Assembly: GCA_009780345.1 (NCBI GenBank)
Contig: WRAG01000020.1
Coordinates: 1-45,256 of the forward strand
DNA: 45,256 nt
Reading direction: 5' to 3'
Source of the DNA: Oscillospiraceae bacterium
Lineage (GTDB): Bacteria; Bacillota; Clostridia; Monoglobales; WRAG01
Numbering within the stretch: the stretch's first letter is position 1; each line of letters starts with the position of its first letter. A model generated the notes under the pieces. That model was not told the DNA's origin and made no database searches. It was given only the letters and a program-made list of their open reading frames with translations. The position numbers and the translations under genes were made by a program. This document shows, piece after piece, positions 1 to 45,256 of the stretch.

Positions 1-309
1 AAATTTTAATTTTGCTAATGCCACGCCCTTGAGGATTGTCCGAGAAAACGAGCCGTTTTGTGGCGATGTTTGATCGGAAACAATCTACCGTATTCCCGAA
101 AATCCACAGCCATCTGCCAAACTTTTGCGCGGAAAAAGATGAAGAAACTCCTCGCATAATACGCTTCGGAGGGCTAAATCTCTAAGCAATAAATTGCTAA
201 GAGATTTATGCCAAAGCGCCGCGCTCATGCACGTGCTTAAAAACCAAGCACACGTGGCGCAGAGGCGAGTGCGAACAACTCGCACCTACACAAACAACAT
301 CTCGCGCTT

Positions 310-422
310 GGGAGTGGCATCCGAATCCGTTTTTGGGATTCGGCTAATGCCACCCCTGTGAAAACCGCCAAAGAACACGAATCGTTCTTTGATGAAGTGT
401 GATTTGTTGCGGTTGACCGCTA
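310..422. repeat. Hairpin repeat unit, copy 1
   Basis: Begins GGGAGTGGC and contains a stem formed by GTGGCAT-CCGAATCC and GGATTCGG-ctaATGCCAC (about 314-352). It is followed by CCCTGTGAAAACCGCC and ends in a segment with GTTGACCGC. A second, diverged copy lies at 877-1000 in the same orientation, with the stem retained. Confidence 0.7.
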
Positions 423-876
423 GGCGCGGGTCGCTCTCAAACGAGGGCAACGTTTTATCTCGCTAATCTTTCCTGACTCGCTTACGCTCACTGGATAATT
501 CGACTACAACTTACAAAATACGTAAGTTAAGTCTCATTTACCGCGAATGCGGTTCGCTAACCCAGCTTTTCTGTCGCCGGCTTTGATGCAAATCGCGGTT
601 TGTGCGTTTGCGTCATAGGCGACCGGGATTGGGGCTGAACCGTCCAAAACTGGCTGTGGCATCAAAATTTTAATTTTGTTAATGCCACGTCCTTGCAGAT
701 GGCTGTGGATTCGCCTTGCGAATCTTACGCCCCTGCATAATTCGGCTATGACTTGCGAAAAAACACGCAAGTCAAGTCTCATTTAAAGGACTTCCCAAGA
801 ATTCAAGGCGCCTTTTGCCACAGAATGATTGGCTGAAGTCTACCGTGTTTTGGCTAACGGTTCGTCCTTGAGGGTT

Positions 877-1000
877 GGGAGTGGCTTCCGAATCCGTTTT
901 TTGGATTCGGCTAATGCCACCCCTGCGAAAACTGCCCGTAAGAGCAAGGCGTTTGGTGCCGTAGCTCGAACGGTTGCAGTTGACCGCCCCAAGAATGCGA
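877..1000. repeat. Hairpin repeat unit, copy 2
   Basis: Second copy of the unit at 310-422. It has the same GGGAGTGGC start, the same CCGAATCC/GGATTCGG hairpin followed by ATGCCACCCCTG, and the same GTTGACCGC near the end. The middle part has diverged, so the stem is the best-kept part. Confidence 0.7.
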
Positions 1001-1264
1001 GTCGCTTTTTGACGAAGCATGATTGGTTGAAACCTACCGTAAGGGCAGAGCCCTTACCGCCCGTCCGGTAACGGCAGTCCGCGCTTTAGCGTGGACAATT
1101 ACCTTATGCCGTTTCCTCGGCGCTTTTTGCCGAATCAGTGACCACGCCCGCCGCCTCAGCGGCAAAAAGGGTTTTTAGGGCAAAGCCCTAAAAATCCCGC
1201 GCCCGTTGGGCGCAAATTTTGATAAAACTTTTTTCAAAAGTTTTTGGGTTTTAGGGCATTCGCC

Positions 1265-2272
1265 CTAATACCCATTAGGGTTACTCGACTGCCACCGCCA
1301 GGTATCAATACACATATCATCAAGTCCAAGTTTCGCTTCAAACCCAATCTCCGCCGCGGCTAACGCCGGGTCGGCGTAGCACATAGCAATGTCTCCCGGG
1401 CGGCGCGGCGCGATTTTATAATTTATCGGTTTGCCGCACGCTTTTTCGAACGCATGAACCATTTCGAGCACGCTGTATCCCTTGCCGGTTCCGAGGTTGT
1501 AGATTACGACTCCCGATTTATTCTTAATTTTATCAAGCGCTTTCAAATGTCCGTCCGCAAGATCGACAACGTGGATATAATCGCGAACTCCGGTGCCGTC
1601 AGGCGTGTTATAGTCATTGCCGAACACCGATAGGCACTCTAACTTCCCAACCGCGACCTGCGAAATATATGGAACCAAATTGTTCGGAATATCGTTCGGA
1701 TCTTCGCCGATTAAGCCGCTTTTGTGTGCGCCGACAGGGTTGAAATACCGCAAAATCGCGATGTCCCAGTCGTTATCGGCGGTGTGAATGTCTTTTAGAA
1801 TATATTCAATCATCAATTTCGTCTGCCCGTACGGATTTGTCGCGGACAGCGGAAAATCTTCCTTAATCGGAACGCTCGCGGGGTCACCGTACACCGTCGC
1901 CGACGACGAGAACACGATTTTCTTAACGCCGTATTTTTGCATAAGCTCGCAAAGATTGATCGTTCCGGTAATATTGTTGTGGTAGTATTTCAGCGGCACG
2001 CTTACGCTCTCGCCCACCGCTTTCAGCCCTGCGAAATGGATAACCGCGTCAAACTTTTCGCTTTTAAAAACTTCCTCAAGCCCTTCGGTATCGAGCAGGT
2101 CGATTTTGTAGAAATTAAAATCCCGCCCGGTAATTTTCTTTATCCGTCGAAGCGATTCCTCGCTACTGTTGGACAGGTTGTCCACCACGGCGATTTCGTA
2201 TCCCGCTTCGAGCAACAGCACGCAGGTGTGGCTTCCGATATAGCCCGCGCCGCCCGTAACTAAAATTTTCAT
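1265..2272 (-). CDS. galE: UDP-glucose 4-epimerase
   Basis: Interconverts UDP-glucose and UDP-galactose in the cytoplasm (Leloir pathway and supply of galactose for surface glycans). The 335-residue protein is the usual family length. The NAD-binding Rossmann motif GGAGYIGS is at residues 7-14. The catalytic set is present: Ser124 in [10 protein letters not shown], Tyr148 and Lys152 in YGQTK. The C-terminal NPVGAH and RPGD segments are typical of GalE. The ATG at 2272 is chosen over an upstream in-frame start because AGGAG precedes it at good spacing. The gene lies 67 bp downstream of the YkvI-like gene on the same strand and may be co-transcribed. Its 3' end touches the repeat block at 1-1264. 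Identity is firm; the pathway it serves here is inferred. Confidence 0.96.
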
Positions 2273-2339
2273 AGATTCACGTCTCCTATGGATTTGCGTG
2301 AAATTACGCAAACTTATTTATAGAATAATTCTACCACAT

Positions 2340-3404
2340 TCATCTCCGGCTTGTCAACGATTTTATCTTCGCGTATAGCAAGCAGATTAACAACAATACT
2401 CCGCCGTATCCGACAAGCGGATATAAAATTCTGACTAAATTTGAGAACCCGAAAAAGCTTGCGAAAAGCGCGGCAATTGCGGTTGTGATAACTATTGCGC
2501 GCGTTCGGCTGTGTGATTTTTTGCCGAGCCGGGCGGAAAATCCGTAAAGCGCGCCGACTGCGGTGGTATACACTTCCGCGATTAGAATTACGGCGTATAA
2601 AATCTGCACCGCGCGAGAGATATTACCCGCTATGTAGGACATCGGCACTTCCAAGCCCTGTATGCCCGCCATATTTCCGCGCAGGGCGAAAAATATCATA
2701 ATCGTTCCAAGTCCTAACCCTAATCCGCCGAGCAACGCGCCGTTAAATATGGCTTTCTCGTCCTTCGCCCGCGCGCCGAGCGGCCCTAAAACCGCAACCG
2801 AGATAACAGTATTGTACGACACATACAAAACCGCCGCCATGCCCCAATTCCGCACTAATCCGCCGCTATTTGCCGCCACTGCCGCGGTTGCAACGTCGGG
2901 CGGGGTTCGAAAAATTGAAAATATACTTATTCCCACAACCGAGACGAGTAAAAACGGAACAATCGCGCTTATCGAGTTGATTACGCCGTTTATGCCGGTG
3001 AGAACCGTGAGCGCGGTAATTGTCACCATCAAAAGATTGCCGAATATCGCGGGAAGCCCGAACTGCTGCGCGAACAACGCGCCTGTCCCCGCAATCATCG
3101 CTGTTAAGCTTCCGAAAAGGAAAAATGTGATGATCAAATCCATTATCGAGCCGATAACTTTGCCGCCCGAATGTCGGATAATCTCCAAATGCGATTGCGC
3201 ACCCAGTTTGTAGCCGAGCCGCATAATTATAAATCCGAATATGACGAACAGGAACGTTGTAAGCGCGATTCCCCACAGTCCGTTCACGCCGAATTGCGCG
3301 AAGAATTGCAGAATTTCCTGCCCCGTCGCGAATCCAGCGCCCACCACCGTGCCGATATACGTTGCGGCTATTTTAAGTGTCGATACTTTTTTCAATATTA
3401 TCAC
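2340..3404 (-). CDS. YkvI-family membrane transporter-like protein
   Basis: Integral membrane protein of about 350 residues with roughly ten hydrophobic segments. The N-terminus carries IAATYIGTVVGAGFATGQE, the hallmark of the YkvI family, which is distantly related to APC/LeuT-type amino-acid permeases. Substrate and function are unknown. The GTG at 3404 has no visible ribosome binding site. A TTG at 3395 is preceded by GGGTGA at 5-nt spacing and would give a protein starting MKKVSTLKIAATYIG, which looks like the more natural start. The gene is 67 bp upstream of galE on the same strand, so a two-gene transcript is possible. Family is likely; role is open. Confidence 0.85.
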   Translation of the reverse strand: MIILKKVSTLKIAATYIGTVVGAGFATGQEILQFFAQFGVNGLWGIALTTFLFVIFGFIIMRLGYKLGAQSHLEIIRHSGGKVIGSIMDLIITFFLFGSLTAMIAGTGALFAQQFGLPAIFGNLLMVTITALTVLTGINGVINSISAIVPFLLVSVVGISIFSIFRTPPDVATAAVAANSGGLVRNWGMAAVLYVSYNTVISVAVLGPLGARAKDEKAIFNGALLGGLGLGLGTIMIFFALRGNMAGIQGLEVPMSYIAGNISRAVQILYAVILIAEVYTTAVGALYGFSARLGKKSHSRTRAIVITTAIAALFASFFGFSNLVRILYPLVGYGGVLLLICLLYAKIKSLTSRR

Positions 3405-3904
3405 CCATGTAAATTATATGAAATCACGTGGGGATTATATGATATTGAATGTGCGCCCTGCGGGCGCGGGGTTAAGGTGCGTTGCGCCTTAGACCGATTT
3501 TGCGCGGGCGCGCGCGGCGAGTCAAGGACCAGTCCTTGACAATCCAGCAAACTTTTGCGCGCCAAAAGTTTGATCAAAAGCGTCGCCTTGCGTTGTCGCA
3601 AAACGCTTACGCTGCGCAACGAATCGGCGATGGCGAGTGCAATCAACTCACTCCTATTTAAACAAGATCTCGCGCTTTTAGGCGCGGGTCGGTCTCGAAT
3701 GGAAGCGGTGTTTTATCTCGCTAATCTTTCCGCGAATGCGGCTCGCTAACCCAGCTTTTCTGTCGCCGCTTGCGGCACAAATCGCGTTTTTTGCGTTTGT
3801 GATCGCCAGGCGACCGGGATTGGTAAGGGCAGAGCCCTTATCGCCCGTCCGGCAGGACACTCGCCCTCGGGACGGACCCGAGTAATGGGTTTTAGGGCGA
3901 AGCC
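3405..3904. repeat. Repeat block B (dispersed hairpin repeats)
   Basis: A 500-bp gene-free stretch between the YkvI-like gene and the zincin gene. It contains a GCGCGGGCGCGCGCGGCG run, then a perfect hairpin (3521-3540, arms GTCAAGGAC and GTCCTTGAC), then AATCCAGCAAACTTTTGCGC, followed by a CAAAAGTTT hairpin arm. Next come TCTCGCGCTTTTAGGCGCGG and a CCGCGAATGCGG/GCTCGCTAAC segment. The order is the same as in 8041-8285. The right end (about 3885-3912) is an inverted repeat, GGTTTTAGGGC/GCCCTAAAACC, that runs into the stop region of the next gene. Confidence 0.8.
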
Positions 3905-4282
3905 CTAAAACCGCTCATGCCGCTCATTATACTTCCTCATATTCTGCGCGTCCTTAATTTCCAAGCCACGCTCGCCGGCAAGGCTTTCGATATGATGAGT
4001 AAATTCGTGAACCAACACTCTTTTTAGCTGCGCACGAAACTCGTCGTGGTTCAAATGCCCGAAAACTTGCGCGAACGAACCGAAATAAATCACAATATAT
4101 CTTCCCATATCCATATTTCTGTTATACTCGCCCATGATATACAGATCGTCCGCGCGCCGCGCGGGGTGCATCTTGATATCGGGCAATAAAAGTATGCCGC
4201 CGTTAAGTTTGTCGTAAAACTCTTTCGGCAACTCTTCCGCTATCTCTTCAAGCATGATTTCAGCTTCGTCTATCGTAACCAT
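3905..4282 (-). CDS. Zincin-like metallopeptidase family protein
   Basis: A 125-residue cytoplasmic protein with the zinc-binding motif HEFTHH (HExxH) in VLVHEFTHHIESLAG. This matches the small bacterial zincin family formerly called DUF1025, whose members are short and have no signal peptide. The real substrate is unknown. The ATG at 4282 is chosen because GAGGGGTGA directly precedes it. An in-frame TTG at 4297 would overlap the end of the DUF368 gene. The start lies 4 nt after the DUF368 stop, so the two genes are translationally coupled in one operon. The 3' end and stop codon lie in a copy of the GGTTTTAGGGC inverted repeat, so the last residues may be repeat-derived. Confidence 0.85.
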   Translation of the reverse strand: MVTIDEAEIMLEEIAEELPKEFYDKLNGGILLLPDIKMHPARRADDLYIMGEYNRNMDMGRYIVIYFGSFAQVFGHLNHDEFRAQLKRVLVHEFTHHIESLAGERGLEIKDAQNMRKYNERHERF

Positions 4283-4286
4283 ACAT

Positions 4287-5117
4287 TCACCCCTCAATCG
4301 ATTTATCCGGACGGCATAACAGGCGAGCGATTACCACGCCCACCGCCGCCGCGCCTAAGCACACAAGTCCGCCGATACTTATATAATCAAATTCAAGCGG
4401 GATAATAACCAAAGTTGACGCCAACACGAATCCGATAATCGCGTGGAACAATCCTGTATAGGCTTTCTTTAGCACAAACGCCATAAGTCGTGAAAACACG
4501 AGAATTGCGACAACTGCGCCGATTGCAAGTGGGATTATAACAGTCATATCAAAGGCCGCGATTCCTTGCGTCATTGGCGCGTATAGACCGAAGAAAATAA
4601 GAATATTCGCCGCGCTAAGCCCCGGAACGATTGCGACAAGTCCGATTAAGCCGCCCGCGAATGCCCATGTGTAAATATTTTGCGGCAAAACGTCCGTCGT
4701 TGCTCGATCGATGGAAACAAAAAAGATAAGCGCGACCGCGAACGAAAAAGCTAATACCATTATATGCTTTTCGCCTCGTCCGTGTTTGCCCGATTGCTTC
4801 CAAAGCGCGGGAAGCGTTCCGATGATACATCCGATAAAGAACCACATTAGCTGAACTTCGGCAACTTCCAAGAAATAGCTTAGAAGCGCGGAAAACAGGA
4901 ATATTCCGAAAACGCCGCCAATGGCGATTGGAAGAAAGAAGAAAAAATTTTCTTTAAAATCGTTTCTGATATTCGCAAGGAAGTTTATCATTCGTTCGTA
5001 AACGCCGAATACGGCGGCAAGAACGCCGCCGCTTATGCCGGGCAGGATAAAGCCGGAACCTATAAAAGTTCCTTTGGCAAAGCGTATTAGCCATGATGCG
5101 ATGTCGCCTTTTTTCAT
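4287..5117 (-). CDS. DUF368 membrane protein, PopT-type undecaprenyl-phosphate translocase
   Basis: A 276-residue polytopic membrane protein. N-terminal GTFIGSGFILPGISGGVLA is the conserved DUF368 motif, and a second inverted copy, IGLVAIVPGLSAANIL, lies in the second half, as usual in this two-repeat family. DUF368 (PopT) and DedA proteins have been shown to return undecaprenyl phosphate across the membrane for cell-wall synthesis. The ATG at 5117 is chosen because AAGGAG precedes it; an upstream in-frame start lacks this. It is followed directly by the coupled zincin gene and preceded by a 36-codon open frame with its own promoter. Family assignment is firm; transport activity is inferred from relatives. 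Confidence 0.9.
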   Translation of the reverse strand: MKKGDIASWLIRFAKGTFIGSGFILPGISGGVLAAVFGVYERMINFLANIRNDFKENFFFFLPIAIGGVFGIFLFSALLSYFLEVAEVQLMWFFIGCIIGTLPALWKQSGKHGRGEKHIMVLAFSFAVALIFFVSIDRATTDVLPQNIYTWAFAGGLIGLVAIVPGLSAANILIFFGLYAPMTQGIAAFDMTVIIPLAIGAVVAILVFSRLMAFVLKKAYTGLFHAIIGFVLASTLVIIPLEFDYISIGGLVCLGAAAVGVVIARLLCRPDKSIEG

Positions 5118-5182
5118 ACGAGTTCTCCTTGTGAGCACATTAAAATCCACTACGGATATTGTAGCGCAAAAAGGCGGAAAAA

Positions 5183-5293
5183 TCAAGTGTTTTTTGCGTT
5201 TTGCATTTTTTCTATCTCTTTTTTCAGCATTTTAAATACTATTTTGTTTAGCCACCTTATTATGCGGATTCTTATAGTGATTTTATAATACAT
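5183..5293 (-). CDS. Small 36-residue basic peptide upstream of the DUF368 gene
   Basis: A short open frame, MYYKITIRIRII..., rich in Lys, Arg and Ile, ending KKEIEKMQNAKNT then TGA. The support is positional: AAAGGAG lies about 10 nt before the ATG, and a good promoter (TTGTGT-17-TATACT) lies just upstream. The frame ends 65 nt before the DUF368 start, so it would be the first cistron of that operon. No family is recognised. It could be a leader peptide, a small membrane-associated protein, or simply an accidental frame on the 5' leader. Confidence 0.45.
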   Translation of the reverse strand: MYYKITIRIRIIRWLNKIVFKMLKKEIEKMQNAKNT

Positions 5294-5316
5294 AAATAAT
5301 CATCTCCTTTGGCAAG

Positions 5317-5345
5317 AGTATAGCATACAAAATCCGGCAACACAA
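5317..5345 (-). promoter_or_regulatory. SigA-type promoter for the DUF368 operon
   Basis: On the minus strand, TTGTGT (-35) and TATACT (-10) are separated by exactly 17 nt. The start point would fall near 5310, about 20 nt upstream of the small open frame at 5293. Confidence 0.6.
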
Positions 5346-5416
5346 CAGAAATTCTATTTTATTTCTAATTTATTTTAATTTTATCTTATATGATAAGATA
5401 TATTAGAGGTGTTGTT

Positions 5417-5584
5417 ATGAATTTCGAAATTAAAGGTAACAATAAGAAAAGTCCGGCAATATATAAAACATTATATATACGCCAACATTTGGTAGATAAA
5501 ATCGAGAAAATCGCAAACGAACACAACACTAGTGTTAATAATGTTATTATTTCCATGATTGAAAGCTGTTTGGAAGATGAATAA
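5417..5584 (+). CDS. Small ribbon-helix-helix-like protein
   Basis: A 55-residue protein with a basic N-terminus, then IYKTLYIRQHLVDKIEKIA and NTSVNNVIISMIESCLED. A beta-strand followed by two helices, the second containing a T/S-x-N-x-V-I pattern, is the layout of Arc/MetJ-type ribbon-helix-helix DNA-binding proteins. The ATG at 5417 is chosen because AGAGGTG lies 6-7 nt upstream. It is monocistronic, transcribed toward ugpC and stopped by the shared terminator just after it. No toxin partner lies beside it, so an antitoxin role is not supported; a small autoregulated repressor is possible. Confidence 0.65.
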   Translation: MNFEIKGNNKKSPAIYKTLYIRQHLVDKIEKIANEHNTSVNNVIISMIESCLEDE

Positions 5585-5612
5585 TAAAAAAAGCCGCTAA
5601 AGCGGCTTTTTG
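5585..5612. terminator. Bidirectional Rho-independent terminator
   Basis: AAAAAAGCCGCT and AGCGGCTTTTT form a stem with a 2-nt loop, A-rich on the left and T-rich on the right. It serves the convergent small gene (5417-5584) and the ugpC-like gene (5622-6734). Confidence 0.9.
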
Positions 5613-5621
5613 TTTTAATAT

Positions 5622-6734
5622 TTAGTTTACAATCGATAATTCCGTTTCCCTGTCAAATAGGTGAATCTTATTCGCGTCGAACGCGACTTTGATTTTATCG
5701 CCGTGTTTCGCGGTCGAACGCGGGCTAACCCTTGCAACCATGTTCGTTCCCGCAACTTTAAGGTATAAATAAGTTTCCGCGCCCATAAGCTCGGTCAACT
5801 CAACGTCAGCGTCAACCAAACTGTCCGGCATTGAAGAGATGTAAGCTTCTTCGTCGTGAATGTTTTCAGGGCGAATTCCCATAACAACTTCTTTGCCTTT
5901 GTAAGGCGCCAAAGCCGGATTTTTCGCCTTTCCTTCCGGAAGTTTAACCGACTGACCGCCAAACGTTAACCATGTTTCGCCGCCTTTCTCTTCAAGTAAA
6001 GCGTCAACAAAGTTCATTTGCGGGCTTCCGATAAATCCTGCAACGAATACGTTACACGGATTCAAATAAAGTTCTTGCGGAGAGTCAACTTGTTGAATAA
6101 TACCATCTTTCATAACAACGATACGCGAACCCATTGTCATAGCTTCGGTTTGGTCATGCGTTACGTATATAAATGTAGTTTGCAGTTTTTTATGAAGTTT
6201 TCCGATTTCGGTTCTCATTTGAACACGAAGTTTCGCATCAAGATTAGAAAGCGGTTCGTCCATAAGGAAAACTTTCGGATTTCGAACAATCGCGCGACCC
6301 AATGCAACACGCTGCCTCTGCCCGCCCGACAATGCCTTCGGTTTACGGTCAAGTAATGGTTCAATCCCCAAAATTGCCGCCGCGTCGTTTACTTTTTGCT
6401 TAATTTCAGCTTTCGGAATTTTTCGAAGTTTCAACCCGAACGCCATGTTTTCAAATACCGTCATGTGCGGATAAAGCGCGTAGTTTTGGAAAACCATCGC
6501 GATATCACGGTCCTTCGGCGCAACGTCGTTTACAAGAGCGTCGTCAATGTAAAGTTCACCGTCGGTAATTTCTTCAAGCCCGGCAATCATTCGAAGTGTA
6601 GTAGATTTTCCGCAACCCGATGGGCCGACAAGGATGATAAATTCTTTATCTTCTATTTCAAGGTTAAAATCCTTAACCGCGGTAACGCCACCCGGATACA
6701 TCTTGTAAATACTACGCAAACTTAAGTGTGCCAC
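5622..6734 (-). CDS. ugpC: Sugar ABC importer ATPase, UgpC/MsmK type
   Basis: Cytoplasmic ATP-binding subunit of the CUT1 sugar or glycerol-3-phosphate importers. The 370-residue length fits the family. Motifs: Walker A GPSGCGKST at 37-45, Q-loop Gln83, signature LSGGQRQ at 135-141, Walker B VFLMDEP at 155-161, switch His193. A C-terminal TOBE-type regulatory region holds MGIRPENIH. The GTG start is supported by AGGAGGAG just upstream. No permease or binding-protein gene is adjacent. In many Firmicutes a single such ATPase (MsmK) energises several sugar importers, and that is the likely role here. Substrate cannot be told from sequence. Confidence 0.92.
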   Translation of the reverse strand: MAHLSLRSIYKMYPGGVTAVKDFNLEIEDKEFIILVGPSGCGKSTTLRMIAGLEEITDGELYIDDALVNDVAPKDRDIAMVFQNYALYPHMTVFENMAFGLKLRKIPKAEIKQKVNDAAAILGIEPLLDRKPKALSGGQRQRVALGRAIVRNPKVFLMDEPLSNLDAKLRVQMRTEIGKLHKKLQTTFIYVTHDQTEAMTMGSRIVVMKDGIIQQVDSPQELYLNPCNVFVAGFIGSPQMNFVDALLEEKGGETWLTFGGQSVKLPEGKAKNPALAPYKGKEVVMGIRPENIHDEEAYISSMPDSLVDADVELTELMGAETYLYLKVAGTNMVARVSPRSTAKHGDKIKVAFDANKIHLFDRETELSIVN

Positions 6735-6891
6735 AATATCTCCTCCTAAAATTAATCATTTCTAAACCATTTTACCACAAATTTTTCAAAAATGTTAGTG
6801 CCTATTTTAACAAAATTGTAACAATTATTTTAGTAATTTTGTATAACTAGGCAAAAATTGCCTGTAAAAAACACGCAAATGAAGAAAAATA

Positions 6892-6920
6892 TTGAAATTT
6901 TTGCGAACATAGTGTATACT
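6892..6920 (+). promoter_or_regulatory. SigA-type promoter of argC
   Basis: TTGAAA and TATACT are separated by 17 nt. The gene starts 22 nt after the -10. The stretch GAACATAGTGTATAC that includes the -10 recurs exactly upstream of tRNA-Pro (21308-21322). Confidence 0.7.
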
Positions 6921-6942
6921 TAGTCAAAAGAGGTGGAGCTGA

Positions 6943-7995
6943 ATGAAAATGAATGTAGGAATCTTAGGCGGAACAGGATATGTAGGAATTGAAATTGTGC
7001 GGCTTTTAAGCCGTCATCCAAATATAAATATTGCTCGAATCATATCGCAATCCTTTGTGGGCAAGGCGATTTCAGAGGTTTATCCGAACCTTAAAGGCGT
7101 GTGCGACGTTGTGTGCACCGCGCTTGACATTGACGACATCGCGCAAAATTGCGACGTTGTGTTTACCGCGTTGCCGCACGGCGCGTCGAAAGAGGTGATT
7201 CCCGCGCTGTTTGAAAAAGACGTCAAAATTATCGACATGTCGGGCGATTATCGTTATAACGACAAGGCGGTTTACGAAAAATGGTACGGCGAGGCGCATA
7301 CAAGCCCCGAATTGCTGGAACAGTCGGTCTACGGGCTTTGCGAGGTTCATCGGGAGAAGATTAAGCAAACAAAGCTGGTGGGAAACCCCGGTTGCTACAC
7401 GACTTGCTCTATTTTGGCGCTCGCTCCGGCGGTGGAGCATGGAATCATTGATAATAGCAGTATTATAATCGACGCAAAGTCGGGCGTTACAGGCGCGGGG
7501 CGGTCGGCGGCGCTTGATTTTTCGTTTTGCGAAGCCGCCGAAACCGCGAAGGCGTATAAAATCGCGACCCATCGTCATACATCCGAAATTGAGCAGGAAT
7601 TGTCGATTTTCGCTGGCGAAAACTTGCAATTATCCTTTACGCCGCATTTGATTCCGATGAAACGCGGGATTTTGGCGACTTGCTACGCGAATTTCGCTGC
7701 TGACAGTTTACATAAAAATGTCGAAGCTTTACATAATTTGTACAACGAATATTATGTAAACGATTACTTTGTCCGCCTTTGCGATATTGGAATTTTGCCG
7801 GAAGTGAAAAACGTCGCCGGGTCGAATTTCGTGGATATCGGCATCGCGGTTGACGAGCGGCTTAATCGCCTTGTGGTTGTGGCTTGCATTGACAATCTTA
7901 TTAAAGGCGCGGCGGGACAGGCGGTTCAGAATATGAATATTATGTTCGGGATTGATGAAACGGTTGGGCTGGATAGCCCGGGTACTTATCTATAG
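6943..7995 (+). CDS. argC: N-acetyl-gamma-glutamyl-phosphate reductase
   Basis: Third step of arginine biosynthesis: NADPH-dependent reduction of N-acetylglutamyl phosphate to the semialdehyde, in the cytoplasm. The protein has 350 residues, normal for the family. GILGGTGYVG at residues 6-15 binds the cofactor. The catalytic Cys151 lies in VGNPGCYTT. The histidine region PHLIPMKRGI and the C-terminal AAGQAVQNMN are as in other ArgC proteins. The ATG at 6943 is preceded by AGAGGTGG; a second ATG two codons later is possible. argB follows on the same strand but is separated by about 520 bp of repeat block. argJ and argD are not in the window. Confidence 0.96.
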   Translation: MKMNVGILGGTGYVGIEIVRLLSRHPNINIARIISQSFVGKAISEVYPNLKGVCDVVCTALDIDDIAQNCDVVFTALPHGASKEVIPALFEKDVKIIDMSGDYRYNDKAVYEKWYGEAHTSPELLEQSVYGLCEVHREKIKQTKLVGNPGCYTTCSILALAPAVEHGIIDNSSIIIDAKSGVTGAGRSAALDFSFCEAAETAKAYKIATHRHTSEIEQELSIFAGENLQLSFTPHLIPMKRGILATCYANFAADSLHKNVEALHNLYNEYYVNDYFVRLCDIGILPEVKNVAGSNFVDIGIAVDERLNRLVVVACIDNLIKGAAGQAVQNMNIMFGIDETVGLDSPGTYL

Positions 7996-8513
7996 GACTT
8001 CGCCCTAAAAACCCATTTTTGCCGCTGAGGCGGCGGACGTTGCGCGGGCGCGCGCGGCGCGGCAAGGACCAGTCCTTGCCAATCCAGCAAACTTTTGCGC
8101 GCCAAAAGTTTGATCAAAAGCGCCGCGCTCATGTACGTGCTTACAAACCAAGCACACATGGCGCGGAGGCGAGTACAATCAACCCGCCCCTACCCCAAAA
8201 CATCTCGCGCTTTTAGGCGCGGGTCGCTTTCGAACGATAGCGATGGCTCATCTCGCTAGTCTTTCCGCGAATGCGGTTCGCTAACTTTTGTCGACCTCAT
8301 GCCAGACGGGGTGCCCGCACGTTTTTTGTGTGGGTCGGCGGCATAGTGGCGACGGTTTTGATAAAACTTTTGCCGTTAAAAGTTTTTCGGGGTGTGTCGA
8401 GGGTATTCGATAATACCCTTGACGACCTTAGCCTGCGTCCGCAGGCGCAAAAACGCTCCAGAGAGTAGCCCTAATAAAATTTGATATTTTTAAAGAAAAA
8501 AGGAGAAATCACG
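7996..8513. repeat. Repeat block C between argC and argB
   Basis: About 520 bp without a gene inside what is normally a tight arg operon. It starts with CGCCCTAAAAACCCATTTTT and GCCGCTGAGGCGGC, which is the inverse of 1149-1195. It then runs in step with block B: GCGCGGGCGCGCGCGGCG, a hairpin (8061-8080, arms GGCAAGGAC and GTCCTTGCC), AATCCAGCAAACTTTTGCGC, and CTCGCGCTTTTAGGCGCGG. A part (8120-8175) matches 205-265. The end, CCGCGAATGCGGTTCGCTAAC, again matches blocks A and B. Confidence 0.8.
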
Positions 8514-9380
8514 ATGCAGCATCAAAACCTAATCGACAAGGCGAATATATTGATTGAGGCGTTGCCTTATATCCAAGCGTTCAAGGGCAAAACTTTGGTG
8601 GTAAAATATGGCGGAAACGCGATGATTAACGAGGATTTAAAAAATAAGGTGATGGAGGACATCACCTTGCTTAAATATATCGGGCTAAATCCGATTATCG
8701 TTCACGGCGGCGGTCCGGACATTACCGCCGCGCTTGATAAATTCGGGCTTGAAACCAAATTTGTCAACGGTTTGCGAGTAACCGACGCGCAAACCATGGA
8801 AGTCGCGCAGATGGTTTTGGTCGGAAAAACAAACAAGGAAATCGTGTCGCGGCTTAACACAAAAGGCGGCAACGGTATTGGTTTCTGCGGAATTGACGGA
8901 AATCTTATTCAGTGCGTGAAACATTACGAAGAAGTGGACGGAAAAGAGACCGACATCGGCTATGTCGGGCGAATTGTCAATATAAACCCGCATGTGTTGA
9001 AACTTTTGACCGACGATGATTATATTCCTGTAATCGCTCCGATTGGCGTGGACGCGGACGGTAATAGTTATAACGTCAACGCGGATATTGTCGCGGGCGA
9101 GATTGCGTCCGCTTTGCAGGCGGAGAAGTTGATTCTGCTTACCGATATTGAAGGAATTCAAATGAACGGCGAAACGATATATTATACGAACGAGAGCGAG
9201 ATTCGAAAACATATCGAAAGCGGCGTGATTTCGGGCGGAATGATTCCGAAGGTAGTTGGCTGTATTAACGCGATAAATCACGGCGTTCAAAGCGTGCATA
9301 TTATCGATGGTCGGATTCCGCATTGTATATTGCTTGAGATATTTACGAAAACCGGGATTGGCACGATGATAAGTAAGTAG
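8514..9380 (+). CDS. argB: Acetylglutamate kinase
   Basis: Second step of arginine biosynthesis: phosphorylation of N-acetylglutamate by ATP in the cytoplasm. It has 288 residues. Amino-acid-kinase motifs: VVKYGGNAM at 29-37, IVHGGGPDI at 62-70, VNGLRVTD, and the C-terminal SGGMIPKV and HIIDGRIPH. The ATG at 8514 is chosen because AAGGAG precedes it; an upstream in-frame start lacks this. A strong hairpin terminator follows. It probably once formed one unit with argC; the 520-bp repeat block now lies between them, so argB may depend on readthrough or on its own promoter. Confidence 0.96.
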
Positions 9381-9402
9381 GATTTAATATATCAGAGAAT
9401 AT

Positions 9403-9443
9403 AAAAAACCCGCTATAACCATAATGGTTATAGCGGGTTTTAA
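9403..9443. terminator. Bidirectional terminator after argB
   Basis: AAAAAACCCGCTATAACC and GGTTATAGCGGGTTTT form a long perfect stem with a 5-6 nt loop. It is shared by the convergent argB and the hypothetical gene at 9462. Confidence 0.92.
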
Positions 9444-9461
9444 GTTGTAAGAATAACTGAA

Positions 9462-9833
9462 TTAAAGACTGCCGCCCGATATCAAAACGCCGGCATGTTG
9501 AAAAGCCGCGCCTACAGTATTATAAATTTCGGAATAAATTGAAGAAGCCTGACTCATACCGATAACTCCGCCCGAGAGACCACTCGTTCCTTGTGAGAGC
9601 GTGATCACAGTTCCTTCCGGAACCGTTTGGCATGCGATGTGCACTTTTACGTGACGCCCTTTTTTGCCGGCTAACGCGCCAAGAAAAAACGATGATGCCG
9701 AAGATCCTCTTTCCGCGTTGGCAGACCAATCATCAATTTGGGTTAAGGTAAATCCTTGATTCTCAAGAGTGGCATAAACGGTATTGCGAGCCACAGCCGG
9801 CTCTCCGCTTACTAAAAATTTATGTCCTTTCAT
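9462..9833 (-). CDS. Hypothetical protein, 123 residues
   Basis: No family recognised. There is no signal peptide. The middle has AERGSSASSFFLGALAGKKG followed by VKVHIACQ and a threonine/valine-rich strand, suggesting a small alpha/beta domain. The C-terminus is glycine-rich (SGLSGGVIGM, LISGGSL). The ATG at 9833 is preceded by AAAGGATTGAT, a leader also used at 42652 and, as AAAGGAATTGAT, at 41675. It lies 65 nt downstream of the deaminase gene on the same strand, with no terminator between, so the two may be one operon. GC content looks nearer to the host than the deaminase gene. Confidence 0.7.
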   Translation of the reverse strand: MKGHKFLVSGEPAVARNTVYATLENQGFTLTQIDDWSANAERGSSASSFFLGALAGKKGRHVKVHIACQTVPEGTVITLSQGTSGLSGGVIGMSQASSIYSEIYNTVGAAFQHAGVLISGGSL

Positions 9834-9898
9834 GTTATCAATCAATCCTTTCGATTTAATTTTGTAGAACAAATAATGACATATACGCGCAATAGAAA

Positions 9899-11095
9899 TT
9901 ATGGCACAAAATTGAAAGCGCGAAAAAAAGCTCTAAATGTAATCCCTTCAAAAGGTTCGGTTTCTACTTCTGCGTTTTTAAATATTTCTTTTGATTCTTC
10001 TACAGGGTAAGGTTCAAAATAAATTACTTTTTTAATTCCCGCTTGAACTATTTTGTTCGCACATAAATTGCAAGGATATGTTGTTGCATATAAACTGCAA
10101 TTTTCAAAAGTTCGTGGTTTTGACACTCCAACAAGATTAAGCAGTGAATTTTCTTCTGCATGCAATGACCTACATAATTCTAATACTTTGATACGGCTCA
10201 CAATATGTTCTGCATCCATTTCAGCAGAAAAAGAGTTTATTTGTTTTGTGATATTTTCTTTAAGATTTGACCTATAAACATCACGATAACATTCTCCATG
10301 CATAGTTTTGCAATCATCTAATCCACGAGGAACGCCATTAAATCCTGAACTTAATATGTTGTGATTGTGTAAATTATCAACTATTATCGCACCGACTTTT
10401 CTCTTCATGCATTTTGATCGGCGTCCAATTGTGTATGCTATAGCCATTAAGCTTTCATTGATCGTAGGTTCAGAAGATGTCGGATCTTCAAAAGCCTTTA
10501 AATATCGATCAACTGTGTTTTCCATTTCTTTGAAAGACTTGTTTGGAGAAACTGTGTTTATTTCCTCATTATTTGATAAAATTAAATCTGATTCAAAAAA
10601 ACATTTTGACACCTGTTGCCCATATGGTGGTTCATTATTTCCTTGATCTCTTAATTCGTCTTCATCAAATTCATCTTTAGAATTTCCATATGAATTTTTT
10701 ACTCGACCCCAACGTATTGAATAATCTGCAAACATTGCAATCAGAATAAAATTCGGAAACTCTTTTCTAAGAGCGGCAATCTCCGTAGGGTTTCTAATAC
10801 TGTCAACTACAAAGTTCATATTACCGCTTTTTGAACGTTCTTCTTTTATTTTTGCTATAATTTTATTAGCAAGAATATTCGGTTCATCTTTTCTGAGTCC
10901 ATTTCCAAAATCTTGTAACTCTCGCCTGGTTTGATGGTCACAACCATATGCCTTTTTATATGATTTTTTTAATTCCTCAGATAGTGAATATTTAGAAAAA
11001 TTATGTTTTTTGCATAAAAAATTATCTGCAAAAAATGAACAGCCACTACCAAAAGCTCCGGTTAAACCAATAATTAATCCTTCGATATTAACCAC
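9899..11095 (-). CDS. Two-domain dCMP deaminase with P-loop-like N-terminus (AvcD/anti-phage type)
   Basis: A 398-residue cytoplasmic protein. The N-terminal domain (about 1-200) starts GLTGAFGSGCS, a P-loop in which Cys19 stands where Walker A has Lys, followed by an NMP-kinase-like fold (FVVDSIRNPTEI). The C-terminal domain (about 215-398) is a zinc-dependent cytidine/deoxycytidylate deaminase: His312-Ala-Glu314 and Pro-Cys342-x-x-Cys345. This architecture is that of AvcD-type proteins, which deplete dC nucleotides and protect against phage. The GTG start at 11095 has only a weak AAGAAAAGA site. The gene is markedly more AT-rich than its neighbours and lies beside tRNA-Trp, which suggests horizontal transfer. 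A housekeeping dCMP deaminase would be much shorter. Confidence 0.85.
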   Translation of the reverse strand: MVNIEGLIIGLTGAFGSGCSFFADNFLCKKHNFSKYSLSEELKKSYKKAYGCDHQTRRELQDFGNGLRKDEPNILANKIIAKIKEERSKSGNMNFVVDSIRNPTEIAALRKEFPNFILIAMFADYSIRWGRVKNSYGNSKDEFDEDELRDQGNNEPPYGQQVSKCFFESDLILSNNEEINTVSPNKSFKEMENTVDRYLKAFEDPTSSEPTINESLMAIAYTIGRRSKCMKRKVGAIIVDNLHNHNILSSGFNGVPRGLDDCKTMHGECYRDVYRSNLKENITKQINSFSAEMDAEHIVSRIKVLELCRSLHAEENSLLNLVGVSKPRTFENCSLYATTYPCNLCANKIVQAGIKKVIYFEPYPVEESKEIFKNAEVETEPFEGITFRAFFRAFNFVP

Positions 11096-11159
11096 TCTTT
11101 TCTTAATCTGTTAGAAATCAGAAATATTTACGGAATTAATATTTGTGTTTCACTTAACT

Positions 11160-11233
11160 TGGCAGGGGCGGAGGGAATCGAACCCCCAACAAGAGTTTTG
11201 GAGACTCTTGTGATACCACTTCACCACGCCCCT
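11160..11233 (-). tRNA. tRNA-Trp (CCA)
   Basis: On the minus strand, acceptor AGGGGCG pairs with CGCCCCT. The anticodon loop CTCCAAA is flanked by complementary arms (AAGAGT/ACTCTT). The T-loop GGTTCGATTCC is canonical, the discriminator is G and CCA is encoded. Anticodon CCA reads UGG. Confidence 0.95.
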
Positions 11234-11406
11234 ATGTCTGCGTTACGGCAAACGACACTTATTCACTTTCGCGCGTCTGTTTCTCGCATACCTCAAATAT
11301 AATACAACACATTTTTAAAATTGTCAAGTAGTTTTTCTATTCATTTTTAAATTTTCGATAACCTGACGACAGTCGTATATTTTTTGTGAACAATGTTTAA
11401 AAAACA

Positions 11407-11435
11407 TTGACAAAATCCCAAAAATATGTTACATT
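11407..11435 (+). promoter_or_regulatory. SigA-type promoter of the lyase operon
   Basis: TTGACA, 17 nt, then TACATT with an upstream TG (extended -10). An alternative TATAAT lies at 11435-11440 but is too far from the -35. The leader to the ATG at 11513 is about 70 nt. Confidence 0.65.
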
Positions 11436-11512
11436 ATAATAATGTAAATGTATAAGCATATATAAATTTTGATATGATAAGTCGTTTATGTCCATATCCA
11501 GGAGGTTTAAAA

Positions 11513-14500
11513 ATGAAAATTAGAACAAAAGTACTATCTTTGCTGCTTATTTTCTCGATTGCGTTAACGCTTGTGCCGATGATTGGCGCAAGCCCTGTTT
11601 TTGCGTCGATGAATGTTAGCAGGTTTCCGCAAACGTTTGTAGGTCTTGACTTTGTCGGCAACCAAAACACCGCGCCCGCAACTTCGGGCAACAATGCGCC
11701 GAGTAATCAAAGCGCCGTTCTTGACGGCAGGGTTCTTGACGGTGTTTTCGACGGTGCCAACGGGAATCGGCATAGATTATTCTTTATGACGTTTGATTTG
11801 GCGGATTTGACAGGTAATTTTGACGACATATATTCAATCAACCTCGGAATACACACAAGCGGGGATCCTGTGAACAACAATGACAGCCAATTTAACGTAT
11901 ATCTTTTTACACCCGAGCTTGCGGCGCGGATTAACCAAACCGACATACCGACTTATGGCGCGGCAAGGAATTTGGGTCTGGTTGACTATCGTAGCAATAT
12001 GATATGGAATCGGTCCGGCTTGACAATCAACACGGCGATAACTTCGCCTAATATACTACCGTATTTGCAAGATTATTTTACGCAAAACCCGAGCGAAACC
12101 ATTATCGGAGTTAAATTTTTCGGAACCAATTGGTTGGCTAATTTTCATAACCACCTCAATACCAATTCCGCATTAAGGCCGCAACTTATTGTCAACATGC
12201 CTGCGGAATTAAACACGCTTATCGACGCGAGCGAGATATTAAGCGAAGATATGCCGCGATTCATTTCCGAAAGCATAAATTTGTCGTCATCTATAGCAGG
12301 ATTTCCCGGCGTAACCGTTTCGTGGAGAAGTTTAAACCCGAGCGTGATAGACGATAACGGCACTCTTCTCTCGCCGCCGGAGGATAATAACGAACCGGTG
12401 GACGCAACGCTTGAAGCGACTATTAGTTTAGGCGGTGTTAACCGCGTTTTAACTTATACTGTAACTGTTTCATGCCGCAATATGATAGACTTCTTAACCG
12501 ATCTGACGACTTTGGATCTTGGAAACCTCGACGCAGTAACGGAAAATTTAACTCTGCCGTTGATATTAAGCGGAGTTCCCGTTCGTTGGGAATCTTCCAA
12601 TCCTGCCGTTATTTCAAACAGCGGAGTTGTAAACCGTCCTTACGCAATTGAGCAAAACGTGCAGGTTGAATTAACCGCATTCGGCGAATTTAGCGGTGTT
12701 CCTTTCAGTCATACTTTTGTTGCGACTGTTTTAAGACAAATCGGCGGAGCAGATGGTTTTCCGGCACTTTTAGATCCTATGCATATATCCGACCAAGCGT
12801 TTTTCGGGGTTTGGAACCCGGCGTTAAACGGCGGAGCGGGCGGTTGGGTTCCGCAGCAGGTTTTTCTTGCGCATTTGCCGAACAATCAATGGGTAACTTA
12901 TAATCGTCCGATATTAAGATACGATTTGTTTCCCGATCTTCGGTATGTTGAAGCCGCGGCACGTGCTGGAGATTATCCGCTGGCGAGAGAGTTGCTTTTG
13001 CAATACTACCGAACTCGCGACACCCAAGTTGTGCCGGCGTATCGAATTCCTGCGAACCGCCACGACTTGCGCGCTGAAATGTTCGGCGAAAAAATAGGCG
13101 GATGGATGGAAATTGACCCGCCAATGGGGCATACACATATTGGTCCCGACTGGGATTGGCATACAATCAACTTGAGTATGTCTCCCCGAAGTTCGACAAC
13201 CGTTTTTCTGCTTGACGCAGATATGTCGCCCGACAGGTCAGCGGTTGAAATTCGTAGTCGCGAATGGGGCAACGGAGAATACGCGGCATATTTAGCGCTT
13301 ACCGTTGCGGGCGAGAGGCGAACGTTTCCCGTTACTGCCGATATGTTTATAAGCGCGGGCGAGAATATTAATCGAAACTTTGGACAAGAGGAAATTTTGC
13401 TTGTGCGCGAAGCGGCGGGTCCGACCGAAACCGCGCCTGACGGAACGCCTATCCCTATGCCGTTCGGCTCATATACCGCGCGCCCGTATTTTCACTTTCA
13501 TATTCCGAATATCCCGGGGGGACAAAGCGTTACAAACGCGCAGCTTCGGATTTTTGCAAGAAGTAACAGCGGCGCGCCAAAGCGAGTTTTCGCTTTCCGC
13601 CCGCAAAGTCAGCAGGTAATCAATAACACTTTTAACGAAACCGGGTTCACATGGGCGCGGCATTTCCCGATAATGTTCAACTTTAAAGAAACAGGATATG
13701 TATGGCATTCTGCGATACAAAGCATGTGGAACTTGGAAATGGAATGGATTAACGGAATGACACGATTCTATCATGTTAATTCGTTGATTGAACGGTATCG
13801 GCGAACAGGCGAACAAATATTCGCATACCGCGCGTTGGAAAAAGCAATTTCACTTTATACGCAACAGCCATCATTCTCGTTCCCGCGGCGATTGGAGCCG
13901 GGGTGGCGTACTGAACACTTGAACACTTTGAAATTTGCAACTTTGAACAGCGAACTTATGACTCCGGAGCTTTGGACCGCGTTAATGAAATACAGCCATA
14001 GTCATGTAGCGCAAGGAGCGCTACAGAACGTTGGTGTTGGCGGCGCGTTTAATCAGGTTAACGCGCAACTTGTAGGCGCGTTCCGCACCATGGGATATTT
14101 CCCCGAAATACAAATCGCTACCGGTTGGGATGACGCGAAGAGAGGGGTTTACAACCTATATAATTTGCAAATCAATCCCGATGGAAGTTACGCTGAATCT
14201 ACCAGCGGATATATAGGCGGCGTTATAAACGAGCTTATAAACATGCTTGAACTGATAGCGAGGTTTGGCGATGACGAAAATGATCCTCTTTATGCCGCTA
14301 TGCTTGAGCATCTTAGAATGCTGACTCGATATTTCGTCGATTTGACAATGCCGCATAGACAAACAGTTCCGTGGGGTAGCGGAGGGCGAGGCAATCCGGT
14401 CGGAAGCGCGTATAATTGGTCTAATCGCTTCCCTGCCCTTGATCCGGACAGATTTTTTGAATACATTCATCGGAACGGCGCAAGCGGAACGCGGCCATAT

Positions 14501-16630
14501 TGGAATTCGGTGCTTTATCCATACAAAGCTATTGCGTTTTTGCGAAGCGGGTGGGGAACGCAAGATTTCGGCGCGATGATAAGCGCGACTCATGGCGGGT
14601 CGCACTCTCATCCCGACGATTTGGCTCTTGATGTCTCCGCATTCGGCAGATTCCTCTTGGTTGAGGCAGGCGGCGGTAGTTATGTCGCGGGCTCTAGCCT
14701 TGCGGGAATAAGCAACCAAACTTTCTCGCACAACACTATAGAAATTAATAGCGGAAACCAATTGCGCCACCCCGGAACAACTCAAATTAATCAGCCGCAA
14801 AAACTTTTGCTCGCTACAAACAGCATATTTGATTTTGTGGAAGCAGGTTCAAACAGAATTTGGGCAAGACATATTGACGATAACGGCAATGAAGTCAGCG
14901 GATTCGAAATTCACCGTAAAGTTTTGTTCGTTCATAACCGTTTTTGGATAGTTTCGGATTATATTTTCCCCGACGACAATTTGCCGCATAATTTTAGGCA
15001 AGTTTGGCGCCCCGACGCACGGAACTTCTTAGAGGTTGACCCGATTACCAAAGCGATGTCGACAAACTTTGGCGAAACAAGCGCGAACATTCAAGTTGTT
15101 CCCGCCGACCCTGAGGAAATCACCGCGAGAATCGACCGAAACTGGGGAACCAACCCGCAATTCGGCGAAGAAATCACCGATTTTGTGTCATACTTGCGTA
15201 CCGACCATGTCGGTCCCGCAACTTTTGACACCGTGCTTTTGCCCGACCCGGCAGGCGAGCGAACATATGTAAATGTTACGCGACTTCCGCTTGATGTTCC
15301 GGCGTATGTTGCGACTGCGCTTCAAATTGACATCGGCGTAAACGTTGGGTTTTACTATTCGGCGAACGATTTCGACCCCGGATTCCCGCCGCCGATTCCG
15401 AATCCGCCGTCAATTCCGCCGCCGGCTAATTGGTCGCGTCCGCCGTGGAATCGTCCGTCAATCCACACATTCCCGTTCCCGACGAGAACGTTTGGAAGAT
15501 TTACAACCGACGGGCAAATGGCTTACGTCGAGCTTGACGTGAATGACCGGCAGGCTATGGTTGCTCTAACCAAAGCGACCACGCTTATGCAGGACGATTT
15601 TGTGTTGGTTGAACTTGGCGAGCGAGTTTACGATTTAGGAATCATATGGAACGAACGAACGCTTGAATTGGCGAACGAAATCGGCACGCTTCCGGCAAGC
15701 GGCGTTAGAATTTTCTCTGACCGTATAATTGATCAGGTTTTCTTAAACGGTTCGCCGATTGCGTTCACTTTTGCAAACAATTACGTTTACATTAACCGCG
15801 AACCGACTCCGGTTTTGGAAGATGAAGACGAAGAAGAGTACGAAACCGGCAATGGCGACAATACGACGAGCAATAACCCGCCGAGCGACGACGTTCAGAA
15901 CGATCAAGGTTCGAATGAGACGAACACAGCTAACACGCCCGGCAACAGCGGCGGTTTGCCCGCAAGTGGCAACCCGCAGGTTAGCAATCCTGCGCAAGGT
16001 AATCGCCTGCCTATTATAGTCGCTTCAACTCCGTCCGGCAATGTGTACGGCATGCCTCCGATAGATTGGGCGTTTCGTGATACTAACGCACACTGGGCAA
16101 ACAGCGAGATAAGCAATATGCTCATACGTGGCGTTGTAACCGGGAACGATAACGGCTATTTCCTTCCCGATAACAATATCACCCGCGCGGAATTTACCGC
16201 GATTTTGGCAAGAGCGCTTGAACTTCCAAGCGCAAGCACCAATATGTTCACCGATGTGAGCGACGATGATTGGTTCGCTTCAGATATTGCGAGAGCATAT
16301 CAAGCGGGGATTATAGCAGGTTTCGACGATAGAAGTTTCCTGCCAAATAATACGATAACTCGTCAACAAATGGCGGTTATACTAATGCGAGCGCTCCAAA
16401 TTTTTGGATTTGAAAACGATAATTATGCAAATTTAATCTATTTCGCTGATCATTTAGTAATCGCCGAATGGGCAGTTGACGCGATTTCCGGCGCGGTTGG
16501 CGCGGAACTTATGACAGGATTTGATAATGGCGAATTCTCGCCTTTATCCCATGCGACACGCGCGCAGGCGACGGTTGTTATCGCGCGATTGCTTGGGCTG
16601 GCTGATACATCCGAAAGGGGGTTGATGTAA
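11513..16630 (+). CDS. SLH-anchored heparinase II/III-family polysaccharide lyase
   Basis: A very large exported enzyme (1705 residues). In order: signal peptide (1 to about 33); an N-terminal beta-sandwich-like module (about 36-230) shared with the dockerin protein at 30890; two Ig-like domains of the atrophied bacterial Ig type (about 230-410, VSWRSLNPSVID and VRWESSNPAVIS); a heparinase II/III catalytic region (about 420-1270) with the C-terminal domain motif HGGSHSHPDD (His1027, His1031, His1033) and FSHNTIEIN; a proline-rich then acidic/Asn-rich linker; and three SLH repeats (about 1519-1702). Lyases of this group cleave uronic-acid polysaccharides by beta-elimination, but the substrate is not readable. 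AGGAGG precedes the ATG. It overlaps functionally with the next gene, whose ATG follows the stop at once. Confidence 0.9.
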   Translation: MKIRTKVLSLLLIFSIALTLVPMIGASPVFASMNVSRFPQTFVGLDFVGNQNTAPATSGNNAPSNQSAVLDGRVLDGVFDGANGNRHRLFFMTFDLADLTGNFDDIYSINLGIHTSGDPVNNNDSQFNVYLFTPELAARINQTDIPTYGAARNLGLVDYRSNMIWNRSGLTINTAITSPNILPYLQDYFTQNPSETIIGVKFFGTNWLANFHNHLNTNSALRPQLIVNMPAELNTLIDASEILSEDMPRFISESINLSSSIAGFPGVTVSWRSLNPSVIDDNGTLLSPPEDNNEPVDATLEATISLGGVNRVLTYTVTVSCRNMIDFLTDLTTLDLGNLDAVTENLTLPLILSGVPVRWESSNPAVISNSGVVNRPYAIEQNVQVELTAFGEFSGVPFSHTFVATVLRQIGGADGFPALLDPMHISDQAFFGVWNPALNGGAGGWVPQQVFLAHLPNNQWVTYNRPILRYDLFPDLRYVEAAARAGDYPLARELLLQYYRTRDTQVVPAYRIPANRHDLRAEMFGEKIGGWMEIDPPMGHTHIGPDWDWHTINLSMSPRSSTTVFLLDADMSPDRSAVEIRSREWGNGEYAAYLALTVAGERRTFPVTADMFISAGENINRNFGQEEILLVREAAGPTETAPDGTPIPMPFGSYTARPYFHFHIPNIPGGQSVTNAQLRIFARSNSGAPKRVFAFRPQSQQVINNTFNETGFTWARHFPIMFNFKETGYVWHSAIQSMWNLEMEWINGMTRFYHVNSLIERYRRTGEQIFAYRALEKAISLYTQQPSFSFPRRLEPGWRTEHLNTLKFATLNSELMTPELWTALMKYSHSHVAQGALQNVGVGGAFNQVNAQLVGAFRTMGYFPEIQIATGWDDAKRGVYNLYNLQINPDGSYAESTSGYIGGVINELINMLELIARFGDDENDPLYAAMLEHLRMLTRYFVDLTMPHRQTVPWGSGGRGNPVGSAYNWSNRFPALDPDRFFEYIHRNGASGTRPYWNSVLYPYKAIAFLRSGWGTQDFGAMISATHGGSHSHPDDLALDVSAFGRFLLVEAGGGSYVAGSSLAGISNQTFSHNTIEINSGNQLRHPGTTQINQPQKLLLATNSIFDFVEAGSNRIWARHIDDNGNEVSGFEIHRKVLFVHNRFWIVSDYIFPDDNLPHNFRQVWRPDARNFLEVDPITKAMSTNFGETSANIQVVPADPEEITARIDRNWGTNPQFGEEITDFVSYLRTDHVGPATFDTVLLPDPAGERTYVNVTRLPLDVPAYVATALQIDIGVNVGFYYSANDFDPGFPPPIPNPPSIPPPANWSRPPWNRPSIHTFPFPTRTFGRFTTDGQMAYVELDVNDRQAMVALTKATTLMQDDFVLVELGERVYDLGIIWNERTLELANEIGTLPASGVRIFSDRIIDQVFLNGSPIAFTFANNYVYINREPTPVLEDEDEEEYETGNGDNTTSNNPPSDDVQNDQGSNETNTANTPGNSGGLPASGNPQVSNPAQGNRLPIIVASTPSGNVYGMPPIDWAFRDTNAHWANSEISNMLIRGVVTGNDNGYFLPDNNITRAEFTAILARALELPSASTNMFTDVSDDDWFASDIARAYQAGIIAGFDDRSFLPNNTITRQQMAVILMRALQIFGFENDNYANLIYFADHLVIAEWAVDAISGAVGAELMTGFDNGEFSPLSHATRAQATVVIARLLGLADTSERGLM

Positions 16631-19501
16631 ATGAGGAAGTTTATCGCTTTAATCATCACATTCACGATGGTTTGCTCGTTTATGCTCAGCATTCCCACTA
16701 CTGCAATGCCGGACGCGACGCCGGGCGTGGAAAACCCCGATTGGTTGTGGGACACCGTGCGGCTTGAACACGGTACATTTACGCGTGAAAGCAGTTCGCC
16801 TCAAGGAAGAGCGCTATTGTTTATCGACGGCGGAGGCGGAGGCGGAATGGCAATAAGGGAATCGTGGTTACGATTCGAGTTTGACGATTTTATAACGCGC
16901 TCGGCAAACGGCGATATCAATATCGAAGAGCTTAGGCTTAAAATAAACCTTAACGAAGTGGTAACGCATCTTCCTATCGGCATTTACGTTATGCCTCCAA
17001 GAATGGCGTCGTTTGATTACCGAACTTTGGACGGCGTCGGCGTTCAAGAAGTTATCTACGGTGGAGTTAGCACCATGAGAAACGATGTAACCTATTTGGT
17101 CGGGCAGTTTACGCCGCGATTAAGCGGGCCATTGCTTACCGGCGATATATGGCCGGGCGTTCAAGCGTTTTTGGAAAGATATCCAAACGAAACCGGCATA
17201 ACCATAAGATTATCGAAGTTGTATACTTTTTTCAACCCTAATGGAACGGCAATTACCAATCAAGGTTCGCGAACCACTATATCTTTTAGAGGTATGACAA
17301 GACTTCCTGGCGAGCCGATTTTACGATTCGGATATATCGACGACGCAATCAGACGAGTAAACGCCGCGATAAGCGAGTTTAACATGATAAACACGACAAA
17401 CGACGAAGATTCGCAAAATGTCACTCGTCCGCGAATTTGGCCGACAACTTGGCATAACGGCGTCGCGATAAGCTGGCATTCGTCGAGTCCAAGTGTGATA
17501 GATCCGACGACAGGCGTTGTAAACCGTCCGGCGTTTGGTACGGGCGATCGAGATGTTACGCTTACCGCAACGTTTTCGTATGAACGTGCGCCGAATGTTT
17601 ATCATACAGAGCAACTAACGTTTGATTTAACCGTCCTCGCCTACCGCGCGAATCCTGCGCACGCAGGGTTTACGATTCCGACCTATCTTCTTAGTTTTGG
17701 TCCGACGGTTTTCACATTAAATGCTGACGTGTCAAATATTTTGAATAATGCAAGCAATATAGATTCGGCATGGTTAAGATTAGTGCCTATAAATAGATTT
17801 AATGTTGGTGACGAGGTTAATATAACCATTGACGGCGTTTCTTTCATAGGGCAACTTGACGATTCGGGCAGTATTTATTTGGGCGACATTCTCCCCGCGC
17901 TTGTCGCGGCAGGAAATAATACAACAGTTATTTCGGTTTATCCGGCTCTTAGATTCCGCGCTCCTTTCATAAACGTAACATACGACCTGCGTCCCGCGAT
18001 AATCGCGCCGACACGACAAGATGCGGTAAATATGACAGCGGACTTTATTACTGCCGAAGCAATTGACGCATTCGATGTTAACCGAGTGCGCGGCGACCTA
18101 AATCTGTTCACATCGTGGCGATATAACGCGACAATTTCGTGGGAGTCAAGCCGACATGACATTATCGACCCGCTAACAGGCGAGCTGACCCGTCCGGATG
18201 AAGATACGCCGGTTACGCTTACCGCGACCGTTACGTCCGGCGGCGTTTCAACAACAGTAACCATAAACGTTATCGCTTTCGGGCTTAATTCCGATCGCGC
18301 TCACTTCGAATATCTATTCGACAATTTAACATTCCCTCGAATGGTGGAAACGAACAACTTCACGCTTCCGACCGTGATTCCGGGAACGCAATTCGCTCTT
18401 ACTTGGGTGTCCGAAAACCCGCGGCTCGCGGCAGTTAGCAGCGGTTCAGGCGATTTTGTCAATGTTTCAATTACCCGCCCGGGTCATAGCGATCAGGATG
18501 CGATACTTACCGCAACCATTGATGACGGCGCGATTGTAAGCCGCGATTTCCACTTCACAATCGTTCGGCGCGGCGGTCATAATTTGTTCTTTAACCGAAA
18601 CGTAATTGACGACGACGCGAACAACACAAAACGCGCGGCAATTCATGAAAATTTGGATTTCACATGGCAAATCAATGGCAACGATCGAACGATTTCAATC
18701 GACACCCAGCGTTCGAGAGCGTTTTCCGAATTTTTAGTGGTATTCGAGGGTGCTGAAACGACAGGGCTACGAATATATTCATCAGAAAACGCGAACACGT
18801 GGACGAATATTTTCACAAGCGGCGTGATTTTGCCGAACAAAGCGAATTTGTTTGTATGGGAAAGCCCGATTTCCGCGCGATATGTGCGATTCGTGTTCCC
18901 CGCGAACGTTGACGCGGTAAACTTTATCGGTGGTTTCGCGCCTGCTGAAGGAATGATAAATCATCAGATGATTTTCGATCTAATCACCGTTCCCGACAGG
19001 ATTACCGCCGACTTTGCTTTGGATACCGAATTTTTTGATATTCCTGTCGTGTGGCGTTCAAGCCGCCCGGCGGTTGTTCGAATTGACGGCGACCGGGCAA
19101 GATTTACGTTAACTGACACATTGGATAACTTTGTAACCCTTACGGCGACGGTTAATATCGGCGGCAATGTACGAAGTATAAGCTTCGAACGTCCGTTTGA
19201 CACACTTTATCGGAACGACATTGGCGTTACTCTTGAAACCATCTATGATTTAGACGAGTTGAGCTTTGAAACAAGCCTTCCGAACGGAATGGTTGTTCAG
19301 CCTATAATTTCTATTTTCGGCGCAAACGATAGGTTTATAGGGTTTTATCTTCCGGACCAAGTCGTGGTAGAAAATGAAATGATAACGTTTGATATGCCGC
19401 CGCTCGTCGGAACTCTTGATGGCGCAACGCACGGACAGATAAAGCTTTTCAACAACCTTGCCGAGATGGTTCCGCTGGATAATCCGTTAAGATTTAGATA
19501 A
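16631..19501 (+). CDS. Large secreted Ig-like/discoidin-like partner of the lyase
   Basis: A 956-residue exported protein with signal peptide (1 to about 25) and no anchor. An N-terminal module (about 30-215) resembles the DNRLRE-like sandwich. Four Ig-like domains of the atrophied bacterial Ig type follow (about 233-336, 458-550, 553-645 and 776-860; recurring pattern ISWHSSSPSVIDP, ISWESSRHDIIDP, VVWRSSRPAVV). An F5/8 type C (discoidin)-like domain lies between the last two (about 648-773, SEFLVVFEGAETTGLRIY and ARYVRFVFP), suggesting glycan binding. The ATG lies directly after the lyase stop, so translation is coupled and the two proteins are probably made in fixed ratio. Function is inferred: a non-catalytic substrate-binding or adhesion protein. 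Confidence 0.82.
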   Translation: MRKFIALIITFTMVCSFMLSIPTTAMPDATPGVENPDWLWDTVRLEHGTFTRESSSPQGRALLFIDGGGGGGMAIRESWLRFEFDDFITRSANGDINIEELRLKINLNEVVTHLPIGIYVMPPRMASFDYRTLDGVGVQEVIYGGVSTMRNDVTYLVGQFTPRLSGPLLTGDIWPGVQAFLERYPNETGITIRLSKLYTFFNPNGTAITNQGSRTTISFRGMTRLPGEPILRFGYIDDAIRRVNAAISEFNMINTTNDEDSQNVTRPRIWPTTWHNGVAISWHSSSPSVIDPTTGVVNRPAFGTGDRDVTLTATFSYERAPNVYHTEQLTFDLTVLAYRANPAHAGFTIPTYLLSFGPTVFTLNADVSNILNNASNIDSAWLRLVPINRFNVGDEVNITIDGVSFIGQLDDSGSIYLGDILPALVAAGNNTTVISVYPALRFRAPFINVTYDLRPAIIAPTRQDAVNMTADFITAEAIDAFDVNRVRGDLNLFTSWRYNATISWESSRHDIIDPLTGELTRPDEDTPVTLTATVTSGGVSTTVTINVIAFGLNSDRAHFEYLFDNLTFPRMVETNNFTLPTVIPGTQFALTWVSENPRLAAVSSGSGDFVNVSITRPGHSDQDAILTATIDDGAIVSRDFHFTIVRRGGHNLFFNRNVIDDDANNTKRAAIHENLDFTWQINGNDRTISIDTQRSRAFSEFLVVFEGAETTGLRIYSSENANTWTNIFTSGVILPNKANLFVWESPISARYVRFVFPANVDAVNFIGGFAPAEGMINHQMIFDLITVPDRITADFALDTEFFDIPVVWRSSRPAVVRIDGDRARFTLTDTLDNFVTLTATVNIGGNVRSISFERPFDTLYRNDIGVTLETIYDLDELSFETSLPNGMVVQPIISIFGANDRFIGFYLPDQVVVENEMITFDMPPLVGTLDGATHGQIKLFNNLAEMVPLDNPLRFR

Positions 19502-19524
19502 ACTTGACAGATGTCGTTTGAGAT

Positions 19525-19556
19525 TAAAAAAAGAGCCGCAATGCGGCTCTTTTTCT
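19525..19556. terminator. Bidirectional terminator
   Basis: AAAAAAAGAGCCGCA and TGCGGCTCTTTTTC form a tight hairpin between the lyase operon (plus strand) and the ABC ATPase gene (minus strand). Confidence 0.92.
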
Positions 19557-19574
19557 ATGCTGTAAATCCTGTTA

Positions 19575-20279
19575 TCACCACTCTAAATTCTCAACATTTA
19601 CCGGATTTTCGTTCACAATAACTTCAGTTATCTTCCCGCTTTTCATTTTCACAATCTTTGAGGCAATTGGCTCGAGCGCGTTATTATGCGTCACCATAAT
19701 AATCGTTTTTTTGTTTTCGCGGTTGATCTTTTGAAGCAGCGCGAGAATGTTTTTGCTATTTTCATAGTCGAGCGCCCCTGTCGGCTCGTCACATAGAAGA
19801 ATGTCGGGATTTTTATAAAGCGCACGAGCGATTGCGCACCGTTGTTGCTCCCCGCCCGACATTTGAGACGGAAAATGATTCCTTCGATGAGAGAGGCCCA
19901 GATATTCCAAAAGTTCTTCACCGTTAAGCGGCACTTTTGTCATACCCTTTACAATTTCAACATTTTCGATAACCGTTAGCGCGGAAATAAGGTTGTAAAA
20001 CTGAAACACGAATCCGATAACCTCTCGCCGGTATTTGTTAAGCTCGCGCTCGTTTAAAGTTGCCAAATCATGTTCGGTGACGCAAAGACTTCCGCTTGTC
20101 GCGGTATCCAGGCCGCCCAAAATGTTGAGCAAAGTTGATTTTCCCGCTCCGGAATCGCCGAGCAGCAGCACAAACTCGCCGTCGTTAATGGTTAAATTTA
20201 CATCATCCACGGCGCGGAACACTTTGTCACCGTTTTTAAATTCACGTATTAAGTTTTTGATTTCAATTATAACCGACAT
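19575..20279 (-). CDS. ABC transporter ATPase, LolD/MacB/FtsE-like
   Basis: A 234-residue ATP-binding protein of the type that drives FtsX/MacB-like permeases. Walker A GDSGAGKST at 41-49, signature MSGGEQQ at 140-146, Walker B ILLCDEP at 160-166, and a switch histidine in IMVTHNN. The insertion NERELNKYRREVIGFVFQ is characteristic of this subfamily. GAGG lies about 10 nt before the ATG. No permease gene is adjacent: the neighbour upstream is divergent and the one downstream is convergent, so this is an orphan ATPase whose permease must be elsewhere or lost. The cargo is unknown. Confidence 0.88.
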   Translation of the reverse strand: MSVIIEIKNLIREFKNGDKVFRAVDDVNLTINDGEFVLLLGDSGAGKSTLLNILGGLDTATSGSLCVTEHDLATLNERELNKYRREVIGFVFQFYNLISALTVIENVEIVKGMTKVPLNGEELLEYLGLSHRRNHFPSQMSGGEQQRCAIARALYKNPDILLCDEPTGALDYENSKNILALLQKINRENKKTIIMVTHNNALEPIASKIVKMKSGKITEVIVNENPVNVENLEW

Positions 20280-20303
20280 GTTGGTCGTTCCTCTATTTTG
20301 TTG

Positions 20304-20332
20304 TTGACATCTTTATTGTTTAATGGTATAAT
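20304..20332 (+). promoter_or_regulatory. Consensus SigA promoter for the SIMPL gene
   Basis: A perfect TTGACA and TATAAT separated by 17 nt. The start point would be near 20339, giving an unusually long leader of about 160 nt before the SIMPL start. Confidence 0.85.
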
Positions 20333-20395
20333 ATCACAGTTACAGGAAATGTGCAACAAAAAATCCTTCAAAAAGCAGATACAACACTTAAATCT

Positions 20396-20457
20396 CCAAA
20401 AACGCCCCGACACAGTAGACGTTTTTGGAAAGACGAGCCACCGCTACTAAATGTCGG
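20396..20457 (+). promoter_or_regulatory. Candidate H-type pseudoknot in the SIMPL leader
   Basis: Two stems interleave. Stem 1 pairs CCAAAAACG (20396-20404) with CGTTTTTGG (20420-20428), nine perfect pairs. Stem 2 pairs CCGACA-c-AGTAG (20407-20418), inside the loop of stem 1, with CTACT-aaa-TGTCGG (20444-20457), eleven pairs with an internal bulge. They either form a pseudoknot or are mutually exclusive. It does not match the riboswitch classes I know by eye. It lies between a strong promoter and the SIMPL gene. Confidence 0.4.
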
Positions 20458-20501
20458 AAAAATTTATTCAAAACAAGAAATTTTGAAAGTTTGTGAATCT
20501 T

Positions 20502-21239
20502 ATGAATCAAAAATTTATGAAAAAAGATGTATTGCGACTTTCTATAGTTGCTGTAATATGCGTTACAATGCTTTTAAGCGCAGGAATATTGGGGCGAAAT
20601 ATTCAACGCGGTCTTCTCTCGGATAGGGTGATAACCTCAAGAGGTTCAGCTGAGCAATCAGTTATGGCATTGAGTGCATCTATTGAAGTAGTGGTTCGCT
20701 TGAATGATTATACTGTTGAAAGTGCAAGAAATAGATTTAATACTGAATATAACAATGTTTATAATTCTGTTAATGACCTTGTTAGCACCAATTTTGCTAA
20801 TAGCAGAATTGAAAGCACAGATGTCGTTCTTAACGATAGTAGAAATGAATATGTAACTGAATGGGTAGGAGATAGGCAGATTCAAGTAAGAGCGAGAAGA
20901 TACTCCGTGTCACGCACTATCCGAATACATACCACAGAAGTGGTAAACGCACAAAGATTAAGAGATGAGATTGAATCAAAGCTCATAATCGACGGGCTTT
21001 CAACGTATGCAACCGTTTCGTTCGTGCAATTTGTTTATCCAAGCATTGACAGCATTAAACCTGAGCTTCTTGAACGAAGTTATGCCGACGCGCATAGGGC
21101 CGCCGAACAATTTGCAAGAGATTCAGGACAATCATTAGGAAGACTCAAAACGGCAAACCAAGGATTTGTAAGTTTGACCCCGAACGGGTATCGTCAAACT
21201 GCTCGTATTGTTACAGATGCTACGTTTTATATAGAATAA
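20502..21239 (+). CDS. SIMPL (DUF541) domain protein
   Basis: An exported or membrane-anchored protein of about 245 residues. One N-terminal hydrophobic segment (VLRLSIVAVICVTMLLSAGI) is followed by a SIMPL domain: VITSRGSAEQSVMALSASIE at the start, then the conserved central and C-terminal parts (YSVSRTIRIHTTEV, YADAHRAAEQFARDSGQSLG). SIMPL proteins occur widely on bacterial envelopes; the best-known member is an IRAK-interacting protein and the bacterial role is poorly understood. Start choice is uncertain: ATG 20502 is used; a GTG at 20493 and an ATG at 20517 are alternatives and none has a strong ribosome binding site. It is monocistronic, behind a consensus promoter and a structured leader. 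Confidence 0.82.
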   Translation: MNQKFMKKDVLRLSIVAVICVTMLLSAGILGRNIQRGLLSDRVITSRGSAEQSVMALSASIEVVVRLNDYTVESARNRFNTEYNNVYNSVNDLVSTNFANSRIESTDVVLNDSRNEYVTEWVGDRQIQVRARRYSVSRTIRIHTTEVVNAQRLRDEIESKLIIDGLSTYATVSFVQFVYPSIDSIKPELLERSYADAHRAAEQFARDSGQSLGRLKTANQGFVSLTPNGYRQTARIVTDATFYIE

Positions 21240-21389
21240 ATTTTTAGGGCAACTTTATAGCAATCAGAATTGGCATCTGTCGGACAACACTTCTGACAGT
21301 CCACTTGGAACATAGTGTATACCATAACAAATTAGTAATTCTTTAAATAAAAATAGGGATTGTGAAACCAAACGCAACCCCTTATATAT

Positions 21390-21466
21390 CGGGGCGTGGC
21401 GCAGTTTGGTAGCGTACTTGACTGGGGGTCAAGTGGCCGCAGGTTCAAATCCTGTCGCTCCGACCA
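21390..21466 (+). tRNA. tRNA-Pro (GGG)
   Basis: 77 nt. Acceptor CGGGGCG pairs with CGCTCCG (one G-T pair). D-arm GCGCAGTTTGGTAGCGT. Anticodon stem CTTGA/TCAAG with loop CTGGGGG, anticodon GGG. T-loop GGTTCAAATCC, discriminator A, CCA encoded. A TATACC box lies at 21318-21323. Confidence 0.95.
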
Positions 21467-21469
21467 GTA

Positions 21470-21583
21470 GGGGTGTTTTTACAGCATTTGAGATAAATTC
21501 AACTACAATTTTGCTAATTTTTGCAAAATTGTAGTTGAATTTCCAGCGGCATAGCCGTCGGACAAATGCCGTAAAAACACTCC
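21470..21583. repeat. 114-nt three-way-junction inverted-repeat element beside tRNA-Pro
   Basis: Outer arms GGGGTGTTTTTACAGCATTTG (21470-21490) and its near-complement (21563-21583) pair over 21 positions; both mismatches become G-U pairs in RNA. Inside are a perfect 20-bp hairpin (21495-21514 with 21523-21542) and a short CGGC-ATA-GCCG hairpin (about 21547-21558). A T-rich run follows, so it could end tRNA-Pro transcription, but it is far larger than any other terminator in the window. It starts 4 nt after the tRNA CCA. Confidence 0.7.
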
Positions 21584-21599
21584 TTTTATTTTTGTAATT

Positions 21600-21848
21600 A
21601 CCCGTAAGTTTAGCGGGTAGATAATTTGTTACAACTCCTTGTCGCGTTCCAACCGTTACGTCCACTTCGGGCAATTCCTTTTTATTCGGAATATCAACAT
21701 ATCCCATACAATTATAATGTATAATTAAACTTTGCATATTTACGCCGTCAATGCGTTCCGCGTGGTGGATTTCGATTTTTTCTATCAACGCATTTAACAT
21801 ACGCTCGGTCTGCTTGTATAATATACAAGCAGACTTGCGAGCTGTCAA
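21600..21848 (-). pseudogene. C-terminal remnant of a large serine recombinase
   Basis: The frame carries MLNALIEKIEIHHAER, then SLIIHYNCMGYVDIP, then TRQGVVTNYLP. This is the C-terminal DUF4368-type end of Tn4451/TnpX-like large serine recombinases (usually over 500 residues). Only about 65 recognisable residues survive (about 21612-21800). No catalytic N-terminal domain is present. The first 16 codons are unrelated junction sequence containing a 27-bp palindrome. The frame runs on without a stop into the three-way-junction element and the tRNA antisense. It lies directly after the SLH gene stop, suggesting a mobile element once sat here and was mostly deleted. Confidence 0.65.
21808..21834. 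repeat. Perfect 27-bp palindrome
   Basis: GTCTGCTTGTATA and TATACAAGCAGAC with a single central base. It lies 18 bp beyond the stop of the SLH protein gene. It may end that transcript (no T-run follows on the minus strand) or be a recombination scar next to the recombinase remnant. Confidence 0.7.
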
Positions 21849-21851
21849 TCT

Positions 21852-23543
21852 TTAATTAAGTTTTGTCCAAACTTCGGGAGCGGCGGCGTTTGCCCGTTCT
21901 TGGAAATCATGACCGTTTGCCGCCTCCATAATTTCGTAAAACGCCCAATAGGAATCGTCCAAATCAATAAACTGCGTAAGCTCCGAGCGGCGGGCGTTTA
22001 CGAAGTTCACGTCAGCCGAGCGGTTTAACATTCGGTTGACCACCGTCACAACTTCGGCGCGGATAATATTATTATCAGGGCGGAAAGTGCTGTTGGGATA
22101 GCCTTCCATCCAGCCGCTGCCGGCGACGAACGCGATATATCGGTTTGCCCAGTGATCGCTCGGAACGTCGGAGAAATCGATAGTCGAACCGTCAGTCATT
22201 CTTTCAAAGCGGCTCGCAATGACGGCGAATTCCGCTCGTGTGATCGGCTGATCGGCGCGGAAAGTTCCGTCTTGGTATCCGTTAATAATTCCGAACCGTT
22301 CCATAAAGCCGATTTGGTTGTAATACCACGCGATGGGTGTCACATCGCTGAACGAATTTGTATAAACCTCATTTTCGTCAATCGTTTCGGTCATAAGCCT
22401 TGAAAACATTACCGTAACTTCCGCTCTTGTCATGTTTGCCGTCGGGCGGAATGTGCCGTCCGGGAAGCCGAGCATATAAGCGAAATGAACCTCTCTGTTC
22501 AGCGGCGGCGGAAGCGGAATACGAGGAGGTTGCTGTTGCTGCGGCGGACGAGGAGGATCCGCGGTTTCGCTTGCGCTAAACGTCCAAGCCACTTGCCCAA
22601 CTACGTTTTGGAATTCGTCGCCCGCTTCGGGATGAATCGTAATTTCAACAGTGAAAGTTTGGGTTTGACCTTTGGCGAAAACACCCAAACTGAAAGGTTC
22701 GGATAGCGAACTTGGCGCACCTAGCACGCTTCCGTTAAAGATTATATCACCGTTTCGGCTTCGTATGATGATTTTAGAATATTGCTCCATTAAAGTTCGC
22801 GCAAGCGCGTCGTTGGAATCTTGAAGCGTCGCCCTTATATAGATTTCCGCCGAAGTTGAGGCCGAATTGGCTATGCGCATTTCCTGCATACGAGTTTCAC
22901 CCGGAACCATATTGCGGAACGCCTCGAAGAAGTTAGACGAAACCGTAAATTGCGCGGATTGGCTCACGTATGTCACCGTCACGGCGGCGAAAATCGGGAT
23001 TTCCGGCGGTGTTATGCCAAGGTCGGAGTGATTCAGTCCCCAAAGATAGCTTATCGCGTTCCCCGCCGCTTGAATACATTCAAGTTGAACGCTTAAATCC
23101 AGTTGGCGATTGCGATATTGGTTGCTATTCGCCGCGATCATCTCGAAACTGCGGCTAAGCGGCGACGATTCTTCTTGCGGCTCAATTAATGCGGTGTAAT
23201 AAAAATAACCGTCAAGGTAAAGCCAATAATCGCTTTCGTAATTTATTTTGATATTATCCGCTGATAATGAATTGTCAAAGTTATCTCGCCAAAGCGTGTC
23301 GATTCTGACGCGGCCAAGCATGGGAACGGTTCCTGTGTTTCTTACGCTTACGACGTATTCAACGGGAACGCTCGGCTGAATTCGAGCAACATCGTCGGTT
23401 TGAATGATAATCTCGCCCGTCAAAACGGCGGTTTCAATTCGATTATTATCCTGCGCCGCATTAATCACCGCAAGGGAAACACCGCCGATTAGCAAAGCGG
23501 CGATTATGATAATACATAAGGTTTTTAAAGTTGTTTTTTTCAT
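21852..23543 (-). CDS. SLH-anchored TasA/CalY-like fibre anchor protein
   Basis: A 563-residue exported protein. N-terminal hydrophobic segment (about 5-30), then two beta-sandwich-type regions. The second (about 200-330) has the pattern MVPGETRMQEMRIANSAS, VFAKGQTQTFTVEI and FQNVVGQVAWTF, common in proteins encoded beside SipW. A proline-rich linker (PPRPPQQQQPPRIPLPPP) leads to three SLH repeats (FPDGTFRPTANMTRAEV, YQDGTFRADQPITRAEF, YPNSTFRPDNNIIRAEV). In relatives this position usually has an LPXTG or collagen-binding tail; here it has SLH. The ATG at 23543 is preceded by AGGTGAT and starts a few bases after the upstream stop, so the genes are coupled. Likely role: tethering the fibre to the cell wall. 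Confidence 0.82.
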   Translation of the reverse strand: MKKTTLKTLCIIIIAALLIGGVSLAVINAAQDNNRIETAVLTGEIIIQTDDVARIQPSVPVEYVVSVRNTGTVPMLGRVRIDTLWRDNFDNSLSADNIKINYESDYWLYLDGYFYYTALIEPQEESSPLSRSFEMIAANSNQYRNRQLDLSVQLECIQAAGNAISYLWGLNHSDLGITPPEIPIFAAVTVTYVSQSAQFTVSSNFFEAFRNMVPGETRMQEMRIANSASTSAEIYIRATLQDSNDALARTLMEQYSKIIIRSRNGDIIFNGSVLGAPSSLSEPFSLGVFAKGQTQTFTVEITIHPEAGDEFQNVVGQVAWTFSASETADPPRPPQQQQPPRIPLPPPLNREVHFAYMLGFPDGTFRPTANMTRAEVTVMFSRLMTETIDENEVYTNSFSDVTPIAWYYNQIGFMERFGIINGYQDGTFRADQPITRAEFAVIASRFERMTDGSTIDFSDVPSDHWANRYIAFVAGSGWMEGYPNSTFRPDNNIIRAEVVTVVNRMLNRSADVNFVNARRSELTQFIDLDDSYWAFYEIMEAANGHDFQERANAAAPEVWTKLN

Positions 23544-23552
23544 ATTAATCAC

Positions 23553-24170
23553 CTATTGCGCCGTTTGGTGTAGCGCGGAGAACGCTTCCTGCGGGCTGTT
23601 TTCAAATCCCGCGGACTGAACCGCCTGCGCGGATACAATAATCTTGAAATCGCCGATTTGTTTGATTTTTGTCGGCGTCCAATCGGCGGGGACGGTCATG
23701 CTTGTGAACAAAACCTGCGGTCCGTCCGACGCGCTTAAAATATAGTTGTAGTTGTAGTAACGAACCCCCGCAAGATCATCGCTGAACTCGGTATCTAACG
23801 TGAAATTCGGGTTTATATCGTCTATTATGCTCCAAATTGCTGCCGCATTGCTACCTGCAATGGGATTGCCGCTTGCGTCTTGCAGGACAAGCTCAATTCG
23901 CGCCCAACAGTCGTCTAAAAGCGACTCGATTGTGGGATCGTTTTGGATAACCCGCCCCGGATATAGGTCGGTCGCAATTCCTACAGGATGGTTCAAATCC
24001 CACAAAGGCTGGCTAAGCACGATTTCAACGCCGTCGCCCATTGTGAAAGTATTTGTCGCGTTTTGACGATTGGTAAAGAACGCCCATGCGCCCAAGGCGA
24101 CAAGAGCAACCACCAACATCAGCGAAATAGTAATGAATATTCTTTTTTTGTGTGATTTAAGAAGTTTCAT
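23553..24170 (-). CDS. TasA/CalY-like (SipW-dependent) secreted subunit, third
   Basis: A 205-residue exported protein. The N-terminus KSHKKRIFITISLMLVVALVALGAWAFFTNRQNATNTFTMG is the SipW-type signal peptide layout: basic start, hydrophobic core, then AxF-TNR and N-TFTxG after the cleavage site. The rest is a predicted beta-sandwich (VEIVLSQPLW, CWARIELVLQ, FKIIVSAQAVQ). The ATG at 24170 is preceded by GGGATGA; upstream in-frame codons run through the intercistronic hairpin and are rejected. It lies between the major subunit gene and the SLH anchor gene and overlaps the latter's leader. Probably a minor fibre or adaptor subunit. Confidence 0.8.
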   Translation of the reverse strand: MKLLKSHKKRIFITISLMLVVALVALGAWAFFTNRQNATNTFTMGDGVEIVLSQPLWDLNHPVGIATDLYPGRVIQNDPTIESLLDDCWARIELVLQDASGNPIAGSNAAAIWSIIDDINPNFTLDTEFSDDLAGVRYYNYNYILSASDGPQVLFTSMTVPADWTPTKIKQIGDFKIIVSAQAVQSAGFENSPQEAFSALHQTAQ

Positions 24171-24220
24171 AATATCATCCCAATCGTATGGCAAGAGCGT
24201 TTCCGATGTTATGCGCTGAT

Positions 24221-24262
24221 TTTGCGACAGGCGGTACCAAATAGTACCGCCTGTCGCGCAAA
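24221..24262 (-). promoter_or_regulatory. Intercistronic hairpin after the main subunit gene
   Basis: A perfect 14-bp stem (GCGACAGGCGGTAC / GTACCGCCTGTCGC, 6-nt loop), extended by TTTGC/GCAAA past a 2-nt bulge. No T-run follows. It lies between the subunit gene 24305-25054 and the next gene, so it is a candidate processing or 3'-stabilising structure that makes the upstream subunit more abundant. Confidence 0.7.
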
Positions 24263-24304
24263 TCATGTTATTTGTCAAATGTTAAAATTTGTGTATGTAA
24301 TTTA

Positions 24305-25054
24305 TTATGGAGTCACCACGGGGAACAACGCCGCCAACGCGTCATATGTGCCGGAATCATTTATACCAAGTGGGAAACTGTCAACGTCAACCGCCGCGGC
24401 CTCAATTTTAATATTAAATCCACCGCCCGCGACAACATCTCTGAATATTTGTGTTCCGACTAGATTTTCCGAAATTGTAAGGCCGGAAAACAGCTCGGTT
24501 GTAGCTACTGTCGGCGCAACCGCTCCGTTACTGGCTCCACCGGTATAAAAGTAAGTTGAAACCGCGGTTGCGGGTGCAGGCGTAGTTGTGTCGGCGATAA
24601 AGGTTCCTAATCCTGCGTCCAAACCATCCCAATCCGCAGGGGATACAAGATCGCTGACAATATTAAGTCCGCTAAACGTAATATACGCTTGAAGATCGTT
24701 AACTTGTTGATCGCTCATTACCGTGCCGTCGCCGAATACCCAAGTAAGACGCACCGCCGTATAAACGTCAATAGCTCCCTCAGTTGTCGTGTTTCTAACC
24801 ACCGGATCTTTGTCGATAGCCTGGTCTCCGTTAGCTACTAAGTTGATATTTGTCGCGCTCGTTTCGCCTGTGGCATCCCATGCCGGCTCTTCAATTGCGA
24901 TGGTGATTACTCCGTCGGTTGTAAAGGTAAATGTGTTTTCTCTTACGTCGGTGGCGGTGAAAAGCGCCAAGGTTCCGGCAATCGCCAAGGCAGCCACCAG
25001 GATTAGCGATAGTATGCTAATCAAATTTTTCTTTTTCATTCTCGTTTTCGTCAT
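24305..25054 (-). CDS. TasA/CalY-like (SipW-dependent) secreted subunit, probably the major one
   Basis: A 249-residue exported protein. SipW-type signal: KKKNLISILSLILVAALAIAGTLALFTATDVRENTFTFTT, with the ALFT and N-TFTxG pattern typical of TasA/camelysin. The mature part is Thr/Val/Ala-rich beta structure (VITIAIEEPAWD, VYTAVRLTWVFGDG, FNIKIEAAAVDV). AGGAGG with ideal spacing makes this the strongest ribosome binding site in the operon, and a stable hairpin follows the gene. Both suggest high expression and a major fibre subunit. It is the second of three subunits downstream of sipW. TasA forms amyloid-like or donor-strand fibres in Bacillus biofilms; the same is inferred here. Confidence 0.82.
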   Translation of the reverse strand: MTKTRMKKKNLISILSLILVAALAIAGTLALFTATDVRENTFTFTTDGVITIAIEEPAWDATGETSATNINLVANGDQAIDKDPVVRNTTTEGAIDVYTAVRLTWVFGDGTVMSDQQVNDLQAYITFSGLNIVSDLVSPADWDGLDAGLGTFIADTTTPAPATAVSTYFYTGGASNGAVAPTVATTELFSGLTISENLVGTQIFRDVVAGGGFNIKIEAAAVDVDSFPLGINDSGTYDALAALFPVVTP

Positions 25055-25132
25055 CTTTAGTTCCTCCTTTGTTTGGATGTGTTAGACAATCTTTTTTTAT
25101 TTTCATGTTAATATAACCGTAATTGAAATGAA

Positions 25133-25783
25133 TTAGGGGACAGATAATCCCCACTCTGACGCGTCGGCGACATCTATCGCGTCGGCAAGCACTTCGATTG
25201 TAAATGTTTTGCCGTCATAATTTCCCGAGCTGTTGTCAAGCGTTGCGCCTTGGAATAGGTTAAGAGTGGTTTGCCCGCGACTTAGCGGGTTGTTGTAGTA
25301 AAAGAAATCGTCGCTGAAGTTCCAATAACTGCTCCAATTCGCGTTTAGATAGATTGTTAGGTCGCCAAGCTGCCACGTGCTTGCCGTGCTGCTCGGCGGA
25401 ACGGTGATATCGCCCATATTGACGGCGGCAACGCTGCCGTCGGCATTGTATACAACCGGCACAAGCATAACTCGGACATAAGCGTCAACTTCAAAACCGT
25501 CGGCACCTAATTGCAAAGCAACATACTTCGTATTCGCGCCCCACAAAACTACTCCGTCGGGAGCGGGCTTCTGCCCAAGCTCGTCGACGATGTAAACGTT
25601 CACGTCGGAATCATCGGCGAATGTAAAGCTGTTGGACACGGGATTCGCAACCGCTGAGAAAAACGTCGCCGCCGCAACGGTAAGCAACGTGAAAATAAGA
25701 ACGCCGTATGTTACCAAAACGCCGAGGCTTACCCTTGAACCTAGAAACAATATTCTCTTTTTAAAGATAATTTTCACATTCAT
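25133..25783 (-). CDS. TasA/CalY-like secreted subunit, first after sipW
   Basis: About 216 residues, exported. N-terminal basic region, hydrophobic core (SLGVLVTYGVLIFTLLTVAA) and then ATFFSAVANPVSNSFTFADD, again the SipW-type cleavage layout with N-SFTF. The mature part is beta-rich (VALQLGADGFEVDAYVRVML, LTIYLNANWSSYW, FTIEVLADAIDV). The gene start overlaps the end of sipW by about 20 bp, indicating coupled translation. The start codon is uncertain: ATG 25783 is used; GTG at 25774 is an alternative. Compared with the next subunit its signal region is atypical, and it may play the part of TapA, the fibre initiator, in Bacillus. Confidence 0.75.
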   Translation of the reverse strand: MNVKIIFKKRILFLGSRVSLGVLVTYGVLIFTLLTVAAATFFSAVANPVSNSFTFADDSDVNVYIVDELGQKPAPDGVVLWGANTKYVALQLGADGFEVDAYVRVMLVPVVYNADGSVAAVNMGDITVPPSSTASTWQLGDLTIYLNANWSSYWNFSDDFFYYNNPLSRGQTTLNLFQGATLDNSSGNYDGKTFTIEVLADAIDVADASEWGLSVP

Positions 25784-26282
25784 CACTCACTTTGTTTCTC
25801 TTTAAGTAGGAAATCAAATTCATAAGTATTATGAAAATCAATATTGCGCAAATAACGGCGACCTGACCGTGAAACGTTGTAAGCGGCATAAGAGCCAGTC
25901 CTAATCTGGGTACGGAGAACGCCACCACGCCGATTACGTTGTTATAGCTGATTGGTCGAGCGTCGGGGTTAGGATTGTTATCTCCTTGCGTTAAAAACGC
26001 ACGATTTTCGGCGTCAATTCCGATTACTCGGTGGGTAACAATTGTACCCTGAGAGTTAATGGCGTATGTAATGCTGTCATCCACCCGAATGTCGTCAAAG
26101 CTGGTCGGCCTAACGTAAATCAAATCACCCACGCCGTAAGTCGGTAGCATAGAACCCGTACGAATAGTATACATCCGTATTCCTCTAAATTGTGGAATAA
26201 TTACCATCGCAATCGCCGCGATCAAAGCCAAAATCACAATCCATGAAACAACTTTGCCGATAATTGTTAAACTTTTTTTCAT
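25761..26282 (-). CDS. sipW: SipW-type signal peptidase I
   Basis: A 173-residue membrane protease. An N-terminal transmembrane segment (about 13-31) is followed by the nucleophile Ser44 in RTGSMLPTYGVGDL, then IVTHRVIGID with His84 where ordinary bacterial type I peptidases have Lys. The Ser-His pairing marks the ER/archaeal-like SipW class. TQGDNNPNPD is the conserved box, and a C-terminal transmembrane segment (about 137-160) follows. AAAGGAG precedes the ATG. It sits 14 nt after the RCC1 gene and overlaps the first subunit gene. In Bacillus SipW processes TasA and TapA, so the three or four downstream proteins are its likely substrates. Confidence 0.93.
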   Translation of the reverse strand: MKKSLTIIGKVVSWIVILALIAAIAMVIIPQFRGIRMYTIRTGSMLPTYGVGDLIYVRPTSFDDIRVDDSITYAINSQGTIVTHRVIGIDAENRAFLTQGDNNPNPDARPISYNNVIGVVAFSVPRLGLALMPLTTFHGQVAVICAILIFIILMNLISYLKRNKVSDECENYL

Positions 26283-26296
26283 AATCGCACTCTCCT

Positions 26297-28189
26297 TTAA
26301 GGTGTCGGGCTGCTCAAACCCGTAATCATAGTGTTTACAATACGATCTTTGCCGCTTAAAGCGGTTGAATTCGTATTTTCGCTGATAAACGTCACCTCTA
26401 CGGGACTTGTCGTATCGGAATTGCTAATATTTACCGTGACAACCGCTTCGGAAGAAGCGATTAGTTGATACCGCCAGTTGTTTTCCATCGCGGTTACGGT
26501 ATATGTGCCTAAATCGTTGATTGAAACCCCTTGGCTTGCGGTTGTGTTACCCGCTCCGATAAGGATTGTGGCGTAAAAGATGTTGCCGCCGTCCGATTCA
26601 ATCTGAAATACAAAACTTTCGTTCTCATTGGCGGGAGCTTCCAGCGTTTGCGTAATTTCGATAACCGCCTGCCACACCATCACCGTTGCAACGTTTGATG
26701 TGATCGACGCCGCAACGCCACTGGGGTCGCTGATTACTACGTAGTAAAAATATGTTCCCTCTGTAAGGTTAGTTGGAATGGTAAATGTAGCGCCAATCGC
26801 GCCGCTAATCGCAATCGGATTCGTGCGGTTAACGTCGGTGGCTTGATACCATTGATATACAACGCTCGCACCTAATGTTTCCCTCGCGTCTACCGATATT
26901 GTCTCGGCGGCGGATTGCCCCGCGGCAATCATGGCGTCTTCGGGTTGGGCATAAATGGCGATGGTGCGCAAAATCACGCTTGGAACATTGACGTAATCGC
27001 CCGTGTTTGTGTCGCCGTTACCGATTTGAAGCACGCCGTTACTTCCCATCATCCAAAGACTTCCGTCCGCTTTGACTGCCGCCGAGTGATACCAACCAGC
27101 TGACACTTTGATCCAGTTCGTATCATTGTTGACTTGTTGCGGAGTAGTGTAAGTAACATTCGAGTTTGTCGCGCCGAGGCCACACCAACCCTCTGTGTCC
27201 GTTCCCCAGCCATAGAGATGTCCGTCCGCCGTAACCGCCATGGTGTGTGTTTGCGCCCCTGATACGTCGATCCAATTGCTTCCCGCGCCGATTTGCACGG
27301 GTACGGTGCTGTTGCTTGTGTTGCCGTTTCCAAGCTGATATTGCCCGTTGCCGCCCCACGTCCAAAGCGAGCCGCTGTGATCTGATATTGTGGCGCCGTT
27401 GCGAGTTCCGCGAATCCCCGCGGAGTGATAACATCCTGCCGACACACTTACCCAGTCGTTGTATGTGCCAACCTGTGTAGGAACGCTTAGGTTGCTGGTG
27501 CTATTTTGTTGTCCAAGCTGTCCTGAAGCATTGAATCCCCAAGCCCAAAGGCTGCCGTCTTGTTTAATTGCCAAAGTGTGCCCGCCGTCATATCCGGGCG
27601 CGTATCCTGACCAAAACCCGCCCCCCGCAACGCTTTCCCAGTTGTAATCGGTGCCGACTTGCATAGGAACGGTGTTATCGCCCGACCGTCCGAGCTGCCC
27701 TTGCCCGTTATAGCCCCACGACCAAAGGGAGCCGTCGCTCTTAAGTGCGAGCGAGTGAACCGAACCCGCCGCAACGGCAATCCAGTTCGTGTCACTACCA
27801 ACTTGCATAGGAACGGTGTTATCCCCCGAGCGTCCAAGCTGATTTTGTCCGTTATAGCCCCACGACCAAAGAGTGCCGTCATTCAAAACAGCGAGCGAAT
27901 GATGTCCGCCCGCCGATACCCAAATCCATGGGCCGGCAGGACCGTTCGGCGTGATCATTACCGCGCTGTTGTTTGTATTTCCGTTGCCCAGCCTGCCGTT
28001 GGCGTTACCGCCCCACGCCCAAAGCGTGCCGTCGTTCCGTATCATAAGCGTATGATTGTTTCCCGCCGAAACCATAAATACCGCTCCCGAAGACAAAGTG
28101 ATTAACGATGAAGTTCCGAGCGGAATAAGTATTACAATCATGCAGATGACAAGTATTATATTAATATATTTCTTCGTTCGTTTTTTCAT
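26297..28189 (-). CDS. Exported RCC1-repeat propeller protein with SpaA/Cna-B-like end
   Basis: A 630-residue exported protein and the first gene of the fibre operon. Signal or anchor segment at about 8-35. Then about seven RCC1 repeats (about 40-385): the pattern VSAGGHHSLAVLNDGTLWSWG recurs with GQLG and VPMQVG, giving a seven-bladed beta-propeller. An Ig-like region follows (about 390-500), then a prealbumin-like domain (about 505-630; FVFQIESDGGNIFYATI, LGTYTVTAMENNWRY, SGKDRIVNTM). That last domain is common in SipW-associated surface proteins, but the usual LPXTG tail is missing. The ATG at 28189 follows GGGGGA; the 55 upstream in-frame codons read through the leader and are rejected. 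It may be a tip adhesin. Confidence 0.82.
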   Translation of the reverse strand: MKKRTKKYINIILVICMIVILIPLGTSSLITLSSGAVFMVSAGNNHTLMIRNDGTLWAWGGNANGRLGNGNTNNSAVMITPNGPAGPWIWVSAGGHHSLAVLNDGTLWSWGYNGQNQLGRSGDNTVPMQVGSDTNWIAVAAGSVHSLALKSDGSLWSWGYNGQGQLGRSGDNTVPMQVGTDYNWESVAGGGFWSGYAPGYDGGHTLAIKQDGSLWAWGFNASGQLGQQNSTSNLSVPTQVGTYNDWVSVSAGCYHSAGIRGTRNGATISDHSGSLWTWGGNGQYQLGNGNTSNSTVPVQIGAGSNWIDVSGAQTHTMAVTADGHLYGWGTDTEGWCGLGATNSNVTYTTPQQVNNDTNWIKVSAGWYHSAAVKADGSLWMMGSNGVLQIGNGDTNTGDYVNVPSVILRTIAIYAQPEDAMIAAGQSAAETISVDARETLGASVVYQWYQATDVNRTNPIAISGAIGATFTIPTNLTEGTYFYYVVISDPSGVAASITSNVATVMVWQAVIEITQTLEAPANENESFVFQIESDGGNIFYATILIGAGNTTASQGVSINDLGTYTVTAMENNWRYQLIASSEAVVTVNISNSDTTSPVEVTFISENTNSTALSGKDRIVNTMITGLSSPTP

Positions 28190-28472
28190 AGGAATTCCCC
28201 CATGACAGTGTCTCAATTGATTTACAAATACAACCTCTTTGCAATCTACATTGGGGACAAGATTTCTGAAATAGGACATTAAAAATACCGCAGGGGTTTG
28301 CGCGGTTTGTTGTCCTTGCCGTGCAAATCGAGTCTTTTCGGCGGCGTACGGCATGTGCCTGTGATTATTTTGAAAATGAACGGTTTTATACTAAACATCA
28401 CTTGTTAAAAGCCTGTAAACCATTAATTTTATTGGGGTGGTTCGAAAGTGGTGTAAAACAGCCTAACCATAA

Positions 28473-28527
28473 AGAAATACCTATTGATTTCTGAACCTTT
28501 TGGGTTCGGATATCAATAGGTATTTTA
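28473..28527 (-). terminator. Long terminator hairpin
   Basis: AAATACCTATTGAT (28475-28488) pairs with ATCAATAGGTATTT (28512-28525), with a nested CTGAACC/GGGTTCGG stem. It lies 27 bp after the second stop (28554) of the interrupted cohesin-like gene and so favours 28554 as the original gene end. Confidence 0.75.
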
Positions 28528-28553
28528 GTATATTTCCTTATTTTCAACATTTT

Positions 28554-28670
28554 TTATTTCAAGATCGGCGCCATCGTTCCGGCTTCCCACAGGAAAAACC
28601 GCGCGCCTTCACCCCAATCGGGATGTTGGAATTCTCTCATGCCTATAATCCCTTGCGGCGGAATATCTTC
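28554..28670 (-). other. In-frame 38-codon continuation after a TGA stop
   Basis: Directly after the TGA (28671-28673), the same frame reads EDIPPQGIIGMREF... and ends FFLWEAGTMAPILK followed by TAA. This matches the C-terminus of the subtilase at 38463 (IMLWEAGTIAPI) and the common clostridial VKAFLWDSxxMKPL module, whose first half (LIAARFDGEMLISAQEVE) lies just before the TGA. The continuation is thus real protein sequence cut off by one stop codon. Confidence 0.8.
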
Positions 28671-29426
28671 TCACCGCTCAACTTCCTGCGCCGATATAAG
28701 CATTTCACCGTCAAACCTTGCAGCGATAAGTATTACAGAGCGCGACTGATTCGTATTATTCATCAGATCAAACGAAATTCGCCCGTCATTCGTTAAAGCA
28801 ATATAAGGCACAGTAAATCCGTTGTGAATCGGAAGCAGCGGCGATTTAATTGTAACCGCGCCGATATTTCCGCCGTTCGTAAGCGTAATATCCAAAGGAA
28901 CCGAAGCGCCGGGAATAATCGCGCGCGGAACATCTGCACCGACACCGGTTGCAAAAGCCATATTTATTTCATCCGTGGTCATATTTTCCGCAGTTGCTGA
29001 CACTCGGAATGTAAGCGTTACTAAATCTGTGTTTAGAACCGTAAAGTTTGACATTCTTCCCCAACTCGCGAACGCATGTATAGGACCGACTATCGGATTT
29101 TCAAAATATCCGAATAAAGAATATTGCTCAGGAACCCAATCTTGAGGTCCCGTTCTAAATGACGCGCCGCCCAAGTTGGCGTGTCCAAGCTCTAACCTTA
29201 TTAATTCCAATCCATCAGGCACAAAAATTCTGAGAGGCAACGCTGCGAAACCCGTGTTGCCCGCAATACTTAAGGTAATTGAAAATTCTTCGCCACGCTG
29301 AAGCGTTCTGTCGGGCAGCTCGCTCGCACTTATCGTGCCATTTTCGCCCGCAACAACAACCTGCGTCGAATGAATCGGCGCAAGCGTAAGAACAAATATT
29401 AAAATGAGCATTAACCGTCTTTTCAT
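28671..29426 (-). CDS. Secreted cohesin-like protein, cut short by in-frame TGA
   Basis: 251 residues as read. Signal peptide (about 1-26). A cohesin-like beta-sandwich follows (about 30-185): LPDRTLQRGEEFSITLSI, then LRIFVPDGLELIRLELG, then DLVTLTFRVSATAENM. The end (about 205-251) is the first half of a module of the VAxYDxDG...FLWD type (SVILIAARFDGEMLIS). The frame continues for 38 conserved codons past the TGA to a TAA at 28554. AAAAGGAG precedes the ATG. It starts 15 nt after the scaffoldin gene stop, so it is the second gene of that operon. Either a recent nonsense mutation, or a readthrough product. No anchor or dockerin is visible. Confidence 0.75.
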   Translation of the reverse strand: MKRRLMLILIFVLTLAPIHSTQVVVAGENGTISASELPDRTLQRGEEFSITLSIAGNTGFAALPLRIFVPDGLELIRLELGHANLGGASFRTGPQDWVPEQYSLFGYFENPIVGPIHAFASWGRMSNFTVLNTDLVTLTFRVSATAENMTTDEINMAFATGVGADVPRAIIPGASVPLDITLTNGGNIGAVTIKSPLLPIHNGFTVPYIALTNDGRISFDLMNNTNQSRSVILIAARFDGEMLISAQEVER

Positions 29427-29441
29427 TCGTAAAAACTCCTT

Positions 29442-30578
29442 TTATTCGCTTAAATAAAGCGTGAAAACGTGAAGTCTTATTAAAATCGCCGCGATTTCGC
29501 CGCGCTTCGCGGTATTTTGCGGAACATATTCTCTATCCATTATCAAGTCAACCGCTTCTCCGAAACTGCGATATAAAATCAACCCAATTTGCTCGCGTGT
29601 TATCAAAACGCCGGGCGCGAACAAATTATCGCCGACACCGTTGACAATTTCAAAATGCGCCATTATGTTGATATATGCCTCCGCCCAATGGTCGACTGTG
29701 TCATAAAAATATTCCCCTAAATTGTTAAAAGTTACAATCATTTCCGATCCAAACAAAAGCCTCCCAAACGCCGCGGAAAACTCCGCACGCGTAATCGAAC
29801 CGTTCGGTTGAAAAGTTCCGTCGGGATATCCCGCCATAACTCCCCAATCAATAACATACCGAATATAATCCTCGCTCCAATGCCCCGCCGCGTCAAACGG
29901 TAAAGGTGTAAAATGCAGTTCGGCTTCAGGGTTATGCGGCCACGGTCCATTCGGGAAATCAGGCGGTCTTGGTGGAAGCGGCGGTTGTGGTGGCATCGGC
30001 GGTCTTGGCGGTGTTGCGCCGTTATCGTTGCCGTTTTCGCTTCCATTTCCATTGCCGCCGTTATCGCCATTGCCGTCGTTCGGTTCATAACCGTTTACAA
30101 CATAAATTCCGCCGCTGTTTACCGTCCAATTTCTAATCGAAGCGCCGTCAAGACAATTCGCGTCGATATTGTCAGCGGTAATCTCCGCCAAACCGCTTTG
30201 CGCGTCGGCTAAAACGCGGAACTCTAAATAAAGCAAAACACCTGTTGAATCATCGCTAACCACGCCGAACCATAATGGTCTGAACGGACTTGAAATATTG
30301 GACAAATCTCCGAAAAGATCGAGCCACGGCAGAACGTCGCCTTGTGTGGCGCCCAAAAGCTCTAACCGCGTATCGTCGTATTCAATATCAAACCTTATTC
30401 CCGCCAATCCCGGATTCTGATCAAGCGAAACCGTAATAGTCACAACTTCGCCCGGTTCGGCGGCAGTTATTTGTTCAATATTTACAACAATTCCGTCGTC
30501 GGCAAAAACCGCAATGCTCGAAACCGAAACCAAAATCACCGCGCAAATCAATATGCTTAAAATTTTTCGTAAAGTCAT
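29442..30578 (-). CDS. Cohesin-SLH scaffoldin (cell-surface anchor)
   Basis: A 378-residue exported protein. Signal peptide (about 1-27). One cohesin domain (about 30-165): VNIEQITAAEPGEVVTITVSL, IRFDIEYDDTRLELLGATQG, VLLYLEFRVLADAQSGLAEI. A linker of Asn/Gly repeats and a proline-rich stretch follows (about 170-225). Two clear and one weaker SLH repeat end the protein (YPDGTFQPNGSITRAEF; DNLFAPGVLITREQI; C-terminal TAKRGEIAAILIRL). The ATG at 30578 is chosen because GGAG lies 7 nt upstream. The architecture is that of a minimal anchoring scaffoldin: it would hold one dockerin-bearing protein on the wall. The dockerin protein at 30890 and the partial one at 45079 are natural partners, though binding specificity cannot be read. 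Confidence 0.87.
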   Translation of the reverse strand: MTLRKILSILICAVILVSVSSIAVFADDGIVVNIEQITAAEPGEVVTITVSLDQNPGLAGIRFDIEYDDTRLELLGATQGDVLPWLDLFGDLSNISSPFRPLWFGVVSDDSTGVLLYLEFRVLADAQSGLAEITADNIDANCLDGASIRNWTVNSGGIYVVNGYEPNDGNGDNGGNGNGSENGNDNGATPPRPPMPPQPPLPPRPPDFPNGPWPHNPEAELHFTPLPFDAAGHWSEDYIRYVIDWGVMAGYPDGTFQPNGSITRAEFSAAFGRLLFGSEMIVTFNNLGEYFYDTVDHWAEAYINIMAHFEIVNGVGDNLFAPGVLITREQIGLILYRSFGEAVDLIMDREYVPQNTAKRGEIAAILIRLHVFTLYLSE

Positions 30579-30620
30579 AATCATTCTCCTAAATATGCCT
30601 AAATACACCGTAATATACTA

Positions 30621-30781
30621 GACCTTTCCCGAAATTTAGCGCGAGCAGATTTGTGAGGGAATTTTTAGGCGTTTTAAAGTTTGAGAATCCCCGCAAATAC
30701 TTTATGTATTTAAGGCGGTGAACAAATTTAAAACGTCAAAAATTTACCGCAAATGTGCCGCGCTAAATTTCGGGAAAGGTC
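30621..30781. mobile_element. 161-bp MITE with 23-bp perfect inverted repeats and TA duplication
   Basis: The ends GACCTTTCCCGAAATTTAGC... (30621-30643) and their exact complement (30759-30781) form 23-bp terminal inverted repeats flanked by TA on both sides (30619-30620, 30782-30783). Inner arms (about 30658-30685 and 30722-30747) pair imperfectly, and a CCGC...GCGG pair closes the centre, so the whole element folds on itself. It encodes nothing. TA target sites point to an IS630/Tc1-mariner-type mobiliser. Confidence 0.85.
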
Positions 30782-30820
30782 TAAAGAGTGTTGCGCGAAA
30801 TTTTCGCGCAACACTCTTTA
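30782..30820. terminator. Perfect 19-bp hairpin, probable terminator of the dockerin gene
   Basis: TAAAGAGTGTTGCGCGAAA and its exact complement are separated by a single base. It begins at the TA that bounds the MITE and lies about 70 bp after the dockerin gene stop. Only short T-runs flank it. Confidence 0.75.
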
Positions 30821-30889
30821 TTTTAAGTATTTTTTCAAATTATACAAAATTTCATGCCTCGCGGCGCAATGTGGTGCAGGCCCCGCCTG

Positions 30890-33424
30890 CTATTCGCCTT
30901 CGCCCAAAATCACATCATGTCCCGCAAGGAATCTTGCAAGCATTACAAGGTCAGCCGTGCGAACTCTTTGCTCGTCAATTGATTCCGCCGTAACCATTGC
31001 GCCGTCAGGGTTTATTTCTACTCCTTGACCGGTTAGGTACATTCCAAGCATCAAAAGCCCTTCCATTGAAATACTTCCGTCACCCGTAACGTCACCGCGA
31101 ACTAAGTCACGAACCGTTAATGTCGCCGTTCGGCTAACATCGCGCAACACAACCGCGTCAGTATTAGCGTCAAAAACATAAACCGCCATACTCCAACCGC
31201 CGTCATGTAAATCAGGGTGAACATCAACCAAAGTCAAGCGCGGACTTCCGTTTCTGCCGTTCATAGCTACATCAGTCATGTCGCCGAACGGTTCGCCGTT
31301 TCTCATCCATTGAACAGCAACTCTGTCGAAATCAACATCGTTAATAACAAAGTTTATTCCCAAATTAGTGGTATTTCCGATTTGCGGATTAATAAACTCG
31401 GGGAAACCGTTGTTTCCTGACGGATATGTGAAAATAATACTTCCGATCGGAGCATACGGCTCACACTGACAATCGCAAACGCCTCTTCCACAGTCACGGC
31501 AAAACTCCATCGGGCAACCTTCTTCATTTCCGCACCACGGGCACGGCTCATCTCCTCCACCATCGCCTATAACTAATCTCAAATGCGGCGCAAACGGAAC
31601 GCCGTTGTCATCAACGCCTGTATTTGTCGCGTTTTGGAAAACTCCCGCGCCTTGGATTCCCCAAACTTTGAACCCGATAGTTGTCGCTTCCGGATTTTCC
31701 TCTAAAAACTGTTGAATCGCCGGCAAAAGGTCAACCGATTCGATTCTCGAACCGCGAGAAGTGGTTAAGTTCATCGCGTATGACCATACCATATTTTGAC
31801 GATAAGAAATTAATCCTAAGTTATACGCCGCGCCATAATTCGGAATGTCAGCGTGATTAATTCTTTCCGCAAGGTGGTACGGAAGCATATACATATTAAA
31901 TCTGCTCGGATCGTTATAAGCCGCGTGGTTAACCGCAAGGTTCAATCTAACTTCGTCCAAAGTGTCAACATCAACGTCAGAAATATCGAAGTTCATAAAG
32001 AACAATCTGTGACGGTTCGGCAAATGCGGAAGATTAATGTGCCCCGCTCCGCCGCCGTGTTGAATTCTTCCGTCAAATACTGCAAGATGCGTGCTCGGCG
32101 TATTCTCTCTCGCGTTCGCCCAGTCAATTCCTACAACGTTTGATGTCATAATAACTCCGCCGGGAATAAGACAAGGCGGCGCACACCGGCAATCACAAAT
32201 TTGTCTGCCACAGTCCTCGCATATTGCCGGGTCACAATCATCAAACCCGCCGCACCACGGACACGGTGTCGGCAATGGCCCGCCAACGCCTTCAACAATC
32301 CTCAAATGCGGCGCAAGCGGAGTAGCGTTCATATCAACATTTGTATTTAAATGATTATGGAAGGCCGCGGTTTGATTAGTTCCCCGAACTTTAAATCCAA
32401 TCGTTTCCGCATTTGGATTAAGCGCTAAATATTGAAGTATTTGCGGCAAAATATCGGGCGATTCAACTCTTGTACTATGTAACAAAGCAGTCGGACGCGA
32501 CCACACCAAGTTTTGGCGATAATGAACTAATCCCAAATCATATGCCGCACCGTAAGTCGGAATATCATCTCTGTTAATCGACGCCGCCAACTCGGGAGTA
32601 AGCATATACACATTAAACCAACTGTGCTGGCGGTTAGCGCCTTGGTCACCCGTAGAGTGAAGACCGAGTGTAATTTCGCCTATATTACTTATGTTATTTC
32701 TGATTTCATTTGCGTCAAATGCCATAAAGAATGTTCTGTGTCTGTCTCGATCGCCTTGATTTACAATCGGTCCGCTTGCACGACCATCAATTACTGCATT
32801 ATGATTACTAAGCGAACCCATCAACGTGTTCGGCTCAGGGACAGGCACCCAAAATCCGTCTTGAAAACTCCACGACGTAGTAGCTAAAAAGTCAATCCCC
32901 ACAAGAGAATCCGCAACCACATAAGAACGGTCAATATCAGAAAAATCCGGCCCCGTCACGGTCAAAGAAACTTCTATCGATTCTTGCGCAAAAGCCCCAC
33001 CACTCAAGCTTTGTATCGCCTCTGCCCAACCCCAACTTTTGTAAGTTCCGGCCGGCAAGCCAGCCTGCGGACGAACATACCAAACCCTAAATTGCCCGGG
33101 TTGTATTGTTTCCCACATGTTAAAACGACCTAAGTTCCCTCTATGCGGAGTGTTAGGCGGGGTAGCATTTATTACGTCAAGCCAATGTATCCAATAAAAC
33201 ATCGCACCTGCCATAATGGGAGCATTCCCCGTATTCGTAATTCTGATAGGTCTTGCCGGCGGCGGCGCCTCTCCAAATTCCATCGTGCCGAAGTTAAAGT
33301 CAGCTTCAACTAAAATTGAAAGCCCTCCTCCGGCCGGCGCTCCGACAGCTCCTCCCGTTGCAACGATAGGCAACATCGTTACCATCATTGCAAGCACAAG
33401 CACCAATGCAAACAATTTTTTCAT
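30890..33424 (-). CDS. Secreted dockerin protein with duplicated sandwich/Cys-rich modules
   Basis: An 844-residue exported protein. Signal peptide (about 1-27). An ASH/Ig-like domain follows (about 30-140). Two copies of a module come next (about 165-380 and 420-615), each with DRHRTFFMAFD or NRHRLFFMNFD and IPTYGAAYDLGLVHYRQN or IPNYGAAYNLGLISYRQN. Each copy ends in a Cys-rich knot (about 383-420 and 625-655) of the pattern CPWCGx5CxnCxxCGRxxCxCxC. An Ig-like region precedes a type I dockerin (about 773-842): GDVTGDGSISMEGLLMLGMYL is a good calcium-binding half; the second half (ADLVMLARFLAG) is degenerate. GGGGGAG precedes the ATG. The sandwich module is also the N-terminal module of the heparinase-SLH protein. 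Likely recruited by the cohesin scaffoldin encoded downstream. Confidence 0.85.
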   Translation of the reverse strand: MKKLFALVLVLAMMVTMLPIVATGGAVGAPAGGGLSILVEADFNFGTMEFGEAPPPARPIRITNTGNAPIMAGAMFYWIHWLDVINATPPNTPHRGNLGRFNMWETIQPGQFRVWYVRPQAGLPAGTYKSWGWAEAIQSLSGGAFAQESIEVSLTVTGPDFSDIDRSYVVADSLVGIDFLATTSWSFQDGFWVPVPEPNTLMGSLSNHNAVIDGRASGPIVNQGDRDRHRTFFMAFDANEIRNNISNIGEITLGLHSTGDQGANRQHSWFNVYMLTPELAASINRDDIPTYGAAYDLGLVHYRQNLVWSRPTALLHSTRVESPDILPQILQYLALNPNAETIGFKVRGTNQTAAFHNHLNTNVDMNATPLAPHLRIVEGVGGPLPTPCPWCGGFDDCDPAICEDCGRQICDCRCAPPCLIPGGVIMTSNVVGIDWANARENTPSTHLAVFDGRIQHGGGAGHINLPHLPNRHRLFFMNFDISDVDVDTLDEVRLNLAVNHAAYNDPSRFNMYMLPYHLAERINHADIPNYGAAYNLGLISYRQNMVWSYAMNLTTSRGSRIESVDLLPAIQQFLEENPEATTIGFKVWGIQGAGVFQNATNTGVDDNGVPFAPHLRLVIGDGGGDEPCPWCGNEEGCPMEFCRDCGRGVCDCQCEPYAPIGSIIFTYPSGNNGFPEFINPQIGNTTNLGINFVINDVDFDRVAVQWMRNGEPFGDMTDVAMNGRNGSPRLTLVDVHPDLHDGGWSMAVYVFDANTDAVVLRDVSRTATLTVRDLVRGDVTGDGSISMEGLLMLGMYLTGQGVEINPDGAMVTAESIDEQRVRTADLVMLARFLAGHDVILGEGE

Positions 33425-33547
33425 AATTTTCTCCCCCTTTAAGAAGTTTAAATTTACCAAAAAATATCCTTACATATAATAACCGCTTTTTTTCTCGGAA
33501 ATAGGACAAAAAACAAATAAATTTCCACAATAATATATGTAAAGAAA

Positions 33548-33576
33548 AGTATACTACAAATTTTCCGAAAAAGCAA
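33548..33576 (-). promoter_or_regulatory. Promoter of the dockerin gene
   Basis: On the minus strand TTGCTT and TATACT are 17 nt apart. The leader to the ATG at 33424 is about 115 nt and contains the TGTCC...TATTTC motif shared with two other surface-protein leaders. The 33425-33796 gap otherwise holds only this promoter, the terminator at 33672 and an AT-rich spacer. Confidence 0.6.
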
Positions 33577-33671
33577 GGCTTTTTTTATATTTTTTGTTGA
33601 TTTTCACTAATATATTATAATTGAAGAAAGATTCAGTTAACACCACTCCTAATTTCCCGGCGACGGCATAA

Positions 33672-33704
33672 AATAAAGCACTCTATATTTTAGAGTGCTT
33701 TATT
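33672..33704. terminator. Terminator after the tandem-repeat protein gene
   Basis: AATAAAGCACTCTA and TAGAGTGCTTTATT form a perfect 14-bp stem with a 5-nt loop. It lies about 90 bp downstream of the stop at 33797. Confidence 0.8.
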
Positions 33705-33796
33705 ATGCTAAACATTACTTATTAAAAGAATGTCATATAAGTACCGCTATTATATTTTGGTCGTATTCCAAGAGATAACTTCAAAGTTAAATTAAC

Positions 33797-35116
33797 TTAG
33801 AACAGCCACATGAAATTTTCATTTATAATTTCACTTTGATTAAGAAAAGCCGCTCCGTTACGCGCATATGTTGCAGAGGTAGGCATCAATGAGAAGCTGC
33901 TTTGTGAAATGTCATCAAGATTATACCCGTCTGCGATTCTGAAGTATAGCGAAAACAGATGTGTGCCTTGTGCGGACGGAACAAAATTCCATCGATAAAA
34001 ATTATTTGAAATCGGAATATTGCGAATGTAGCCGCTTCCTGAATCCCTGTAAAATTCCATTGTGCCATTATGGATATGCAAATCAAAAGAAAGCCTGTGA
34101 CCACCTGAATATCGGACGCTTGTTACGCTTCTTAGCCATCCTATTCCCGGCGCAGTATTAGGTTGATCTGAAAACATTCCGGTGCCGTCAATCGCGCCGA
34201 CCGTTGCCGGACTTATTGGAAACCCGATCGTTGGCAGACCGTCTCTTCGGACTGCCCTTAACCTGGTTTCGTCAAATCTAAAACCAAATCCCCAGAAGTT
34301 GCCCATTATAGGCGTCGTATCGTGGCAACCATAGACGTAGACATCAATTGCTACCGTATTATTATTTACAACGCGATATTTACCCGCCATACCAACATAG
34401 CCCGGTGGGACTCTTTGCGGGAAGTCTACCCATATGAAATTCTCGTTTACAATATGTCCTCCGTCAATGAAAGAGGCTCCGTTTGGCGCGTCGCTTCCGA
34501 AACCATATATTCTGAATAAATCTTGAAAAATATCTGCAGTAGTGTACCCGTCTGCGATTCTGAAGTATAGTGAAAACAGATGCGTGCCCCTCTCGGACGG
34601 AACAAAAGCCCACCTGTTAAAACCTGTATTCGGGTTCGCAACCTGACGAATATAACCACTACCTGAGTTATTATAAAAATTCAATATTTCCTGATTGATC
34701 GTCATAGAAACAGTAATTCTATGACCATCTGCAAATGGGAATCTCATCAAAGTTCCCACCCAACCCATTCCGCCAAAATTAGATTGATTCGAATGCGTTC
34801 CGGTGCCGTCAACCGCACCTATCAGCCCCGGAGTTACAACTAACCAAGGCATTGCCGTGCCATTGCTCATAGCAGGTATCAGCACATTTTCATCAAACTT
34901 AAAACCAAACGCCCATGTGTTCCCTATTATAGGGGCCGTATCGTGATCACCATAGACGTAGAAGTCAAGAGCGATTAAGTCGTTATTTACAATACGATAG
35001 TGTGCCGCCATACCGACATAGCCTTGTGGAACTGTACTAACTGACGTTGCTGAAACGCTGACTAACGATGTGAGCAACATTGCTAAAACCACTAAAATAA
35101 TTAAAAACTTTTTCAT
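33797..35116 (-). CDS. Secreted protein of two tandem cohesin-like modules
   Basis: A 439-residue exported protein. Signal peptide (about 1-24). Two copies of a module of about 205 residues follow. Each starts GYVGMAAHYRIVNN or GYVGMAGKYRVVNN, contains FGFKFDENVL or FGFRFDETRL, GAVDGTG and SGSGYIR, and ends GTHLFSLYFRIADGY then ENFIWV or ENFMWL. The layout (strand-rich, FDExxL, late FxLYFRIADG) recalls cohesin-like or similar beta-sandwich domains, but I do not recognise a named family. There is no anchor, dockerin or SLH. GAGGAGAG precedes the ATG. It is monocistronic between terminators. The near-repeat suggests recent duplication. Confidence 0.75.
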   Translation of the reverse strand: MKKFLIILVVLAMLLTSLVSVSATSVSTVPQGYVGMAAHYRIVNNDLIALDFYVYGDHDTAPIIGNTWAFGFKFDENVLIPAMSNGTAMPWLVVTPGLIGAVDGTGTHSNQSNFGGMGWVGTLMRFPFADGHRITVSMTINQEILNFYNNSGSGYIRQVANPNTGFNRWAFVPSERGTHLFSLYFRIADGYTTADIFQDLFRIYGFGSDAPNGASFIDGGHIVNENFIWVDFPQRVPPGYVGMAGKYRVVNNNTVAIDVYVYGCHDTTPIMGNFWGFGFRFDETRLRAVRRDGLPTIGFPISPATVGAIDGTGMFSDQPNTAPGIGWLRSVTSVRYSGGHRLSFDLHIHNGTMEFYRDSGSGYIRNIPISNNFYRWNFVPSAQGTHLFSLYFRIADGYNLDDISQSSFSLMPTSATYARNGAAFLNQSEIINENFMWLF

Positions 35117-35472
35117 TAAACTCTCTCTCCTCTTTTTTTATTTTTCTTAGGTAGTAATTACTTTTGCGTTACCATCGGCGTACTATGTGCTATTTAGATG
35201 CGATATAATATCGCTGTTTCAATGATATTGCTTCGCATAAATTCTACGACCCCCCTTTCTGATTTTGATTTTACGCCTGTTTTGATTCACCTACTTGAAT
35301 TACATTAAATATACACAATTATACAATTTTAGTCAATAGTTGGCGCGAAAATTGTTTGTTTTACACAAATGAACAATTAAAAAATATAGTTTTGGAATCT
35401 ATAACACCGAATTTAAATGCATAAATAAAGCCTGCAACCGTAATGGTTGCAGGCTTTTATGGATTTGTATCA
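35117..35472. other. AT-rich gene-free spacer
   Basis: About 356 bp between two minus-strand genes. It contains a small palindrome, GCGATAT-A-ATATCGC (35200-35214), whose centre includes TATAAT and which may be the promoter/operator of the 33797 gene, and the terminator of the next gene (35425-35460). Nothing else is seen. Confidence 0.5.
35425..35460. terminator. Terminator after the beta-helix-like protein gene
   Basis: ATAAAGCCTGCAACC and GGTTGCAGGCTTTTAT form a 15-bp stem with a 5-nt loop just after the stop at 35473. Confidence 0.9.
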
Positions 35473-38325
35473 TTACAACAAAGGCACTTCATACACTTCA
35501 CATAGGGGCCTCATAGTTATTGTATTTTGCCACCACATAACCCTGATTTCGTTCATTTCTTGAAGCCTGCTGAAGTTGATATTATATAAATCATCGCCTT
35601 GTATCATCATTTGATATTCCAACATTACGTCGTCGCTCCAAATTGTGACGAATAAAACCTCTTCGCCTTTTAAATCGCGGCTCAAATCTATTGATATCGT
35701 GTCGTTGCCAAAATCAGGGGCGACAGACAAAATTTCCGTAACGTCCGCGGCGAATAGGCTTACAGGGAACGAGCCCACGTTGCCATTATACGAAAACTCT
35801 ATCATATTGCCGTTTATGTTGACGGACGCTTGCGCCGGCGTCCAATCCAAAGTGTCGCCGTCCCACCAGATAATTATGCCATTGCCGCTAAGCGTATAAC
35901 TGCCACCGCGGAAAATTTCTCTTTCGCTTTCACCAATGCCGAACACTGCGCCGCTTTTGATTTCCATATCAACGCCGCTCCAAATCGCGTAAGGTCCGAT
36001 TGAACTTACAATTCCGCCATCGATGATAAGTTTAACATCATAGCTTGCCATCCAAATCGCATCATCAGCATTCGAATAATCTTGCGAAATAAGTCCGCCG
36101 GTCATATGAAATGTTCCTTCGCCGCGTAAAATAACAACATCTATATCACCGAAAGTGGTTAGATTAGCTTGCCACTCTACAGTTCTGCCGAGCGGAATTG
36201 TAATATCTAAAGCGGGCACGTTTTTGCACCACATTTCGCCCTCGACCAAAACATCTTCTTCATCCTGCAATAAATATCTTATTTCATTTTCGGCATCTCT
36301 CAAACTGTAAAATTTCTCGCCGTTAACGATAAGATAACCTTTGGTAAAATCGTCGCTTAATGAAAAGTCTATGTAAAACCAGCCTTCATTTCCATCGTAT
36401 GAATATTCAATTGCATCGCCGACAATGTTAACTTCCGCTTGCGGCGGCGTCCAATTCAACGCATTGCCGTTCCACCAAATGATGATTCCGTTACCTGTCG
36501 GGGTATTAAAATTTGGAGTTTCGCCGAACATATCATCCATACTGCTTGCGTAAGAGAAAACTACGCCGCCGCTTATATCGGCAGAGCCGTAAATAACACG
36601 GTTATCTTCGTGGTTTATAATTTGCCCGCCCGTCATTGTTAAGCTGCTGTTACTGCCGATTACAACGGCATAATATCTTAATCCATCAGCCTCAACTCTG
36701 CCGTCGATAATTGTTACCGAGCCGTTCCAACTTTGGATAGCAGATTCGCAGCCGGAACTAGCGATAACACTTCCGCCATTAATTATTATATCGCCGTCGC
36801 CTTGAATACCTTTGGCATCCATACCGAAAACGGCAATTTTGCCAAATTCGTTTAGTTGGAAAGTCCCTTCGCCGGAAATCTCTATCAATCCCGCCCATTG
36901 ACCGGGATTTCCGGAAATCTCTGCTTCCCAAAATACCGCTCTGTCGGTCGGAATATCTATTCTAAACGACTCGTTTGCGTCTTCCCAATATCCCCTAACC
37001 GTGACGTCCTCAGTTTCCAATAGAGTATTCATAGAATTTTGCGCTTCCATGTAATCCGAGTATTCGTCTCCGTTGATAATTAATGTTCCAAAGCCTTGGC
37101 CAATCGGAGTGAGAATTACCGGAATTGTTCCGCTGTTTCCGCCATATGAATACGTTATTACGTCCATATCATCATTTACGGTGACGGTTGCGCCCGCCGG
37201 ATACCAATTTAATGCTTTACCGTTCCATAAGATAATTATAGCGTTCCCCGAGATAGCCGGATTGTCCGCAAAAATGTCGTAAATGTTGTTTCCGTAAGAG
37301 AAAATCACGCCGCCGCTTATATCGGCGGGACCGTCGGTAACGCCGTGCCAATTGTTGTTTATAATTTGACCGCCTGTCATTGTTACGCTGCTGTTATCAC
37401 CTGCATCAATGGTTTTATGCATCAAATCATTCGTTGCAATTTGACCGCCGTTCATGGTGACGGTGCCATTACTATTTTCGATAGCCGCCCAACCGTCATT
37501 TACCTCGATAAGTCCGCCGTTGATTATTATATCTCCGCTGCCTTTTATGCCAATGCCGTTATAAACATCAATTTCGCCGTCAAATATAAAAGTTCCGCTT
37601 CCTGTAAGCTGTATCAGCGCATTATGCCAACCGGGAGAGCCGGAAAATTGTGTCGTTTCCCACGTCACCGTTCTGTTTGACGGAATATCCAACATAAACG
37701 GATAAGCTACGCCGAACCACTCGCCCTCGACCGTAACATCTTCAGTTTGAAGCAGGATATACACCGCGTCTTGCGCGGCAAAATAATCATCATAGGAAGT
37801 TCCGTTAACGATCAGCTCTCCAAATCCGGGGTCAGCAGGACCGAAATAGTTAAACTCCGCCACAACAAATTCGGCAATTGATTCGCCACTTTCCCCAAAA
37901 AACGTGAGGGTTGTCCAGCTAAATTCGCCTGAGTTAATTATTATATGTAAGTCGAAATACGTCCAATTCAACGCATTACTATAAATTGGCGTTTCGCTTA
38001 AATAACGAACTGTGGCGGTTCCGTCGCCATTATCAGTAACGACACTGTCTCCGCCGCCCATAAAGTCAAATGTAATCGGCATGTTAGCTCCACCATCATC
38101 ATTGAAAGAAAGTTCGCCTGATACGCCTGAAAAATCGTTCGATGTCAGAATGATTTCGAATCCGAAAAGATTTTCGCGGTTACTCGAGCCACCAAATCTA
38201 TCGTCTACATCATATTTTTCCCAATATCCTAACGTTGACGCCATTGCCGTCAACGACGTTGCGAGGATTATTGCCATAGTTAGCAATAATGCGAGAGCCT
38301 TTCTTGCGGTTGTTGTTTTAATCAT
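35473..38325 (-). CDS. Large secreted triple-repeat beta-helix-like protein
   Basis: A 950-residue exported protein. Signal peptide (about 1-30). An N-terminal sandwich-like region follows (about 30-150). Three repeats of 200-250 residues come next, each starting LIVNGTSYDDY, LIINGDEYSDY or LIVNGEKFYSL, then a run of short strands with GTFxFDG, GDIIINGG and VTMTGGQI that reads like a parallel beta-helix, and closing NGIIIWWNGNALNWTP and EYSYDGNEG. The third repeat is shorter. A C-terminal tail of about 85 residues follows. The ATG at 38325 follows GAGGGGGA. There is no anchor and no recognised catalytic site. Adhesin or polysaccharide-binding roles are plausible; I do not recognise a named family. 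Confidence 0.78.
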   Translation of the reverse strand: MIKTTTARKALALLLTMAIILATSLTAMASTLGYWEKYDVDDRFGGSSNRENLFGFEIILTSNDFSGVSGELSFNDDGGANMPITFDFMGGGDSVVTDNGDGTATVRYLSETPIYSNALNWTYFDLHIIINSGEFSWTTLTFFGESGESIAEFVVAEFNYFGPADPGFGELIVNGTSYDDYFAAQDAVYILLQTEDVTVEGEWFGVAYPFMLDIPSNRTVTWETTQFSGSPGWHNALIQLTGSGTFIFDGEIDVYNGIGIKGSGDIIINGGLIEVNDGWAAIENSNGTVTMNGGQIATNDLMHKTIDAGDNSSVTMTGGQIINNNWHGVTDGPADISGGVIFSYGNNIYDIFADNPAISGNAIIILWNGKALNWYPAGATVTVNDDMDVITYSYGGNSGTIPVILTPIGQGFGTLIINGDEYSDYMEAQNSMNTLLETEDVTVRGYWEDANESFRIDIPTDRAVFWEAEISGNPGQWAGLIEISGEGTFQLNEFGKIAVFGMDAKGIQGDGDIIINGGSVIASSGCESAIQSWNGSVTIIDGRVEADGLRYYAVVIGSNSSLTMTGGQIINHEDNRVIYGSADISGGVVFSYASSMDDMFGETPNFNTPTGNGIIIWWNGNALNWTPPQAEVNIVGDAIEYSYDGNEGWFYIDFSLSDDFTKGYLIVNGEKFYSLRDAENEIRYLLQDEEDVLVEGEMWCKNVPALDITIPLGRTVEWQANLTTFGDIDVVILRGEGTFHMTGGLISQDYSNADDAIWMASYDVKLIIDGGIVSSIGPYAIWSGVDMEIKSGAVFGIGESEREIFRGGSYTLSGNGIIIWWDGDTLDWTPAQASVNINGNMIEFSYNGNVGSFPVSLFAADVTEILSVAPDFGNDTISIDLSRDLKGEEVLFVTIWSDDVMLEYQMMIQGDDLYNINFSRLQEMNEIRVMWWQNTITMRPLCEVYEVPLL

Positions 38326-38462
38326 TAAGATATCCCCCTCACGATTTGTAAAGTCATCAATATAACCACTATATTCTTGAATAGGGGACATCGTTCTTGC
38401 AGCTTTTCAAGACTTATTTTCATTCTGTTTCACTACCGCATATTGCTGTTAAATTTTCATTT

Positions 38463-41400
38463 TTATAACTCGCTTGAAACCGGCATTATTATCGGAGCTA
38501 TAGTTCCGGCTTCCCATAACATAATCTTCGAATTTTCATCGTTTATATCAAACCATTCGGGAATACGAATTCTTCTTACACTAAAATTTTGAGGAACTCG
38601 AATTCTTATCACTTCAACCTGTTGCAACACTCCGTCGTCATCATATTTCGCCGCAATAAAGTGTAATTTTTGCCGTGCATTATTCAAATTTGTTATGCTA
38701 AAAGAAATTCCATTGTCTGTTATGTCAATATTTCTTATTATATAATTATTGTGAATAGAAAGGTTGGGCGGCATAGGCGAACGGTTAACGGGTTGCCAAA
38801 CCCAAGTGTCTTCCATGGTTTTGCCGTCAAAGCTTGTCATTAACCCGCTAGATTTAAACTCAAACTCGCCTTGAGGGTTTTCGACCGTTCCTGTGCCGAC
38901 ATTTTGCCAATAACCTGTAAATCGATAGTTGTCCGGTACAGCAGACAGCCCCGACAATGCACTTCTGTGAAAACTTTCGCTCAACGTCATTTTTCGCAAA
39001 GAATAATTCCGCGCAAAAGCATCTGTCCATCTAGAATCGATACAAACCTCCCAATTTGACATGTCTAATGACGCTAATTCAGTTGAGTTGGCGAATATCG
39101 CTCCGAAATCCTGCACATTTCGAACGTCCCAATTTGATAAATCAAGACTTGTTAAGCCTGTATCCGAGAACATCGAGAACATAGTTGTTACATTGCTGAT
39201 ATTCCAATTCGACACATCGAGTTTTGTTAAATTCCTTGCGCCCCAAAACATATTGCCCATATCAGTCACGTTTCCGGTATCCCAGCCTGACACATCCAAA
39301 TATTCTAAACTATTCGCAAACAAAAACATGCTGTTCATATCTATTACATTGCCTGTATCCCAGCCCGATACATAAACACTCGTCAAATTTTCAGCAAACG
39401 AAAACATCCATTCCATGGTGGTCACATTGCTGACATCCCAACTTGATAAATCAACAGAAATCAAACTTGGCGAAAGCCCGAACATCGTAGACATATTCGT
39501 TGTTTCGCTTGTATCAAAATGTTCCAGCCCTGTTATTGATATCAAATTTTCCATTCCAAAGAAAAGTCCCTCTAAGGAATCTCCTGTAACAATGGGTCCT
39601 GTAAAAATAATTCGCCGAATATAACGAAGGTAAGCAAAATATGAAGGGAATTCCTCATCACATAATCCAATCAATCCACTTTCAACTACAAAACGTCCAT
39701 CTCCGTGCAGCACCCATTCGGCGCCGGATTCGTTCCAATCTGCCGCCGGAAACTGTCCGTATGCCAACAAATCACTTGACAAAAACGGAGTGACAACTCC
39801 GAACGGCACTCGCGCAATTATATTTGCGTCGATTTTAATATGAACGTAACCTCGAATATACCCGCTTGCGTATTTGTCGAAAGTAACGGCGGCAGTAAAT
39901 TCGGCAGTTTCACCCGATTCAACCGTTATCAAAGTTTGTGAAAATTCTATTCCCGCGCCGCCGTGCGGATTGGTGGTAAATTCGTAATCAATGATATATG
40001 TTTTTGCAACATCGCCGTTATTTGCGATTGTTATTGGGATTGCCGCCGTTTTTGCTTGTTCATCCGGATTTGCGTGACCGAAACTTAATGAAGCCATTGT
40101 TTGCAATTCCCACGGATCTTCACGAATTGCGGTAAGCGGAACATAATATTCAGTCGTTACAAGTGTTTCACTCAAAAGTGCCGCAAGTGGGTCAACAAAT
40201 CCGGCACCAACGAAGAACGGATTGTTGTATTCAAGAATTTCAAGCGGACGAGCGGTATTCATTATTCTTGCTTTGATTTCGAACGGCGTTGCGTCCGGGG
40301 ATTGTTCTAGCAGCAACGCGGCAACGGCAGCAATTACAGGCGCCGAAAAAGATGTTCCGTCTACCGGTCTGTATCTACTGTAAATATCCGTTGTATAAAC
40401 CTGAACCCCGGGCGCAACGATATTAGGTTTAATATGAAACGTTTCCTCTAAAGGACCTCTTGACGAAAAACTTGCAAGCGCGTCAAGCGTTTCTCCTCGC
40501 CCGCCTGAAGTTCCCGCTCCAACCGAAATCACAAGCGAACTTGTCGCGGGCGCGCTAACGCTAAACATTCCGAGCCATCCATCGTTACCGGCACTTACCA
40601 CGACGATAATTCCGTCTAAAACCGCCAGGTTTACCGCGCTAAACATCGGCCTGTGCGAGGTGAACGGACCAAACGAGAACATTTCGCCGAAACTTAGGTT
40701 CATTATATCCATTCTGTCCGCGTGCGCCGCTTCAACCGCCGCAAGAGTGCTTAAACCGCCGACCCCTGAAATATTTACACGGTAGTTCCAAAGTTCCACC
40801 CCCGGAGCAACGGCAACAATCGAGCCCGAAACAGCGGTTCCATGCGCTCTTATGCCGTGGCGGAGACTTGTATTGGTTGAAATCGAATTATTGCCCCGTT
40901 GCCAACCGCGTATGCGGCCGGTTTCGTCTTGAAATCTTACAAATTCCGGATGGTCATGCTGAATCCCTGTATCCAATACGGCAACTCGCACGCCGGCTCC
41001 GGTAATTCCCATTTCATTGTGAATATAATCGGTATCAAAAAGCTCACGAACTTCTAGCATAAACTCAGAATTTACAACGAACGACTCTGTTGTCGCGTAA
41101 ATGTTTTCGACATAAACGTTAACTTCGTAAGCATAATATTCGTATGCGACTTGCTCATACGGCAAAACGTGAAACATTGCATTCGGAAACACTCCGTAAA
41201 CTTCGGGCAACTCAGCAATCATTTCCACCATATTTCCGGGAACACTCATAAGTACGCCGTTAAACAGGCTATAATGCTCGTCAATTATCTCAATTTCACT
41301 ACTTAATGAACGTGGCATTGGAATTTGTGCCAACTGCTGTTGAAACACATCGTGCGCTGATAATGCTTGTTGCTCAAAAGAGTCAGCCAATCTTCCTCGA

Positions 41401-41675
41401 GGAAGATTATGCGAAATTCCGCGCTCTTGCATAAGGCGCAAAGCAACGGCGGGCGGAGTTGCGAATTGAACATAAATTTCAACCTGTTCATTAAAATCGG
41501 TTATGACGTAATCGCCGACAAAGCCTTGCATTCCGATAGGCTCGCCTAACGTAGAAGTTAAAATATTTATTTCAAAACAGTTGTTGCCTATAGTATTATT
41601 TGCTGACGCCGGCAGCACGCAAACAGAAACAAACATAATAAACATTAATAAAATAGCCGCAAATTTTCTTATCAT
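38463..41675 (-). CDS. Secreted subtilase (S8) with BspA-type repeats
   Basis: A 1070-residue exported protease. Signal peptide (about 1-25). A propeptide-like region follows (about 50-175). The S8 peptidase domain (about 220-500) has the full catalytic set: Asp235 in VAVLDTGIQ, His278 in RAHGTAVSG, Asn364 in SAGND and Ser442 in DGTSFSAPV. An Fn3/CARDB-like domain follows (about 530-640). Then come about six BspA/DUF285 leucine-rich repeats (about 700-890; LSSWDVSNVTTMEWMFSFAE and similar). The C-terminus ends with a FLWD-type module (IMLWEAGTIAPI). No SLH, dockerin or LPXTG is present. It has its own promoter and a terminator upstream, so it is monocistronic. It probably degrades or processes surface proteins. 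Confidence 0.9.
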   Translation of the reverse strand: MIRKFAAILLMFIMFVSVCVLPASANNTIGNNCFEINILTSTLGEPIGMQGFVGDYVITDFNEQVEIYVQFATPPAVALRLMQERGISHNLPRGRLADSFEQQALSAHDVFQQQLAQIPMPRSLSSEIEIIDEHYSLFNGVLMSVPGNMVEMIAELPEVYGVFPNAMFHVLPYEQVAYEYYAYEVNVYVENIYATTESFVVNSEFMLEVRELFDTDYIHNEMGITGAGVRVAVLDTGIQHDHPEFVRFQDETGRIRGWQRGNNSISTNTSLRHGIRAHGTAVSGSIVAVAPGVELWNYRVNISGVGGLSTLAAVEAAHADRMDIMNLSFGEMFSFGPFTSHRPMFSAVNLAVLDGIIVVVSAGNDGWLGMFSVSAPATSSLVISVGAGTSGGRGETLDALASFSSRGPLEETFHIKPNIVAPGVQVYTTDIYSRYRPVDGTSFSAPVIAAVAALLLEQSPDATPFEIKARIMNTARPLEILEYNNPFFVGAGFVDPLAALLSETLVTTEYYVPLTAIREDPWELQTMASLSFGHANPDEQAKTAAIPITIANNGDVAKTYIIDYEFTTNPHGGAGIEFSQTLITVESGETAEFTAAVTFDKYASGYIRGYVHIKIDANIIARVPFGVVTPFLSSDLLAYGQFPAADWNESGAEWVLHGDGRFVVESGLIGLCDEEFPSYFAYLRYIRRIIFTGPIVTGDSLEGLFFGMENLISITGLEHFDTSETTNMSTMFGLSPSLISVDLSSWDVSNVTTMEWMFSFAENLTSVYVSGWDTGNVIDMNSMFLFANSLEYLDVSGWDTGNVTDMGNMFWGARNLTKLDVSNWNISNVTTMFSMFSDTGLTSLDLSNWDVRNVQDFGAIFANSTELASLDMSNWEVCIDSRWTDAFARNYSLRKMTLSESFHRSALSGLSAVPDNYRFTGYWQNVGTGTVENPQGEFEFKSSGLMTSFDGKTMEDTWVWQPVNRSPMPPNLSIHNNYIIRNIDITDNGISFSITNLNNARQKLHFIAAKYDDDGVLQQVEVIRIRVPQNFSVRRIRIPEWFDINDENSKIMLWEAGTIAPIIMPVSSEL

Positions 41676-41715
41676 TCCATATCAATTCCTTTAATTATTG
41701 TTTTAATTGCATCTT

Positions 41716-41744
41716 ATTTTATCATATTTTATAGAAAAATGCAA
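41716..41744 (-). promoter_or_regulatory. Promoter of the subtilase gene
   Basis: On the minus strand TTGCAT and TAAAAT are separated by 17 nt. The start point would be about 35 nt upstream of the ATG at 41675. Confidence 0.6.
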
Positions 41745-41761
41745 TTTAATCTTCCGATATC

Positions 41762-41797
41762 AAAAAGCAGCGGAGGATTTGCCCTCCGCTGCTTTTT
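41762..41797. terminator. Terminator of the ECF sigma operon
   Basis: AAAAAGCAGCGGAGG and CCTCCGCTGCTTTTT form a perfect 15-bp stem with a 6-nt loop, between the last gene of the sigma operon and the subtilase promoter. Confidence 0.93.
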
Positions 41798-41857
41798 AGA
41801 ATATGAGTTATTATTTTTCCGGTTTAACTAATCGATAATATTTGAGATTTTTGTGCT

Positions 41858-42652
41858 CTACCTATAATGCCGCGGTATGTTTGCGTCAAACACAAGCGTA
41901 TAATTCGCTAAATTAGCAACATTTACGGCAAAAATAGTTTCTGTAACTCTGTAAGTCGGTCGATTCGGATATTCCAAACCTCCTGCCGGAATAAAACTCA
42001 AATCGCTGTTCAACCAAACATCAACCGTGTGATATGGATAAATTACATCTCCGTTCGGTGCGATTAGTGCAAAAGTCGTACCAAATTCTATGCTAAAATA
42101 CTGAAGATTTTGAATACGCAACTGTCCGTTTACTATACCAATATTTGAAAGCCAAGCACCACTCGTTCCGTGAGGCAATGGAGTGCGGTCACCGAAAGCA
42201 AGTATTTCTCTTGGAGGAAGAACCGAACCGGGTTCACCGCCGTATCCTCTAACCCAAATATTTTCTGCCGCAAGAGGAATTGTATTACCTTGACCGATAG
42301 TGGACAAGTCTATACCCATCGGCTCGTTTCTGTATTCATCAACAATCACGTCGTCGCCCCAAAACGAAGCGCCTTCTTCCACTCGTATAAGCCCGATACC
42401 GTTTGAAGTCAATCTCACTTGGCGCTCTGCTTCGTCCCACGTAACTATCATGCCCAATGCTTCGCCTAACGCTCTCGCAGGCAAATATGTTCTACCCTCG
42501 ATAGTCACAACGGGCGTATCAATTTCTAAACGCGCTCCGTCAACGTAAATTGTGAAATCGGTTTGGTGCGCCACCAATGTATTTACGGCCAAAGCCGCGA
42601 TTGAGCCAAAAATCATTGCTCCAACTACTAATCCTGCTATAAATCTTTTCAT
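41858..42652 (-). CDS. Copper-amine-oxidase-N domain protein with anti-sigma-like tail
   Basis: A 264-residue exported protein. Signal or anchor segment (about 5-25). A copper-amine-oxidase N1-type domain follows (about 33-88: FTIYVDGARLEIDTPVVTIEGRTYLPARAL and LGMIVTWDEAERQVRL), a wall-stalk module common in Firmicutes. Residues about 108-262 are a close copy of the extracellular part of the anti-sigma protein encoded upstream (YRNEPMGIDLSTIGQG, TPLPHGTSGAWLSNIGIV, YTLVFDANIPR). It has lost the cytoplasmic and DUF4179 parts. AAAGGATTGAT precedes the ATG. It lies 33 nt after the anti-sigma gene and ends at a strong terminator, so it is the third gene of the operon. Possibly a wall-attached competitor or co-sensor for the anti-sigma ligand. 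Confidence 0.82.
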   Translation of the reverse strand: MKRFIAGLVVGAMIFGSIAALAVNTLVAHQTDFTIYVDGARLEIDTPVVTIEGRTYLPARALGEALGMIVTWDEAERQVRLTSNGIGLIRVEEGASFWGDDVIVDEYRNEPMGIDLSTIGQGNTIPLAAENIWVRGYGGEPGSVLPPREILAFGDRTPLPHGTSGAWLSNIGIVNGQLRIQNLQYFSIEFGTTFALIAPNGDVIYPYHTVDVWLNSDLSFIPAGGLEYPNRPTYRVTETIFAVNVANLANYTLVFDANIPRHYR

Positions 42653-42685
42653 AAAATATCAATCCTTTCAAAATTTTTAAATATT

Positions 42686-44074
42686 TTAATATACTTCTAT
42701 ACGAAGGTCATTTACAATAATTGCTGTGACCGTTGTAATATTAAGTTGTAAATCTGAATCCCAAGAGGCGTTAAATGTTTGATTGCCAAATCTTCCGCCT
42801 CCGCCGCTTAGGGTGATAACGCCATCTGACGTTTCAACTTTAACCGAAAGTTCGCTAAGTCTAAAACCTATTTCCCCTGTATAACTTCCGATAACTTGCA
42901 ACCCAAGCGGAGATATGGTTATAAACTCAAAGAGTATTCCGTCAACAGAAACATCGTTTGTTAAAGCAATCATTTGTTGACTGACATCGCTTGTGTTCAC
43001 CTCAACCCACCAATTACCGTCAAATATGCCGCGCGGCACATTCGCCGAAAATACAAGAGTGTAATTCGATAAATTCGCGATATTTACATCAAATATGGTT
43101 TCTGCAACTCTGTAAGTCGGGCGATATTCTATTCCGTGACTCATAAGGTTGCCGTCCGCATCCAACCAAACATCTACAGTTTGTTGCGAATAAATTACAT
43201 CTCCGTTCGGCGCGAGAAGTGAAAAATTCGATCCAAATTCAGCGGTAAAATATTGGTTGGTTTGAATGTGTAGCTGTCCATCTACTATGCCTATATTTGA
43301 GAGCCAAGCGCCTCTCGTTCCGTGAGGTAAAGGAGTACGGTTACCGATGGCAAGCATTCGATTCGGAGGAAGAACCGAGCCCTGTTCGCCGCCATATCCT
43401 CTAACAAAAATATTTTCATATGCTACAGGGATTGTAATTCCTTGACCGATAGCGGATAGGTTTATGCCCATCGGCTCGTTTCGATAACTATCCATACCAA
43501 AGATAATTGTCAAACTGCCAAGCATTAGCGGGTCGGGCAACGGTGAGTTTGCGTCAGCTGTAATCCTTATTTCAAAATAGGCGGTATTCGTCACGCTGTC
43601 AAAATAAAGTAAATTCCGTTGATAACCGAAAGAAATCCCTCGCCCAACGCTGAAACCATCGCTGAAATCTATTCGCTCTGTTAATCGGTTTTCCCCACTT
43701 ACATCTTGAACGGATAAATACACAATCGCCATATTGGCAAATCTTTGCGCTCCTATAATCGTCATTCTAATACCCTGTTCCTCTGAATAGGACATTACAG
43801 GTTCGACAACGCCTGCAAAATTGGGGTTAAAACGAGCGATAAACCAATCAAATCCTCCCAATGCGGCAAATGCCGTAGCGGATAGCAACAGTATCGCCAT
43901 AATCGCGGCAATGAGAACGCTTTTTCTCGCGCGATATGTACGAACGTGGCTTTCTTTCTGCACAATCGGGTTTTTATCTTCCAATTCAACTCTCATTGCC
44001 GCTTTCGTTTGATTAATCAAATCTTTAGTGGGTGAAATTTTTTGCATTTCATCTTTATATCGCTTTTCAAACAT
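42686..44074 (-). CDS. DUF4179 transmembrane anti-sigma factor
   Basis: A 462-residue single-pass membrane protein. A cytoplasmic N-terminus of about 48 residues (ISPTKDLINQTKAAM) would bind the sigma factor. One transmembrane segment follows (about 50-72). Then comes the DUF4179 domain (about 75-165; FNPNFAGVVEPVMSYSEEQGIRMTIIGA) and a long extracellular sensor part (about 200-360) followed by a unique beta-rich end. The ATG at 44074 is chosen because AGGAGG lies 8 nt upstream; it overlaps the sigma gene by 8 bp. DUF4179 proteins are the usual partners of this ECF group. The sensor part is duplicated in the next gene. The signal sensed is unknown. Confidence 0.87.
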   Translation of the reverse strand: MFEKRYKDEMQKISPTKDLINQTKAAMRVELEDKNPIVQKESHVRTYRARKSVLIAAIMAILLLSATAFAALGGFDWFIARFNPNFAGVVEPVMSYSEEQGIRMTIIGAQRFANMAIVYLSVQDVSGENRLTERIDFSDGFSVGRGISFGYQRNLLYFDSVTNTAYFEIRITADANSPLPDPLMLGSLTIIFGMDSYRNEPMGINLSAIGQGITIPVAYENIFVRGYGGEQGSVLPPNRMLAIGNRTPLPHGTRGAWLSNIGIVDGQLHIQTNQYFTAEFGSNFSLLAPNGDVIYSQQTVDVWLDADGNLMSHGIEYRPTYRVAETIFDVNIANLSNYTLVFSANVPRGIFDGNWWVEVNTSDVSQQMIALTNDVSVDGILFEFITISPLGLQVIGSYTGEIGFRLSELSVKVETSDGVITLSGGGGRFGNQTFNASWDSDLQLNITTVTAIIVNDLRIEVY

Positions 44075-44564
44075 TCTCAAAGCCTCCTTTCAATTTGTTT
44101 TTTATTATCCCTCGCCCTCGTGATAATTGCGATTTTATAGTAGTTGCTTTTAAATTTAGTATTTTGGCAATCTCCGCAATCGGCATGTCTTCAAAATAGA
44201 AAAGATGGATTACTGTCCGATATTTCGAGGGTAACGATTGAACAATCGGAATAATTTCGGTATATTGATCTTTTTCCTCATATACTAAATCTTCCGGAAA
44301 CGCCACGGTTTTTTTGTTCCAACCAGATCCAAAAAACTTTCGGCTTGCGTTGATTGTGACTCTAATCAGCCACGCCTTTATGTGTTCGTCTGTTTCAAAT
44401 GAAACCGCCGACTTGCATAGTTTCAAAAATACTTCTTGAAAAATGTCGTCCGCGTCGGCTTGATTTTTAGTTTGTGTAAACGCAATACGATAAACCATAT
44501 CGGCATATCTATCAACAATCTCGTCTACCCAATCGCCGCGCGCTTGCGATTGGCAAATACTCAT
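44067..44564 (-). CDS. ECF RNA polymerase sigma factor
   Basis: A 165-residue sigma-70-family protein of the ECF class. Region 2 at about 15-75 (YADMVYRIAFTQTKNQADAD and DIFQEVFLKL). Region 4 at about 105-160 (LPSKYRTVIHLFYFEDMPIA, EIAKILNLKATTIKSQLSRG). The ATG at 44564 is chosen, with AAAGGGG 9 nt upstream. The anti-sigma gene overlaps its 3' end. A likely autoregulated promoter lies upstream. It would direct RNA polymerase to envelope-related genes when the anti-sigma releases it. Confidence 0.93.
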   Translation of the reverse strand: MSICQSQARGDWVDEIVDRYADMVYRIAFTQTKNQADADDIFQEVFLKLCKSAVSFETDEHIKAWLIRVTINASRKFFGSGWNKKTVAFPEDLVYEEKDQYTEIIPIVQSLPSKYRTVIHLFYFEDMPIAEIAKILNLKATTIKSQLSRGRGIIKNKLKGGFENV

Positions 44565-44586
44565 TATCACCAACCCCTTTCACTAG

Positions 44587-44616
44587 TAATACCCTTCAGC
44601 ACCCCAAAAGGTTGCA
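44587..44616 (-). promoter_or_regulatory. ECF-type, probably autoregulated promoter
   Basis: On the minus strand TGCAACCTTTT (-35, AAC core) and GGTATTA (-10) lie just upstream of the sigma gene. AAC in the -35 is typical of ECF promoters; a SigA -35 is absent here. Confidence 0.5.
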
Positions 44617-44735
44617 AAAACTTTTAAAATATTTTTCAACTAATTGCATTATACTACAAATCCTGCCTTTGCAAAAGAGGAAAAAGGGGTTACAATTAAA
44701 GCGTTGCAGTTAAATAAAAATTAAATTGCAAATTT

Positions 44736-44764
44736 TGAAACCATTTTTAATTTTTTTACGTATA
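44736..44764 (+). promoter_or_regulatory. Second ECF-type promoter, divergent
   Basis: TGAAACC and CGTATA are separated by 16 nt on the plus strand, a good ECF-type promoter shape. It would drive the short frame at 44820. Confidence 0.45.
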
Positions 44765-44819
44765 TATTAGCGCAAAAGAAAATACCGGTAATTTTCTAAG
44801 CATGAGGTGGTGAATCTTT

Positions 44820-44912
44820 ATGAACGAGCAAAAGCTTTTAGAAAGTTTGCGCAACCAAAAGCGCGGCGCGCTTGAAAAAGCCATAAAGCAATTCTTACAA
44901 GCGGAAATATAA
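44820..44912 (+). pseudogene. Possible N-terminal remnant of a second ECF sigma factor
   Basis: A 30-codon frame (MNEQKLLESLRNQKRGALEKAIKQF...) with GAGGTGGTG upstream at good spacing and an ECF-type promoter before it. The start LLxxL...GALEKAI is like the N-terminal helix of clostridial ECF sigma factors, but a stop follows at once and no region 2 or 4 is found downstream. A hairpin terminator closes the unit at 44979. It may instead be a genuine small protein. Weakly supported. Confidence 0.35.
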
Positions 44913-44978
44913 ATGTCGTTCATGTTATCGGCAGTCGCGAAACATCAGAGTTCAACATGCCATCTATGATTTTGGAAC

Positions 44979-45017
44979 AAGAAAACCATATCCGTAGAAT
45001 GCGAATATGGTTTTCTT
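44979..45017 (+). terminator. Terminator hairpin
   Basis: AAGAAAACCATAT and ATATGGTTTTCTT form a 13-bp stem with a 13-nt loop, followed by AGTTTTATTG. It ends the plus-strand unit starting at 44820 and may also serve the minus-strand dockerin gene. Confidence 0.7.
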
Positions 45018-45078
45018 AGTTTTATTGTAAGCTTTTACACAGCAACCAATGTTATATAATTATTATCCACCCCGCCCC

Positions 45079-45256
45079 TTACGGCAAGGTAGTCCAGTCG
45101 ATCATCCTGCTCGTTTGCAAGAAATTGTTAAGAAGCAACGATTGATCTAAAACGTTAATCTGGTTATCATCGTTCAAGTCTTGCTCTAACGCCTGCGCAT
45201 GCGTCTGGAACATCGAATTTACCAACAGCGACCAGTCAAGCGTGTTGATTTCTTCG
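45079..45256 (-). CDS. Dockerin protein, C-terminal part only (runs off the window)
   Basis: The last 58 codons of a gene continuing beyond the right edge. The frame reads EEINTLDWSLLVNSMFQ, then DLNDDNQINVLDQSLLLNNF, then SRMIDWTTLP and TAA (45079-45081). Two tandem halves with the D-x-N-x-D-x-Q-I-N calcium loop in the second are a type I dockerin. It is a second candidate client for the cohesin-SLH scaffoldin. The catalytic or binding part lies outside the window. Confidence 0.85.
   Translation of the reverse strand, partial: EEINTLDWSLLVNSMFQTHAQALEQDLNDDNQINVLDQSLLLNNFLQTSRMIDWTTLP

Follow-up and report, generated by a model that had tools for sequence, protein, structure and literature searches.

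Where does a TasA-type fibre begin, where does it stop and what retains it at the cell? These questions are raised by six genes of an uncultured Clostridia-class bacterium, found in a window of 45,256 nucleotides (the whole stretch of DNA analysed). In Bacillus, SipW processes TapA and TasA. Here, the six open reading frames all lie on the minus strand and are tightly spaced (Table 1), in agreement with the preliminary description, which had considered them coupled or closely placed members of an extracellular fibre operon. From them the cell appears to make a TasA-type surface fibre: one end would carry a protein with a propeller, and an S-layer-type tether would hold the other to the wall. 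The reading we favour, and hold to be probable, is a SipW-dependent TasA/camelysin fibre operon with an SLH wall anchor and an RCC1 protein at the opposite end. Both the fibre interpretation and the dependence on SipW are sustained by a SipW-type peptidase, by substrate signals and by TasA-like profile matches in all four predicted fibre proteins.

Table 1. Features of the predicted fibre operon, in window coordinates
Feature	Position	Strand	Remarks
Hairpin followed by T-rich sequence	28477..28523	-	RNA fold z -5.8 for 28455-28550
Adhesin-like secreted (RCC1) protein, 630 aa	26297..28189	-	Signal peptide, 7-repeat RCC1 propeller, Ig-like region, C-terminal prealbumin-like module
C-terminal module of RCC1 protein, residues about 511-625	26315..26659	-	Common to adhesins of other SipW operons
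Tail of RCC1 protein, ALSGKDRIVNTMITG	26318..26362	-	Candidate donor-strand mimic (subunit donor-strand matrix)
Gap RCC1 gene to sipW	+14 nt	-	
sipW, SipW/ER-type signal peptidase	25761..26282	-	GSM serine, THR histidine
Gap sipW to subunit 1	-26 nt	-	Overlap
Subunit 1, TasA-like	25133..25786	-	Start overlaps sipW end; subunit profile E 1.6e-11
Gap subunit 1 to subunit 2	78 nt	-	
Subunit 2, TasA-like	24305..25054	-	Subunit profile E 4.1e-21
Gap subunit 2 to subunit 3	134 nt	-	
Intercistronic hairpin	24224..24257	-	15 bp stem, no U tract; in subunit 2-subunit 3 spacer
Subunit 3, TasA-like	23553..24170	-	Subunit profile E 3e-26
Gap subunit 3 to SLH gene	9 nt	-	
Wall anchor (SLH protein), 563 aa	21852..23543	-	Two TasA-like domains, proline-rich linker, three SLH repeats
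Anchor domain 2, residues about 186-335	22539..22988	-	Homologue of stand-alone LPXTG wall-anchor domain
Three SLH repeats	21864..22496	-	At position of relatives' sortase signal; E 4e-33

The order adhesin, sipW, subunits and anchor is also encountered in named Tissierellia/Clostridia records. A scan of genome contigs with a closer set of SipW sequences yielded 33 named loci, and the contig scan with SipW of the window and of locus L053 returned no matches. One group of operons (L106/L123, L110/L124, L053, L126 and L127) shares with the window the gene order, the C-terminal module of the adhesin, the TasA-like subunits and the anchor domain, but possesses vWA or DUF11-type adhesins, an LPXTG-type anchor and fewer subunits. 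The best homologues of subunit 3 and of both domains of the SLH protein belong to two-domain anchor operons (L109, L114, L105 and L118, family f20), in which the sortase signal is followed in frame by a further TasA-like domain, SLH repeats are absent and the adhesin is a different one. Three SLH-anchored operons (L060, L167 and L182) also encode sipW, SipW-type subunits and a TasA-like N-terminal part joined to three SLH repeats; however, this part is shorter (about 200 residues), no RCC1 protein accompanies it and their SipW proteins occupy separate branches of the SipW tree. Within the class, relatives do conserve the gene order, as anticipated in the preliminary description, but those with close synteny carry neither RCC1 nor SLH, and the system is nearly absent from genomes of the same order.

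The gene upstream of sipW encodes the RCC1 protein, whose propeller is recognized by Pfam RCC1/WD40_RLD (E 7e-91). No TapA family figures among its Pfam/NCBIfam matches, it bears neither LPXTG nor SLH, and a complete LPXTG-type signal with membrane helix and positive tail was found in none of the six operon proteins. The proposal that an RCC1 propeller takes the place of the usual LPXTG adhesin is not supported in that form: syntenic relatives have no LPXTG on the adhesin encoded upstream of sipW and carry this signal instead on the last gene, a separate TasA-like wall anchor. Similarity to the adhesins resides in the C-terminal module: a profile built in three rounds, with the window sequence left out, retrieved it at E 1.9e-11 (1550 proteins searched). 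More than 20 SipW operons encode adhesins with this prealbumin-like module, which sits there at the extreme C-terminus. Judged from sequence, the RCC1 propeller replaces the adhesin head while the module is kept. The RCC1 protein might also act outside the fibre, as a secreted protein in its own right, with a binding or enzyme-like role, that is merely co-expressed with a TasA-type matrix operon: the source genome has three more RCC1 loci outside the operon and the tail match discussed below is weak when the window is tested alone. The module shared with the adhesins of SipW operons argues against this, as does the presence of RCC1 proteins in two SipW operons of an unrelated lineage, and we regard this explanation as unlikely though deserving of attention. 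RCC1 in a SipW operon recurs in one other genome.

If the RCC1 protein does belong to the fibre, its tail is the candidate contact. TasA subunits carry an N-terminal donor strand (PMC9674648), to which the tail of the adhesin module is close in several relatives, a resemblance that is weaker in the window. With the subunit donor-strand matrix, the window tail ranked first of 674 positions (shuffle p 0.003); it was also ranked first by 54 of 300 column-permuted matrices, and its identity as a donor-strand mimic is suggestive only. Across the group, the tail came first in 11 of 25 adhesins, against a mean of 1.9 and a maximum of 8 with permuted matrices; because the reversed matrix still placed it first in 7 of the 25, this signal may be partly compositional. 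A donor-like tail in every adhesin can be rejected, as 14 of the 25 do not rank it first, and the RCC1 proteins of loci L173 and L174, considered as further examples, did not reach significance (shuffle p 0.09 and 0.10).

The peptidase gene is the only sipW copy in the 2.05 Mb genome. Its product scores 93.7 bits against TIGR02228 (cut-off 51.85), with catalytic residues S44 and H84 invariant in the alignment, and 66 bits against the Bacillus SipW equivalog NF046067, below the cut-off of 190; it is thus related to SipW but falls outside the Bacillus equivalog group. The SipW-dependent signal TIGR04088 (cut-off 19) was detected in subunits 2 and 3 (27.6 and 25.9 bits), the only two matches in the genome, and not in subunit 1 or the SLH protein.

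All four TasA-type proteins match a profile of 132 related subunits from which the window sequences were left out (E 1.6e-11 to 9.9e-30). The A4 profile matches B. subtilis TasA over the mature N-terminus (E 1.1e-5), and the matches to Pfam Peptidase_M73 (15.5 and 12.9) lie below the cut-off of 22.5. Subunit 1, without any Pfam or NCBIfam match, proves TasA-like by this profile and overlaps sipW as first described. Subunit 2, first described as the main subunit with the best ribosome binding site, indeed displays a strong Shine-Dalgarno sequence, AAAGGAGG, the strongest of the operon. The subunit sandwich fold initially supposed was not contradicted, with only moderate structural support for subunit 2, whose model (AF2 pLDDT 79.9) retrieved the TasA fibre 8aur at rank 2 with E 9.8e-3, not below 1e-3. 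Subunit 3, most likely starting at 24170, gave no match alone against PDB sequences (phmmer) and carries the most canonical donor strand, FFTNRQNATNTFTMG. The donor matrix scores of subunits 3, 2 and 1 are 29.5, 15.1 and a weak 0.0 bits, polymerisation itself being predicted. The hairpin reported beside the main subunit is present in the spacer following it (RNA fold of -38.2 kcal/mol for 24190-24310, z -6.1), possibly as an mRNA stabiliser. Instead of long fibres, these proteins could form a short heteromeric surface complex of fixed stoichiometry, comparable to a minor pilus tip and made up of the adhesin, the three subunits and the anchor: the three subunits are clearly different from one another instead of one being repeated, TasA pocket residues are degenerate by eye in subunits 1 and 2, and copy number is not readable from sequence. 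Against such a complex, for which we see a rather small probability, subunit 2 combines the strongest ribosome binding site with a downstream hairpin, as befits an abundant polymerising subunit, and in C. perfringens sipW-bsaA a terminator likewise follows the major subunit (PMC7395162).

The long fibre we favour would end in the SLH protein. First described as CalY-like with three SLH repeats, this protein does have the repeats but contains two TasA-like domains, not one. Domain 1 matches the subunit profile (E 1.1e-20) and domain 2 the LPXTG-anchor profile (E 2.9e-19); the domain 2 model (pLDDT about 80-95) matches in fold the donor-strand filaments/pilins 7pnb, FimA and 7ueg (E 1.8e-5). The whole resembles the BsaA family TIGR04090 without being a member (44.1 bits, curated cut-off 60), and a search with the full protein returned only SLH-repeat matches. 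Its alignment with sortase-anchored relatives (BLASTP 1e-40, 29% identity over about 370 residues) identifies it as a homologue of their sortase-type wall anchor: the backbones are otherwise collinear, but exactly where the relatives carry their sortase signal, PPIPQTG, the window shows the proline linker followed by three SLH repeats, so that SLH replaces the sortase signal. It is improbable that this is an independent S-layer-type protein with TasA-like domains by chance. SLH proteins do abound in the genome (at least 27 matches), but this one is collinear with sortase-anchored proteins from the same operon slot of relatives, and other SipW operons encode its two domains as distinct genes. 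A donor strand above 5 bits occurs in 2 of 26 LPXTG anchors and 0 of 4 SLH anchors, whereas 69% of the subunits not used for training exceed that score; by this measure, wall anchors are without a recognisable donor strand.

The built-in SLH tether proposed at the outset is further upheld by a CsaB pyruvyl transferase in the source genome (TIGR03609, 277 bits, cut-off 213). Three further genomes have SLH anchoring, and CsaB is present in 4/4 SLH-anchor genomes, versus 0/5 comparison genomes. Lack of sortase fits the three others, which have none, but did not force the SLH anchor in the source genome, where three sortases are encoded.

In the mechanism we envisage, SipW would cut the signal peptides off the TasA-like subunits and free their N-terminal donor strands, after which the subunits would polymerise, like TasA of Bacillus, by donor-strand exchange. 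The RCC1 protein would join one fibre end via its C-terminal module and donor-like tail. At the other, the anchor, a fused TasA-like subunit and anchor-type domain, would receive the donor strand of the final subunit, while its SLH repeats would bind a pyruvylated wall polymer made by CsaB. Because the RCC1 module tail resembles a donor strand, assembly would begin at the putative adhesin, proceed through the subunits and finish at the wall. More tentatively, and with the odds somewhat against it, many Clostridia SipW operons may build polar, adhesin-tipped, wall-anchored donor-strand pili, started by a tail-bearing adhesin and ended by an acceptor-only anchor (LPXTG or SLH), both ends being exchangeable modules. 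The comparison with relatives suggests how TasA-type fibres may be capped and anchored, and offers a concrete model for their start, stop and cell retention: a donor-like tail, subunits both donor and acceptor, and an acceptor-only anchor. On a conserved protein backbone, one wall-anchoring chemistry has been exchanged for another, SLH taking the place of a sortase signal; if the model is true, it constitutes a sortase-free route to tethered, adhesin-bearing pili in Gram-positive-type bacteria.

With B. subtilis tapA-sipW-tasA, the locus has in common the SipW peptidase, TasA-like subunits, the mature N-terminal donor-strand motif and a donor-giving partner, here a putative one, encoded just upstream of sipW. 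It differs by an RCC1 adhesin-like protein instead of TapA, with a donor-like tail that is C-terminal rather than N-terminal, by its three subunits and by a dedicated SLH wall anchor. C. perfringens sipW-bsaABCRSD likewise associates SipW with a TasA/BsaA-type subunit and a terminator-like hairpin after the main subunit, but no SLH anchor is described there and its two-component genes are absent from the window; BsaA polymers are reported to lie mainly outside the cell, without tight attachment to the wall (PMC7395162). No earlier description of SipW with SLH, RCC1 or tip adhesins was found in the open-access literature searched, which leaves such an absence unproven. Upstream of the RCC1 gene, the hairpin followed by T-rich sequence is a probable terminator separating cohesin/SLH genes from the fibre operon.

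Six minus-strand genes had been proposed to form an extracellular fibre operon, and all were found in place, separated in 5' to 3' operon order by +14, -26, +78, +134 and +9 nt. The claim that subunit 2 has the best Shine-Dalgarno sequence was confirmed by direct reading (AAAGGAGG), and the spacer between subunits 2 and 3 holds a 15-bp hairpin devoid of a U tract (RNA-fold z -6.1). The host assembly comprises 59 contigs (2.05 Mb), is the sole representative of its family in the genome set searched, and yielded no further sipW or TIGR04088 signal elsewhere. A probable terminator separates the operon from an upstream gene pair (see table).

Features of the window, of its genome (G000) and of sipW loci in other genomes (L)
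Location	Strand	Feature
26297-28189	-	RCC1 protein
25761-26282	-	sipW
25133-25786	-	subunit 1
24305-25054	-	subunit 2
23553-24170	-	subunit 3
21852-23543	-	SLH protein, 563 aa
about 28477-28523		probable terminator preceding the operon
28671-29426		upstream pair: secreted protein, no family match, adjoining next gene
29442-30608		upstream pair: cohesin-type match (E 8e-9), SLH repeats
11474-16630	+	large surface protein: heparinase II/III-like, CBM96, Ig, three SLH repeats
16631-19501	+	adjoining large Ig-rich surface protein, F5/8-type domain
38463-41675		subtilase, 1070 aa, fused to DUF285 repeats
G000 C16:42187-43062		RCC1 repeats, open frame 2508 aa
G000 C5:10445-11407		RCC1 repeats, open frame 743 aa
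G000 C8:38799-39638		RCC1 repeats, open frame 392 aa
L109:5937-7811		single ORF: anchor, sortase-type signal, membrane helix
L114:7762-9687		as L109
L118:6896-8779		as L109
L105:6536-8419		as L109
L173:6132-13137		SipW operon ending in RCC1 protein (1261-1299 aa)
L174:6383-13454		paralogue of L173, same genome
L060:7044-8311		two different sipW in tandem beside single subunit set and SLH anchor

The window SipW scores 93.7 bits against TIGR02228 (cut-off 51.85) and retains the GSM serine and THR histidine. Subunits 2 and 3 pass TIGR04088; subunit 1 matches nothing in Pfam or NCBIfam. Nevertheless, a profile built from 132 SipW-type subunits of other genomes, excluding the window sequences, recovered all three among 1550 proteins (E 1.6e-11, 4.1e-21 and 3e-26 for subunits 1 to 3) and matched the SLH protein twice (9.9e-30). 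Searched against the PDB, the profile of alignment A4 found Bacillus subtilis TasA (E 1.1e-5), the match covering residues 2-52 of the mature chain. Among the fold matches of the predicted subunit 2 model (pLDDT 79.9), the TasA fibre 8aur comes second (E 9.8e-3) and a Pyrobaculum bundling pilus sixth; these support a TasA-type identity, although alone they fall below significance.

Across sipW neighbourhoods, the order adhesin, sipW, subunits and TasA-like protein with LPXTG recurs. The preliminary description, in which RCC1 replaced an LPXTG adhesin, must therefore be corrected, since relatives carry LPXTG on the TasA-like protein after the subunits. Residues about 190-339 of the SLH protein are matched by a profile of 22 LPXTG anchors (E 2.9e-19); in profile A6, positions 2-168 match subunits and about 190-350 match anchors. 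Its nearest full-length homologues (624-641 aa, in L109 and L114) align by BLASTP over both TasA-like domains with ~29-30% identity (E 1e-39 and 1e-40). Because SLH repeats stand at the site of PPIPQTG and most other genomes encode the two domains in separate genes, the SLH protein looks like a subunit-anchor fusion whose sortase signal was exchanged for SLH: in place of the PPIPQTG, membrane helix and basic tail of L109 and L114, it carries PPRPPQQQQPPRIPLPPPL and then three SLH repeats. The confident predicted model of domain 2 finds best PDB matches dominated by donor-strand filaments, namely Sulfolobus thread 7pnb (1.8e-5), FimA (1.9e-5, 5.7e-5), 7ueg, CS20 pili and FimG with donor peptide. 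The single ORFs of L105, L109, L114 and L118 seem to encode polyproteins, which SipW might cleave internally; in L109 and L114 a second SipW-type signal and a TasA-like domain come in frame after the membrane helix.

The RCC1 protein has a propeller (E 7e-91), and its final 115 residues match the prealbumin-like module found at the C-terminus of SipW-operon adhesins (E 1.9e-11, three profile rounds, window sequence excluded). The first round gave only E 0.038, so this link hinges on iterating the profile, in which nearly every member is an adhesin adjoining sipW. Independently, in a single-sequence phmmer search the two best hits were the adhesins of L112 (E 1.6e-7) and L111 (E 7.9e-7). Since the same slot in relatives holds vWA, DUF11 or GBS104-like domains, the adhesin head varies while the C-terminal module is kept.

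Within TasA fibres, each subunit inserts its mature residues 28-38 into the next one, with F29, I32 and F39 serving as hydrophobic anchors (PMC9674648), and TapA donates its N-terminus likewise (PMC10151520). Here, mature subunits carry W/Y-F-T-D-x5-N-x-F-T-x-G, with a ten-residue F-F spacing identical to TasA, and several relatives have adhesins with the tails WFYDDDRKDNHF, WFHDNDEKNNKF, WFYDEDEVINRF and WFSDSVDRINKF. A 15-column donor-strand matrix built from 41 subunits, leaving out adhesins and the window, placed its top position at the C-terminal tail in 11 of 25 adhesins, which are akin and thus not independent events; column-permuted matrices did so in a mean of 1.9 and a maximum of 8 (300 trials), and the reversed matrix in 7, so that composition accounts for part of the signal. 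The tail of the window's RCC1 protein, ALSGKDRIVNTMITG, is the best-scoring of 674 positions, outscores tails of about 507 unrelated proteins and has a shuffle p of 0.003, yet is top in 54 of 300 permuted matrices; its donor-strand likeness is a lead, not a demonstration. Wall anchors, conversely, have no donor strand: scores above 5 bits were reached by 2 of 26 LPXTG and 0 of 4 SLH anchors, but by 69% of the subunits left out of the training set.

The fibre type itself is already known (TasA, CalY, BsaA). In the open-access literature searched, SipW fibres tethered by SLH or capped by an RCC1 protein were not described, and neither were donor-like tails at the C-terminus of SipW-operon adhesins; the main interest lies in a testable model for fibre ends. 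Homology, gene order and anchor exchange are documented by sequence comparison; for polymerisation, polarity, docking and adhesion we infer the following course. SipW cleavage would free the donor strands, the adhesin tail supplying the first; each complemented subunit would next present its own, and the chain would end at the wall on an acceptor-only anchor, through SLH and a pyruvylated polymer.

The SLH-binding polymer is pyruvylated by the pyruvyl transferase CsaB. All four SLH-anchor genomes encode it, and none of the five genomes tested for comparison does. Sortase was found in all twelve other genomes tested and in three copies in the window's genome; none was found in G128, G595 and G753. 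These three genomes (loci L060, L167 and L182) also encode a TasA-like N-terminal part with three SLH repeats adjoining sipW, and the SipW tree places them away from the window, whose SipW falls in a group of 17 with L109, L114, L111, L112, L117 and L120 (support 99/92, bootstrap not fully settled). One genome other than the window's, G661, has RCC1 proteins in two of its SipW operons (L173, L174), and its SipW again lies on a separate branch.
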